Assembly: GCA_949710005.1 (NCBI GenBank)
Contig: OX453275.1
Coordinates: 17,693,259 to 17,757,258, forward strand
Direction of reading: 5' to 3'
DNA from: Ricordea florida
Lineage: Eukaryota > Cnidaria > Anthozoa > Corallimorpharia > Ricordeidae
DNA: 64,000 nucleotides
This document shows positions 1-64,000 of the stretch, one piece after another (position 1 is the first letter of the stretch; the number at the start of each line of letters is the position of its first letter). Both the position numbers and the translations under genes were made by a program. The notes under the pieces are model-generated. The model was not told where the DNA came from. It did not search any database and saw only the letters and a program-made list of their open reading frames with translations.

Positions 1-2
1 GA

Positions 3-122
3 TCAATGTGTTTGAGGATCCACAAAAATGATGAGAAGATCGCTTGTGGATTCATTCGTTCCACTGTCAGTGGCAAAGACTTACCTTTCATCCTCACGGA
101 AATCAGATTGTGCAACAACTAA
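3..122 (+). CDS. C-terminal end of an unknown virus-element protein (cut by window edge)
   Basis: Only the last 39 codons are inside the window, ending at TAA 120-122. The tail carries CGFIRSTVSGKDLPFILTEI. The next gene ends with a closely similar block (CGIIRSESSG, then DFPLVITKI), so the two are tandem paralogs only 8 bp apart. Function unknown. It is the left-most gene of the virus-like element seen here, and it runs on the plus strand, facing the minus-strand structural genes. Confidence 0.55.
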   Translation, partial: SMCLRIHKNDEKIACGFIRSTVSGKDLPFILTEIRLCNN

Positions 123-130
123 AACAACAA

Positions 131-454
131 ATGATGAATGAGCTGTTGGGAAAAGATATCGAGAAAGATTATATCAACGTGAAGGAGCAGAGGGACCTAT
201 ATTTTCAAGAGGTACAATGGATACCATGGGACTCACCGCAAAAGATAAAATGTTGCGTGTGGTTTTTTGCTGATTGGGTCCTTGGATGCAAACGATACAA
301 AAGAAGATGGAACAGTGAACTCTTACCGCAAAAACCTTCTTACAAAGTGGATAAAGAAGATGTGTATATTCTGTGTGGAATCATTCGCTCGGAAAGCAGC
401 GGCGACGACAAAGACTTTCCTTTAGTTATAACTAAGATTAAAGAAGATGAATAA
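131..454 (+). CDS. Unknown 107-aa virus-element protein
   Basis: The open frame extends upstream to a TTG, but the first ATGs are a tandem ATGATG at 131-136, just after the previous gene's stop, so I take 131 as the start. The protein is mixed charged and aromatic with a CCVWFFADWVLGC segment and a C-terminal CGIIRSESSG...FPLVITKI block shared with the preceding partial gene. The stop codon TAA (452-454) lies inside a polyadenylation signal AATAAA (450-455). Function not recognised. Confidence 0.5.
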   Translation: MMNELLGKDIEKDYINVKEQRDLYFQEVQWIPWDSPQKIKCCVWFFADWVLGCKRYKRRWNSELLPQKPSYKVDKEDVYILCGIIRSESSGDDKDFPLVITKIKEDE

Positions 455-491
455 AAGACAACCATGTACAATGAAGAGTCAACCTTTTATT
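450..491. terminator. Convergent polyadenylation signals
   Basis: AATAAA on the plus strand at 450-455 overlaps the stop codon of the 131-454 gene. TTTATT at 486-491 is AATAAA on the minus strand, downstream of the minus-strand gene ending at 622. The two transcription units therefore converge here. From 500 to 621 I see only T/C-rich sequence. Confidence 0.5.
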
Positions 492-621
492 GCGTCACTA
501 TCAATGAAACTATTTACAACATGCTTTTTTTTTTGCTCCTACTCCTCCTTCTTCTCTTCTAGTTTTTGTAACATGATTTGAACAAGTTCGGCATCATCCA
601 CGCTGTTAATCTCTTTCGCCT

Positions 622-1406
622 CTATTTCCTCTCTGGTGAGTGTGATGGGTTCTTCAATGATGACTGGTAGTGGTGATGCTTCCTTTTTTTTTTGGGTTTT
701 TTAATAACGTGGGGTCCTACCACAATGACATCTGTTTGATATAGGTAGCGGGTCTCGTCATTCACCACGTATTTGACCAACTCGTTTCTGAAATAGCGAG
801 CCACCTTGCCGGGTTTGCCGCGTTGGGGTTTTCTTTTTTCACCTTCTTTGGGTAGCATGAGATTCCCATCAAATCTTCTGGCTTCACCATCCACTTCCAA
901 GACAAGAATCTTGGTGGGAGGAAAAGCGGTTTCCCGTGGTTTTCTTTTTCTTTCTGGGGCTGGTGATGGCGGTGGCGGTGGTGGTGAAGAGGCTGTGGTG
1001 TCAATGCTTCTACCACCATTGTATTCAAGGGTTTTGCAGTTGGGATCTTCATCTGCCCACTTGCACGGAGCATCCAGCATCTTGTTGAAGGCACATTTGA
1101 AAAAAGGTCTGTTTGGGTTTTCCTCGGTGTTGGCCAAATTCATGAGGGCCACATCTCCATGTCTACAAAGCGGTGGAAGATGCTTGTAGAGTGGTTTCAC
1201 TTTGTACAGCAACACGGCAGAGTCTTGGTGAAGAAAGCACATCTACCATCTTTGTAGCATTTTGTGTAGCAGGTGTAGGAAAATGTTTTGGCATGGAAGG
1301 TGGTCAATGTGTTTTTACAGAAGCCACAAAGCTTTTGTGGTTGTTCTGGTTTTGCAGGACCGTATGAAAACATATTTCCTGGAGGAGGTTCTACAAAGAT
1401 GCACAT
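622..1406 (-). pseudogene. Cys-rich/GRF-like zinc-finger basic protein, frameshifted
   Basis: Two overlapping minus-strand frames seem to be one gene. The first (ATG at 1406, to 1197) has a Cys-rich start with CGFCKNTL and TCYTKCYKDGRC. The second (1242 to 622) continues with CRHGDVALMNLANTEENPNR, then FFKC and CKWADED, which has the spacing of a GRF-type zinc finger. A run of prolines and a long Lys/Arg-rich tail follow. GRF fingers bind single-stranded nucleic acid in cellular nucleases and topoisomerases; that role here is inference. The frame change falls in the 1197-1242 overlap. A poly(T) run near 682-711 encodes the Lys-rich end and could also be an indel site. Confidence 0.5.
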
Positions 1407-1528
1407 CTAACAGCTTTCGATGATAAATGATGAAATGAAGTAACATCGTGGCTACTTTTATACACATTTTGAAAGAAACCAGTTTTTCCTGTTATACCAG
1501 TTTTTTTCCTGTTACCAGTTTTTCCTGT

Positions 1529-2110
1529 TTAGTAGTTCAACAAATGACGTCTCATCACATTGACTATACCGGTTCCAGCCTGTTCCTTTTTCTTCTTTGT
1601 CTTGGCTCTGGTCATAGCAGGACTGAAGATGCGTTTGGAGACGGGTTGTTTTCTTGACAGACCTTTTCTGGGTGTCACAGTAGCGGGTGGAGTTAAGAAG
1701 GCGGATGACGTTGTGCCTGATGTGGAGGCGATGGCGGGTGTAAACAAGGATTGCAAATTTTTGATGATTTCACCTTGTGGATCAGCTGGTGGTTGTACAA
1801 GAGCGGTTGTACCCAGAGGTGTGGCAAAAGGAAGTCTTCTTGGTCTCTTGGCAGGTTTTTCTTTGATAATGCGTACAGCCGGTACTTACGATTGATATTG
1901 TGCCAATACACCTCTGTAACGATTCATCACTTGATCGTAAAGCATCATTTTCCTGTCCAGTGGAATGGTGGTATCATCAAGGATGGCTTTCATTTCAAGA
2001 TCCATGTTGGTCAGAGAACGAATGTAGGGTGATGTGTTGACTTTTTTTTCTTGGGCCATAGTGACAAGAAGAATTTCTGGTACAAGGGCCATACGTCTTG
2101 CACGACTCAT
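1529..2110 (-). pseudogene. Virus-element helical/basic protein with an internal stop
   Basis: One minus-strand frame runs from ATG 2110 to the stop at 1529, with a single in-frame TAA at 1886-1888. The N-terminal part begins MSRARRMALVPEILL and is predicted helical. After the TAA the same frame continues with a Pro/Thr-rich linker (TPPATVTPRKGLSRK) and a Lys-rich segment (RAKTKKKKEQ). The unbroken frame on both sides argues for one gene of about 193 codons disabled by a nonsense change. Family membership beyond Polinton-like elements is not known to me. Confidence 0.55.
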
Positions 2111-2166
2111 GGTGTTGTTGAAAATGTGGACGATAATACTTTATGCTTCTGATTTATACTCTGTCT

Positions 2167-2505
2167 CTAGTGTTTCTTGAAGACACCGACTATCAAATCG
2201 ATGGTCGCGGGAATCAGCAGGGAAGCCAGGGTGGCCAAGAATCCTCCACGTTGATTCAAGATGTTCTTTCTGTGCTTGACAGAGGTCTTTTTCTTGGCCA
2301 AATCCCTCATTTTCTTGGCTTCTTTTTTCAATCTCAATAACTTGGCGCGACTTAATGGGATGTTTCCTTTCAACAGATTTAAAGATACTTCACTCAATGT
2401 GTCAATTTGATCCTTGGTGGCTTTTTGAATGAGACGTTTACGTAGGGCTGGTGTGGTCTTTACAAGCGTCTGTAAAAAACGTGCGTTTCTTCCTAAGCGG
2501 TCCAT
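2167..2505 (-). CDS. Helical basic virus-element protein with an RGG motif (112 aa)
   Basis: ATG at 2505; intact frame to 2167. The first 70 residues are charged and helical (KRLIQKATKDQIDTLSEVSL), followed by a Lys-rich stretch, then NQRGGFLATLASLLIPATID, where a Gly-Gly precedes a hydrophobic tail. The RGG-hydrophobic pattern recurs in two other proteins of this element and resembles adenain-type cleavage sites. A core or minor-capsid role is likely but inferred. The helical half is paralogous to the neighbouring gene at 2521-3027, which lies 15 bp upstream. Confidence 0.6.
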   Translation of the reverse strand: MDRLGRNARFLQTLVKTTPALRKRLIQKATKDQIDTLSEVSLNLLKGNIPLSRAKLLRLKKEAKKMRDLAKKKTSVKHRKNILNQRGGFLATLASLLIPATIDLIVGVFKKH

Positions 2506-2520
2506 GATAAAATGACGGAA

Positions 2521-3027
2521 TTACTCTGGGTTGATGACTTTTGAACTCTTTGATTTCTTGTTCTTCTTCTTCTTCTTCTTCTTCTTCTTCACTACCGTAC
2601 TGACAACTTTACGTTTCCTGGACGGCGGCTTGGGTAGCAATGTTTGCGGTATGGATTCATCATCATCTCCAAAGTAGTCTTCATCCAGATTGGGCTCGTC
2701 TGCATGTCTCAGCAACGTTTCCAAATCCCATTCAAAGTAGAGCAGTTGCTTGTATTTGCTGATTTTCTCAGCCATGTCAACCTCCAAACCAAAGATGATG
2801 GTGAGGAGATGAATGCAGGAACAGGCAATCGTATCCATCTCTTCAAAGGTGGCTGATTTCAAAACCTGCCGTTGTTCTACAGGGTTGGTTGCCTTCAACA
2901 ACATGGATAGTATCACACTCTGACAATTGTCTTCGTTGTTCCTTTCTTCACTAAACCCACTGTCTTCGTTGATCTCTTCTGTACACATGGTCTGACAACT
3001 TTTTTCTTTGTTACCTTCTTGAGACAT
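2521..3027 (-). CDS. Acidic-then-basic helical virus-element protein (168 aa)
   Basis: ATG at 3027; frame intact. An acidic N-terminus (EEINEDSGFSEERNNED) leads into a helical block (ATNPVEQRQVLKSATFEEMD, then IHLL and AEKISKYKQLL). This block follows the same order as the 2167-2505 protein (KATKDQIDTLSEVSLNLL). The C-terminus is a near-homopolymeric Lys run from a TTC microsatellite at about 2559-2590, likely length-variable. The two genes look like an old duplication. Function unknown; a basic tail suits a nucleic-acid-binding core protein. Confidence 0.55.
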   Translation of the reverse strand: MSQEGNKEKSCQTMCTEEINEDSGFSEERNNEDNCQSVILSMLLKATNPVEQRQVLKSATFEEMDTIACSCIHLLTIIFGLEVDMAEKISKYKQLLYFEWDLETLLRHADEPNLDEDYFGDDDESIPQTLLPKPPSRKRKVVSTVVKKKKKKKKKNKKSKSSKVINPE

Positions 3028-3067
3028 GGCAGTAACTGAATGAAGGAATCACACCCTGTTTGATTTT

Positions 3068-3808
3068 TTATTGCGTTTGACGCGTCGAGATTCCAGTCAC
3101 TCGTGGTCGTTGATTGGCTCCTTTGTAGGTGGTTGTAATCGTTCTCGTTTCCGTGACTGCTGCAATGCGTCTTCCTCTTGTTGCCTCATCGGCTTGACGT
3201 TGTAAATTTTGTACAGTTTGCTGAGTGCGCGGGGTGTTACGTACTCGGTTGACGCGGGTTCTGGCTGAACTGGTCGCTGTTCCTCCAGCACCTGTCACGG
3301 GGGGAGGAGGACGTACTCTACGACGAAGTCGCCGAATACGTTGTCGTTGCTGCTGTTGTTGTACACGCCTTCTTGTTCTTACCACAGGGGTTGAGGTTCT
3401 TGGTTTGGGAGTGCTTGGTGGTGATGGTGATGCCAATCCCACACCTGCTTCTCAAATGGAATGAGGTTGTACTACCCTGGCGGGAGGTGATGACAATCCC
3501 ACTCCGATAGAAGAAATATTGCGTAGATGAGGTGGGGTGTTGCGAGGAGAAGAACCATAACCAAAACTACTAGCAATGGAGGTGGTGAGAGGATCGTAAG
3601 CTAGAGAAGGAGTTCATTGTTGTTGAACACGATTGACGGCTGATTCCCCAAAGGTGTTACGAAGGAATGGGTTGGAATCAAATTCAGTGGCGGTTCGGTT
3701 CGATTCCTCTTGTTCATCCAAGATTTCACGAGCACTGAAATCATCGAAATCATCAATACCCAAAGTCCGAAGATTGCCCGCTTCATCCTTGGGCCACCTT
3801 GTTGCCAT
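3068..3808 (-). pseudogene. Arg-rich core-like protein with two in-frame TGA codons
   Basis: A single frame runs from ATG 3808 to TAA 3068-3070, interrupted by TGA at 3614-3616 and TGA at 3452-3454. The N-terminal 64 codons are acidic (IDDFDDFSAREILDEQEE), the middle is Ser/Pro/Gly-rich, and the C-terminal third is strongly basic (RTRRRVQQQQQRQRIRRLRR). The acidic-to-basic layout resembles viral DNA-condensing or minor capsid proteins; this is inference. The stop codon lies inside an AATAAA on the minus strand (3067-3072). Its neighbours are the packaging ATPase upstream and the helical pair downstream. Confidence 0.55.
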
Positions 3809-3852
3809 AACGATGTAGAGGAAACAAATTAAATCGACTATTCTAACACGAG

Positions 3853-4503
3853 TTATTTATTTTCTTTGTAAATAATGGTGTTACCTTGTAAGACATTCGT
3901 TCGAAGACGTAATTCATCGGGAGATGACGGATGAAGATCAAACAATAAATATCCGTAGGGTTCACTCGTGGCATCTTGAAAACAATCCATCACAAATCCA
4001 ACACGTCCAGGGTAAGCTTGTTGTGCCAAATTACGAACACCCACCGCATCTCTGGGGTTTTTAAACGCCACCACATAATGCGAATTTAATGAAATGGTAC
4101 GTGCATACTTGCCTGGTGGAAATAGATTTTGCGTCAAGTAAATGCAAGTCACATCATTGTGATGAGATCCTCTGGTAAAGAGATCCACCACATGTTGATC
4201 TTCGCTGCAATCCCGCATTAAATCGTCCAATACCAAAATACCGGGTCTTTGATCTTGAGGAAATAGAGCATGAATGTTGGAAGGAATCCCTTTGTGAAAA
4301 TGAATCCCTTGTCTTTGCATGGTATGAAAACACGGTTGAGATTCTCCGTAACAGTAAACAATGCGTTTGGGAGCTCGATCAAACAACCGTTTGGCATGTT
4401 GTAATAGTTGTCTGGTGAAGGTTTTTTTCCCACATTGACTGGGTCCCGCCACAATCATACTACACGGTGACTTGAATAACGGTTCATCGTAAATGGACGA
4501 CAT
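3853..4503 (-). CDS. DNA-packaging ATPase, FtsK/HerA (A32-like) type
   Basis: The longest frame opens at a TTG (4521), but the first ATG is at 4503, giving 216 aa, a normal size for Polinton-type packaging ATPases. Walker A is GPSQCGKKT near residue 21; the usual Thr/Ser after the Lys is displaced by a second Lys. Walker B is GILVLDDL, followed by TCIYLTQNLFPPGKYARTIS, a polar motif typical of the family. The enzyme would translocate genomic DNA into capsids. Gene order ATPase-protease-capsid is standard for these elements. AATAAA (3856-3861) directly precedes the stop. The frame is intact, unlike most neighbours. Confidence 0.85.
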   Translation of the reverse strand: MSSIYDEPLFKSPCSMIVAGPSQCGKKTFTRQLLQHAKRLFDRAPKRIVYCYGESQPCFHTMQRQGIHFHKGIPSNIHALFPQDQRPGILVLDDLMRDCSEDQHVVDLFTRGSHHNDVTCIYLTQNLFPPGKYARTISLNSHYVVAFKNPRDAVGVRNLAQQAYPGRVGFVMDCFQDATSEPYGYLLFDLHPSSPDELRLRTNVLQGNTIIYKENK

Positions 4504-4557
4504 GGTTGTGACACTTTCCAACAGGGAAATGAACTGTCTTTCACAATTTCATCTTTT

Positions 4558-5116
4558 TTACTTTCTACAACGATTGTTACAACATTGCTTTCTTGATACA
4601 TTACATTGATTACAATCCTGAACGATGTCACGCCGCATGGTCTGACGACGACGGCGACGACCAGGTACCAAGTGATGCTTGACAAAAGCTTCTTCATGAG
4701 CATCGTTGACTTGCTTATTCTTGGGGGTGAACGATTGTTCGATGGCTTTCATACTCTTCCCTCTTGTTCTAAAATACAAATAATACAGACAATAATATCC
4801 ACATGCAAAGGAGTTGAGGGATTGTAGAGATGTCTTGCTACGTATGGTTCTTTTCTTGCCTTGGCTCAAATACTTGGTAAAATGGGTAGAATAAAACGAG
4901 GGTGGAAATCCATAGCTATCCATAGCTATCTGGAAAATACATGGCAATCCAATGTTCTCCTGGTTGACTGGAAGGATCCGTGTTGGCAATAAGAGAGGCA
5001 GGATAAGTAGGTATTCGACGAGGCAGTCGGTTACTAGGAAACACGCCCAAAAATGTCGACGCAATACATGGATCACTCGTACTTAGTGTCTTCAACTTGT
5101 TGGTATATAACAAGAT
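4558..5116 (-). pseudogene. Adenain-like cysteine protease, frameshifted by a 10-bp duplication
   Basis: The first part (5116-4916) carries LGVFPSNRLP, YPASLI and GEHWIAMYFPDS, the region with the catalytic His and Asp/Glu of adenain-type (C5/Ulp1-fold) proteases. The second part, in another frame (4929-4558), carries SLNSFACGYYCLYYL with the catalytic Cys, and a basic Cys-rich tail. The frame changes exactly where a 10-bp block is tandemly repeated (4915-4934, tccatagcta twice). No ATG is present near the N-terminus: the frame follows the capsid-gene stop (5117-5119) immediately. These proteases mature capsid precursors by cutting after Gly-Gly. Identification is firm; function is lost in this copy. 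Confidence 0.8.
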
Positions 5117-6102
5117 TTAAGCCAGGTTGTAGGTCACGTTCTTGTCAGCATCAATTTCCATCATATCCACATACTCTGCATAGACAATCATCGTCAGTAC
5201 TGTGTTGGTGGGATCTAAGAACAGCCCTTTTATGCTGACTTGTCCTTTGCATTCACCGCTGCACCGCTTCCATCAGGGGTTGAATCCCACATGAACAGAG
5301 CAAATCCGTCAAACCAATTGTTTCTGCTTATTTGCAGTCCAGGACCTCGGTGCATGTGACCGCTTCCCAACAGCAGTGAATTGTAACCATTCACGTTCTC
5401 GTTGTCATCCAACTCAATGGCTGATGTGGGATATTCTTCGCCATCGACGAGCAGCTTCAGGGTCTTCAAGCCAAACAACTGAAAATTAAAAGGGTTTTGA
5501 CCCATGTTTCCCACATAGGCATTGTTTCGAACCAAGCCAATCACAACACGCCTGGGTATTTTGCCCAAGAACAGATCGTTTCTCTGAAAGCTGGATTGTC
5601 CACTGGCAATGTTGTAGGCTTGCACATTCCCTCTTTCCAAATTGTAAAGGGCAGGTCTGGGAAGGCTTCCATTCACTCTTCCTGTCATGATGTTGAGATG
5701 CTGTAGGCGCACAGAATCATTGATTTTCACATAACGCACCACAAATTCACAGTCCAGGATTTGCAGTTTTTCAGCACCAGTCGCTGACATGAGACAAAAG
5801 GCATCATTGTGGATGTCAATGCGAATGTTCATGTTCACATCCCCCACCAGGTACTTGTCGGTGTGAAACAGAGCATGAGCAGGAGTCCCTTTCATTTGTA
5901 CCACACTACTATCATTAATGAACAGCTGTCTTTGCAACAAGTTTGGAATACCAGCACCAGGCTGACCCGTAGTTGTTTCCGTCAAGTTAAATTTTCCCGA
6001 TTGATCAATATACCACAAGATACAAGTCAGGTACGATTGAGCACTGGCTGGGTCGTAACTCAACAGATTTTCAATGTAAGCTTTGTAAGCATATGAGTGA
6101 CC
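5117..6102 (-). pseudogene. Major capsid protein (double jelly-roll type), C-terminal part
   Basis: The frame from 6108 to about 5240 includes SYAYKAYIENLLSYDPASAQ, DAFCLMS, PRRVVIGLVRNNAYVG and NPFNFQLFGLKTLKLLVDGE, the recognisable order of Polinton/adintovirus hexon-like capsid proteins. The C-terminal strand (VLTMIVYAEYVDMMEID) is in another frame, ending at TAA 5117-5119, so a frameshift lies near 5235-5245. The N-terminal side is interrupted at 6102 by an inserted element; a further 45 or so codons resume beyond it (6798-6931). The first jelly-roll start is missing. The protein would form the capsid shell. Confidence 0.85.
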
Positions 6103-6119
6103 TTTCACGCGAAAACGTA

Positions 6120-6370
6120 CACTATCGGTTTTCCGTTAAACGGCTGAAACGAACGGCTATCGAACGGTCTACGAACGGTTTCATCGAACGGCTGAACGGG
6201 TTATTAAGTATTCCGAACGGGCAAGCTAACCGTTCGAACGGTTCATGAAATTTCTCGAACGGTTTGCCAAAACGTTCGAACGGTTTATGAAATTTTCTGA
6301 ACGGTTTACCAAAACGTTCGAACGGTTTATGAAATTTACCGAACGGTTTGCCAAAACATTCGAACGATTA
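6120..6370. repeat. CGAACGG minisatellite
   Basis: At least a dozen copies of gaacgg/aacggtt occur in 250 bp. From about 6236 they become a regular unit of about 42 bp containing ttcgaacggtttatgaaatt and gaacggtttgccaaaac. The unit is open in one plus-strand frame and reads as a repeated MKF-ERFAKTFERF pattern, which I take to be incidental. Confidence 0.7.
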
Positions 6371-6788
6371 TGGCAGCAATTTCATCCTGACGTTATCATC
6401 GCCAAGCCTATGACTGACTTATGTTTTACTTGCCAACAAAACACAACGAAACTTCTTCGCTCTGCGAACCTTCCCGACAGGGAGAAATCTGAGTTCGTCC
6501 TGGCTCAACAAGAGCATTTAAACTGTGTCCAGGCAGAAAGAGATTTCTACAAGAACACTTGTGCGGAGTCAAAACATAACTTTGAGAGCTTCGAAGGGGC
6601 AATTGCTCAGTCGATACAACTGTCCACTATTCATTCGACTTTGCCCAGCAAGTACATATTCCTAGTAACCTGCTTCAGCCAGGACCTATTTATTTTAAAA
6701 CCCCACGCAAATGTGGAATCTTCGGCATCATGTCCGAAGCCGTCCCTCGGCAAGTGAACTATCTCATTGACGAGGCAAGTGACGTTGG
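6371..6788 (+). pseudogene. Fragment of a cnidarian repetitive (transposase-like) gene
   Basis: The plus-strand frame contains KPMTDLCFTCQQNTTKLLRS and EKSEFVLAQQEHLNCVQAER, then shifts frame near 6633 and continues with FDFAQQVHIPSNLLQPGPIY and ECGIFGI-like text ending near the right target duplication. I recall this order (CWTCQQN, EEHL, FDFAQQVH, PGPIYF, RQVN) as a high-copy family in cnidarian genomes, probably transposon-derived. It is a piece without start or end. Confidence 0.55.
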
Positions 6789-6797
6789 TGAGTGACC

Positions 6798-6931
6798 AAG
6801 GTATTGTTAAGCTTGATGGACATCTGTTTGATGATGCTGTGCATGAAATTGTTGATCGGAATGCATTTCTTGTCATCCAAATCATCCCCATTGAATGATA
6901 TCCACATCTCCGAGAGCCGTGGCACCTTTTC
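6798..6931 (-). pseudogene. Major capsid protein, N-terminal remnant beyond the insertion
   Basis: One minus-strand frame reads VPRLSEMWISFNG, then IPINNFMHSIIKQMSIKLNN and TLVT, matching the part of the capsid fold just before the SYAYKAYIE segment at 6102. The frame does not match that of the 5117-6102 part, so there is a frameshift besides the insertion. It runs without a start codon straight from the stop of the 71-aa gene at 6932, so the true capsid N-terminus (roughly 70-100 residues) seems deleted. Confidence 0.65.
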
Positions 6932-7147
6932 TTAAAATTTTCTAGCAATGGATTTGGCTGCTCTTTTGGCAAGGGGTACTGCTGTTCTGAGGACAGCTCG
7001 ACCTCCCGCACGAAACAAAGGTCCCAAAAATGCTCCTATGCCTCCTCCTCGCTGAACAATATGTGGTACAGCCGCCCCTCTAAACACAGTAATGGATCCT
7101 CCTACTTGTCTCATGGGAATGCGTAAGATGGAGTATTCATAATTCAA
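6932..7147 (-). CDS. Small Gly-rich virus-element protein next to the capsid gene (about 71 aa)
   Basis: The frame opens at TTG 7147; the first in-frame ATG is at residue 12, so the start is uncertain. It reads MRQVGGSITVFRGAAVPHIV, QRGGGIGAFLGPLF, and a basic amphipathic C-terminus (KRAAKSIARKF). Similar short proteins sit beside capsid genes in Polinton-like elements. The QRGG-hydrophobic motif matches the one in the 2167-2505 protein. A minor capsid or membrane-lytic role, as for adenovirus pVI, is possible but inferred from size, site and composition only. Confidence 0.55.
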   Translation of the reverse strand: MNYEYSILRIPMRQVGGSITVFRGAAVPHIVQRGGGIGAFLGPLFRAGGRAVLRTAVPLAKRAAKSIARKF

Positions 7148-8017
7148 TGCGGTATTCTGCTTCTCTTGAAGTGTAACGTTACCTGAACCACAGAGTCTGC
7201 AAATGGTATCTCTTCACCCGTGTCATCCGTTATAAGGATGCTGATGGTAGAAAAATGTGTTTGGGACAAGTTAAAATACATAGGATTCACAAAATCTTGA
7301 TTCACCACGGGTTCTTTGGAAATGGTCGGCACCACTCGCAGTAGATTTGCATTGATATTTCCCACAGGATGAGGTTCCACAATATCTGTATAAACATACA
7401 TGTTATTGGGTTTGTATTGTTCCGTTTTGTTCACCTTATGCTGATCGAGGTGAATAGTAAGCGGTGGCAGTCATTTGTCGTGCCAACATGAGACGATCTT
7501 GAGTCAACACAGCTTTATCCCCTCTTTCACCTTGAATGTATTGGTAACTCTTGAAACTCAGTTGAGGTGTAAGAAATCCAAGCGCTATGGCTAGACGAAT
7601 ACTGAATCCCAGTGTTGCTTCCTTTTTCAATTCAATCGTTGTCAACTTTTTATTGTCCGCATTGTTCTGTATGACGATGTACTCAGCCAAATCTATACCC
7701 GGATGATCGGCGAGCGTAGCGAGTTCGTCGTGAATGGTCTGGAAAATGAGTCCACTGGTCGAAAGGTGTTTTGTTCTTGGTAGATGAAAGTGACCAGAAT
7801 AGAAATGTCCATCAGGATTTCCCATTTCCGCATAAACCAAGTAAGCTCCTTCATCTTGATTATAGACACTGGCATAAATGAGATTGACGAGAGCCACTTT
7901 CCAATATTGATTCATGTAAAGTCTCTCAGGAAGTTCTATGGTAAAATTGCCTGGTTTGTTGGTTTGACGATTGGTATTGCTGGGTAGCGTCATATAAAAA
8001 CTACCATCAGACGTCAT
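7144..8017 (-). pseudogene. Tandem capsid-type paralog A, frameshifted
   Basis: The N-terminal frame (ATG 8017 to 7436) has FYMTLPSNTN, NFTIELPERLYMNQYWKVAL and a second beta-rich half ending GFSIRLAIALGFLTP. The C-terminal frame (7434-7144) has YVYTDIVEPHPVGNINANLL and DDTGEEIPFADSVVQVTLHF. Alignment by eye with paralogs B and C shows they are one protein of about 290 aa split by a frameshift near 7440. It starts on an ATGA that overlaps the stop of paralog B. The all-beta look and place beside the capsid gene suggest a structural (spike, penton or minor capsid) protein. Confidence 0.65.
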
Positions 8018-8907
8018 CGTTTTTTCCTGAAATGTAACGTTACTTCCACCACACCATGTAAAAATGGGATTGGTTCCCCTGCATCACCTCTTAAAAGGAT
8101 TTCAATGGTGTTGAACGACTTTAAACGTACATCATGATAGAAGAGATTGAAAAAGTTCTGGTGAATAATCTCTTCTGGGGTACCTCTGGGAGCCAGTGCT
8201 CGCAAAATGTTGGCACGCACATCACCAACCACCTGGGATGCCACTATATCCGAATAAATGTAGATGGTTTGAAAAAAAATGGCTGTTAGAAACCAATGAA
8301 TCGGTTTATCCAAAGTCGTTGCCAATCAATAGGCATCAGTACCATGAGTAAAATCCCCACGATATTCATCAGCACCCAAACGTAAGAAAGTATTAAGAGG
8401 ATCAGATGAATCCAAACCACTTCTGCAAATTTCCAATTTGTTGACGCTCCAAGGATTGATGGCCAGCACCGACGCTCTCTGGATGGTAATGGTGGGATGA
8501 TTATTCTCGTAGGTGAATTTGAAATCTTGATCCACCAATCGATCTCCAAAAGTAAATCTCAATCCTCTTTCCATACCTCGAATCACATCTTCAGCGGTTC
8601 TGTAATTTCCTTCATGAATATGTACAGGAACCCAAAGTTCATCCTCATACTTTTTGATATCATTAAATTTGTCGGGTCTTCTGTCACGACCAATTCTTGC
8701 AAAGAACAGACTTTCTGGTGTATAATGCTGGGATATATTTATCCATGTGTGCGGATAAATAATACTTGCCAACGCCACTTGCCATTCATCTCCATGAAGT
8801 TCATATTTGTTGGGTAAGGCAATTTTAAAACTGGATCCGTTGTTGTTCGGATAAATGTCAGTACTTGCATTACTCGGAAGAAACAAGTAGAAATCATCCC
8901 CATTCAT
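8014..8907 (-). pseudogene. Tandem capsid-type paralog B, one in-frame TGA
   Basis: From ATG 8907 one frame runs to TGA 8014-8016, interrupted only by TGA at 8326-8328. The N-terminal half has DDFYLFLPSNAS, SFKIALPNKYELHGDEWQVA and VPVHIHEGNYRTAEDVIRGM. After the stop it continues with FQTIYIYSDIVASQVVGDVR and GDAGEPIPFLHGVVEVTLHF. The start ATG overlaps paralog C's stop as ATGA (8904-8907), and its own stop overlaps A's start the same way. Length about 297 codons, like its neighbours. Confidence 0.65.
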
Positions 8908-9908
8908 TCTCGTTTCTTACGAAAATGTAACGTGAGTGTCACAACACCTCCTTTGAATGAAATCGGTTCTCCTGTGTCTCCTCTTAAAAGCACTTCAATG
9001 ATCTTGATACGATTGAGTCGTACAGGATTGTAAAAGAGGTTGAGAAAATTTTCATGAACAATCTCGTTCGGTTCTCCTCCTCTTCTCAAGAAGCACATTA
9101 GCTCGTACATCTCCCACGATCTGTGTTTCCACCACATCTGAATGGTTTGAAAACTGAGACCTCCACTACTACCTTCTTCTCCACCAATAAACCAATGCAC
9201 TATTTCATTCAAGTTGTTTGGCACTCGGTAAATCGCGTAGTCATGCTCATCAGGTATATCATCGGCAGTAAAACTGTGATCCCATCCGAATTGGATATAA
9301 TTGAAATCATCGGATTGACCGGTCTTGGGATTCGGAAAATCCTCATCAATTGGATTATATGCATTTCCTGAAGCAGATTCAGGAACTGTTGTAGCATGTT
9401 GAAGATCGAGAGCTTTGTACAGATATCTATTAAAGGCCAATCCTGAAATTTTTTTTATCTTCAATTCCGTATGATCATCCACTTCTTTGATTTGCCATTC
9501 TGCATTGACCAGATCATCTCCAAATTCTTGTCGTAAGGCATGATCAACTCCTCTCATGACATCTCTCACTGTTTGATAGTTACCTCCAGCCAAATAGACT
9601 GGAACCCAACCATTGAAGTACCCAGGTTTATCCTTGTAGTTAGCAGGGCGGCGATCCAGACTAAGTAAGGCCATAATTTTTCCCACATGATTGGGTTGAA
9701 TCTTGCTCTTATCATCAGCGGGTGCAGCAATGTTGTCCCACGAATGAGGGTAAACAATACTGGCTAGAGCCACTTCCCATTCCCCGTACAATTCAAGCGT
9801 GTTGGGTAGAGTCACTGTAAAACCGGTGGGACCATTGTTGGGAAACGTATTGGTACTTGCGTTACTTGGTAGATAAAGATAGAAATTGGATGGAGACGTT
9901 TCAGTCAT
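8904..9908 (-). CDS. Tandem capsid-type paralog C (334 aa, open)
   Basis: The longest open member. The N-terminus has SNFYLYLPSNAST, GFTVTLPNTLELYGEWEVAL and VPVYLAGGNYQTVRDVMRGV; the C-terminus has IEVLLRGDTGEPISFKGGVV and TLHFRKKRE. Between FQTI and GGEPNEIVHENF about 20 residues (MWWKHRSWEMYELMCFL) do not match the paralogs. Read one frame over, the same DNA gives DVVETQIVGDVRANVL, as in paralog B. So two nearly compensating frameshifts leave a scrambled patch in an otherwise open frame. Expression as a working protein is doubtful. Confidence 0.7.
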   Translation of the reverse strand: MTETSPSNFYLYLPSNASTNTFPNNGPTGFTVTLPNTLELYGEWEVALASIVYPHSWDNIAAPADDKSKIQPNHVGKIMALLSLDRRPANYKDKPGYFNGWVPVYLAGGNYQTVRDVMRGVDHALRQEFGDDLVNAEWQIKEVDDHTELKIKKISGLAFNRYLYKALDLQHATTVPESASGNAYNPIDEDFPNPKTGQSDDFNYIQFGWDHSFTADDIPDEHDYAIYRVPNNLNEIVHWFIGGEEGSSGGLSFQTIQMWWKHRSWEMYELMCFLRRGGEPNEIVHENFLNLFYNPVRLNRIKIIEVLLRGDTGEPISFKGGVVTLTLHFRKKRE

Positions 9909-10622
9909 GGTACCACGTGAATCTTGTTTCTGAAGTGAAGTGTTACTGTCACTGTTCCTGCATAGAATGGAACTTCTTTCTCTGCAACAAGCTTTAAAGC
10001 AATTTCTATTTCGCGTAAACGTTGTTCATGAAGCTTGTGGTAATGATGTTGGCAAATACTTTGCATTCCTGTTCTCCTTCTTGAAGATTTTCATGGGGAG
10101 TGATCCATTGCAACACTCGTGATTTTCCACGCCCATCAAACCACGGTTCAATATTCAAATTGGATTCAACAAAACGGACTCCACGGGTCGATAAGCAACA
10201 GGTATATATTTCCTTACCCCGTGAGGTGGATCGATATAAAAAGTCCAGGCTTCTTCTTGAGGTAAACAAATAAACATGAGATGGGGAAGAGACGAATCGA
10301 TTGGAAACCGTCCATCCCTGTAAGGTGGTGTAATGTTGTCATTGTTATCCAAAAATCCCAGGATGCGTGCAAACGGTAACGAAATCCTGAATGTGGCTCC
10401 TGGTTGAAGATCAAAACGAAATTTTTCTTGCTCGTATCTCATAGTAATACCCACGAAGAAATGAGTCTTGGTCAGGTTCCTCAAAATAATACGAAAACGA
10501 TGAGAATAGTAATCATCCACATCAATAAAATGGGACAACCAATTTTGGGTCCAGGTGTTGTTAACACAAAAGTCCACATCATTCTTAGTCGCTTCAATAA
10601 AAGGGCGAAGATTCACTCCCAT
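9905..10622 (-). pseudogene. Tandem capsid-type paralog D, several frameshifts
   Basis: The frame from ATG 10622 to 10155 has HRFRIILRNLTKTHFFVGIT and GATFRISLPFARILGFLDNN, matching the central strand pattern of paralog A. A second frame (10269-10006) continues with VRFVESNLNIEPWFDGRGKS and HENLQEGEQECKVFANII. The last piece, in a third frame, ends FYAGTVTVTLHFRNKIHVVP with TGA at 9905-9907 overlapping the ATG of paralog C. It has diverged most in the C-terminal half. Confidence 0.55.
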
Positions 10623-10646
10623 CGTTTCATCATCATCATTGGTGAG

Positions 10647-10897
10647 CTAAAACCAATGTTCCCCTTCAGGTATCTTGAATCTATCCGTTTGGTTGGCAAA
10701 AGGTGGTACCACCGTATAATCTTGGGCTTGTAACACATCTGAAGAGTCGGTATGTCTCAAAGCCATAAATCCCAATAGTCTGGCCATGGGTAATGAAAGT
10801 ATAAGAGTTCGATCCGCGGGAATGTTCCATCGAACCTTTCTGGTGGCCTCTCCAACACCATGTTATAAAAAGCCACTTTGTGATCCTTGCCTTAAAC
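10647..10897 (-). pseudogene. Fragment of a fifth capsid-type paralog (E), cut by a transposon
   Basis: One minus-strand frame ending at TAG 10647-10649 reads ADRTLILSLPMARLLGFMAL and then VVPPFANQTDRFKIPEGEHW, matching the strand around FRISLPFARILGF in paralog D. The upstream side ends at the terminal inverted repeat of the element at 10898-13490, so the N-terminal part has been separated or lost. Confidence 0.45.
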
Positions 10898-11635
10898 ATT
10901 AGGGAGCTTAAGATGCGGACGTTTTCGCGGTGACAACGACGTGACAGCCCAGGTGGACTGGGCCAGAGGTTGCCGTTCTCGCGCCAAAATTAATTTGCTT
11001 TAAGATTCTCATGACGGCCTTCCGCGACTTCGTCGAGTACATCGGCGGTACTTTCCGAGATTAAATCGCTTTTGTTCGTAGCATGGCCGCAATTGAAGAT
11101 TTTCGACAACTTCTCATTCTTTTCCAGACTGAGTCCTTGCATTGATTTACTGAATATTTGCTGGATGAAACTGTTATCAGTGTTTAATACGCACTGAACG
11201 TATCCACATAAATTATTGCTCTAAATTCACAGCACTTCATCGAAGAAATATTTCAAGTGTGGTTATACAAGCCTAAAGAGTACATTTACATATTGATGAG
11301 CTATGTAGTGGATTTGTTGGCTAAGTGTAAAAAAATTCAGAACAAAATATTTATCTCTGCACTTTTTAGCAGCCTCCAGAACTCCAAAATTCTTTATCGC
11401 CTAAGAAAATTCGGATTCAATATGCTACTAAGAAATAAAAAAAATTATTTTTTTCTTAGCTTGTGAGCGGGCGGAATTTTGAAAATCCTACAATCTGATT
11501 GGTTCCGGGAGCGGGCGGTATTCCCCTATCTCTTGACCACGGTCACAGTATCCAAACCAGTGTAACCAAAGCAAAGTTACAAATCATTTTACGAAAGTAG
11601 TTGCTTTTTCTTAAAACACAAAGTAAACGTCAAAT

Positions 11636-12924
11636 ATGGACTCCGATGAAAGCTATCAAAGCGAAAGTGAATTTTACTACGAAGACGAATTATGTGGGAA
11701 CACAAACAAGGAAAACAATGAAGAAAACCAGCCGAATTTTACGATGACTGACGTACAAAATTTTATCGTGGGCCAGCGACCCGAAAACACCGTTAAGAAA
11801 ACCCACTATGACGTTAATACTTGGAAGAGATACCTAAAGAACCTAAACGAAGAAAGAGAAATCGAGTCCATACCTGCCAAAGAGCTAAACATCCTTATCT
11901 GTCGGTTTTTCATGGATGCAAAGAAAAAAGATGGCGGTGCATACGAACCCTCTACTTTGACGTCGTTTCAGAGAAGTTTGCAGAGATATCTGAACGATAA
12001 AGGCTCCAAACTTAACATACTGAAAGACCAAGAATTTTCCAAATCTAGAGAGGTCCTTTTGGCGAAGAAAAAGCAACTTGTTCAAGACAGTGCAAAGGGA
12101 AATCGTCCTCGAGCTGCTCGGGAGCTTACTGATGAAGAAGAGGATATCTTGTTTACAACTGGCGAGTTTGGTGACCACAATCCAGAGGCTGTTCAAAGGA
12201 CAGTGTGGTGGCTCCTCTCACTTCAGTTTGGATTTCGAGCTCGTGACGAGAGTCGTAAGCTGAAGTGGGGAGATATTTCTCTCATAACAGATGGAATTAC
12301 AGGAAATGATTTCCTTGTTTGGGCCGGCGAGAGAGGCTCTAAAACCCGCCATTGAAATGCCTCAAGGGCTTTCAATCCAACAGCTCAAGCAACACACAAT
12401 GAGCGCTGTCCGGTAAAATACTACAAGTCTTTCAAGAGCCACCGACCTGAAGAAATGATGAGACCTGATTCTCCGTTTTTTTGGCCATAAATCACCGCCG
12501 CAAGCCAGAAAACAACATCTGGTAAAGTAAATCTCCTCTCGGAAAGAATGAGATTGGCAAGTTTATGGTAATGGCTGCAAAGCGAGCAGGTCTAAGTGGA
12601 AATATCACAAATCATTCCGTTAGAAAAACTTGTATATCTCGCCTTATGGATGCTGAAGTGCCAGCCAATTATGTAGCTCAGCTAAGTGGGCATAAGAATC
12701 TGAAAAGTCTGGATGCCTACAAGACCGCCTCCATGGACCATCAGCGACGTATGTCCCTGGTTCTGAGCAGATCAGCTGACGATCAAGACCCTGGTCCACT
12801 ATCTGTGAAAACCGGTGGACGAAAACCTCTAGTACAGCTACATAGGAGTTCCACGAGCACTGAAGCAGCATTAGGTCCTACATCTGGTTTATTTTCCGGC
12901 GCTTCAATCGGTCGAATTAAATAG
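11636..12924 (+). pseudogene. Tyrosine recombinase (Crypton/ZMYM-related type), broken
   Basis: The first frame (ATG 11636-12355) has an acidic start, a SAM-like core-binding domain (RPENTVKKTHYDVNTWKRYL, LNILICRFFMDAKKKDGGAY) and the first catalytic region LQFGFRARDESRKLKWGD with its Arg. After stops between 12355 and 12565 the second frame has NHSVRKTCISRLMDAEVPAN and LSGHKNLKSLDAY, giving H-x-x-R, the Gly-His turn and a candidate nucleophile Tyr. This architecture is that of eukaryotic Crypton-derived recombinases, which cut and join DNA through a 3'-phosphotyrosine. About 70 codons between the parts are frameshifted. Confidence 0.75.
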
Positions 12925-13064
12925 GTTATTTACTGACCGAGAGTCGGTCCGTATAGGAAAAAACTGTGCCCGAGGTCTTGAGTGGGGCCCGAGGCCGAGG
13001 GCCCCACTCAAGACCTCGGGCACAGTTTTTTCCTATACGGACCTCCTGGCCAGTAAATAACCTA
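12922..13064. repeat. Long near-perfect hairpin after the recombinase gene
   Basis: The arm taggttatttactg (12922) through gtccgtataggaaaaaactg and gtgcccgaggtcttgagtgg is repeated in reverse complement to 13064, with a centre near 12993 and a few mismatches near 12936-12948. Arms are about 70 nt. It may be a separate foldback MITE inserted just after the stop codon, or a structure belonging to the element. Confidence 0.7.
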
Positions 13065-13492
13065 TATGTATTGGAGTCAGTAAAATGTATTACATATATA
13101 ATTGTTTTACAAGAAAGAATTCGTTGAACGTAACAGCTTATTTATCTTTACAGACTTACTTAGATTGTTTTGTCTTCACTGAACTAGTTTCAGAGTCTTC
13201 GGTCATTTTCCTGAGTTTTGTCTGTGAAGAGAGCACAAAAAGCCGCTAGAGTTACTTGGCACATCCCCAGGTGGTTTGTGCTAATAAAGAAACTGAAAAA
13301 AAACAAGGAATGAAGAGTGCAAGAAAGAAATAGCGGTATAAATACTCACGTTTTCACTGCGACGGCAAAATTCCCAAACTGACGTCGGCGGGAATGTTGG
13401 AAATCGCATGCGCAGTTAAACTCGCCCCAATCCTAATCGCTCTTTACGTCGCCGTCGCGTCGAGAACGTCCGCATCTTAAACTCCCTAATGG

Positions 13493-13618
13493 TTGGACAA
13501 CAGACGGTTTGACTGCCCACACTGCCGAAAGCAATTGCCATCCACGTACATTATGACCTCTGAAGAAGCCACGGATGCCCTCTTACAAGATCCAGAGTTT
13601 CAAAGAAGGATTCGGCTG
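13493..13618 (+). CDS. First exon-like segment of the spliced cassette region
   Basis: The open frame reads FDCPHCRKQLPSTYIMTSEE and then ALLQDPEFQRRIRL, ending at a good splice donor (ctg|gtaaga, 13619). A CxxC pair may bind zinc. There is no ATG upstream in frame; ATG at 13551 is the first internal one. The left limit is set by the transposon end at 13490, so the true 5' part may have been separated. Confidence 0.4.
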
Positions 13619-13714
13619 GTAAGAATTGACTTGAATACAATTAATCATAATAATTTTATTAGCCATAGTTGGTTTGTGTTTCTTCGTTTACCTTAATTTT
13701 TTTCTTTTTTTTAG

Positions 13715-13897
13715 AGTTATAATGAACTGATTCTGTATATCAAGGATAAGCAAGAACGAAACTTACGAACTACCAACATTGAATCGATTGTCAAGATGTT
13801 ATTGCAAAAAGCCCTTTGTATGAGTTTTAATGTATGGCATGATTATAAACCACTTGATTATTGCGAAAGACGAGTTCTTTTTGATTCGCTTATTTGA
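13715..13897 (+). CDS. Splice cassette 1
   Basis: It follows ttttttctttttttttag (acceptor AG 13713-13714). The phase-0 frame reads SYNELILYIKDKQERNLRTT and continues MSFNVWHDYKPLDYCERRVL to TGA 13895-13897. It joins in phase with the donor at 13618. A possible internal donor (gtatgg) follows codon FN. Predicted helical N-terminus. Function unknown. Confidence 0.4.
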   Translation, partial: SYNELILYIKDKQERNLRTTNIESIVKMLLQKALCMSFNVWHDYKPLDYCERRVLFDSLI

Positions 13898-13920
13898 TAA
13901 TTTTTCTTTTTTTTCTATAG

Positions 13921-14064
13921 GCATTGAACAAACTAAAAGCTACAAAGTCAACTCTTAAATATAAGTTACAGCAGCAAAATAGAATTATAGCCAACCCGTT
14001 TCGATTTTTCAGACCATGGAGCATATGGTATCTTGCATACAGGTTGTCCCAAACACTGAGATAG
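13921..14064 (+). CDS. Splice cassette 2
   Basis: It follows tttttcttttttttctatag (AG 13919-13920). The frame reads ALNKLKATKSTLKYKLQQQN (a short coiled-coil-like stretch), then FRFFRPWSIWYLAYRLSQTL, stop TAG 14062-14064. The tract 14065-14256 is T-rich with a G8/C8 block and no open frame. Confidence 0.35.
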   Translation, partial: ALNKLKATKSTLKYKLQQQNRIIANPFRFFRPWSIWYLAYRLSQTLR

Positions 14065-14256
14065 TATATTTCAAGAAAAAATTCGTTTACATTTGCATGT
14101 ACAATATTGTGATTAAAAAAACTTTTTATTTTATTTTTTAGTATTTTTTTATTATTTTTTTATTTTTTTTTTGATGGGGGGTACCCCCACCCCCCCTCCT
14201 TGATGTCTTTAAAAAAATATTATTGAATATACACTTAAACTTTTTTTCTTTCTTAG

Positions 14257-14364
14257 GTGATGAGTAATATGATAGACATTCAAATACCTCATAATATTGT
14301 TGTCACCATGAAAGTAGGAAATAATGAATATAAGATTGTCAATCTTTACAAACAAACTCTATAA
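14257..14364 (+). CDS. Splice cassette 3
   Basis: It follows tttttttctttcttag (AG 14255-14256). The frame reads VMSNMIDIQIPHNIVVTMKV and NNEYKIVNLYKQTL, stop TAA. The second codon is an ATG, so it could be translated on its own when spliced to any 5' leader. Thirty-five codons. Confidence 0.35.
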   Translation: MMSNMIDIQIPHNIVVTMKVGNNEYKIVNLYKQTL

Positions 14365-14385
14365 ATTGTCTTTTATATTTTCCAG

Positions 14386-14769
14386 ATGTATCCAGAAACA
14401 CGCTATAATCAATCACAACTAGGAATCGACAGATTATTTATAGTATTTAAAGAGATACGTGAATGGGAATATTCCATGTTACATATTCACAAAGAACTTG
14501 TGCTTGATTTTTACTCAAACCATTTAAAAAACCCTCTTTTTCATGAAGAGAGAACACAACATGTTATAGTTTTTGTTTCTTTACCTTTTTTACAGATGGT
14601 TCGATCAATTGATGCTTGTTCAAGTTACATAACTAATAAATATCAAGAACTAGTGGATGCTTCTATGGCTCAATTTGATCTGTCTGATGCTTATAACCTG
14701 TTACGTACTCGTGATTATCTGTTTGATTGTAGAAGGATAGCTTTTCGTTTATTAACTGATCCTTATTAA
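14386..14769 (+). CDS. Splice cassettes 4 and 5 (127 aa open frame)
   Basis: ATG at 14386 directly follows an acceptor (tatattttccag). The frame is open to TAA at 14769. A second acceptor (cctttttttacag, AG 14594-14595) directly precedes another ATG at 14596 in the same frame, so a shorter product is possible. The second half, SIDACSSYITNKYQELVDAS ... LSDAYNLLRTRDYLFDCRRI, resembles the cassette at 14973 (AECERYVMDKHNQASLQVAK). Largest product of the array. No known domain. Confidence 0.45.
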   Translation: MYPETRYNQSQLGIDRLFIVFKEIREWEYSMLHIHKELVLDFYSNHLKNPLFHEERTQHVIVFVSLPFLQMVRSIDACSSYITNKYQELVDASMAQFDLSDAYNLLRTRDYLFDCRRIAFRLLTDPY

Positions 14770-14792
14770 AAAAAATTTTTTTATCATTACAG

Positions 14793-14921
14793 ATAATGAA
14801 TGAAACCGTTGACCTTATGACGTTTGTTATGCATGATTACTACAGTAATTTCAATGGATATAGTCCACGTGATTATCATACCTTGAGGATTCGTGATACA
14901 AATTTGATTTTTGTTATCTAA
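14793..14921 (+). CDS. Splice cassette 6
   Basis: Acceptor ttttttatcattacag (AG 14791-14792), then ATG at 14796. It reads MNETVDLMTFVMHDYYSNFN and YSPRDYHTLRIRDTNLIFVI, stop TAA 14919-14921. The HDY...DY...R pattern recalls cassette 1 (WHDYKPLDYCERRVLF), suggesting the cassettes arose by duplication. Confidence 0.4.
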   Translation: MMNETVDLMTFVMHDYYSNFNGYSPRDYHTLRIRDTNLIFVI

Positions 14922-14972
14922 TACTTTGTGGTTTTTTTTCGTCCATCATGAATTTTAATTTTTATTTTTGAG

Positions 14973-15140
14973 ATTTATTACATGCTTGCTGAATGTGAAA
15001 GATATGTTATGGATAAACACAATCAAGCAAGTTTACAAGTTGCCAAACTTAGTCTTCAGGAGATATATCTTGACATAGTTTTCATCATGAGTAGAATCGA
15101 ATGGTGCAACATTATAGTTTTTTTCTTTTTTTTTCCCTAG
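14973..15140 (+). CDS. Splice cassette 7
   Basis: Acceptor aatttttatttttgag (AG 14971-14972); ATG at 14982. It reads MLAECERYVMDKHNQASLQV and AKLSLQEIYLDIVF. The frame ends in TAG 15138-15140, which is also the AG of the next acceptor. Similar to the second half of the 14386-14769 frame. Confidence 0.4.
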   Translation: MYYMLAECERYVMDKHNQASLQVAKLSLQEIYLDIVFIMSRIEWCNIIVFFFFFP

Positions 15141-15153
15141 ATAAAAAAATATA

Positions 15154-15303
15154 AAACCTGGAGAGTGTACAAGTTTACTTCGTTATAGATATGGTGTTCC
15201 CAATTTACGGGATGCAGATGTACCACTCATTGAACATATTTGTGAAGATTTAGATGTAGTAAGCCGAAGGTTATGGCTTGATTTTATGAGAAAATTCAAA
15301 TAA
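15154..15303 (+). CDS. Splice cassette 8
   Basis: The acceptor AG 15139-15140 is preceded by tttttttctttttttttccctag. The informative frame (KPGECTSLLRYRYGVPNLRD, then PLIEHICEDLDVVSRRLWLD) has an upstream stop at 15142-15144, so it needs another entry point. A TATAAAA at 15150-15156 could instead be a promoter element. Stop TAA 15301-15303. Confidence 0.3.
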   Translation, partial: KPGECTSLLRYRYGVPNLRDADVPLIEHICEDLDVVSRRLWLDFMRKFK

Positions 15304-15325
15304 GTTTTTTTCTTTTTTTTGCCAG

Positions 15326-15532
15326 GATGAAGATAGTGATGATAGTGATAGTGAACTGTTATTTCATTTAGCACAATGTCAATGTGATGAATGCCAACAA
15401 GATGTAGATCAATATAGTTATTGTGGTTGTGATTGTAGTTACTGCTACCATATGGTTGATGAGATGAATTATTGTGATTGTAAAGGTTGTAATGCTCTCT
15501 TCTGGCATTTCAATGTCTTATCCTTAGAATAA
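15326..15532 (+). CDS. Splice cassette 9, acidic Cys-rich
   Basis: Acceptor tttttttctttttttttgccag (AG 15324-15325). The frame reads DEDSDDSDSELLFHLAQCQC, then about ten further Cys in CxC/CxxC spacing (SYCGCDCSYCYHM, YCDCKGCNALFWHF), stop TAA 15530-15532. An acidic start and dense Cys pairs suggest a small metal-binding peptide or the transactivation/zinc part of a spliced regulator. No ATG at the start, so it must be joined to an upstream exon. Confidence 0.4.
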   Translation, partial: DEDSDDSDSELLFHLAQCQCDECQQDVDQYSYCGCDCSYCYHMVDEMNYCDCKGCNALFWHFNVLSLE

Positions 15533-15556
15533 GAAAATATCACCTTTCTTTTCTAG

Positions 15557-15670
15557 GGTGAATATATTGATGATGATCACGATTATGCCCTTTTATTTGA
15601 CCACATGTTTGATGCTCCAGATTATGTCCTTTTATTCGAACACATGGCTTTATCACCACAAGTGATGTAA
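15557..15670 (+). CDS. Splice cassette 10
   Basis: Acceptor cctttcttttctag (AG 15555-15556). The frame reads GEYIDDDHDYALLFDHMFDA and then PDYVLLFEHMALSPQVM, an internal duplication of DYALLFDHM/DYVLLFEHM. Stop TAA 15668-15670. Thirty-seven codons, acidic. Confidence 0.35.
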   Translation, partial: GEYIDDDHDYALLFDHMFDAPDYVLLFEHMALSPQVM

Positions 15671-15699
15671 TAATAATAACAAAACTTGTTTTATTTTAG

Positions 15700-15756
15700 G
15701 CCAGAAGATGGAATTACGATTCTCTTCTAAAAGAAAACATGTCTATTATTCATTAA
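15700..15756 (+). CDS. Splice cassette 11 (18 codons)
   Basis: Acceptor acttgttttattttag (AG 15698-15699). The frame ARRWNYDSLLKENMSIIH ends at TAA 15754-15756. Very short; it could be a terminal exon only. Confidence 0.25.
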   Translation, partial: ARRWNYDSLLKENMSIIH

Positions 15757-15800
15757 AAGATTTTCAAATATATGATAGTGTGTGTTTTTTTATCTCTTAG

Positions 15801-15941
15801 GAATGCCTTCAAATGTCATTTAAACCCATTCAACCATTCATGTCCCTTCATTTGAGAGAATGCCTAAAAGGCGACGCATTAAAAGATAAACAAGAGTGTT
15901 CAAAAGAACAAGACAGTACGGAGGCAAACAAAGCAGATTAG
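15801..15941 (+). CDS. Splice cassette 12
   Basis: Acceptor gtttttttatctcttag (AG 15799-15800). The frame reads ECLQMSFKPIQPFMSLHLRE and CLKGDALKDKQECSKEQDST, stop TAG 15939-15941. It overlaps the start of a small basic reading frame at 15860 in another frame. Confidence 0.3.
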   Translation, partial: ECLQMSFKPIQPFMSLHLRECLKGDALKDKQECSKEQDSTEANKAD

Positions 15942-15994
15942 GAAAGTTGGTTAATCGTTACAGACGCCCTCCACCTTTCATTGGTACTTGGTGA
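15860..15994 (+). pseudogene. Small Arg/Lys-rich core-like protein, one in-frame stop
   Basis: ATG 15860 begins MPKRRRIKR, then TAA at 15887-15889, then the same frame continues FKRTRQYGGKQSRLGKLVNR and YRRPPPFIGTW to TGA 15992-15994. The TGA overlaps the ATG of the next basic gene (TGATG). Likely a viral DNA-condensing peptide; broken by the nonsense codon or started elsewhere. Confidence 0.4.
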
Positions 15995-16194
15995 TGATGG
16001 TAGCAAGAAAGAAAAGAACACGCTTTAAAAGAAGAAGAAGACGCACCATGCGTGGTGGAGCAATTTCAGTAGCTGAAATCAAAAAAAGACTGGACAAAAA
16101 ATATGGCAAAGGATCCTATGCAAGCAGAATGGGCAAACCCTGGGCAAAACCAGCGGTCTCTTTTGTAAATTGGCTCGGTAGAAAAATACACTAA
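15994..16194 (+). CDS. Small basic core protein with an adenain-type MRGG site
   Basis: ATG 15994 (or 15997). The N-terminus ARKKRTRFKRRRRRTMRGGA is extremely basic and includes MRGG followed by AISVAEIKKRLDKKYGKGSY. Adenain cleaves (M/I/L)xGG before X in adenovirus precursors such as pVII and pX; MRGG-A fits that rule exactly. Cleavage would split a 19-residue Arg-rich peptide from a helical remainder. The stop TAA (16192-16194) lies in an AATAAA at 16193-16198. It fits with the element's own adenain-like protease at 4.6-5.1 kb. Frame intact. Confidence 0.6.
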   Translation: MMVARKKRTRFKRRRRRTMRGGAISVAEIKKRLDKKYGKGSYASRMGKPWAKPAVSFVNWLGRKIH

Positions 16195-16304
16195 TAAAAA
16201 CAACATGAAATGTACCATTGTTTTATTTACACTCTCGTTCCAAATATGGTGGGGGGATAATAAACCCCTTTCCCGCTCCAACCCAGTCCACCCCGTCCAA
16301 ACAT

Positions 16305-16504
16305 TTCAACAGCCAATCAGAAGCCTCCATTTATTCCAAACCGGTCAAACCGGTTTGCCCAATTTGCATACTCGTCAAACCGGTTTCCCTTTGCATAACC
16401 GGTTTGACCAGTATGCTAATTTTTCAACAGCCAATCAGAAGCCTCTATTTGTTCCATAGTGGCCCCCTTTACTACTCTGCTCATATTGTCAGTTCGTTAT
16501 ATAC
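16305..16504. promoter_or_regulatory. Dense regulatory block: CCAAT boxes, AACCGGTT palindromes, octamer
   Basis: Two 33-bp direct copies (16305-16337 and 16423-16455) each contain CAGCCAATCAGAAGCC, a strong NF-Y-type CCAAT box. Between them lie AAACCGGTTT at 16347-16356 and 16377-16386, TAACCGGTTT at 16396-16405 and a half site at 16338-16345, the Grainyhead/CP2 consensus. A perfect ATTTGCAT octamer is at 16362-16369 and an octamer-like ATGCTAAT at 16413-16420. A TATA-like TTATATAC is at 16497-16504. It sits between the basic core genes and the DNA polymerase gene. Which gene it drives is unknown. Confidence 0.5.
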
Positions 16505-16529
16505 CCGTAGATGAAGAAGAATGTTGCAA

Positions 16530-16700
16530 ATGAATATATGAAAGACCATATGTTTGAACTGCGGATTAATATGTAATAACATTAAATGATCATCGCAGTT
16601 ATATACACAACTTAAGCAGCTGTGAATTTTAAAGCCTGAAAAAAACTCAGGCCTGAACGAGAAACTCATATGAAGTAATGTTGCCAGGTAGCCTGGCCTG
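16530..16700. repeat. Dispersed coral-type repeat (SINE- or MITE-like)
   Basis: The text around tatgtttgaactgcggatta, atgatcatcgcagttatata, caacttaagcagctg and gcctgaaaaaaactcaggcc is one I remember as abundant in stony-coral introns and intergenic DNA. It contains the small hairpin gcctga-aaaaaac-tcaggc. Class and ends not resolved. The rest of 16701-16946 shows no gene. Confidence 0.4.
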
Positions 16701-16946
16701 CGAACGGACACCTTTAAAAAAAAGATATATATATATAAGTAGTTGTAAAGTGCGGATTCTGGAACAAAATCTAAAAAGTGCATTTCTAAAAATTTAAATC
16801 TCATTCTTCACCTTTAAACCCCCCTCATTGCACCATCCCAAATTTCAATTTTCCTGAATCACATTTTTTTTTTTGAAAAAGTGGAATCGGCCCCACTCAG
16901 CTAGCAAAACACCTTAAAGGCCTCTGTGGTGTAATTAAGCGACATC

Positions 16947-19900
16947 ATGGAGAACTTGCCAGTGAAGGAACTGAGAGCAATCGCTAAAAATGCTGGAGTT
17001 CAGAGATACACTAGATTTAGGAAGGCCGAACTCCTTGAAATATTATCTGATGTTCAGCCAGAGAATTTACCGGTGAGGGTACTAAGAATCATCTCCAAGA
17101 AAAATAGTACCCGAGGTTATGCTAAGATGCGTAAAACAGAACTTATTAATGCTGTGAGATCCACGCCAGGCTCTAGAAATACCGATTCATCAGCATCTGA
17201 GATCAACATCCCAATTTTCAAACCTCCCAAACCCACAACAAAGTCTGTTCGCTCCTCATTCAGGAAAGCCGTCGATTCGGCAAAGAAAGAAATTAAGACG
17301 TTTACGGATTGGATTTTATCTTACATCCCAGACTCAACCAAGAGGACTGTGAGTAAAAGACTCAAAAAACTCCAGAAGAAGGTAAGTAGCATTTTAAATA
17401 AGCCAGTCGATCATTTCATTCCAAAAGAACATGAAACGGCTCTGAAAGGCTTTTTGAAGACATTTATCATAAAGGGGAGGAAGGGTTATGATCCCACATC
17501 ATTTCTTAAAAAAGTGAAACCAGAATTCTATACACTCATCCACAAACAAAGGAAACCACTCAAGGTAAAGTGCATCTTCTCATGTCATTTCATAAGGAGG
17601 AATAAAAAGACCAATCGTATTGACGAGGAGAGCGATGGATACTTTCATTCACTGGTGGAGACAATAACAGCCGCAACAAACACCTTTAGTATATTCGATA
17701 AAATCGCAGCTCGTCTGATTGAGATGGTCCATAAATATGAGAACGAGCGCTCTGAATGGGTATTTGACCACGTGATAGACTTTCGTATCCACATGAATCC
17801 TTTTCAACCGTTTTCTGGAACTTCATATATTCCACTACCAGCTAAATTGGCCGCCAAGAAGGCAGTCATAAATGTTAAGAACGCGGAAGACCAGGAGTGC
17901 TTCAAATGGGCAGTAACGTCTGCTGTGTTCCCCAGCGAGAATCATCCTGAAAGATTGAATAAGGAAATGAGAGAGAACTCTGAGAAATTCGACTGGTCAG
18001 GAATAAAGTTCCCAAGGGCAGCACTTGGGATAAACCATATTGACAAGTTCGAAAGGCAGAACCCCTATGGGATCAATGTCCTTGGCTATGAGAACAACGA
18101 GCCAACCCTAATCAGGCGTAGTAATAAATTGAAAGTACCAAAGATAAACTTACTTCTCATATCAACAGACGAGACAAATCACTACTGTTGGATTAAGAAC
18201 ATGTCAAGGCTGATTAAGTATAATAAAAATAAGGAGGCTCGTTTTTATTGTGACAATTGTCTCAAATCATTCCCTTCAGAAAAATCATTAGAAACACACA
18301 TGGAATATTGCCTAAACCACGAAGCAGTGAAGGTACAAATGCCCATGAACGAGGACGGGAGCCCAAAATACATCACTTTCCAAAATCGCAACAGAAAGAT
18401 GCAAGTCCCCTTTGTGGTCTACGTGGACTTCGAGTGCTTCACGGAGAAGATAGACACTTGTTCACCAGACGATAAGGAGAGCTTTACGAACCAATACCAG
18501 AAACACAAGCCATCAGGGTTCTGTTTTCTTATTAAATTTTTTGACGACGAGGTATTTCCACCACAGCTCGTAAAATACACAGCAGAATCTTCAAAGGACG
18601 ATATTCCCAAGATGTTTTACGAGAAGCTAGAGTTTTGTATCAAGAAAGTTTATAATAAATTCAAATTCAAAAAGAGGCCTAATATGAAAAGGAGAAACGA
18701 AATAGCATACGAAAATGCGACTCACTGCCACATTTGCGAGGGCGAACTGGGAAAAGACCAATTGCTGGACCACTGTCACCTCACGGGTAGGTACAGAGGA
18801 GCAGCCCATAAGAAATGCAATTTGGAATTCAAGGTTCCCAAGTTCTTCCCGGTCATATTCCACAATTTGTCTGGATACGAGAGCCACTTATTCGTCAAGA
18901 AGCTTGGAGTATCAGAGGGCAAGATAAATTGCATTCCCCTCAACGACGAGAAGTACATCTCATTCACAAAGGAGATTGTGGTCGATGCCTTCAAGAACGA
19001 GGATGGGAAGGAGATTGAAATTAAAAGGTACATTAGATTCATAGACAGTTTCAGGTTCATGTCGAGCAGTCTCGCCAGTTTGGTGAATAATCTACCACGA
19101 GCGTCCCTGAAAAATCTGGAGAGGTCCTACGAAGGAGAAAAGCTCGACTTATTGACTAGGAAGGGCGTATTCCCATACGATTGGTTTGATGGGTATCGTA
19201 AGCTAAAGGAGCCACATCTTCCACCAAAAGAGGCATTCTACTCGAAGCTTTATGATGTTGATATATCGGAGGAGGATTATTAACATGCTGAAGCCGTGTG
19301 GGAAACCTTTGGGATGAAACCCTTTAGGGACTATCACGACCTATACCTTAAAACGGATGTACTCCTATTAGCTGATGTTTTTGAAAACTTCAGATCTGTT
19401 TGTATGACCAATTATGGGCTGGACCCCGCATGGTACTTTACTGCACCTGGATTAGCATGGGATGCCACATTGAAAATAACCAAGGTGGGATTAGAGCTAT
19501 TGAGAGACCCAGATATGCTGATTATGATTGAAAAGGGCATCCGAGGCGGGATCTCAACGATTTCCACCAGGTATGGGAAAGCCAACAATCCATACATGAA
19601 GGAGCACGATCCAGCCTTCCCAACAAAATACATCACATATTTGGATGCAAATGGACTGTATGGCCACGCAATGACCAAAGCCCTACCAACTCACGGTTTT
19701 GAATGGATGGATGACCAAGACTTATTAAACTGGAGGGACCATCCATGCATATTGGAAGTGGACTTGGAATATCCCCACCAATTGCACGACTTGCACAATG
19801 ATTATCCCTTAGCCCCAGAGACTTGACGCAAACGGAGTCGACAAGTTAATCCCGAACCTCAGTACAAAACAAAGTACATACTTCACCACGAAGCACTAAA

Positions 19901-20440
19901 ACAATACCTATCCCTCGGACTAAGCCTGACCAAAGTACACAGAGGGATCACATTCGAAGAGTCAGCGTGGCTAAAGCCTTACATCGACTTGAACACCAGT
20001 CTTAGAGCCAAAGCGGAGAATGACTTTGAGAAGGATTTCTTCAAACTCATGAACAACTCCGTATTCGGGAAGACTATGGAGAACATCAGGAAGAGAGTGG
20101 ACATTCAGTTGGTCACGAATGAACTACAGGCACGCAAATTAATCGTGAAGCCTAACTTCCACCACAGAAACATCTTTTGCGAGAACCTAACCGCGTTTCA
20201 CATGAAGAAAACAAAACTTGTCTTCGATAAACCCATTTACTTGGGCTTATCCATTCTGGACCTGAGCAAGACGATAATGTACGATTTTCACTACAACTAC
20301 ATAAAGCATAAGTATGGAGAGAAAGCCAAGTTGTTATTCACAGACACGGACTTTCTTGCATATGAAATACAAACCGAGGACTTTTACAAGGACATCAGCC
20401 CAGATGTGAAAGAGAAGTTCGATACCAGTAATTATCCCAA
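16947..20440 (+). pseudogene. Protein-primed family B DNA polymerase, Polinton type, 3'-truncated
   Basis: ATG 16947. Two SAP-like repeats open the protein (LPVKELRAIAKNAGVQRYTR; LPVRVLRIISKKNSTRGYAK). Then a C2H2-like finger near residue 430 (FYCDNCLKSFPSEKSLETHM), exonuclease I YVDFECF near 491, an endonuclease-VII-like zinc module near 607 (DHCHLTGRYRGAAHKKCN), polymerase A (YLDANGLYGHAM) near 897, B (MNNSVFGKTMENI) near 1034 and C (FTDTDFLAYEI) near 1132. Defects: TAA at 19281-19283 where Glu is expected, a frameshifted patch about 19818-19870 with TGA 19824-19826, and loss of the C-terminus where a hAT end begins at 20453. In motif C the usual DTDS is DTDF. Would replicate the element's linear genome. 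Confidence 0.88.
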
Positions 20441-20452
20441 GGTACATCCATC

Positions 20453-21716
20453 CCAGGGGCGGATCCAGAGTAGTTCAAGTGATTTCCAGAAATCACTCAA
20501 ATGTTTCCAAACCTGGGTTTGTTATTTCTCAGGTTGTTTCTTGAAGCTCAAGAAATCAATTATCGTTCTTGTTGCAGTGTTTATTATGAAATAAAAAAAA
20601 GAAAAAAATCGTTGAATCTCGTTATACCGTCGATTACACAGCAAACCCAGTCCATTCCGAACGAATTTGACGAATCTCCGTTCGCGCGCTTTCGTCCTTT
20701 GTCGAGACTTCGGAGAACAACACGAAAAAATTCGTAGGCACGACCGGACAAAATTTGTACGCAGTGGGTGGGAGTGGTTAGTTTATTGATCTTTCCACAA
20801 ATCACTCAAAACCCTTCTCTATTGGCCAGAATCACTCGCATTGTCTTGCGAACTACTCAAACTCGGTTGTGATTGGCTATCCAGGACGCAAACTACCGTG
20901 CAAACTACTGACAATCGTATATAAAGCGAAGCCTCTCCCCGAAAGTCTCTCGTTTGTTCTTGCTCCGATCAGAGTTCATTGTAAAGTAACTTGCTACGGA
21001 GGAAGACAAGGGAAATTTTAATTATAAATGATGGTTCGAGGCGATCCAGTATGATGTTGGCTTGGTTTTCAAGGAAATCAACTCATATTCGGACCAGGAC
21101 AAGTTCAAGTTCATAGAGAATATTTGGAAACCAGGTGAGCTATTTGATTTCCCAGCGTCAGTGGAATGTTCGAATTCTAGCCGTCATTTTGTGGAGCTGG
21201 CTGAAAAGATTTCCCTGGCTAGCATACTCTAAATATGTCGATGGTGCATTTTGTTTACCGTGTGTTTGTTTTGGAGTCCAGGGTGGGCGAAATACGAATA
21301 AACTAGACAAATTGTTCAAGTCTCCACTCACACTTTGGACGTCCGCCGTTTCACGTTTTACCAAACACGCCAGCGGGAAATGTGAGATGCATAATTTTGC
21401 AGTGATCGCAATGGAGAATTTTCTGAGAAACATGAGAAGAGAAGCGGTTCCAATTGATCAGCAGATCAACAATTTACTTCAACAGCAAATCAATAGAAAT
21501 CGCGAAATTCTGAAATCCCTTTTTAAAACAATAATTTTCTGCGGAAAAAACAACATAGCTCTCAGAGGTACACGAGATGATGATCGAGGAAATGGCAGTC
21601 TTTCCGGTAATTTCCATGCACTATTAGAATTTCGAATTGACAGGGGCGACCAAACACTAAAACATCACCAAAATGAGATGATTACAACTGTGGGTGCTAT
21701 CAAAGTGAATAATTAG
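20453..21716 (+). mobile_element. hAT transposon fragment
   Basis: It begins with caggggcggatccag, a hAT-type terminus, directly after polymerase codons. A long 5' non-coding part includes an AT/TC-rich stretch and TATA-like tatataaagcg (about 20920). The plus-strand frame 21135-21716 has RFPWLAYSKYVDGAFCLPCV, HNFAVIAMENF, REILKSLFKTIIFCGKNNIA, LRGTRDDDRGN and FHALLEFRIDRGD. These are the TTF-type zinc-finger and DUF4371 start of ZMYM1-like hAT transposases. The catalytic and dimerisation parts and the right terminus are missing, so a deletion accompanied or followed insertion. Confidence 0.75.
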
Positions 21717-21818
21717 AGAATAATGAGTTTAATTTGCATAAGAATTCTCTATCATTTCCATTTGAATGGTCTTGCACCTGGACTCGCTATGAAACTGAGG
21801 CATGTAGCAACTCGGAAA

Positions 21819-22725
21819 TGGGTTTATTAAATGAACCAGGGGCCAGTGGTGGTGATGATGGGAATGAAACGTTATATTTGAGCCCGATACCCACAACAAC
21901 ATCCACTACTCGTTTTGAGCCTGATATGGCTGAAACATCATTCACTGAAGGTGATTATGGTGAAAAAGACCAATTGATGGAAAGGGAAGCTGACCAAGAT
22001 GAAGCTTGGGATAAGATCAGAGCAAGATTCCCCAAAGTTGATACTTCCAAGTTTACAGCTGGTCTGGATCAATTCAAGCAAGTAATTGTGAAATTGATTA
22101 GAAAAGGCTCTCTACCTTATGAGTTCTTCAAAGGCGATGAAGTGAATGATAAATTGCCAGATACTATAAAGAATAGTCTCGGGCCAAGCGCAGTCGAGGT
22201 TGTGGAAGCTAATGATGGTCAGATAGCGGGGAAAAGGGGGCCCTCACCAAACTGAAGGAGAGGCTAAGATTCCATCGAGACAAGCCACTGAGAACACCAG
22301 AGGAAGAAAGGCAAATAGAGACTCTCGAAAGAGAAATTGGTGAACAAGAGAGAGAGATAGGTAGCCTGGAGGAGGAGAATGAGCAAATACAAGAACGAAT
22401 GTCATTGCGAGAGCGGGTAAAAGCCATCTTCAAGAAATATGGATTCACAGCATTTGCCGTTGTGAGTGCCGTTAGTGTGGTCATTAGCGTTATCGTGTCT
22501 AATTTTTCCAAAGGGCTCTCGAAATTGGGGAAAGGCGTTGAGGACGGGCTGAAGACCATCGGTAAGAAGCTGGGTGAGATATTGCCTGGAATGGTGGGAG
22601 CGATCGTGAGCTTTCTGTTCAAGACTGCCGGAGAGGTCGTTTCATTCCTGGGGAAGAACGCTTGGCTATTGATCGTCGCGGTTGTCGTGTACTTTGTAGA
22701 GCAATTAAAGAAGAAGCATCGTTGA
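21819..22725 (+). pseudogene. Virus-element coiled-coil/membrane protein, frameshifted
   Basis: First frame from ATG 21819: an acidic Thr/Ser-rich region, then DKIRARFPKVDTSKFTAGLD and KNSLGPSAVEVVEA. The frame shifts near the ggggg/ccc run at 22232-22240. The second frame continues ERLRFHRDKPLRTPEEERQI, a Glu/Arg coiled coil (LEREIGEQEREIGSLEEENE), then KKYGFTAFAVVSAVSVVISV (membrane span 1), glycine-rich GKGVEDGLKTIGKKLGEILP, hydrophobic spans near VGAIVSFLF and WLLIVAVVVYFVEQL, and a basic end. This gene type is common beside Polinton-like polymerases in cnidarians. An infection or penetration role is speculative. Confidence 0.65.
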
Positions 22726-22731
22726 ATATAA

Positions 22732-22911
22732 ATGTGGAGCTATTGCATCAAAGAGAGAAAGGAGACTGAATGCGTGCCTGGTAGTGAAACATACACCAAA
22801 ACCTGTAAGGGCACGTATATGATGAAGTGCAAATGTTCCAGCTGTGGGATAACAAAGGCTCGATTCCTCTCAGAGGCTGAGTATAAAAATTTAAAGAGGT
22901 CCAAGGGATAA
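22732..22911 (+). CDS. Tiny zinc-ribbon protein (59 aa), DUF5679-like
   Basis: ATG 22732 to TAA 22909-22911, starting 6 bp after the membrane-protein stop. It reads SYCIKERKETECVPGSETYT, then MKCKCSSCGITKARFLSEAE. One Cys pair is near each end of a beta hairpin, typical of small viral and cellular zinc ribbons of the DUF5679 type. A homologous but broken copy lies at 43804-43972 in the second element. Function unknown. Confidence 0.65.
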   Translation: MWSYCIKERKETECVPGSETYTKTCKGTYMMKCKCSSCGITKARFLSEAEYKNLKRSKG

Positions 22912-22919
22912 TCCAAAAA

Positions 22920-23282
22920 ATGTTGAGCGTTACAATGTACGAGTCTGAAACGAGGGTGTATTTGGATCCTCCTCTGGACAAGGTTCGGGAGATACAACTC
23001 CTGGATTGTAAGATACCCAAACGATTGGTGAATTTCAAAGACCGCCAGGGTTTACTCAAGGATGATAATCGACCATTCATAATAATCGAGCCCGGTACAT
23101 ATTCGTTGCGCAGTATCAATGCGATCTTTCTCAATGATACGGAAAATGCCAAGCTCTCAATCATTGAGACTGATACTGTTGATTATCTGTATTCCAATAA
23201 GGGTCATAACATTAAGCTTTCGAGAGGGCTTTCCGCTTGGAAGTTTCCCTCAAAGGCTAAGGCTAGCCCAATCGATTTTTGA
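22920..23282 (+). CDS. Capsid-like beta-rich virus-element protein (120 aa)
   Basis: ATG 22920, 8 bp after the previous stop. It reads VYLDPPLDKVREIQLLDCKI, FIIIEPGTYSLRSINAIFLN and YLYSNKGHNIKLSRGL. The order of a membrane- or capsid-edge strand followed by PGTYxxxSIN resembles the capsid-type paralogs at 7-10 kb (GNYQTVRDV). The end may be truncated relative to relatives. From 23283 to 23918 I see no gene. Confidence 0.5.
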   Translation: MLSVTMYESETRVYLDPPLDKVREIQLLDCKIPKRLVNFKDRQGLLKDDNRPFIIIEPGTYSLRSINAIFLNDTENAKLSIIETDTVDYLYSNKGHNIKLSRGLSAWKFPSKAKASPIDF

Positions 23283-23918
23283 AACGCAAATTTCCTTCAT
23301 AGATAAGCTAATCCAAAGATTAACCCCTCCATAAACCCCTCAAAAAGTGCCTTTGAAAAATATAGGCCGCAGGACTTATTTCACGGTATTTGCAAAGAGC
23401 AGCAAATTTGTGCAAATCCACTTTCTCGTCCAGTGATAGAACAATCTCTACCAGTCAGTAAATTGAAGTAAGAGAATGAAGATAAATCCCTTTTAATGAG
23501 ACAATACATAACATGTACTTCTACTTCAGTGTAGACCCGCGTGCACGTGATAAGGGATTTGCCGTAACATATTATGCATGCAACCAACAATAGGCCCAAA
23601 ATACAGGCCACACCCACCAATGACAAACACCTTATTTACCTTTAAAAATAAAAAAAAATCCCAGAAAGCAACATTTTTATAAGAACCTTCTTAGCCTAGC
23701 TTGGAAAAACTTAAGCTCTTATACGCATGTTTTTACTGTAAACTCGGGATCGAGAAAATACGTTATACTCAATCAGAATGCGAGTTTAAGTGGGTAAGGA
23801 AAATACTTTTTCGGAAATTTTCAGGTCAATGTAACATGGTTATTTTTTTTGTCTTGCGCCCTTGACTGAATTGTACTCATTTTGGTTGGGTTTGAAAGAT
23901 CTCTTCACTCTGCACAAG

Positions 23919-24982
23919 TCAACGTACAAAACGTGATGACATTACAAGTGGAAGAAGCGATGTGGATCCGCACTGGCGATTACGAGCGGCTCCTGGGCAA
24001 ATGGGTAAAAGGAAAGCAAAAACGTTGTTTTTTTTTTTTGAACTTTGGGTGACAGTTAAAGCCCGATGGATGGAGCTGTTAGATCCACCAGAGGATTGAT
24101 GGAGAGGAGGTGAGCTGTTGATTTCACCTACATGTAAAGGCTGTTGGTGCTGTGGCGTACTGAAGTTTCCACCTGAAGACTCCTGGTATTGTGATGTCCC
24201 CAAGCTGCTACTGAAAGAGTGATTGAGAGGAGGTGAACTGCCTGCAGTGACATCTGAGTGTTGTCGATGTTGTGGTGTACTGAAGTTGCTGCCTGAAGAG
24301 TGACGGAGAGAAGGAGAGCTGTTAGTGACAACTGGAGGCTGCTGGTGTTTTGGTGTACTGAGGTTGTTAGGGGATGACTGACGGAGAGAAGGTGAGCTGC
24401 CACTTACACCTGAAGTCTGTTGGTGTTGTGGAGTGCTGAAGTTGGCACCTGAAGATGGATGGAGGACCAGCACAGCTGAGCCACTGGTTACCACACCTGA
24501 AGGCTGCTGGTACTGGGTTGAACCAAAGTTCTCTCTTGAAGCAGGAGGTGAGCTGTTAATCACACCCATTGATTGCTTGTGCTGGGTTGAGTTGAAGTAC
24601 CCATCTGGAGATTGATGAGAAGGTGGAGATAGTTCCACAAACGCCTTTCTATTTGTGTGATCGGATGTCATCTCTGCCGACTTACTTCCTCTACATGTAC
24701 TTTCTTAGCTCCAATTATGTCAGTTTCACCAATGCTTTCATCATCACTCACAGTAATTTGCTGCCTTCGCATAAGCAAGTTCTGGACTCTTTTAGCATTA
24801 ACTACCGTTACAATTTCTTTGTCATAATTTCCTTCTGCACTTTTACTTTTTTGTTTCTGAGATACCAACTGCTCTTGTCCAAAAACAATGTCATTGTCAT
24901 TATTGCTCACTTCTGCTTCTGAGACACTTTTACCTCTTTTCCAGAAACAGTGTCTCCATCCTTTTCCACCACTGTTTTTCTT
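23919..24982 (-). CDS. Ser/Pro/Gln-rich tandem-repeat exon(s) of a host-like gene
   Basis: The frame from ATG 24671 to 23919 holds seven degenerate repeats of about 30 residues, such as NFSTPQHQQTSGVSGSSPSL followed by RQSS. Upstream (24982-24668, other frames) it has GKEVKVSQKQK and GQEQLVSQKQKSKSAEGN, a smaller duplication, and VQNLLMRRQQITVSDDESIG. Low-complexity, probably disordered and nuclear. Exon joins are not resolved. It may be the 3' part of the gene starting at 25922. Confidence 0.4.
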
Positions 24983-25029
24983 TTCAAATTTTTCTGTTGT
25001 TGAGATATGACTCCGGGATCTAGCATTTT

Positions 25030-25922
25030 TTAAGAATTTTCATCAGCATTCTCCAATGCTGCAAGCTTCTTTTTGGATGGTTTAGGTTCTCGACGAGGCC
25101 GAGGTCCATCTGTGGTTGACTCCTCTTCAATTTCTGGGTGGCTAACCAGCTCAGTTACCTTGTTCTCAGCTTCCTTCTTAGTGTCTACATGAAAACATTA
25201 AAACATGTTCTTGTTATACATGTAGGCAAGGGAATGGGAAAAAGCGTGTTGTAAAAAATTGGACCATAAGCAAGATTGGGCGTTAACTCCCAAGAAAACA
25301 AACTTAACATGTACTATGCCTGAAAATTTAAAGAGATCTTAAGAGTTTAACAGTTCACAGGTTAAATCAAAAATGTTTTCTTGTCATTTCTTTCCCAGGC
25401 CAAAGTGTAATCTTAATAAGAACAACATAAATATGCAGCCCCATTTATGTTTGGTTGAAATCTGACTTATGACAGTTGGGACAAAAAATATATCAACAAG
25501 AGAACATGGACATAAAATATGATGCTTAGTATGAGATCAGGTTCCATGAGATCAACACCCTTCAAATTCATGAGCTAGTTGGATCAAAAACAGTTTATGA
25601 TGTAACGATCATGGGGGTTAGTGTGTGAAGGGTTTTTTTATATTATCAGAGCAAGAACTCCAAAGGAAGCAGGTTTACCAAAACTTTGTTGCACTACAGT
25701 ACGAAATAGATGTAAAGAGAAAAATAGTAGGTGTATAAACTTACCGAATACTGCCAGAACATGTCCATTAAACAACATAGGTCTCTTTGTTGCCGGATCC
25801 TTGCCTTGCAATGAACACTCATTTCCTTCTCTCACATCGAAAGGATCAGCAATGATGATTTTTGATAAACTCTGCGCCTCAATTCCCCACGATCTCCAAT
25901 CAACAACAACATATTTCGGCAT
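25030..25922 (-). CDS. Two-exon host-like gene (110 aa as read)
   Basis: Exon 1 is 25922-25745 (ATG; MPKYVVVDWRSWGIEAQSLS, DPFDVREGNECSLQGKDPAT, LFNGHVLAVF), with donor g|gtaagt. Exon 2 is 25184-25030, acceptor ttttcatgtag; phase 1 joins cleanly to DTKKEAENKVTELVSHPEIE and ends REPKPSKKKLAALENADENS, stop TAA 25030-25032. The YVVVDW...NGHVLAVF start resembles the N-terminal module of cnidarian BEN-domain proteins (low confidence). No BEN domain is seen. Region 25185-25744 is the intron. Region 25923-26474 holds no clear gene and may be a divergent promoter. Confidence 0.5.
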
Positions 25923-26474
25923 ATTTGGGAATTGTTACTCGACAGAAGATGGATGAAACACCAAAGATGATCACGAATCGAAAGCACGTGGAGAGATGAA
26001 TGTCACACCGTGAAGCCCACAAACGACGCTTCCAAATTCAAATCTGGCGGAAGTTTTGCTTTGATCGTATTGGTCCTCTTTAAAGCTGCGGCTGACTTCA
26101 AAGTCAGAGATAAATATCACATATTGGGATCGGTCGACATCAAAAGACGTGTGAAATTCTTCTCAAGCTTGTTTCGCTATCGCTGGATCGGATGAATGTC
26201 AACTTGTTCTCTTCAATTGTCCCGAACGCATTACACTTTCTTGAGCAGTTCAGGAAAGTCCTGAACAATCAATAAAAAGGTTCCATTTTCATTTTTCGCA
26301 AACAATTCCCGCAGAAGATAAACCTTACTAGAAACTAACGTGCAAAACCACCATGTTTGTTTACCAAAAGGGCGACCCGTTATTGCTTTCACCGCTGACC
26401 ACGTGATTGTGGACCCTTGCTTTCGTGACAGTCCTTCCGTAAAAACAATCTTCGATCGAGCTTTGTTTTTGAAT

Positions 26475-27386
26475 ATGGAGGAAAAGCTTTGCACAAGCGT
26501 TGATGATGGAGATGACAAAACGTGGCAAGAAAATGAGGCGCCTGAATTTATTCATTCAGGTAACCTGCCAGTTTTGCGTTTGCGAGGGGGAGCAAACGGA
26601 GACAACGAAAAGTGGTTGTGTGACATTTGTGGGAAGTCGCTCGTGTCCAAGAGAAATCTCGATGTTCATATGGACTCTGCTCATGCCAGTCACCCAGATT
26701 TCACCTGTAGTACATCACCTGATGGATTGGTTAAGTGGAAGTGCAGTTTGTGTGGCGATTTTCTCTCTTCAAAGCAGCGAGTGATTTCACATTTAACTAA
26801 GACTCATGGTACAACATACTTTGTTGAACAAAAACAGAAACAAACTCTTAATTCCCGAACAACATTGTGGAGAAGAAAGCGTTCTGCAAATGGCTGTCTT
26901 GTTTCAGAACAAATTTCTTCTGCTGCTTCTCTCGAGCAAAAGTTAAACTTGAACTCTGAATGTTGCTCAGCAATGAGTGAATTACCTGGACCTGAAGAAG
27001 GGAGCTCTGCTTCAAGTTTCTTTCAATCAATTTCAGGAGAAGAATTATTACATGTATACCCCGAATTCCCAAGACAAGGCACACATCCCTGTAACAACAA
27101 GAACAGTGTGTACAGCATTATTACTCATTTTCCAGGCTCTGAGAATTCAGGTTCTGATTCAAATAGTACTTGCATTAATGTTGCCTACACATCAGACTTG
27201 GACTGTTCTTTAAGTAGTTGCACTGATTACAGTTCATCTGAAACAGATCAGCCAACATCTAGCGATGAATCAGACTCGGAAGAACAGGACAAATCAAACT
27301 CAGTCTTGGATGCCTCCACTGATATGCCCGAGTCACCAATTAGCGAGAAAAAAACTGAGCCTACTTATTTTATCATACATTGCTAA
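26475..27386 (+). CDS. C2H2 zinc-finger ORF, 5' part of a CACTA/EnSpm-like transposon
   Basis: ATG 26475 is taken as the start; the frame opens earlier without an ATG. It contains NLPVLRLRGGANGD near residue 31-44, then two fingers: WLCDICGKSLVSKRNLDVHM and WKCSLCGDFLSSKQRVISHL. A Ser/Asp-rich acidic tail follows. The frame ends at TGC-TAA just before the ISL2EU insertion; transposase sequence resumes at 30779. I infer one CACTA-like transcription unit split in two, with this part supplying DNA binding. Confidence 0.55.
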   Translation: MEEKLCTSVDDGDDKTWQENEAPEFIHSGNLPVLRLRGGANGDNEKWLCDICGKSLVSKRNLDVHMDSAHASHPDFTCSTSPDGLVKWKCSLCGDFLSSKQRVISHLTKTHGTTYFVEQKQKQTLNSRTTLWRRKRSANGCLVSEQISSAASLEQKLNLNSECCSAMSELPGPEEGSSASSFFQSISGEELLHVYPEFPRQGTHPCNNKNSVYSIITHFPGSENSGSDSNSTCINVAYTSDLDCSLSSCTDYSSSETDQPTSSDESDSEEQDKSNSVLDASTDMPESPISEKKTEPTYFIIHC

Positions 27387-27517
27387 ATATAAATAGACCC
27401 TTCTCCAAAATGGCGCCGGCCGAGAGAGGTCTGGAAACTGGGGGTATAGTTTGTTGACATCTGGAGTCGCAGAGATCGATTTCCGCCATTTTTTGTAGGA
27501 AGATTTACAAAAATTGA

Positions 27518-29003
<1,486 letters not shown>

Positions 29004-29183
29004 TCATTCTGGTCAATAAAGTGCCTGGATTTATTGTAAAAAAATTAAACACCTTCTATTATGTAAAATCACAACAGTTAAGAGATCCAGAAGTCTGTTT
29101 CTTTCCCTTGTATTTTGCACAAAAACATGCATGTACAAAACACAAATTTACACTTTGCATGCTGTTGGTCATCAGTTATCTGC

Positions 29184-29346
29184 TTATTGCCTCAAAAAAT
29201 AAGGCAAGCAGTGAGAAAAATAAAGTTCATGAACTTTGGAAGTGGCTTTGTGAAAAACTCCAGGATCAAACTCAATTTTTTGTACAAAAAGATTTTCTGA
29301 CCCCTCCTTCGAATGGATACAAAATTTGCTCCACAAGAACCCTGAT

Positions 29347-29384
<38 letters not shown>

Positions 29385-30386
29385 GTTATGCTTGAGTCTT
29401 ATTTCTCCATTGTTATCTCGATGAATACAAATGTCCCTTTTAAGTTCTAAACATTCCTCAATTGACTTTCCCTTCATTGAAAACAAGCTCTTAATTTCCA
29501 GAATTCCAACCGATGGATTCTCATTAGGATCATAAATAATACCATCAGGCGAACAACCCATCCAGTAAATGTCAGGATGAATCAACAACCCACATTTGAA
29601 AACTTCTACTTGAGGGCCTGATAATTCCTTGAACTCTTTGACAACCATTGGTTCCATGTCTAGACCATATTTCATGGCCTCAGTCTGCACCTTTGTTGAT
29701 GAAAATAAAGTATGTAAGAACCTATCATTAACTGGTGCTTTTCTAGAAACAACTTCACCGAATCTTGAAGAAGTTATTCTGAATGCTCGCTCTTGGTACC
29801 AAGTTGAGCAACTGGACTGACTTCTCGTATTCTTCTCAATTTCCAACGCTTTTTCTCGAGATAACATGACATTTGATAGGAAGGGTTTTTCTTCTTCTGG
29901 CACTGTTGGTGGTGGCCCTTTCCTAACGAGTTCAGGTAAAGTAATTTCTACGGGAAAGTCAAACACTGCCTCAAGGTCCTCACTGTAAACAGTATCTACA
30001 AAGCCCGGTGGATATATATCCCTTAACTGATTTGCTAAAGGACACCCTTCCAAGAAATTCCCCCATGGAAGGGACTTGTGTGTTGCTGAGTTAGAGTATT
30101 GAAGCCAAGAAGCATAAGTGGTAGGACTCTCAACTGAGATGTTTTCTCCAAGTTGTTGAACGTGTCTTTCGGTAATCAGCCGTTGTTCGATAGGTCTGGG
30201 ATCGTGTAAATACTCCTGTACAGTCTTAGGTGCTATTTCGCGAGGCTTTCGATCTATTCGTGGTTTCACAAACTCGGAAGCAAACCATCTTTGTGGCTCT
30301 AGCGAAGGACCTCGAGGTTTATGCCACTGTTGTAGATGGGAGGTTGGAGAGTCGTCATCGTGTAATTTTACCGTTACGTGTGTAAA

Positions 30387-30434
<48 letters not shown>

Positions 30435-30713
30435 TTGAGTGGTAACTTCGATGCCGTCTTCTTCCAAACTATCAAATACAATTCTTAGTTTATGTGGTGC
30501 TTCGGTTTTCCTCATCGAGCGATAACATCTTGCTTTTACGACGCAGCAATCCTCAGAAAACAATATCTTGACATTCTCAAGGTACGTTTCCAGGTAGTAC
30601 TTGTCTCCTTTTTTCCTTCCCTTCTTGCTTTCGAGCCACTTATTCGAACACTCTAAAATAGATCTCTCGAAGTTTCCATTCTGCGTCACATTTCTCTCTA
30701 CGCTTTCCGCCAT
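29184..30713 (-). CDS. SWIM-finger YqaJ-type nuclease of the ISL2EU element (509 aa)
   Basis: ATG 30713 lies just inside the right TIR; the frame is intact. A SWIM zinc finger (CSCKAGTGKCQHLAALFTHV) is near residue 95-115. The C-terminal half has FRITSSRFGEVVSRKAP, YGLDMEPMVVKEFKELSG, MGCSPDGIIYDP and VGILEIKSLFSMKG, the YqaJ/lambda-exonuclease motifs (E, D, ExK). Such nucleases resect 5' ends and may help process transposition intermediates. It ends against the transposase 3' end (stop 29184-29186). Confidence 0.8.
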
Positions 30714-30721
30714 AATGAAAC

Positions 30722-30754
<33 letters not shown>

Positions 30755-30779
30755 GGCGCCATTTTGGAGAAGGGTCTAT

Positions 30780-32947
30780 TAAGTGGCTCTGCTTCTGTGG
30801 ATCTTTTAGACCTTCTTAAACTGATTGCGCCAGAAGATAACACCTTGCGATCTTTTTCACTCAGTGACATCAAAGAAACACTGGGAGATTGCATTGTAAA
30901 TGTCTGTGATTATTGTGGAAAATGCTTTTCAATTTTTTCCAAAGGATGAGAACATTTACCAATGTAACACAACAAATAGTGGAGGATACCAATGTTCTGG
31001 ATTGCGTTACCGTGGAAGTTTAAATAATCAGGTTAAAAACCACAGAAACTTGTACTCGTGACTGTCTCAGTCGAACAGCAGTTGACAAAACATCTGGAAC
31101 GCAGTCGCATTTGGATGAAAACTCAGCAATATAAAAACACACCTAACTGTTCATCGAATATCAGAGACATTGTTGATGGAACAGTATACAAAAGTTTTAA
31201 ATAAAGTGGAGGGTTTCTCACCGATGAAGCCAATTTAACTTTACTTTTTAACACAGATGGCATACCCTTATACAAATCTTCAAAAGTTAACATTTGGCCT
31301 GTTTTTCTTGCTGTAAATGGACTTCCTCCAGAAGAACGGTTTGCAAAGAACATGATACTGTGGGGATTATGGTAAGGGAAGGGGAAACCAAGGTTTTCCA
31401 CCTTTTTTGAAGTGTTTACTGATGACCTTATCCGACTGAAGTGTAAAGGCTTCACCATCATGGACAAATTGAATCCAAAACTTATGCTGTCACTGGGGAC
31501 TACTGACCTACAAGGGAAAGCATATCTAATGTATATGAGTCACCACAGTGGTGTCAATGGTTGCATTACCTGTGAAGAAGAAGGTTTCATCACTAAGCAA
31601 GGAAAATGACATGTTCGTTGTTATCCTTTCAAAGATCCACCTGCCCCATTACGAACCAGTGAAAGAGTACGGGAGGATTCTTTGTCTGCTGTGAAATGTG
31701 GTGACAGAGTGAAAGGTTTTCATGATGTTACACCATTGGCAAAACTTCCCTGGTTTGACCTAGTGCTGGGAATCGTCCCGGACTATATGCATGGTGTGTT
31801 ACTTGGCGTAACAAAGCAACTCCTTAACCTTTGGTTGTCCGGATCGAAACATAAGAAGCCTTGGTTCATTGGAAGTAAAACAAAACTTATTGACAAGAGA
31901 CTAAAAGACATGAAGCCGCCTGACTTTATACAAAGACTTCCAAGGCAACTGGAAACAAGTCGTGCTTATTTCAAGGCATCTGAATTACAAGCATGGCTAC
32001 TTTATTATTCTATCCCATGCCTGATTGACATTTTACCTGAAAAATACTTACAACATTTTGCTTGCCTAGTAGAAGGTGTCTACATACTCCTTGGAGACAA
32101 TATAACACCAGATTTACTAGCTTTATCAAGAGATGTTTTATTTAATTTCTACAAGAATCACCAAGTTCTTTATGGTGATAGCAACTGCAGCCTAAATGTA
32201 CACAATGTTGGAGTTCATTTAGCAACTTATGTACAAGCATGGGGGCCACTTTGGGCATGGTCGTGTTTTTCTTTTGAAGATTTGAATGGAGCCCTACTAG
32301 AGAGTGTTCATGGGACAGGAAATCAGTGTCGTCAACTTATTTGGATGCTGTATGCTCAAAATGCCCTTCGATCCAAATGCCATTTAATTTCAGACAAGAA
32401 TGTGCAATTCTTTGTGGAGCAAATGCTTTCTGGTGAGAGAAGCCTGCGAAATGTGAAGAGTGCAAAAAACTGTCAAGTTGCGGGAGCCCTTAAAAAGTGG
32501 GCAGTTAACAATGAGGTCTATGAACAGGCATCTTTATTATTACTAAATTCAAATAACCCCAACATACCAGTCTTTCTAGAAGCCAAACGTGTGATTGTAA
32601 ATGGTCATGTCATTTTTTCACGGATTTATGAAAGAATGAAGAAACATTGCGGATTTGCAGTTCTTATAGAGCACAGTGATGGAAACTACATGGCATTTGC
32701 TGCATACTTTTTGTTTGAGAGCAATTCTAGAATTGTTTTTGCTGTAGTTAAGCGTATTATTTTAGATTATGAAAACCCTTTCCTTGTGTGTGACAAACCA
32801 CGGCTCCTCCTCAGAGTTTCAGGTGAAGATGAGAAGTATACTGTTGTTGCTGTGGACTGTATTATTGAGAAAATCATTTATCTTTCTGGCACCCCAAACC
32901 ACATGTTTGTGGCTAGGGCTCCAAAATTTTGTGGGCACTGTCGATGA
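30780..32947 (+). pseudogene. Tnp2-type transposase of a CACTA/EnSpm-like element
   Basis: The first part (30780-31411) is broken by frameshifts but shows VCDYCGKCFSIF and LLFNTDGIPLYKSSKVNIWP. Frame 31412-31609 (LGTTDLQGKAYLMYMSHHSG, GCITCEEEGF) is followed after TGA 31607-31609 by the same frame to 32947: LPWFDLVLGIVPDYMHGVLL, KLLN-type WLSGS, LPRQLETSRAYFKASELQAW, NVGVHLATYVQAWGPLWAWS and GALLESVHGTGNQ. The order matches Transposase_21 plus DUF4218 of CACTA transposases. It pairs with the zinc-finger ORF at 26475. CACTA termini were not located. Region 32948-33320 is non-coding. Confidence 0.7.
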
Positions 32948-33321
32948 ACTTGCCTGTACTTTACACAAAAGTGAGTCACTCACTTAAAAATTTGCTCTCA
33001 GTGACTGTAATGTTACGTATTATTTTTTAGGTGGTTAAAGTAAATGAGCAAAGGCTGCACAGTTATCATAATTAAATGTTCTGTAAAGGAAGCAGCTCGT
33101 CTACATGTAATTGTGCCCATGCTCAGAGACCCAGAGGCAGTAAGTTGGGGCAAGACAAAGTCAACAGGGGAGAAATCCTAGTACTGAAATTGTTTTCAAG
33201 AAATTAAAATGGGAAGAGCCCTTGGGAAGCGAAACTCTCCAGACCATTTCCAAAGGGCTCTGTGAATGCTGGCTCTTGATTGAACAGAAAAATCCTTTGT
33301 AGTAATCTGCCCAATTGGCGA

Positions 33322-33681
33322 ACAGTAACTTCAGATTCACTTTCGTGTGTTCTTACACATAAAAAAAAGTGATTGATGTGAGCTTCTAGGTCTCAATTTT
33401 CAGACACCTTTACTTGGGTTAAAAGTATCAAAAGTACTCAAGCTTGTATGTTTGATTTTCCAGCCGACTACAATTTTTCCGCACTGCATGCTTTGTTTAA
33501 CTGCATGTTCCAGACGAGCCACTATTTTTGATTCCTCTAATCAGTCTAAATAAAAATTTCCCGGTAGATCTTGAAAAATATATTTTCCTGACATCCAAAA
33601 TGATTTCCAGAGTTTTTTTTTGGTTCTCCAATGTAATATGTGTAAGAACACATGAAAGTTACTCTAATGTTACTGATAGTT
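33322..33681. repeat. MITE-like element with about 38-bp imperfect TIRs
   Basis: The left end 33322-33360 (acagtaacttcagattcact, ttcgtgtgttcttacacat) is inverted at 33638-33681 (atgtgtaagaacacatgaaa, gttactctaatgttactg). The inner 20 bp match with one mismatch; outer parts are weaker. No coding inside. Region 33682-34160 is AT-rich with repeated agaa/ttctag words and no gene. Confidence 0.5.
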
Positions 33682-34160
33682 GGGTATAAGGTTTCTTACT
33701 CATCAACTCTTTATGCATAGCAAACTTCAGTTTCTTGATAAGAGTTTGAATTAACATGCAATATGAAAGCTCGATAAAACTGAAATTTTCTTTCATAAGC
33801 TTTCATACATCCCAAATGGTAACAAGTTCTAGACTATTTCTAGTTTATTCCAGTTTCCTGCAAGAAATGAAAACTTGAAAAAACTGTCAATTTCTAGCAG
33901 CAACTGGTAAGAGCATAAAATTCTAGCTATTTCCAGATTTTGAAAGAAGTCAAAACTTGCGAGAACTTGAAAAATCTTTTCTGGAAAAAAGCTAGAATTT
34001 GATTCTGGAATGAAGCCTTCATATTCTTGAAATTTCTAGAAACTTCCAGAAATTAACAGGAAGCTGGAAATTCATTTTGCAAGGGTACCCACGGCTTCAA
34101 AGTAAGAAGAAATGGCACTTGAGTCGAAATAAAATTATCTATAAACGGAAAAAAACATAC

Positions 34161-34397
34161 CTCCACTGCTTGAATTATTTTGTGGCTAACTTTGTGTCCA
34201 AAGACGGAAACGTTCTTCACCGCCGAATATGTCTTTCCGTAATATGCAAGTCGGGCGTTGTTCTGATAAAAGTATGCCTCATCGTCTTGAATCTTGATTG
34301 ACCATAGATTTGTCGCCTTTGGTGGACTGCAACATTGCATAGCTCTTGTATTTGCTTTATACGGTGACTTGCTCGGTGCCTTTTTTTCTCTCGCCAT
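34161..34397 (-). CDS. First coding exon of an unknown gene (79 codons)
   Basis: ATG 34397; reads MAREKKAPSKSPYKANTRAM, TNLWSIKIQDDEAYFYQNNA and KNVSVFGHKVSHKIIQAVE, then a strong donor gag|gtatgt at 34160. A basic N-terminus precedes a possible folded part. Downstream exons on the minus strand were not found; it may be an orphan. The upstream region 34398-35133 has TATA-like and short open frames but nothing I can name. Confidence 0.35.
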
Positions 34398-35240
34398 GCT
34401 TAGGCTCTGTAGTGAAAGCTCTTTTTTAAAAAGTAGTAGATTAATTTTGCGTGCGCGATGAGGAAACTCAGTAAGGCGCTGAGATCATGTCACGCACGAC
34501 TAACTGCCTGTTCGTGTTCGCAAAAGGCGATCTTGATTTCGTCATTCGTCAGGTGTGATGATACATGGTACAAGATGTGCGCTTCTCCCGATCGCTAGTG
34601 GTGAACGGCTCGGCCTTTCTTAGCACTTACCTCACCCCATATAATATACATGCCTTTTTTCGATTTCATGTCCAAACCATTACTACATGCAGACATCTGT
34701 CGATTTGATGAACGTGACAAAGGTCACGAGAGCTACCATGTCAAATTCAAAATCGTGAGTTCACTAATAGGCCATGACTGTTTGATCAGTAGTCTGGGCA
34801 ATCAGTCTCGAGGTCACGCTGGATTTGTATTCTTCCAGAATGGCTTCCTTCAAGTAACGACTTCCATTTCTGCGTTGTGCTACGTCTCCCATTCTGTGTA
34901 TTTACAAAATGGAGTGTTCTGCTTGCAGTTTTTTTGCTATACATGTACTAAACATGTTTCGTGAACTGAGCATTGATTTATGTTGTGATAACAGTGAACT
35001 ACATACTTTGCGTGCGTTCGGCTTTACATTGGAGAATCTGCCAATCACGATAAGTAAAGTACCTCCGCTCGGGATCATTATAAATTCGGAAACAGTGATC
35101 GAGTTTGGTAACACTACCTAAACTTCAAGAAAGATGGAAGGTGAACAAAAACGTCTAAACTGCAGTTTTATCGGGTTTTCGAGTCATGAGTCCAGCGAAA
35201 CGTTTCCATCAAAATAAAGCATCGAAGGAAGGTGGTTTAA

Positions 35241-36001
35241 CGTTTCTTCGGTTTCTCTGATGACAGCCTTGACTCATTCCCATCTCCGTCAAAGACTGGA
35301 AAAACAATCATTCGTGGTCATTGTCCCAGTGATGATGTAGTGTTCGAGCCCGAAGGACGACCTCTGCAAGAGACCTTACTCAGAGCTTCTGACGAAGAGG
35401 AGATGGAGGAAACAATACCAGTGGATTATTCAGACTGTTCAGGCGATGAACTGGACCCAGAAGAACAACGTAATATGGACGGTAAGCCGTAATTGCCTTT
35501 ACCGATAAATTTCACCTAATCGGCGTGGGGGGCAAATCTAAACTCCAGGCTTAACGTAGCCTTGTTTTCATTCTGATGAAAATTTAAGACTCGTCAGTAG
35601 TAACTGCGTAATTACGCAGAGACTAAAAAGCACTGAATAGTTGCACAATAACGTTTTCCCGCCATTTTTCAATGAATTTCATTTTAAATGTTTCAAACGC
35701 CCGCTTAAGACGTATAGCTACTATTTTTCACGTTGTCACTGAAAGAGAATATTCTCTATTAAGTGGCTAACCATTTAAGTTTAAACTAAAGGGTCAAATG
35801 CATGCCGTGCACGTTAAAGACAGCCCCTAATTAAGATCTTGTGAATATTGTCAAATACACTACAGTGATTTGGATAAACATTTGAAAGGGAAGCAACACC
35901 AGGAATTTGCAACGAACCCGCAGAACTACGCAGGAGTTGATGAATTAATTAAAAAATTTGAAGGACGGATTGTAGAAGGAAAAAGTTGTCAGCCGTCTTA
36001 G
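35241..36001 (+). CDS. Exon pair with a DBF4-type zinc finger
   Basis: Exon 35241-35481 reads RFFGFSDDSLDSFPSPSKTG and then a very acidic end (DEEEMEETIPVDYSDCSGDE), with donor acg|gtaagc. Exon 35836-36001 reads CEYCQIHYSDLDKHLKGKQH, QEFATNPQNYAGVDELIKKF, matching the CxxC...HxxxxxH DBF4-type finger with its following helix. In Dbf4 this motif helps bind the Cdc7 kinase. The phases of the two exons do not join directly, so an exon is missing or the locus is decayed. The region 35134-35220 has a short ATG frame (MEGEQKRLNCSFIGF) that could be an earlier exon. Confidence 0.4.
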
Positions 36002-36487
36002 AAACAAAAACTTAACCATGAACTTAAATGTGAATTGCAATTTGCAGTTTTTACTTTTAAACAAGAAGTTATGCTATAAAAGGGGTTTCTCCAAGGTTTT
36101 AAAACCGGACCAATACTACATGTACAATCTTCTTGAGATAACTGTCTTTATCACGTACCAACTCTTATGCCGCTTGCACTACTTTGTTATTTATATAAGT
36201 TAGCATTCTTTTAACTTTTAAATAAATATTAATGAATTCAAAAAGTGACAGACATAACTTTATGTTCTTAGGGGCTTTCCAGATAAACCAATTTCTTAAT
36301 CTGAACACCAGAATAGCTACTCAGTTACGTTCGTCTGTCTACAGTACAAGAAAAAGGGAGGCCAATGTTAAGGGTAGCGTCCTTTATTGCCGAACTTGTT
36401 TACGTGAAACCTTAGGCCAATTAGAATGTATATATGAATGGACAAGCTAAATGTAGATCTAGTTCACTGCAATTTATAAAGTTTCAA

Positions 36488-36488
<1 letters not shown>

Positions 36489-36528
<40 letters not shown>

Positions 36529-36534
36529 TATATA
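36489..36534. repeat. (TA)n microsatellite
   Basis: About 18 uninterrupted ta units followed by an impure ta/at stretch. Length is likely polymorphic. Confidence 0.9.
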
Positions 36535-36718
36535 CGTCATTTATTATATAGACACGAGTGTTTTACTGGAAAATATACCACTCGTAAAATTCATAAAAAA
36601 CTACATCCGGGACCCGAGTGGTTTATTTTCCATAATCTCACACGTGGGTTTATCGATGACGTAATTTCGGTAATTTCCCTCCGAAATTTGTATCGATGTC
36701 TTTTTGTCTATATAATAA

Positions 36719-36872
36719 AAAGAATATTACACGGCGGCTTGAAGATATGAATTTTATTTTCTCGTGGCAAAAACAATATTTTACTCACTCGCTGGGCTCG
36801 TTCGTAAAATATTGTTTTGCCACTCGAAAATAAAATTCATATCTTCGCGCCACCGTGTAATATCCTCTATAC
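36719..36872. repeat. Foldback hairpin repeat
   Basis: The arm gaatattacacgg, gaagatatgaattttatttt, ctcgtggcaaaaacaatatt is mirrored as aatattgttttgccactcga, aaataaaattcatatcttc and ccgtgtaatatcc, with a short loop around 36796-36806. Arms are about 70 nt with small mismatches. Typical of a foldback MITE. A related motif (cactcgtaaaattcat) occurs just left at 36578-36594. Confidence 0.65.
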
Positions 36873-36919
36873 ATACATATATAATAGTAATTAAGTTCTG
36901 CATTTTTTTGTCTGTATAG

Positions 36920-37119
36920 GAGCTTCCAGAAGGCGTACCAGCTATTGTTCAACCGTCTCTGCTCTCAATTGATGCGGAAGGTATGAGGAGTTCATGCCTC
37001 CATTAGCTGTTGACCAATGGAAAGAGCGACTGTTGCATTTAGATAGCTGGCTGCTAAGTGTCCCAAAAACGTCTAAAGCAGGATTGATGCTGAAAAAACT
37101 CTTAAAAGACCGGCAATGA
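36920..37119 (+). CDS. Possible terminal exon
   Basis: After an acceptor (atttttttgtctgtatag) the frame reads ELPEGVPAIVQPSLLSIDAE. After a 2-nt frame change it continues EFMPPLAVDQWKERLLHLDS and VPKTSKAGLMLKKLLKDRQ, stop TGA 37117-37119. It may belong to the DBF4-finger gene 0.9 kb upstream; the frame break means it could be decayed. Confidence 0.3.
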
Positions 37120-37469
37120 CGCCGTGATGTTGCATGTTGATTATAAGATTTTAAATCAAATTTTAAGACTTTTGTCTGCTGATTTCTTGACAAATCAAAA
37201 AAGTATATTTACGCGTCATGCCTTTCCTAGTCTTTATTTTGACTAGAACTCGAGTGATAGTTCGCTTCAGCATGTCGTTTTACGAACAAAGCGTTTGTGG
37301 ACAGCGTTACTAAATCAGTCAAATCACACAAGATTTGTAGGTAGTTCATTCGTAATTTTAGAGATATTAATATTGGAAATTCAGAATACAAAGTTCACAT
37401 TGGTCCGAGAATAACACTCAAGCTGTATGAACATTTGTGGTGGGAAGATATATGCGAAGGAAAGTAGAG

Positions 37470-37710
37470 TATTTGCTCGGAAAATCAGACTGAAAATTTT
37501 TCAAAAGGTGTGTTGGGCTGAGATCGTCGGAGAAATGTAGAATGTTGGGTCCGAAAATCGGACTCAAAAAATTAACGACATTTGTGTCCAGCTGAGAACG
37601 TAGAATGTTGGCTTCGAAAATCGGACTCAAAATTTATTTATCTCGTATCTGGCTGAGAAAGTCCAAACATCAAATAAAGGGTGGAATTTTTGGTCCGAAA
37701 ATCGTACTCA
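37470..37710. repeat. Tandem palindromic boxes (gtccgaaaatcggac)
   Basis: Copies or near copies of gggtccgaaaatcggactca lie near 37478, 37549, 37611 and 37690, spaced about 62-80 bp. Each is a perfect or near-perfect 15-bp palindrome. The same boxes recur at 57.9-58.05 kb in the same orientation. Region 37711-38206 has no gene except a shared box at 38113-38165. Confidence 0.6.
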
Positions 37711-38112
37711 AAAGTAGAAATAAAACCGCTTGATTTCCTGTTACTGTAGCAATTTACATGACTCAAATAATATTACAAAGACAAAATTCGATTTCTTAAG
37801 AAGCACGACATACAGGCTTCTGACAGCGGAATAAAGATGCATTCCGCGTTTTATAGCGCTTTTACATTGTATTCTTTGAATGTTATGAAGAAGTCCGAGG
37901 GGTTCGTTGCTGTTTTCTATGTATAAGATGACATTTTAACACAGTCCGCAGAAAATGATAACCTTTTAGATGTAAAAAAACTGTACTTTCTGCTAGAAAC
38001 ATAATAAAGTAGTCTCGTTTTCAACTATGTGTTGCTTAGTTATTTTAGAAAACCCTCTATAGCCAGTATTCTGTCGGAAACCTGCTGTCTAGCATGCTTA
38101 TTTGCCCTTTTT

Positions 38113-38165
38113 TTAGCGGAATTTGCTTAATTGGAAAAGGACGATTTAGTTTGGAACGCCTTTTA
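38113..38165 (+). promoter_or_regulatory. Conserved box upstream of the integrase, shared with 58.3 kb
   Basis: The text ttggaaaaggacgatttagtttggaacgcctt (38131-38162) is almost identical to that at about 58335-58366 (one substitution), and both follow an array of palindromic boxes. Here it lies 45 bp before the integrase ATG. It may be a promoter or leader of the element, or simply part of a shared repeat. Confidence 0.4.
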
Positions 38166-38206
38166 TTGAGTTCGCCATTTAAAAATTATTTGGGTTAAGT
38201 CTTTAA

Positions 38207-39051
38207 ATGGAATTATCCAAGATCTATTATAGTACCGATGAATACCGGAAAAGCTATTTGGCTATTCAAAAATTCGCTAATAAGGCCAATGCTAGTAATG
38301 AGACGGCTAGAAAATGGCTAGAAAAACAAGCGATGTGGCAAATCTATTTGGAACCTCCAAAATATAAACCAAGGCCGAGATGGACCGTGGATAAACCTTA
38401 TTTTGTGCATCAAGCCGATTTGTTATTCTTGCCACACGATAGATTTAGAGGCAAAACTTACAAGTATGCATTAGTAGTCGTTGATGTTGCTCCTAGGTTT
38501 AAGGATGCCGAAGCATTAACCACTAAAAATTCCGAGGAAGTGGCTCGTGCTTTAAAAAAATGTATTCTAGGAAATTACAGCGGCAGAAGACATTAGTGGT
38601 AGACCCCGGTCGATAATTTATGTGCGTGGTAGAAAAATTGATGAAGCAGCATGGGGTTTTAGTTCAGCGTAGTGAAGCTAACAATCATAGAGCACAGGCG
38701 CTTGTTGAAAGGGCCAATCGTACTTTAGCCGAAAAGTTATTTTCACACCAATATTTGCAAGAGTTTTTGATTGAGGATAGATCTCGCATTTGGGCCAAAC
38801 GTTAACCTGGAATTATGAAAACTTTAAATGAAACGCCTACTAGATTAACAGGTAAAGCACCGATTAAAGCTTTATATTTGGATAGAGTTTATAAACGTCC
38901 AGTCGGTACTGATGAGGCGTGGTTACCTATTGGCGTTTATGTCCGATATTTATTGGCGGATGGTGAGTTGGAGGGAGGCTGGAAGAGGGCTACGGACACT
39001 TATTGGTCGCTTGAGGTTTATGAATTAGACAGAATTGTTGTTAGTAAGTGA
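38207..39051 (+). pseudogene. Retroviral-type (rve) integrase of a Polinton-like element
   Basis: ATG 38207. Frame 1 has a helical zinc-less start, then WTVDKPYFVHQADLLFLPHD (first catalytic Asp) and YKYALVVVDVAPRFKDAEAL. Frame 2 (38620-38805) has VLVQRSEANNHRAQALVERA, with the catalytic Glu, and NRTLAEKLF. Frame 3 (38815-39051) has NETPTRLTGKAPIKALYLDR and the C-terminal beta domain. Two frame breaks near 38595 and 38800. This sequence order is that of Maverick/Polinton integrases; no chromodomain is seen. It would insert the linear element into the host genome. Confidence 0.8.
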
Positions 39052-39154
39052 TAGCCGGTTTTATACTATATGAAAGATGGACCTTGAGGAGGACTGGTCC
39101 GTGAAGAATTGCAGGTAATTCAATCTAACAGAGAGCTTCCTCCAAAGAAGGTAC

Positions 39155-39845
39155 TTATGAATTAGATTTCCACATATTATTGCATTTGAAACAACACAAT
39201 ACTCGGTTTGATTTAATACGACCTATTTTGTTATTTAATCGTTCTATTGTTGCCATATCATATCTACGAAGAATATATTGAGGCTTAACTTTACAATCTG
39301 TGTAGTAACAATGACTATACTCTTCAACTATCCCTCTTAGAAATGATTCGCCTATAAAGTGATCAGAGTGATATAGATTATGTTTTCTATCATATATTTT
39401 GCAATTACTGATCCATTTAGAGTTGCTGACATTAATTTCGTATGTACATATTCTACAAACACGTTTCCATTTTCTATGGATGCATGTGTATAATCCACCA
39501 CACTCTATACAGTTGGATTTATATTTTTTATGTACACAAATGTTTATACCATCACATTCAATGCATTTATCTTGTTGCTTTTTGTGTTGACATATTTGTG
39601 ATCCGTTGTAATCCATGCACCTATATTTATGTTTTTTGTCTAAACAAATGTTGATACCATCACAATCTTTTCATTGTTATTTTGTTTTGCTTTGTTTTTT
39701 TTTTATGTGGGCATTCATTATTTTCACGGTATTTTGTTAGCATAATCTAGACAATTCAAACAAGGTTTCATTTCCCGTCCTTCTTTTATAAGAGAACTTG
39801 GACATCTATGGATGTTACATCGTTGACATTTTTTTATTTCTTGAC
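39155..39845 (-). pseudogene. C-x-H repeat protein with HNH-like end (giant-virus type)
   Basis: The open part (39616-39155) has three tandem CxHxKx(6)CxxC units: ICQHKKQQDKCIEC, ICVHKKYKSNCIEC, TCIHRKWKRVCRIC. It ends with CKVKPQYILRRYDMATIERL, NNKIGRI and CCFKCN, resembling the HNH-type ends of giant-virus proteins with CEHxKxxxxCxxC repeats. An upstream piece in another frame (39845-39720) has KCQRCNIHRCPSSLIKEG and CLNCLDYANK. Probable nuclease; broken upstream by frameshifts. AT-rich codons. Confidence 0.5.
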
Positions 39846-39849
39846 TCAC

Positions 39850-40430
39850 TCATATATTAATACGATTGTCTTGCAATTTAATTTTATTGAAATATTTACA
39901 ACAGATTCCTCTAATAAATTCATATACTTGTTGTACTTGTGTATTATTAACAGCTGATGTTATATTTATCTTTCCAGGTCTAAATACAATTATCTTGAAA
40001 TCGCGAGTAGTACTCCTATAAACAATTACTACCCCAAAATACTTGTTCTTGTCGAAATAACACCGAACAACTTCGGGTTGAGTATTCATTAACTTTACAA
40101 GTTTATCTTGATTGATATAATAACCACAGTTTGTTGCCGCATTTGGTAAGCATATAGTTACATGACTAGTTGAATCATCGTTTAATTTACGTTTGATTAT
40201 ATTAGCTGCATTACTACCATCTTCTAAAGATTTGCATCCCACTAAGACTGAAGTTCAATTTTTGAATACTGAACTTACAGTTAATTTTTCTATCTCCTAG
40301 ATTAATTATTATTGTTCTTTGAGTTTTAAATTTACCGCTGTTATATGGGTTTATTTCAATAATTTGCTCATCAATAATAGTATTATTAACTATTGCTTCC
40401 AAGTTTATTTTACTATAAATACGAGACTTT
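39850..40430 (-). pseudogene. TBP-like (TATA-binding-protein fold) virus protein, frameshifted
   Basis: The upstream piece (about 40430-40240) has INLEAIVNNTIIDEQII and RTIIINLGDRKINCKFSI. After a frame change near 40240 the second piece has MGCKSLEDGSNAANIIKRKL, then CGYYINQDKLVKLMN, FDKNKYFGVVIVY, FKIIVFRPGKINITSAVNNT and VYEFI. The doubled order of beta strands ending in a GCKSLEDG- or FRPGKINITSA-type turn is what I know from TBP-like proteins of nucleocytoplasmic large DNA viruses. It directly follows the polymerase gene. In giant viruses it is thought to act in transcription initiation. Confidence 0.5.
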
Positions 40431-43400
40431 ATCGTAGCTGTAATCAACCATAACGGATTCATCTTTGGATTTATAATGCCCAATAGCATATGTATCGGTA
40501 GTATCTTTTCTGAGTATTCTTTTATCGTCAAACGGTGATAGGGCCGCTTTATTGATAGTCTCTGAGTAGATATCATGTACCTTACTGTTAACAACATTCA
40601 TTCTGCTATATTTTTTTTTCTCATTAAATAAACACTCGATATAATCATTATGAGATATCTCACGTTTTATAACGGATCTACGGATGCCTTTACTTCTTTT
40701 CTTTTCTACACCATCATCCAATAAATATGAATATAGTTTAGTCCATAATCCGATGAATTCTTTGATTTGTTCACAGCCAGATTCATCCTTAAATTTACTG
40801 ATTACTTTCTTGTTAAACCCAGTTTTAATCCCATTGATTCTGTGTCTGGATTAATATCCAAGTAGAAATCTTTTGTGTTTATTAGATACATTAAAGAATC
40901 TGTGTCAGTCAAAAGCAGTTAAGCATTATCACATTTTGGTTTAATGTACTCATAGTGGAATTTGTACATTAAGGTTTTACTCAGTTCTATTATACACATA
41001 CCGAGGTAAACTGGTTTCTCGAATATTAACTCTTCTTTGCCCAAATGGATAGCAGCGAAATTCTCATTAAATATCGTATAATTTTTAATAGTTGGTCTAA
41101 TTATAAACTTTTTTGCGCTATTTAAATTTTGGCGCTATCTAAATCTTTAACCAATTTCTTTCCTGTTTGTAATATTGTCCATCGTCTTGCCGAATACGGA
41201 GTTGTTCATAAGTTTGAAGAAATCTTTTTTCAAAGTTGTTTGTGGCTTTTGCTATTAGATTAGTATTTAGGTAGATACATTTTTCATCCAGGTTGATTCT
41301 TCAAAAGTAACACCGCGATGGACTTTAGTTAGTATTAAGCCGTGTTCAAGGTATATTTTTAAATTTGCTCGGTGTATTACGTATTCACTCTTGCCTTTTA
41401 AAGTTGTAATTATTTTTTTCTACGTAATCCACTTTAAGATGTTCAGGTGCCATTGGATAATCATTACAGAAGTCGTGTAAGTCCCTTGGGTAGGCTAGAA
41501 CGACTTCTAAAACACATGGCATGGTTTCCCAATTAGTTAATTCTGCAGATGTCATAAATGGGAATCCATGAGTTGGTAATTGTTTACTCATAGCCTATCC
41601 GTATAAATTATTTGCGTCCAAATACATTATATATTGACTTGGTTTAGTTGGATCATAATTTTACATATATTTGTTATTTGCTTTTCCATAGAAATCATAG
41701 AATCTCCACCACGAGTACCTTTCTCAACAATATCTAAAATTTCCGGGTCTTTTAGTACTTCTAATGTAACTTACATCTCGGAAATTCTCAAACACATCAG
41801 ATAATAATAGAACGTCGGATCTTAAAGAAAGATTGTGATAATTTTGTATGGATTCCATTCAAAATACGTTCCATACTTTTTTAGCGTGTTGGTAATCTTT
41901 CACAGAAATATTTTTATTGTTTAACTGGGAATAAGATTTTTCTTCAGTTGGCAATTCTGGGTATTTAAGTATATTATAATTGTCAAACCAGTCATAGAAA
42001 AATACCCCCTTCCGTTCTAATAATTCTTTTTTTTTTTCCTTGATAATATGTGGATAAATTTACGAACTTGTCTTTAGGCAAATTGTCGACTAAATTATCT
42101 AATCCCGCCGCCATAAATCTAAAACTGTCAATAAATCGTAGTTTAATATATACAGGAACTTTTTTGCCGTTTTGTCAAATCGTATATCTACCAAGATGTT
42201 TTTGGAAAATGTAATACATCGTTCTTCCGTATTAACGATACAATCTATTTTTCCACTATTTTCTTCGGTTAAATTTATATCTTAATGAACAGATGTGAGT
42301 CATATCCAGTTAGATTACGAAAAATTATCGGGATAAAATGGGGTATTAGATAATTTAGGTTACATTTATTAGGAGCCGCTCATCGATATTGCCCTGTTAA
42401 GTGGCCATGGTCCAAGACTTTTTCACCATCTAATGGTCTTTAATTTTTTTGTAAATTTCTTGAGTTGTTTTTTTCTAAACTTAGGAAAAATTGATGCGCT
42501 ACATCATCATCTTCAAATTTTGCAGTATAATGCAATAATTTTGGCTAGCAAATCGCTGTATCATTTGGTTGTACAAAATAACACCATCCAGATGGAACAT
42601 ATTGAAGAAATTTTGGTGATCCATCTTTATTGATTGGCATCGTAGTATGAACTTTTTCTTTTTGACTGCAATAATTATTATGTTAAAATAGCGATTGCTG
42701 GCAATTAAACGAAATTGAACACCTTAAACAGAAAAGCATTTTACCTTGCTGGTTTTTAATTTTTGATGATAATAATCTACTTAAATCTTTAATTTAGCAA
42801 TCATTGTTAGTTTTTTCAATACTAATAAATAATAAATTAATATACTGATCGTTTTCTAGAAGTTTAGAATTATTTATCAATGTATTAATTTTTTTGCTTT
42901 GATCATTGTATCCAATTACTAAATCTTTAGGGGTGGTTGGGAAATTTATGTTGGCCCAGTCAAATTTTTTGGAATTTTCCTCATATTTGGTTAATCTTTG
43001 TGGATCTTTAGATGCTTGATATACTGCTGATGTAACTGACCACTTGAAGCACTCATTATCATTTAGATTTTGAACATTAACAAGACCTTTCTTATTTGCA
43101 ATAAATTTAGATAACTAAATCTGCCTCTACTACTTGCATATCGAAATGTTCAACATTAACACACTGCCAACTCGTCCCAACCGTTTCGAATTTAGGTATT
43201 TTCTCTAATATGATTCTGGTTATTTGGTCTATTATTCCCATTACATTATCTGGGTCAGTAATTAACATAGGCTTGCCGGCAGTAAACCCAGCAAACGTTT
43301 CTTCAGGTATTCTAGTTGGTGAGTCCAATTTGAATATACAGGTTATATATAATTAATATAAATCTTAATTTGACGGGCTTATCCGATAGTCTACTCTTAG

Positions 43401-43715
43401 CCATAAATGATCTAGCATCTCCTGTATCTCCTTCAATTCTGTAATTCCCAAGATAATTTTTTTGAGCGATGTTCTCTTAATGCATAATTACCCGGATTTG
43501 GATAATTTTTGTAGAGTTGATTTATCCTATTTTTTAAATCTGCAACTCTTTGATCTACGTTTTTCCGATTGGGGTGGAATGTAAGATAATAACCAATCGG
43601 AAAGTTCTCTCAGTATACATCTAGTTTCATCGACGTAATTAATGCTTTGGTTTGTTTTTATTTTGGGTTTTGGCCTCAAAACTGGCACATTTATTTCTGG
43701 AACAGGCTCATCCAT
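40430..43715 (-). pseudogene. Second protein-primed DNA polymerase B, heavily decayed
   Basis: Start ATG 43715: MDEPVPEINVPVLRPKPKIK, then LRELSDWLLSYIPPQ, parallel to IPIFKPPKPTTKSVRSSF...FTDWILSYIP in the first polymerase. Other recognisable pieces are 43328-43107 (DQITRIILEKIPKFETVGTS), 41591-41385 (QLPTHGFPFMTSAELTNWET, CVLEVVLAYPRDLHDFCNDY) and the C-terminus 40721-40413 (GIRRSVIKREISHNDYIECL, MNVVNSKVHDIYSETINKAA). Dozens of stops and indels. The C-terminal part missing from the first polymerase is present here. AT-rich relative to region 1. Confidence 0.75.
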
Positions 43716-43803
43716 TATGTTTTTTCGGCTGTCTTGTCCTTAATTAATATAAAAAGATCGATTTCTTTAATATCTAAAGACACTAGGCATGATTATTTAT
43801 ACA

Positions 43804-43972
43804 ATGTTGAGTTATTGTTTAAAAGAAAGAAAGTGACTGAATGTATCAAAGGAAGCGAAGAATGTATCGTAACAAGTGATGGAAATTTATGGTAAAATGT
43901 ATTTGTGCAAGTTGTGGCTCCAAAAAAGCTACATTTATCTCACAAACAACTTATTATATTCATAAAGAATAG
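43804..43972 (+). pseudogene. Decayed copy of the tiny zinc-ribbon protein
   Basis: ATG 43804 reads LSYCLKERK. Two frame changes later the text TECIKGSEE and KCICASCGSKKATFISQ appears, ending at TAG 43970-43972. It matches the 59-aa gene at 22732 position by position. It lies 88 bp from, and divergent to, the polymerase start at 43715. Region 43973-45539 has no recognisable gene; 44530-44650 is a gtagag-rich low-complexity stretch. Confidence 0.6.
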
Positions 43973-45539
43973 ATGTCCAGTCGATGCAAAACCTTGTATT
44001 GGGGGGTATTGGGGGTAATTTGATGCGGATTCTGGTGATACCTCACTAGAAATTTGTTTGGATTTAAATATATTTTGGCTGATTCTGTCTAAAGCGCGAT
44101 TAAAAATTGGTTGGATTTTAATTTATCTTATGGGGTGCGCCAGAACGCTCCAGATCATATTACTGCGAGTATGCGTCTCTTTCCAGATATTAAAGGCACA
44201 AGAGAATTCCGTGATAGTACATGCAGCCTAGCGAGAAGGATGACCCGCAGTTGGGTGCTTTCCTTGTTCCCTAATTGTTCCTTCGATTACTAAGTGCCTC
44301 CATAGCTATGTAGCGATAGTAGCGCACGTTTTTAACTCTTTTTATGTTATCATGGTACATTTCTTTCGGTTGTAAAAATTTTAGAGGGAAAACGATTTTC
44401 TTGTATCTCTTACGGACGGACGGTGGTCCTTGGGGAACCACAAGGATATCTTCTAGCTTTTGGAATTTTATAAAAAGAACGCACGCCGTTGATTTCAATA
44501 ATTTTAATGGTACTGTAGTTGTAACAAGTGGTAGAGCGCGGTAGTAAGTGATAGAGAGTAGTAGAGCCTGACAGAGCTTAATAGAGCGTAGTTCGAACTA
44601 CAAGTCAAATAGAAACAAATAAGAGCGAAAAGAAACTGAGTTAACGAACAATGTAGAGGGTACGTATTACAAAACATCATACACTTACTTTGGTAAGCTC
44701 TTAAGTCAATAGCCAGTTAAAAGTAGAGCGACAATTCTTTGCAGCTAAAGGAAAAGTACATGTAGTAACCCGTTGAAAACACGTGAACAATAATTCATGC
44801 GTAATATGAGAAATTATTAACTGAAGCCTTAAAAGGAAATTGATAGGAGCGTGACGGAAACATAAGCTACATTAGGTTGACCGTGGGAAACGAGAAATTA
44901 ATAAAGACAGTGTTTCAAATGTAATACAGACATGAACTATTTAATTATATTATATTTTTTATTTATTTATTATATCGCTGAATGGCAGGACCAGCTAACT
45001 CGAAAACCCAAACTTTTCCTAAGACAGGCCATTAATTTAGACCTTACAGGTTACGTTGTTGTGCAATTCGCAAGAAAAAGAAAGCTCCTAACAAAGTAAT
45101 ATAATCGTTTTTGCAGTGAGAAAATGCGCTCAAAAAGATGGGAAAATATCTTGCAAGTATTGTTTTTCTTATTGTTTACGCGCTCACTAGTTAAACCGTT
45201 CAGACATCTTAATGTCTAGTGCGCAGTTTTTTGTGCTATTTTAAACTCTTTTCTAAGCAAACATGATCAGTTTGCCTTACTCTAGTTTATTACAAACAGG
45301 GTGATACGTAATAGCAGACTTTTGAGAGGTATTCTTCTTTATTTTTCCCCACGTTGTTTGGGTAGATTTCCTCGTATTGTGCGTTGTGCTTATAGTTTCT
45401 CCATAAGAGAGACCCCGCCTTGTAGCCGTTGATCTAATCACCTGGACAGAATGATTTTACTAGACTTAAAACAAAACGGACCATGAAGTTCTAATGAAGA
45501 ACAATTTTGCTGCTATTTCAACAACTCCTTCCTCCACAG

Positions 45540-45712
45540 ACAAACCTGGAGGTACAACACTGACAACTAGTGTGACGGGAGACGCCGCTGTACAAGGTGA
45601 TCCAGTGACCTTCACATGTAGAGTGACTGGTGCCAACCCAGCAGTTTCAGTGTACACAATTTACTTCAATGGCAGCAATACACCTGTTACTGAACCAACT
45701 GATGGACGATAG
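45540..45712 (+). CDS. Orphan immunoglobulin-domain exon
   Basis: After an acceptor (aactccttcctccacag) the frame reads PGGTTLTTSVTGDAAVQGDP, VTFTCRVTGANPAVSVYTIY and FNGSNTPVTEPTDGR, then TAG. This is the first half of an I-set/V-like Ig domain with the B-strand Cys; the second Cys and later strands are absent. No good donor follows. Region 45713-47862 holds no further coding I can support, apart from a weak exon candidate at 47175-47274 (acceptor tttctttccag, donor cag|gtgaga) whose frame does not join the next gene and may be 5' UTR. Confidence 0.45.
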
Positions 45713-47862
45713 TGTGGATTGGTCTGTTCTTTGAAGTTATGCTACTTAGAATAAGTACAAATTTGTCACCGATTATTGGTTTTGTTTCCAGCACTGGTCA
45801 GTCAAGATTCACTTTTCCCAAGTGTGTTGTCGTATGTTTCACTATTATTATAGTGCAAAAATTAATTTCCCTTGAGGTGAACAAAGAAGGCAAGGGCTAG
45901 TTAAACTATATTAATATTATTTTTTTGTTTCAATTTGTAATCATGTAGATATGCCAACAAGCTTCTCAAGATGGAAAGATAATTGTTTGAGTGGTAATGT
46001 CACGTCAAGGAAACGATAGTCATCTTGCAAGGTGACTACAAACACTAATTCTAACTGAAAATTTTAGTCTTTTTATAAACTAGAATGTTGAGTGTGACAC
46101 TGCATAAATTTAAAACCCATACCACGTATAGAGATATAAAACAGAGGGCGTCACTTTTATGGTGGGCATCACTACTTGGATGGTGTGAGGCGAAGCCCAT
46201 TTATAGAAATAGACGTAAAATTTTTGGTTACACTACATTGAATAATATCTAGCTAGTTCACTGTTTGAATGAAAAAAAATGGATTCATTTGGAATGATAA
46301 TAGCTTTGTCATTCTTTCTGAATAACTTGGCTAAGAATTTCAACTTGATAGTGGTTTTGATTAAGATACCTAGTCATCCAACCTCATGCAAGTACTGCAA
46401 AGTATTTTTCTAAATAATTAAAATTTACTATACTATAAGTTAAACGAATGACACCTTGCACTGCTAGAGTAACTATTCTTGCATTGTTTATTTGTTATTG
46501 TTTATTTATTCATTCTTAAAGAGAATTTATAGTTCCTTATTGTTAGTAAGCGCAAACACAAAATACTATTTCAACATGTGTACATAACATCTAGGGTTTC
46601 TTGTTTTCCCAAAGGCTTCTTAGTGGCATCTCCGAAGCTAATGATGTTTATTTTTGGTTGGGGATAGCAGAGTCAATAAATGGAAGACAAGGTGATTAGT
46701 ATAGTTGTGATCAAGTCGTCAAGAAACAATGTTAAATTTTTGTGCCTCAGCATTTTGTATTACATTAACATCATTGATATACCTGTTTGCAATTGTATTT
46801 ACCAGGTGAAAAATAGAACAAATAATTCTTCAGATCATAAGTACATAAATCTACGTTAAATAATACACGTAAAACTGTAAATGTATGGCTGCCATTTTTA
46901 GTTAAAAAGAGATGATGGAAAGAGGGTTTTTTGTGTCTTATCTATCCATGGATTTGTCTATAGTTTGTATGCATGAAAAAAATTGATTTTATATAAGTGA
47001 AAAAAAATGAGAAGAAGAATAACAGAGATCTTAAGCATGATCAAATGCTCACTTGACCATAGACTTGACTACTTAATAATTTGTACTGTCAAGTGATAGT
47101 TTAGTTTATATATTATTTGGAAGTTTATCACTATGTAATACTTTTGATGTGGACGATTTTGTATTTCTTTCCAGTGAAACAAAAATTTGGGGACAACAAT
47201 AAGGATTCTGAGGTGTTTGTTGTTGCCCCATCAACGTCACCTCTGAATCCAGTTCTTGTGGATCGCTTCTCAGGTGAGATTTAAAAAAAATTCCTCAACA
47301 AAAGATTTTATTTTTTACCCTGCACAAGGCATAATACATTGGTATTCTGTCTTGTCTTACTGATCAAAAGCTTGCTCCTTCAAAAAAATATACATTATAA
47401 AGAATGTAGGTAAATAGTAAACTAAGAAAAGGCAACCAGGTTACATGGCATCTTGATAAATGTAATAAATTACTACACGTATATAAATTAATATTGAATT
47501 TTTGAGCTGTTTTTTCACAGACCATGACTGGTTTATAATATTTTCTGCTACTAAACAGCATAGCTTACACGTCATTTTAATTTCTCCAACACTTTTCTTT
47601 GGTAAGAAATCAACCTGGAAATATAGACATTGTTTGATCCCCCTTAGCCTGTTCCAGACAGGGGAAGAGCAGGCGAAGCTGGGCATGGACTAAAAATTGA
47701 CGTGGGAAAAAATGCCCCAGTTTCCCCTCCTTTTTGTTTCCCCTCATGTTTCTTTTGCACTTATTGCTTACAATTTAACTTGCTCCCCACTATCTAAATG
47801 CCTGGAACAGGTTAGATCACATAACTAACCTGAGTTTCTTTCTGTCTTTTGTTTTTTTTTAG

Positions 47863-50800
47863 ATGGAAGATATGAGTAAAGAGGTAAGTAAAATATTCGT
47901 ATATTCATTTTTTGAAACAGGAACTCAATTTTTCATTTAAGAATATAATGGGCATGGAAAGCTGTATTTTCAAAATTAAGGTATTTTTATTTCAATGAGT
48001 TTGCCTGTAGAACGCTCTGCTCTCTTTTAAAAAATGTTCCGTGAGTAGGAACTCTCTCAAAACTGTAAGAATATTAGAATATTATACTTTTTATTTCCAT
48101 TGCAGCGGGCTATTAGAGAGGCAAGGCACAAAAGAGTGTTAAAAGAAGACGAAAGTGGTTGGCACATAATTGTCAAAATGCCAAATAATGAGCGCGTTAG
48201 CCGCTACATCAAGAAGAAATCATGTTACCAGGTACAAGCTCTTGCTAATCTGAAGTGTTCATATGTATCTCTGGGTATATAACTTTTAAAATATAGAAAA
48301 TACAGGCACTGTTACAAGTTACTCTGCCTCCTGTCAAATCAATCCACCATGTATGTTGTATGACCATAATTTCAACTTAAAAGAGATAGATTCTTTTAAT
48401 TTCCTTAAAAAACCTTCTATTGAGATAAATTGCTAAAAGACTTTTTTTGTTGTTGTTGTTTTTTTAGGCAGTCTATGACTGGGTTGGTCACTCGGATGAC
48501 CGGCCCCTCTTTTTTACCCTGCATGGAGGGGGAGGGGTGAAAAGACTAGATGATCCTGTTGAAGGACACTGTGTGCTCCACTTACAGGAGCGAGTGAGTG
48601 TATTAATATTAAACAACGAATCGAGACAATCATGAAGAGTGAAATTACAAACCAGTATTTCTGGGAAGAGTAACTAGTCTGGACACAAACAACCCTTTTA
48701 ACAAGTTACCCACTTCTGTATATATTGCTTGAGATACATGTAGCAATAATCGTTGACAAATATTGTAAATAATGTAATAATACAATAATATAATATCCAA
48801 AGCCAATGATGTTACAGAGCCATATCCTGCGTCACAAATGTAATCAAAGCGTGGTGTGTAGCGCTGATAATTTGTTTATCCTTCCTCCTTATTTATTTAA
48901 CGAGTTGTTTACCAGAAATGCATTGGAAATTTTCCTTCGACCTGAATGACAGATTGACAATAGTTCTTTTTAAAGTTACTCGCACTTATTCAAAGATACC
49001 CAAATCCTGGTACACAGTAGGGGGCCAAGCATAAGGGTTTTGGTGCCGTTTCACAGATGGACTTGTTTTAAAATAGAAGATCCAGGCTAATAGGTTAATA
49101 GGCCTGTAAGGCTTAACAAGTCCCACCCAGTGTATCTACCCCATCTACATGGCCAGTGTGCAGTGCACATATCTTCACACGAAAAAAATTATAATTATTA
49201 TTGTTGTTTTTTGCCCCAATGGAGGACATGAGCACCGTCAGAAAATGAAGATGCGGGTGACATTAAATGCTAGAGGGTAGCAAGAGAACAATAATAATTT
49301 AAGCCAAGTAAAGTATCATTAAATGATCTCCTGATTCCACAGAAAGATATATTTCACGTTTCTAACCCTTACACAAAAATTATGTATCATCCAAAAGAAC
49401 AGTCCATGTCTTAACTATAAGTGTTTTGATTATTATCTTGTACAGGAAGAGGAAGAAATGCTTTCGCTCCTTGGTTCTGGGGTAATAAATTATTATTGCT
49501 TTAAGGCCTATGGAGTACAGCACCACTGTACTCAGAAAAGTCTCTGAGTTGTCTTCCCCAATGCACGTTAACTGTCCGTTGGACAAAAAATGTAATATTT
49601 AAATTAATAATAATAATAGTAATAATAATGTAATATTAATAGCAAATGTGACATTTGGCAACTTGCTTTCCATGATTACAACAATATCATGATGTATTAG
49701 AAAGCCTTCTAGTATTTGTCTAATTTATGTTTACATTATGAAACATCACATAGAAATTATGCGGTGTGTACATGTACAATGGGCTGATGTTGCGTCCTTG
49801 TTTTGCACAGGTGTCCTTAAGAGGATCATTGCCTAAGGGCACTGAGGATTTGTCCTCGACCTTACCCGGTAGGACTTCCAAAGTTAACGTTTGTATACGT
49901 GATGTGAAGTGGTGACGGGGAAATTAATGAAATCTTAAAGTCCCACGCATGAAATGACTCCGTGATAAATTACAAAGTTCTTAGTTACCCAGCTTAGAGC
50001 TTGCGGAAAAAAAAACAACATATCTCATTACTTTAAAGCAATCCCAGATCAATAATAATAAACAGGTTGTCAAAAGATGAAGGTTCATAAAAGTCAATGA
50101 GCCATTTAATTTTCGTCTGATATTTCGGTTGGAGCTGAATTTGGACAGTCTACTCATGCACATTAAATTTCTTTGTTATGTGACGTGTATTTTTAAAAAT
50201 TCTGGTTACTTGATTTTCTTTGGACTTTTTTTTATGTTGTCTATTTTAATGAATTTGTAGATGAAAGAAGGGATGATGATGCCATCCGAGATGTAGGTAT
50301 GGACTTAAGTTAATTCAACTTTCTGTATACCTTTGACTGTCATTCCCACGGTACAACAAAACAAGTCAAACCATTTTCCTCATCATAACAACGTTTTTTG
50401 AAATGCTAACGTTACCTAGTAAAGAAACCGAATATGTAGTTTTTGGTGATAGTAATTTTTTTTTTGGTATGAAACATTAAGGTCCATCTGAGGCAAAGAG
50501 GCCAAAATGGGAAGCAGATGTCACAGAAAAAGGTACAGTACATGTTACTGGGAATTTGTTGCTAAAATGTTTTTTATTTCTCTTCCGTGCAAAAATAGCA
50601 CATTCGTTAGAATATTGTTTTTTGTTTACGCTGTAGCTGGTTGTTGATGATCACAGTCAAGAGCCGTAATAGTATAGGTGCTTAGGCCACGAAATGAGCG
50701 ATTTATAAAAAATAAAAATAAAATGAGTTTCTGTACTTCGTGTCTAGGATTTCCTTCTTTCATTCTTACGTATTCCAATGTGATGCACACCTACCATATG

Positions 50801-51157
50801 CAGTCTCGAAAATCAATATTTACTGGTACTTTAGATTAATAAATTACAGTAATTTTTATAGCGGTGGTCGCCTATAACCCCTTTCATAGGACAGTCATCA
50901 TTTTATTTATCAAAAGTACTAGACCAAATAAATTGAGAATAAGGCAAGAACACGCAATAGAGCCGTTAAGCACTCCGCTTGAATTTTCTAAACCAGAAAG
51001 CTGGTTTGGAAACAACCCGTGCCTTGGCGGTTAAATATGGAGATGTAAGATTAATTTTTTTTTATTTTTCACAGGGGAAAACAACGAAAAAACAAAGAAG
51101 AAGCGAAAAAGGAGGAAGAAGGCAAAGAATGTAGCGGGCAATGATGGAAAAGAATGA
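47863..51157 (+). CDS. Eight-exon host gene with a UBX-like domain
   Basis: Exons: 47863-47883 (ATG; MEDMSKE), 48106-48231, 48468-48594, 49446-49481, 49811-49868, 50261-50296, 50482-50532 and 51075-51157, all with AG/GT borders and matching phases. Exons 2-3 carry RAIREARHKRVLKEDES, GWHIIVKMPNNERVSRYIKK, AVYDWVGHSDDRPLFFTLHG and KRLDDPVEGHCVLHLQE, the beta-grasp pattern of UBX domains, which usually bind p97/VCP. Exons 4-8 are acidic then Lys-rich (KKKRKRRKKAKNV), a likely nuclear signal. Exon 3 has one surplus A in the A5 run 48540-48544. About 138 aa. 5' exons may be missing. Confidence 0.7.
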
Positions 51158-52321
51158 TGCTTGGCAGTTTTTTAATTATGGAAAGAAACATTCCAATTTC
51201 TTGAGTGATTAATTTGTAATAGGAAGAGGACCGAGCGGAGTCCAATTCGGTCTGTTATTGTACATTCAACTCACAATCTCATTTCTGATTGGCCGAAACC
51301 GTGCAGTGAGATTTCGAAATCAGCGCCTGAGACGTCATCTACAGGCAACGTCACGGGTAATCATGTCATGTATGACCGCGGTGTATCACTTTTACCTCGA
51401 CCTTGATTATTCTGGATGTTACAAAAACCTCATCCAATAATTGTTAAGTATGATTACAGACCGAATTAGACTACATGAAGGTCTCCTACCGATTAATCAT
51501 AACTTTAACAAAATTTGTGATAATATAAGGCTCTATTTTTAAATCAAAACACAAGAAATTCGAAGACCTTTTTTTTGCCAGCTGTGAAAAAAAGGCCATT
51601 TAAGTGCGCGTGTACTGTCCTATTGGTGCTGAAATCATGGCAGTTGATTGCCAATCCGATTTGAGAATTTTGTTGTAGTTATGATTAACTAAAATAGAAA
51701 ATAGAAGAAACAAATGAACAAATTGTGCGCTTAAATAATCTAATTAGTTAACGCAAAGAAGCGGTTCCATTTTTCCACTGTGACAATGAGCCAACGGCTT
51801 TGCCCGTCGTTATTTCTCGTTTTGATGACGACTGTTTCCTAGATTGTGTTATACACTATGATGTCGAGAACTTTGCTGAGCTTGTTTTCTTTTTACCTCA
51901 AAGTATCGGGCTTTGATGATTATGTCACTACTACTGTGAAACTCACAAAGCAGAAATTTTTATGGAATGTTAATGTGTTGCAATAAAATTTCCAATAAGG
52001 CGCGCGCGAAAATATCCAAGCTTCACATTTTTCTGAGTTTGACAGTACATGGAGGTGGGGGACCCCACCTGGGTGGGGTTAGAAAAGAACCCTCCTGTAC
52101 ATGCAATCTTACTACCCGCTTAACATGTGAACAAGAAATATGTTGGCAAACCACGTGTTTTGGCTTTTCTACACTCACTTGCTGCTCTTGCTGCAACTTT
52201 TAGTCCTGTGGCTTTCTATTGTTAATCAAATTAGAATGAGAGATTATATAGACAAGCGGGTTACATCACCTTCCTGGAGTCCCCCAACTTCATGAAAAAG
52301 GCCCTAAGAGTTCAAATTTGA

Positions 52322-55112
52322 AATTTTGTTTATTTTATTTTTTATTTTATTTCAATATTTTAACAGGAACATCTATTTAGCATGGCTAGTTTAAGTAGAG
52401 TCCTGTGTAACATAATATTACAAAATACAAAAAAAAAAAATAAGAATTACATTACAGGTTACATATAAAGACAATTAAATTTGAAGTCGTATTCCCAATT
52501 CATTCTAAGTCTTGAAAAAACGTTTCGCTTTAGTTTTAAACTCTACAAGAGTCATGCTCTTTCTTATAGTAAGCGGAAGCGTGTTAAATGTGCGTGCTCC
52601 ATTTATGCGAAAGCTACCTTGGTATTTACTAGTTTTAGCTAGAGGAATGCGCAGCAGGTCTCGATGTCTGGTATGATAACTGTGTATTTCTCTAGCATGC
52701 CTAAATTCTCCAATGAGATATTGTGGGGCCAAGCCATTAATAGATTTGAAAACTAAGATAGACTTTAGATAGTCCCGCCGCTTTTGCAGGTCGGGCCAGC
52801 TGAAGATATTCGGTAATTCGACAAACTCAACAATTCTGCCTTCAATGATACTTGCAGCCCGCCGATGGAGTTTGTCTAGGTATGCTTTGTTACCCAATCC
52901 ACAGCTGTCCCAAACACTGCAACAATAGTCAAAAAGTGGTAATACCATTGCATTATATAGTATGATACAAGCGTGTCTAGGTAGGACTTTGCGTGCCCTA
53001 CGTAACATACCTAGGCGCGAGGAGATCTTTTTACCTATGTACTCTACATGATCTTTCCAAGAAAGGTTTTGATCAAGTATGACTCCTAGGTATTTGAACT
53101 TATCAACCCATTCAAGGCTGTGACCATTGGCCTGAATACTAAAATCATTAACTGAAGCAAGCCGCTGGTGTGTTCCTATCAGCATCATTTTGGTTTTGCC
53201 TATATTCAGAGACAAAAAATTAGCGCGCAGCCAATGTATAACATTAGCTAGGTCTAATGTTAAATTATTCTCGATAGTTGAAACTGACTTATTAGCAAAG
53301 TAAAGTAAGGTGTCGTCTGCATATAATTCTACATTGCAGATGCTAACGGCACTAGGTAGATCATTTACATACATTATAAATAATAGAGGGCCTAGTACGC
53401 TACCTTGTGGTACCCCAAAAGTGACCGATTGATGGTCAGAACTAATACCATTAATGCATATGCTTTGTGATCTATCTGTAAGGTAGGATTTAAACCATTG
53501 TACGGCTGATCTATTAAAGCCAAGTGCAGATAGCTTATCTAATAATAAATTGTGATCGAGAGTGTCAAATGCTTTACTCAAGTCCAAAAAAACAAGTCCT
53601 GTGAGTAAGCCATTGTCAATATTGTTCAGGATAGAGTTTGTAATATGCGTAAGACAGGTAGTAGTAGAGTGCAGAGGACGGAAGCCAGATTGTAGGTGAG
53701 ACAGGAGTTTATGCTGTTGTAGATAAGCATATACCATCCGGTGCACAGCCCGTTCGAGGATCTTTGAGAAGACCGGTAACACAGATATTGGTCTATAGTT
53801 AGCGGGATCCGTCCTGGGCCCAGACTTGTGGATTGGAGTAACCATAGCATGCTTCCACTCAGATGGTACAGCGCCTTCGGCTATTGATCTATTCATAAGA
53901 ACAGTTAGAGGCTTCGCAAGAGCTTCGGCACCGTCCTTTAGGAGTCGTGCTGGAATATCGGCAAAGCCTGTCGGTTTATTGATTTTTATTACATTTAACT
54001 GTTTAAGTATAAATTCCTCAGATATTGGTGACAGCTTGAAGACCGCTGTGGGGCTGACTTGTAAATTCCTTAGCACTGGAGAGATAGATACAGTTGGAAG
54101 TGTTTCACGAAGACGCGCAATAACAGTTCTAAAAAAGGTCCCAAATGTAGAGGCTATCGACATGGGATCTGTTGTTATTGTACTGTCGACTTCCAGAGAT
54201 TGGATATGTGAGTCGCGCACATCAGTAGAAATAGCCGATTTTAAAGCCTTCCAAAGTTTAGAAGAGTCCGACTGGTTTTCTTCTATCAGGTTAGAATAGT
54301 AGAGTTTCCTAGCTTCTCTGATGGAGGACGATATTGTGTTTCTAAGTTCACGATATTTAGACCATTCATAAATGGACCCTGACTTTATGGCTTTTTTATG
54401 ATGGAAATTTCTTTGGACAATTAGAGATCGTATTTGAGGCGTTACCCATGGGAGCGAGTTGGAACGTATTCTTCTGGCACAGGTCGGTGCGTGTTTATCA
54501 GCTATGTTTACCAGAGTGTCTTTGAAGCATGACCATGACTCATTTACTGTTAATGAGGTGTCAACGCCATCCCAAGAGGCAGAATGTAATTCAGCAATAA
54601 AGTTTTCAGTTGAATAACCTCTATAATTGCGGCAATTAACTGTTTTGATAGGGCCTTTGGGGATTTTAGCCCGGCGTATAGCATAAACAAGAGAATGATC
54701 TGTTATGGCACAATTTAAGACTCCAGAGTTCCTTATTTTTTCGGTGCTGGTGGTAAAAATAAGATCCAGAGTAGTAGAAGTGCGCTGAGTGATCCTTGTT
54801 GGAGATTTTATGAGTTGTGTGAACTGGTAGATATTAAACAGCTTACAAAGTTCCTTCGTGTCCGGCGAGCGTTTCTTTGCAGTAACATCATAATTTAGGT
54901 CACCAAGTAGCATTGTCTCGATATTTTCCCTTGAGCTATGATCAAGTAAACACTCTAATTTTGGGCTTAGATCTTTAAGTTCAACATTTGGTGGACGATA
55001 GAGCGAAGATATTAGGAGCTTGCTATTGTTAGGAAAACGAATTTCCAGCCAAACAGTTTCAACCCCGTCTGAGTCAATGTCCGGTCGTGGACGGGCTACA
55101 AACTTGCATGTA
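52322..55112 (-). mobile_element. 5'-truncated non-LTR retrotransposon (CR1/L2-like)
   Basis: It carries the end of an endonuclease domain, a complete reverse transcriptase and a short 3' UTR ending in an AT-rich tail ((attttattttttattttat) on the plus strand, 52328-52348). Coding similarity stops at about 55105, with no start of the endonuclease, as in 5'-truncated LINE copies. Target duplication not found. Region 51158-52321 upstream on the plus strand has no gene. Confidence 0.7.
52505..54913 (-). CDS. LINE endonuclease C-terminus plus reverse transcriptase (802 aa)
   Basis: The open frame runs 54913-52505; coding continues upstream to about 55105 (RPPNVELK-like text) without a start. Endonuclease end: MLLGDLNYDV and AITDHSLVYA. 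RT: ANYRPISVLPVFSKILERAV, LQSGFRPLHSTTTCLTHI, LVFLDLSKAFDTLDHNLLLD, SVTFGVPQGSVLGPLLFIMY and VELYADDTLLYF. C-terminal LPLTIRKSMTLVEFKTKAKR is typical of CR1/L2/Rex lineages. The frame has no stop, so the copy is young despite truncation. Confidence 0.85.
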   Translation of the reverse strand: MLLGDLNYDVTAKKRSPDTKELCKLFNIYQFTQLIKSPTRITQRTSTTLDLIFTTSTEKIRNSGVLNCAITDHSLVYAIRRAKIPKGPIKTVNCRNYRGYSTENFIAELHSASWDGVDTSLTVNESWSCFKDTLVNIADKHAPTCARRIRSNSLPWVTPQIRSLIVQRNFHHKKAIKSGSIYEWSKYRELRNTISSSIREARKLYYSNLIEENQSDSSKLWKALKSAISTDVRDSHIQSLEVDSTITTDPMSIASTFGTFFRTVIARLRETLPTVSISPVLRNLQVSPTAVFKLSPISEEFILKQLNVIKINKPTGFADIPARLLKDGAEALAKPLTVLMNRSIAEGAVPSEWKHAMVTPIHKSGPRTDPANYRPISVLPVFSKILERAVHRMVYAYLQQHKLLSHLQSGFRPLHSTTTCLTHITNSILNNIDNGLLTGLVFLDLSKAFDTLDHNLLLDKLSALGFNRSAVQWFKSYLTDRSQSICINGISSDHQSVTFGVPQGSVLGPLLFIMYVNDLPSAVSICNVELYADDTLLYFANKSVSTIENNLTLDLANVIHWLRANFLSLNIGKTKMMLIGTHQRLASVNDFSIQANGHSLEWVDKFKYLGVILDQNLSWKDHVEYIGKKISSRLGMLRRARKVLPRHACIILYNAMVLPLFDYCCSVWDSCGLGNKAYLDKLHRRAASIIEGRIVEFVELPNIFSWPDLQKRRDYLKSILVFKSINGLAPQYLIGEFRHAREIHSYHTRHRDLLRIPLAKTSKYQGSFRINGARTFNTLPLTIRKSMTLVEFKTKAKRFFKT

Positions 55113-56349
55113 ACATGTTACATGTTACAATTTTGCATGTTGCCTTTCATGATAACAACGTTACAGTATAATGCGTTTCTGATTTGAAGTGGAAATTTTG
55201 CAAAGTTTACATCATAGTTTTCGAATGCACAGCTAATGCCATCTGTATGATCAACGTGAAATAAAATAGAAAATGTCTTAATTTAAATAAATGGTTAGTA
55301 TCATGGCGAAAGAGCTTTCCCCATTAGGTTCTTAGCTAATTTTAACTTGCCGATTAATTTAAGGCAAGCTTAGTGCTAAATAAAGGAAAAACAAATTATA
55401 CTGTCTATGCGTCTATTCTGAATTTAATTCACAAATGCGAAGAGGAAAGCCCATGACCCGAGAGTAGAAACTGAATAGATTGGGGTTTTATATATTATAG
55501 TAAGGGTAATTTTTCAGTTTCATTTTGTTGCAAGTTTCACCGCTTGGAGAATGGAATAAGTTAAAAATATTTAACTGTACTCTATGTTTTAAACCACAAA
55601 ATTTTATCTTTCTCAAAGTCTCAGCCAGGGGTTTAGGTTTAACATATTCTTCAGCTCGATATTCTTATAAACACCTGTATAAAGTGTATTGTTATAGGAA
55701 AAAAGTGTAATCCTAATCCGTCAACAATGTCAGACCCTTATCTCACAGATATTCTCTGGTGCAGAAGCAATAGATAAAAAACCTTCCTGCCTTCTGTATA
55801 AATGTTTTTCAACTTTCTCCATCTGTTCCTCTACTCCATATGTTATAGCTTTGTTATTTACACCCGCTTTTTCATGTTTTGAGCTTTTTTTTTTATTTTG
55901 TTTCACTCAATTTGGCGGTAAATTTAGCGACACAGCTCTCTTAAATAGTGACTCTAACTCATCAAGTTTTTTGGGGCTCCCATAACCGTTACTACTCTCT
56001 ATCCCTCTTTATGAAAAGTCTTTTGTAAACATTAGAAGGTGGAAAAATGAATTTGAGCACAAGGAGAGAAAGCGCATGAATGTTTATGCCTGTAGTTAGT
56101 TGCATTAAACTCGTGATCTTGAAATAAAATGGAGAAAACCATCAACACCATTATCATTCAGGTTACAAAATTGGCAGGCAAGAAGGTTGACAATATAATT
56201 ATACTAAATGAAATGAAATGTGTCTATAATAATAAGATTGGATATAAATGTCATAAACAATAGACTGAGCATTTCAAGTGATTGAAAAAAAAATAAACTC
56301 GTCAACACAATGCGCAAAACAGATGTCCCTCACAAACAACCCGACTACT

Positions 56350-56610
56350 TATGGGTAGTCTCGTCGAATCATCTTGCCCCGTCGAGTGATCCTCGCTTAG
56401 TCGTCCTCTTCGAGTCATCCCCTCGTCGAGTCACCCTCATTGAGTCGTCCTCGTCGAGTCACCCCTCGTTGTGTCGTCCTCTTCGAGTCAACGCGTCTCG
56501 CCAAGTAATGATGCCTCATCGAGTCATCCTCGGCGAGTCATCGTGTGTTATAGAGTAATCCTCGTAGGGTCATAAAGTGAAGTCGAGAGGTCCTCGTCGA
56601 GTCTCGAGGA
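56350..56610. repeat. Degenerate gtcgagtcatcctc minisatellite
   Basis: About fifteen copies of tcgtcgagtcatcc/ctcgtcgagtc variants in 260 bp, unit about 15-18 bp. The open frame across it is an artefact of the repeat. Flanks 55113-56349 and 56611-57148 hold no gene I can support. Confidence 0.7.
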
Positions 56611-57150
56611 GCCTTCGCATCTATTTATTTATTTTTGAGCGTCGGTAGAAAGATGACTCCGTTCCCAGAAACGGCGAGTGATCCGAAAAAAATGGACGAA
56701 AGGGTAGCGGCTTCGATGATTTAAAAGTACTTTACATTTACATGATTCCGTGAGGTAATTATATTAAATATTTGTTTGAAGGTTGGTGTTTGTCGAAGTA
56801 AAATGTTCAATGGCGCATCACCAGAAGCATTTGAAGACCCGTCGACACCAAAGGCTGATTGGAGAGACAAAAGTACAACTATCCTCGGAAAAAGTATATA
56901 TTTATAATATCTTAAAGACATTCTCCACTGGCAAGCGGTGGCAATTCGCATTACATAAAGAGTCGAAGTTTCTCTCTACTACACCTGAGGAAATGCGAGG
57001 CTGACGTAGTCATGCTTCAGTTAAAGGCGCAATCAAAAATGGCAGAAATTGTGTTAGAATTGTCAATGATAGAGAAAACTTTCAACGCATAAAGTTTTTT
57101 GTAGCCGAAGAAACAAAGGAATTGCGGAGCGCAACAGTTTCAAGCTGTTA

Positions 57151-57373
57151 AGGGACGGACCAATAGAAAAGTGATGAAGGGGGGGGGGGGGGGTTGGGAA
57201 AAAACAAAAGAAAATTCTTGCAGAAGGAAGGTCCAATTGTGACTTTTTCACACGTAGTAAAAAAAAATCGTGCGGAGGGGTTCACCTGAACCCCTGAAGG
57301 GAAAAAAAATATTCGTGCAAGCTGAAAATCCCCCACCCCCCCCCCCCCTTCACTTTTCTAAAGGTCCGTCCCT
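57151..57373. repeat. MITE with about 40-bp TIRs ending in G/C runs
   Basis: Left agggacggaccaatagaaaa gtgatgaagg plus G14 (57151-57194) is inverted at 57332-57373 (C-rich run, ttcacttttctaaaggtccg, tccct). The interior repeats aaaattcttg...aattgtgac. The G and C runs are hard to sequence, so their exact length is uncertain. Confidence 0.6.
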
Positions 57374-57879
57374 AAAGAGAGAGGACATTCAACTCTGTGT
57401 CAGTTGAAATCATTGTGGAATGCTTAAGTTAGATCATCTTTATTTCGGCATTGAATCATTTGTATGCAGAATTGCAAGGGATTAAACTTCTCTCTCTACG
57501 GTTGTGTTAAGTTTATCTGTTAGTACTAATTAACCAAGCTTCAAGTTACCATTTGCTTCACCTTTTTCATGGTATCAATTGCAATTTCATGTCGTCGAAA
57601 ACACTTACTCAACGGCTCGGGAGAAGTTAACGCCATTAGTGTAAGCCAATTGAAACATAATGTTTTGGCTGCGAAAAACGGATTCCAACCAGGCTATCCG
57701 TCGGCAAAATGGGCATTTCGCGTCAAAAGCAATAGGAATTGAAATTTCTGGCTCTGAAATCGCCTTCCGCAATTCTCGGTAGACTTAAAGTTATCCTCAT
57801 CATAAAAAAAAGTAAGTATAAAGGGGCGAAAATCGGGATCAAAAAAAGCATTGTCGGCCACAATTGTAACATGGTATGG

Positions 57880-58376
57880 TGAAAGAAAAATTTTGGGTCC
57901 AAATTTTTTTAAATGTTGGACTGAAAAAAAATTGGGTTCCGAAAATCGGACAAAGAAATAATCCCATCTTCGGCCACAATCAAAACAAGGTGCCTGAGTT
58001 AGAAAAAGGAAGAATTTGGGTCCAAAAATCGGACTTAAGTCATAATGATATTTTATGAGAAAAAAAGGAAAAATATAAGATATCCTACGGAATAACTTAA
58101 AGAAATAAAACAACACTTTTAATTTTTTTACAAGACTTGTTTCGACATAGTTGTGTCATCTAAAGTTGTGAATGAGCTGCGGAATCCATTTAAAGTCCGC
58201 ATAAAATTGACCAAGGAAAGCGAGTTTGATTTCTCGGTGAATTTATTCCGACAGAATATAGGCATTATCTTGCATTTTAAAAAATAGCGAGGTCAAAAAC
58301 ATAAGATCTCGCTATTTTTAACGGAATTTTCCTAAATTGGAAAAGGAAGATTTAGTTTGGAACGCCTTATAAGCGA
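57880..58376 (+). repeat. Second array of palindromic boxes and shared leader box
   Basis: Boxes gggtccaaat, gttccgaaaatcggacaa (57931) and gggtccaaaaatcggactta (58018) repeat with about 87-bp spacing. Further right ttggaaaaggaagatttagtttggaacgcctt (about 58335-58366) matches 38131-38162. Downstream an ATG frame (MNPSVISEP, about 58451) ends at a donor-like cag|gtgaga. No integrase follows because a LINE is inserted at 58550. Confidence 0.5.
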
Positions 58377-58957
58377 TAAGTTAGATTCAAATATTTCATC
58401 TAAAACCCCTTTCGCTTTAAAAAGCGGCATCTACTCTGCATAGAGTTACAATGAATCCCTCCGTTATCAGTGAACCCAGGTGAGACTGTATTTATTTGAG
58501 TATTCCAAAATTGGCTAAGAATATGGTAATTGTACCAAATAGTGTTTTTTTTTTTTTTTTTTTTTTTTTTTCCTTTTTTTTTTTTTTTCCTTTATTATGG
58601 TTATTTACAAACGGTTACAATAGTTTAAAACATGAAAAAACAAAAGAACACAACAGATTGAAGGCTAAGTGAAAAATCATATAAAAACTACTATACTACA
58701 GCAATAGACCGAAGAACTCACAGAAAAAGTAAAAAAAAAAAGCCAGTATTTCCACAAATAAGAAACAACAGAGAAAAAAGAAAAGGAACAAGGACACTAA
58801 AAATACACAAAAACTACTAAAACTTTTAAACCTACTCAGGAGGCCGCCAGTCCAGTTATAAGAATTGAAAAAATAAGAGTAAAATTAGAAAGAAATTTGA
58901 ATGGTAAAAGGGGAACTGCTAAAAAAAAAAAAAAATGAAAAGGATTGAAGTCATAGT

Positions 58958-61900
58958 TCATTGGAATAGACTCCATTTTGTATTGTATTTCTTAACAGTG
59001 TTTGTCTTATAAGCATAACATTTTTCAATTTCCTGATACTTAAGCAAAGTTTGTGAAAATACTTGTAAGTTCGGGAGGGTATTCTTTATTCTCGATAAAT
59101 AAATAATATATCTGCCAGTGAGAAGTGCATGGTGTAGAAGTATATCCTCTGTACTATCAACTAGTCCCAAGCAGATTGGTAAGGACAAAGAAAAGTTCTG
59201 TGGCTTTATCTGGTGCTGTATCAACCAGTGTTGAATATTTTGCCAAAACGTTTGAACGAAATCACAGTCCCAGAAGAGATGAATCAAGCTTTCCTTTTTT
59301 TGTTCACAGAATGTACATATATCTGTTAAGGAGATACCTATTTTATAGAGATAATCATTTGTTGCAATTCTTCTGTGCAAAAACTTAAATTGGAAATTCC
59401 GAAGTTTGGTTTCTTTCGTGCAGTAGAAAGGCAAAATGTATGACTTATCCCATTCTATAAAGTTTTTGTAATTTTCGCAGTCAGCTATCCATTTGCTTTG
59501 GCTTTTATCAGGTGATGAAGTAATTCCTTTGACAATTAACTTATACGCCTCCTTGCAAAAGTTTGAGGACGATAGTAACTTTTGACTACGAGTAAGTTGG
59601 TCTTCAGATTTCATCGTAGTCTGGTGTTGAAAAGACTTTTTTAATTTTGTCAGAGCGGAAACTACACCATAGTACCTTAAAAAAGTGGTATTAACTTTGT
59701 AGCGAGTTTTAAAATCTTTATACGTTAAAAATTCAGACTTTTGATCTAGCAAGTCTTTGACCTGATTAACTCCCGCACGAGACCAATCATAATAAGAGAT
59801 TGGCTGGTTTTCAATTCTTATAAGAGAGTTGTACCAAACTGGCACATTAGCGAAATGTGATGGGTTTTCTTCATAGATTAAATTAAACCAGAATTCGATT
59901 ACTTCGTTAGTAAAAGAGTCCTGAATGTTTAAACCAGCTACATCAGCTTGCTTCAAATTACCAGTCAGAAGTAATTTACCGTCATGTTGTTTAATGAAAT
60001 ATTCAAAAAATAATTTCCATTTTGCTTGATTGTTATCATCAAGATACTTCTTTACCCATTTGGTTTTCAGAGCTTGATTGAAGGATTGAATGTCTAACAT
60101 TTTTAATCCACCATCTTTATATTCGTTTAACATCACACTTCTTTTAATTTTATCCCCTCTCCCATCCCACAGAAAACTGTACAGAAGTTGATGTATTTCT
60201 TTCAGATGAGACTGCGAGGATGGCAAAGATGACATGATATAAACAAGCTGAGATGCAGCTAAGCTTTTAATAACCGTAACTTTCCCGAGCAGAGTTAATC
60301 TTTTGAGCTGCCAGCAACCTAAGATTTTAGAGATTTTCTCCTTCTTTTCCTGGTAATTTAGCATGACAGCTTCTTCCTTGCTAATCGAAAACCATACTCC
60401 AAGAGCTTTGACCTTCCGAGAACTCCAGTTGATGTTTTGATTTATTTCTAGTTTATCTGTTCGGTTTTTGAAAGATCCAATGCAGAGTGCCTCAGTCTTC
60501 TCGTAGTTGACTTTTAGGCCTGACAATTTAGCAAAGATATTAAGTAGCCAGAAGGATCTTTCTATTGAGGACTTTGTACCGTCCAATGTGAGCGTGGTGT
60601 CATCAGCATACTGGCTTATTTTGCATTCATTGTCCAAAATTTGAATACCACGAATTAATTTATCTCGTCTTACTGCTGCCCCCAGGATTTCAGCACATAA
60701 AATAAACAGGTAAGGGGACAGGGGACAGCCTTGACGCACACCTCTTCCCAAAAGAAAGAAATCTGAAGACCAGCCATTGTTTTGTATACTGCTGCTAATG
60801 TCAGTATAAAAGAGCTTTATCCAGTGTACAAGAGAATCTCCAAAGTTATAATATTTTAAAGTCTTTTCAATAAACGACCATTCAAGAGTGTCAAAAGCTT
60901 TTTTCAAAATCAATGAAAAGGAGAAGTCCTGGAATTTTTTCGATATCTGTATAGCTTAAAATGCTATTTAACAGCGTTATATTTTCGCCAATAAACCTGT
61001 TTTTTTGGAAGCCTGTTTGATCACTGTCAATCACCGAAGGCAAAGTTCTTTTGATTCTGTTAGCGATTGATTTTGCTGCGATTTTATAATCACAATTTAA
61101 AAGCGAGATGGGTCTCCAGTTTTTTATGTAACATAGAGATTTATCTTTCTTTGGAATCAAAGTTAATAATCCTCTCCTCTGTGATATGGAGAGAAGACCT
61201 TTAGCATGGGAAGCATTAATAGCAGAGAGAAAAAAGGGCTTAATGTCATTCCAAAAGACTTTATAAAATTCAACTGGAATTCCGTCCGTTCCAGGTGTTT
61301 TGTTTGATTCCATAGTTTTTAAGCTTTCCAGACATTCAGCAGCCGTTAGCAGACCTTCACAAAGTTTTCTTTCATCATCACTTATTGTACAATGGTTCTC
61401 TTTTTGGAAAAAAAGGTCTTCGCCAGAAACGTTTTGAAAAGAGCCATTGTTTGACGCGTACAGTGCTTGATAAAAGCGTTTCGCTTCATTTAAGATTTCT
61501 TCATCTGTGTTTAAAATGATGTTGTCATCGATTTTCAGATTTCTTATTGTTTTACTATTAAAATGCCTTTTCTCCAACTCAAAAAAATACTTTGTATTTT
61601 TCTCACCTTCATTGTACCAACGCATTCTGGACCTGATAATCGAACCCTGAGTTTTGTATTTGATCCATTGTTCTAAGCTTTGTTTCTTAATCTCTAGTTT
61701 CATGCGGATTTCACGCTTCTCAACTTCGGAAAGGTCATTTTCAAGTTTACATTCAAGCATTAAAATCTCAGTCTCTAGAGCCTTCACAGTACAGTTTTGC
61801 TTTGCCTTTTGTTGTTTTGCATATTTAATCGAAGCTGCTCTTATTTGCATTTTCATCACATCCCATAAAAGCACCGCGTCTACTGACTCGTCTTCTTTGT

Positions 61901-62753
61901 AATCATTTGACACTACATTTATGGTTTCTTTGATAATATTAATATATTCAAGATCCTTTAGAAAGTGGCAGTTCAACTTCCAGAAACCTGGTCCTCTGGG
62001 GTTTGTTTTAGTGCCAAGAGACAACGTAATAAGAGAGTGATCAGTTTTAAAGCCCGGTAGAATATCCGCCTCAAGTGCATCGGTAGATAAGCTTGAACTA
62101 ATCAAAAAAAAGTCTAATCTACAGTGAATTTCTGGTTTATTTCTTCTCCACGTGAAACGCTGAGAGTCCGGATGAAGATCACGCCAAATGTCCGTCAAAT
62201 TCATATTTTCTTTGAACATTTCAATTACTTCTAATGATTTAAAATGAGTGGTAAAATTTCCTCGTTTCTTATCTTTTTGAATATTTTGTACTAGATTAAA
62301 GTCTCCTCCCAAGACCAAATGTTCACATTCAAAAGTGGAAAGGTTATTAAAGGCACTTTGAAAGAAGTTCGGATCATCATTATTTGGCGCATAAATATTT
62401 TGTAGGGTTATAGTTTTGTCTTCTGTTTTGATATCAACTGTAATGAATCTTCCGTCAGGGTCTGAAAAGTACTTTAGTATCTCAAAAGAAAAATTGTTAC
62501 TAAACAAGATGGAAACACCAGCTCTGGAACTTGAGAGGCTGCTGAACAGACCTCTATACCCCCATTCAGCTAACCATAGATTTTCCGTTTCTTTTGAACT
62601 GTGCACTTCTTGCAAAAAATAAACAGAGTATTTTTTATACCTTAACCAATTAAAAGTTTCTCTTCTCTTAGCCTCGCTCGATAGTCCCCTGACATTCAAG
62701 GAACATATCACTAGATTATCTACTTTGGAAAAATTTGACGAATTGAAAGACAT
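58958..62753 (-). pseudogene. L1-type ORF2 (endonuclease and reverse transcriptase), one frameshift
   Basis: ATG 62753. APE endonuclease: VICSLNVRGLSS, FLQEVHSS, NIYAPNNDDPNFF, GGDFNLVQN, CRLDFFLIS and KTDHSLITLS. RT: NWRPISLLNCDYKIAAKSIA, DQTGFQKNRFIGENI, GRGVRQGCPLSPYLFILCAE and ISQYADDTTLTLDG. C-terminal Cys/His knuckle: CTFCEQKKESLIHLFWDC. The frame changes at 60898-60903, a run of six T on the plus strand, one base longer than the reading frame on both sides expects. Length about 1260 codons, normal for L1/Tx1 elements. Needed for target-primed reverse transcription. Confidence 0.88.
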
Positions 62754-63060
62754 GATTCAAAAAGCTGGAGATGGACCTGGAGTGGCGACCTCGTAATATC
62801 AAACAAAAAAAGACAACAAAGAGAACAAAGACAGAGAGCACAAAGAGAAACATCACAAAACAAAATATCAAAATAATTTAGCAACACAGAATATAAACAA
62901 AGATACAGGACAGTTAAAATAACATACTTAGGGCACATAAGATATATCTATCAGCAATAGGTTGTCATCGGCAATAGGTTGGCTATAGTTAAAAAGCGTA
63001 AATAACTTAAATTGTAACACTCATGGGTAGCACAGAAGTTACTATAAGTGTAAAGGATAT

Positions 63061-63897
63061 TTATGTGTCCATTGAAACAGCTTTATCGCTCTGAAAGCAC
63101 TCCGGAATATTGTCCGCTGAAAATGAATTTCCCTGAACAAAGATCCGTCCATTCTTGATATATGCTGGGGAAAAGTTCATCCTTCTGGCGTTTCGTAAAG
63201 CAATTGACAGTTTCTTTTGCTCCTTCGCAGTCTCGTAAGCATAGTCGGGTACCAGGATGACATGTTGGTGATTTGGAGAGTTAGCAAGACCCTTTCGTCG
63301 ATGCCAAAGGTCATTTCTGGTTTCGCGGTTGACAAACCGTGCAATAATTGGGCGAGGCTTTCCATCGTCTCTTTGTTTTCCAATACGGTGAACTGCATGG
63401 AATTCAACTTTGTTCGCACCTTCCATTTTGACCGCGGCCATCAACCCGCGTAAGATTTCCTTGCAATTTTCGTCTTGGTTTTCGGGGACATTGAGAAGCC
63501 GTATGTTTTCTCTTCTAGTATAATTATCTAGCTTAATCACTCTCGCTTTGGTAGCAGACATTTCAGCTTGGAGTTGTGCATTCTCCTTCATAAATTCAGC
63601 TAACTGAAGCCTATTTTGCTCATCCTGTTGTTTTAAGGTTTCTATTTCTACCCAGGCAGCATCCAAGGATGTTTTTAAATCGTCTGTGATGCTCTTTAAG
63701 ATCGAAAGCCGGGCATTTACATCTGCTCGTAAATTATTGATTTCACTCATGGCTTCGGCAAAGTTCGAATCTAATGACTCTTGAATGCACTCCAATTTCT
63801 TCATTATAGATTTTAACGTAATGTCGGAGTGTGCCTCATCTGACTTTGTAGAGCTAGAACTACCTTCTCTTGCTCGTTTGTTGGCTTTATCAGGCAT
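63061..63897 (-). CDS. L1-type ORF1 protein (278 aa)
   Basis: ATG 63897, intact. A basic, Ser-rich start, a long coiled coil (about residues 30-125), then an RRM-like part beginning NYTRRENIRLLNVPENQDEN and a C-terminal domain with EFHAVHRIGKQRDDGKPRPI, IARFVNRETRNDLWHRRKGL and MNFSPAYIKNGRIFVQGN. This is the Transposase_22 layout: a trimeric nucleic-acid chaperone that coats LINE RNA. It lies 308 bp upstream of ORF2. Confidence 0.88.
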   Translation of the reverse strand: MPDKANKRAREGSSSSTKSDEAHSDITLKSIMKKLECIQESLDSNFAEAMSEINNLRADVNARLSILKSITDDLKTSLDAAWVEIETLKQQDEQNRLQLAEFMKENAQLQAEMSATKARVIKLDNYTRRENIRLLNVPENQDENCKEILRGLMAAVKMEGANKVEFHAVHRIGKQRDDGKPRPIIARFVNRETRNDLWHRRKGLANSPNHQHVILVPDYAYETAKEQKKLSIALRNARRMNFSPAYIKNGRIFVQGNSFSADNIPECFQSDKAVSMDT

Positions 63898-64000
63898 TTT
63901 CGATGGAAAAAGAGGCCAAACCTTACCGGAGCGGATTCTTACGCGTCCATCACCATTGCTTGATCACATGACCCTCCAAATAGTGTTTTTATTGTATTTA

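Follow-up and report, generated by a model that had tools for sequence, protein, structure and literature searches.

The 64,000-nucleotide stretch of Ricordea florida DNA analyzed here (contig OX453275.1; the window) contains, in a damaged copy of a virus-like element, the remains of one constant RING finger exon followed by an array of short open cassettes, and we put at roughly 0.8 the probability that, as the sequence suggests, this constant exon is alternatively spliced to the many 3' exons behind it (the exon-choice model). An earlier note on this DNA had proposed one leader feeding alternative 3' exons, and that proposal has held up: we find one donor, many acceptors, a phase common to the cassettes, a stop for each of them and conservation that points to purifying selection, in a unit linked to a polymerase gene and a capsid-like gene. 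The products would be RING proteins with different tails, probably E3 ligases with different partners.

Results

The constant exon and its donor

The features of the element are listed below in window coordinates.

5230..6135, - strand: capsid-like gene belonging to this element family, with 132 genomic matches
10847..10900, + strand: left-hand remainder of the constant RING exon (in blastn of relatives, 10846/10847-10900 abuts 13490 directly)
10901..13489, unstranded: later 2.6-kb insertion with terminal inverted repeats and a tyrosine recombinase, missing from relatives spanning the site
13490..13618, + strand: right part of the constant exon, its last 22 codons being 13553-13618, phase 0
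13619..13624, + strand: splice donor GTAAGA, kept in 17/17 copies
13715..13897, + strand: cassette c1 (acceptor 13714; phase-0 ORF of 60 codons)
13921..14064, + strand: cassette c2, which a deletion has fused here to the end of c3; relatives have 67 codons
14257..14364, + strand: cassette c4, a phase-0 ORF conserved in copies
14386..14769, + strand: cassette c5, passing the next acceptor here; stop after 61 codons in five relatives
14596..14769, + strand: cassette c6, a phase-0 ORF conserved in copies
14793..14921, + strand: cassette c7, a phase-0 ORF conserved in copies
14973..15140, + strand: cassette c8, with the AG of the next acceptor inside its stop codon
15141..15302, + strand: cassette c9, broken near its start here and open in most relatives; c9-like extras in other copies
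15326..15532, + strand: cassette c10, cysteine rich; its L063 form is matched widely in the genome
15557..15670, + strand: cassette c11, a phase-0 ORF conserved in copies
15700..15756, + strand: remnant of cassette c12, about 212 bp deleted
15801..15941, + strand: cassette c13, the least supported (at least 85% of the reference length in 8/16 copies); overlaps a basic ORF in another frame
15994..16194, + strand: small basic ORF beyond the array, containing an RGG motif
16422..16476, unstranded: right terminal repeat end of the element, where the matches of relatives stop

The leader is a coding sequence. Related copies show it as the final part of an exon of 180 to 213 codons that carries a RING finger and closes on a phase-0 GTAAGA donor; the earlier note missed this exon because, in the window copy, it is interrupted by the 2.6-kb insertion. 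The single donor described there was confirmed, with GT at 13619-13620 and, in the related copy L033, where the scoring was done instead of on the window itself, a sole site above the donor score (5.1; threshold, 4). The constant exon runs from a basic N terminus, probably nuclear directing, through a low-complexity linker and a variant RING finger to a short conserved tail ending ...DALLQDPEFQRRIRL; its AlphaFold model is of low confidence (mean pLDDT, 46). Eight outside proteins, from ENA, keep the RING and the tail. Seven of these have Val at the donor point, the residue expected where a GT donor is read through, and one (P0005) does not fit the donor point; residues past it are common to four of the eight, a sharing that an intron need not show.

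The evidence leans toward the RING as an active E3 ligase. A RING profile matched mostly E3 ligases in the PDB (UHRF1 and RNF125, 5e-7 each; RNF8, 2e-6), and Trp and the CPxC(R/K) stretch, markers typical of E2-binding RINGs, are kept in nearly all of 12 aligned proteins. The same sequences leave some room for a RING of another kind, a zinc-binding scaffold or a DNA- or chromatin-binding module as in early transcription regulators, in an equally real spliced set, so that this alternative overlaps the exon-choice model: seven zinc ligand positions are present in most of the 12 proteins, with the fourth variant (CCxKPxC; His in 1/12), single members score below the curated Pfam RING cutoffs, and the N terminus is basic. 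Against the PDB matches and the retained E2-binding markers, we consider such a module possible and clearly the less likely of the two.

A phased array of acceptors and cassettes

An AG is present at all 12 acceptors given in the earlier note (13714, 13920, 14256, 14385, 14595, 14792, 14972, 15140, 15325, 15556, 15699, and 15800), and a phase-0 open frame follows each, although the lengths are 15 to 127 codons and not the 18 to 128 reported. In 11 cassettes, phase 0 gives a longer open frame than either of the other two phases; the twelfth, behind 15699, is the exception (18 versus 32 codons). By a frame-blind acceptor score with a cutoff of at least 6, ten of the 12 score as acceptors, 14972 and 15699 falling below, and an extra site at 14141 also scores, with a phase-0 frame of only 10 codons. 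When close secondary sites are merged, the window holds 11 acceptor sites, followed by an ORF of at least 30 codons in phase 0 at nine, in phase 1 at one and in phase 2 at none; none of 300 dinucleotide shuffles matched either the site count (mean, 2.5; maximum, 7) or the phase-0 count (mean, 0.24; maximum, 3).

Damage accounts for part of the irregularity of this copy: the cassettes behind 13920 and 15699 are deletion products, relatives holding about 264 and 212 more bases there, and the cassette behind 15140 is frame broken near its start, with an open frame in four of five relatives. The frame at 14386 runs through the 14595 acceptor in the window copy but not in five relatives, and of two stops thought to coincide with the next AG, one does (that of the 14972 cassette, at acceptor 15140).

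The reported ATG right at the acceptor is seen, at or near it, in some cassettes but is not a conserved feature. This ATG, together with T-rich intergenic tracts that could act as promoters, would suit a set of separate small genes, each with a T-rich promoter or a trans-splice acceptor and its own start, the RING exon joining only the first cassette. What is conserved, however, is the phase relative to the AG and not the ATG: the ATG opening c6 in L033 is absent from c6 of the divergent copy L063, several cassettes lack an early Met, and c12 of L033 and c4, c9a, and c9c of L063 contain no Met at all. Since cassettes without an early Met need an upstream start, we regard separate genes as improbable. 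The common phase would also be expected of one multiexon gene in which the cassettes are internal exons spliced serially into a long protein, but every cassette is closed by a stop, whose position mostly changes little from copy to copy, and L033 has no second site above the donor score used, which makes this reading less probable still.

Related copies and selection

Conservation of acceptors and frames and a dN/dS below 1 had been proposed as tests, and within one genome, from whose single host species all the related copies compared were taken, both came out in favor of the array. The RING and tail gave a dN of 0.042, a dS of 0.651, and a dN/dS of 0.06 across 15 copies. For the cassettes of L033 compared with L060, L058, L056, and L051, the ratios were 0.27, 0.35, 0.39, and 0.65, values that take the best ORF behind any AG, sometimes not the acceptor, with 1 to 8 of 14 parts lacking an in-phase homologue in a given copy. 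On these ratios, the RING exon and the cassettes are under purifying selection.

L033 has 13 cassettes and L063 about 17, and 11 of the 13 are matched by homologues in L063, the similarity in most beginning with the residues right after the AG. In blastp, the alignment starts at residue 1 for seven of them (weakly for c7, 2e-4), at residue 2 for c10, and at residue 4 for c9 and c12; c5 aligns from residue 1 in tblastn. The two forms of c1 are 51% identical, and c3 and c13 of L033 have no match in L063. Frame-blind acceptors are followed by a phase-0 ORF of at least 30 codons at 12/12 sites in L033, 14/16 in L063, 7/12 in L061, and 8/12 in L062. The acceptor AG is retained in 207/216 cells, as are non-acceptor AGs in 1,824/2,044. 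Among close copies, c5 to c12 taken singly give no clear codon-position signal; the pooled signal was reached by 216 of 20,000 random phase assignments. The count of 16/17 for c9 takes in the window copy, where the start is shifted by the alignment and the frame is actually broken. A[AT]TAAA hexamers, candidate poly(A) signals, occur at eight places in L033, several of them at cassette ends, and are kept in 11/16 to 13/13 copies.

Across the genome, the L063 form of c10 is matched 85 times, and 82 of these matches are free of stops. For 67 of the 85, a RING exon lies no more than 8 kb upstream in the same orientation; the other 18 lack one there, and one pair is on the wrong side or strand (pairing used 99 of 119 RING rows, 20 fragmentary or N-terminal rows being omitted). 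The DNA of cassette 2 is identical at seven places, that of L063 included, and thus appears to have spread recently. Chance, or decaying repeat DNA taken for a pattern, might be suspected from the T-rich, AT-rich composition of the array and the damage to the window copy, but it is extremely improbable given this recent spread, purifying selection, and a shuffle test in which none of 300 shuffles attained the counts for any one of five arrays (the window, L033, L063, L061, and L062, which are mutually related).

As for the content of the cassettes, Pfam gave no domain in any of 10 L063 cassettes tested; a model of c2 is helical (mean pLDDT, 72), and a fold search with it gave 46 matches at an E value of 10 or below, none of them at or below 0.001. 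Scans of IMG/VR with the neighboring PolB, the capsid-like ORF, the ATPase-like ORF, two RING alignments, and cassette 2 gave no result, nor did scans of GTDB genomes with c1 and a RING alignment.

The host element

From its sequence features, the window element belongs to a virus-like family with terminal repeats, a length of about 24 kb, a B-family DNA polymerase, and a capsid-like gene. At the right end, the matches of 19 relatives, among the matches listed, stop at 16476 or 16477, with different DNA beyond; the element measures 17.2 kb between its ends, the left one lying about 726 bp outside the window. The ends are terminal inverted repeats, a 19-base end pattern occurring 34 times forward and 30 times in reverse in the genome and not at all in the control. 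Elements were checked for the polymerase, the RING exon, and c10 in the nine end pairs 24.3 to 26.1 kb apart, which are all those of that spacing, pairs of other spacing (e.g., 18, 23, and 26.3 kb) being set aside. In all nine, the B-family polymerase (PF03175; putatively protein primed) scores above the cutoff and stands head to head with the RING exon, and one member of the capsid-like family is present, as compared by coordinates. Counted one per polymerase, 53 of 71 polymerase places among the matches listed are head to head with a RING exon, and none of 99 RING places has a same-strand polymerase, among the matches listed, within 8 kb.

In the window copy itself, no B-family polymerase gene was seen. 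The PolB at 16.9 kb was rejected as part of the element: it lies outside, as relatives end at 16476 or 16477, and the 1.4 to 1.5 kb upstream of 29 other PolB copies held by eye only scattered acceptor-like sites, with no array or RGG ORF. A tyrosine recombinase at 11.6 to 12.9 kb was likewise discarded, sitting as it does in the separate insertion at 10901..13489, which has repeats at both ends and matches to QRICH1, DUF3504 (below the cutoff), and Phage_integrase; parts of 11600-13400 are dispersed through the genome. The integrase-like ORF at 38207 is part of an abundant repeat (among the best 150 matches), and no retrovirus-like integrase was shown in the element. The capsid-like ORF, a candidate double jelly-roll major capsid protein, had no Pfam match and no PDB sequence match. 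The ATPase-like and protease-like ORFs, candidates for a packaging ATPase and an adenovirus-type protease, had no Pfam match either, and in a PDB sequence search one was without a match and the other had matches only at E values above 0.7.

Discussion

We suggest that the transcription unit starts with one long coding RING exon, head to head with the polymerase, and that the spliceosome would join its phase-0 donor to one or another of the 13 to about 17 acceptors lying downstream. Every one of these acceptors leads into a short 3' exon that contains its own stop. As no strong donor follows the chosen exon, the remainder would be left as 3' untranslated sequence, and the resulting proteins would have the same RING half but differ in their C-terminal tails. 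Divergence from the polymerase gene makes the unit probably an early one. The splicing of the RING exon to the cassettes is what we infer from this arrangement. The cassettes tested contain no known domain, which lends target choice by the tails no direct support; we put at about even the odds that the tails differ in the host or viral target they would bring to the RING. Much the same may be said of the wider proposal, in which a mobile virus-like element would encode an E3 ligase built of modules: alternative 3' exons would supply its single RING exon with 13 to about 17 exchangeable substrate recognition tails, and the whole would be a kit that redirects the host ubiquitin system and grows by cassette duplication.

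If the exon-choice model is correct, the splicing strategy of adenoviruses would extend, with a coding leader, to polinton-like elements, in an animal lineage with little known virology, and a virus would have a compact way of deriving a large set of related accessory proteins from a single promoter. The array would offer a natural test bed for one donor serving a dozen or more acceptors and a source of natural RING fusions, with tails that could help to identify the host proteins targeted by such viruses.

With Polintons and adintoviruses, the element family shares terminal repeats, a DNA_pol_B_2-type polymerase, a capsid-like gene, and residence in an animal genome; in the parts of that literature consulted, including portions of PMC11071296 and PMC11071308, we found no description of a RING exon joined to alternative 3' exons. 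Vertebrate PML, according to the sections consulted of PMC4405644, has a constant RING-containing N-terminal region and C termini that vary by differential splicing and set function. PML is a cellular protein with seven principal isoforms, B-boxes, and a coiled coil, whereas here a mobile virus-like element has 13 to about 17 tails; the likeness is one of architecture, and no sequence relation is claimed.

Herpesvirus ICP0, one of the viral RING E3 ligases, is a nuclear RING protein that acts on host factors as a single protein and is not known to have an alternative-tail array. It is named among the proteins that disrupt PML bodies in the part of PMC4405644 consulted. The T antigens of polyomaviruses join a short common N-terminal exon carrying a J domain to different C-terminal parts, giving few products; one N-terminal exon with varied C termini is common to both systems, but a RING stands here in place of the J domain. 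Drosophila lola and mod(mdg4), host and not viral genes, combine constant 5' exons with many alternative 3' exons, partly by trans-splicing, the same layout built on BTB proteins and not, as here, on a viral-like RING.

The adenovirus major late unit, in a double-stranded DNA virus, expresses large structural genes as 3' exons on one strand behind a common noncoding leader. Its use of alternative 3' splice sites is described in the portion consulted of PMC3283702. The two units would have in common a shared leader followed, on the same strand, by alternative 3' splice sites, whereas the unit described here would have a coding RING leader, tails of about 35 to 100 codons, and an orientation divergent from the polymerase.

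RESULTS

All 12 AG acceptors that the earlier note had placed in the window between 13714 and 15941 are present, each with a phase-0 open frame directly behind it. A frame-blind acceptor score, with unfitted weights, picked out 11 sites at 13619-15950, nine of which are followed by a phase-0 ORF of at least 30 codons, one by an ORF in phase 1, and none by an ORF in phase 2; the reverse strand of the array holds one site. Four related copies elsewhere in the genome gave 12 sites with 12 phase-0 ORFs (L033), 16 with 14 (L063), 12 with 7 (L061), and 12 with 8 (L062), and for each of these five arrays, which are mutually related and hence not independent, none of 300 dinucleotide shuffles attained the site count or the phase-0 count. 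The good-scoring acceptor at 14141, between cassettes c2 and c4, has a phase-0 frame of just 10 codons. Positions 780-936 of the L033 array, between c2 and c3, carry repeated GTAAGG and GTGAGG motifs that fall under the donor score used, a stretch absent from the window copy.

The leader that ends at the donor (GT at 13619) is, by its sequence, a RING-finger coding exon. In relatives, the open frame extends beyond the 22 codons at 13553-13618 in the upstream direction, and in 15 copies it forms a 180- to 213-codon exon that starts with MPK and ends at the phase-0 donor; the remaining copies have this upstream part broken or not covered. Against PDB sequences, the best matches were RNF125 (3.4e-5) and RNF8 (1.2e-4) for the single sequence and UHRF1 (5.1e-7), RNF125 (5.3e-7), and RNF8 (2.1e-6) for a profile; the Pfam single-sequence RING scores lie under the curated cut-offs, the fourth zinc-ligand position is variant (CCxKPxC), and the AlphaFold model was of too poor a quality for use. 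Strong purifying selection acts on the RING and tail (dN 0.042, dS 0.651, ratio 0.06), and weaker constraint on the N-terminal part (ratio 0.51). Eight ENA proteins from outside this genome, compared as protein sequences, match the constant exon, and one matches c1. Following ...DP[DE]FQ.RIR, seven of the eight have Val at the donor point, as a GT donor read through would give, the exception being P0005, which does not fit the pattern. Residues past the donor point are common to four of the eight; the aligned rows of this genome were trimmed at the donor, so that the alignment itself is no evidence that similarity ends there.

The conservation of acceptors and frames that the earlier note proposed to look for was largely borne out between copies in this one genome, and was weakest at c13. 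In 17 close copies the acceptor AG was retained in 207 of 216 cells; AGs that are not acceptors were likewise well retained (1824/2044), and AG conservation by itself is thus weak evidence. Frames of at least 85% of the reference length were found for c1 to c11 in 13 to 16 of the 16 or 17 covered close copies and for c13 in 8 of 16, in a table that leaves out c12 and whose c9 figure includes the window copy, where c9 is actually broken. Third-position excess among close copies was clear for the end of the constant exon and c1 to c4 and not clear for most later cassettes; the pooled excess was attained by 216 of 20000 random phase assignments. The deeper comparisons are stronger evidence than the close copies. 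Across cassettes, dN/dS stayed below 1, as the note had anticipated, at 0.27, 0.35, 0.39, and 0.65 for L033 against L060, L058, L056, and L051, values obtained from the best ORF behind any AG, sometimes not the acceptor's, with some cassettes lacking an in-phase homologue.

The divergent copy L063 retains 11 of the 13 L033 cassettes in unchanged order, no counterpart of c3 or c13 having been found there. Blastp alignments start from the first residue in c1, c2, c4, c6, c8, c11, and, weakly, c7, from the second in c10, and from the fourth in c9 and c12, the L063 c12 being cut by the end of the piece compared; for c5 the match came from tblastn and starts at residue 1. Copies vary in cassette content, some having additional or duplicated ones, for example two or three resembling c9 or one of 96 to 98 codons between c5 and c6, and L063 has about 17, including two doubtful short ones. 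Met is absent from c12 of L033 and from c4, c9a, and c9c of L063, and is first met at residue 32 in c6 of L063; for such cassettes the start must lie upstream.

In the 537.8-Mb assembly (48 contigs), the array as a DNA query gave 116 matches, the best 16 relatives matching at 88-93% over most of its length. The constant exon gave 119 match rows (lowest identity, 38%), c10 gave 85 matches (82 stop-free), and c2 gave 76 (68 stop-free). When 99 of the RING rows were used, 20 fragmentary or N-terminal ones being left out, 67 of the 85 c10 matches were preceded on their own strand, at no more than 8 kb, by a RING exon (median distance, 2.95 kb; probability by chance, about 0.0007 each) and 18 were not; one pair lay on the wrong side or strand. 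Among the matches listed, 53 of 71 polymerase places have a RING exon in head-to-head orientation no more than 8 kb away, and none of 99 RING places has a polymerase on its own strand over that distance. At a spacing of 24.3-26.1 kb there are nine pairs of end patterns, and each of the nine elements encloses one polymerase place, one RING exon, one c10, and, by coordinate comparison, a capsid-like match. Of 27 matches to c2 DNA, seven, including L063's own, are 100% identical and an eighth rounds to 100%, which shows that the family spread recently.

Compared with its relatives, the window copy is a damaged member of the family, with deletions near 14007 (about 264 bp) and 15700 (about 212 bp) and an added insertion. 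On its right the element ends at 16476, since 19 relatives among the matches listed stop there or at 16477, with unlike DNA beyond; a matching left-end pattern lies 17.2 kb away, 726 bp beyond the window. The PolB gene at 16.9 kb therefore lies outside the element and was ruled out as one of its genes. Features of the window are as follows.

7144-10646, minus strand: several ORFs resembling paralogues of one protein (by eye; pattern PNN...F.V.LP...L.G.WEVAL.SI.YP), perhaps minor capsid proteins
10901-13489: 2.6-kb insertion inside the RING exon, bearing terminal repeats and encoding a tyrosine recombinase (matches to QRICH1, DUF3504 under cut-off, and Phage_integrase); parts dispersed at other genome places
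15850-16194: at the array end, a pair of small basic ORFs (hand reading), of which one has an RGG motif and one is stop-interrupted in the window copy; possibly core-like proteins
16935-20594: PolB gene adjoining the element, stop-broken, whose first ORF matches Rho_N and endonuclease VII; one of 58 scored matches in the genome; no comparable array seen by eye in the 1.4-1.5 kb upstream of 29 other copies
38207-38596: integrase-like ORF (by eye), part of a very abundant repeat with at least 150 genome matches, among which most are about 66-70% identical and many lie in ORFs of about 330 codons
52505-55117 and 58958-62756, minus strand: long ORFs with the look of LINE retrotransposons (by eye)

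DISCUSSION

The family combines one conserved donor with many conserved acceptors in a common phase; each cassette closes with a stop of its own, selection is purifying, and the unit is linked to a polymerase and a capsid-like gene. We suggest that in each transcript the spliceosome attaches one cassette to the RING exon, that the resulting proteins would be nuclear RING E3 ligases, and that their tails may select targets. Early expression of the unit is likely because it is divergent from the polymerase gene.

The carrier may be called polinton-like by its polymerase, repeats, and capsid-like gene; in the accessible part of the open-licence literature, polintons and adintoviruses were not described as carrying such an array. 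With its many acceptors the unit would work like the adenovirus major late unit, and the PML gene (PMC4405644) couples a RING half to alternative C-termini, as the array would do; we claim kinship with neither.
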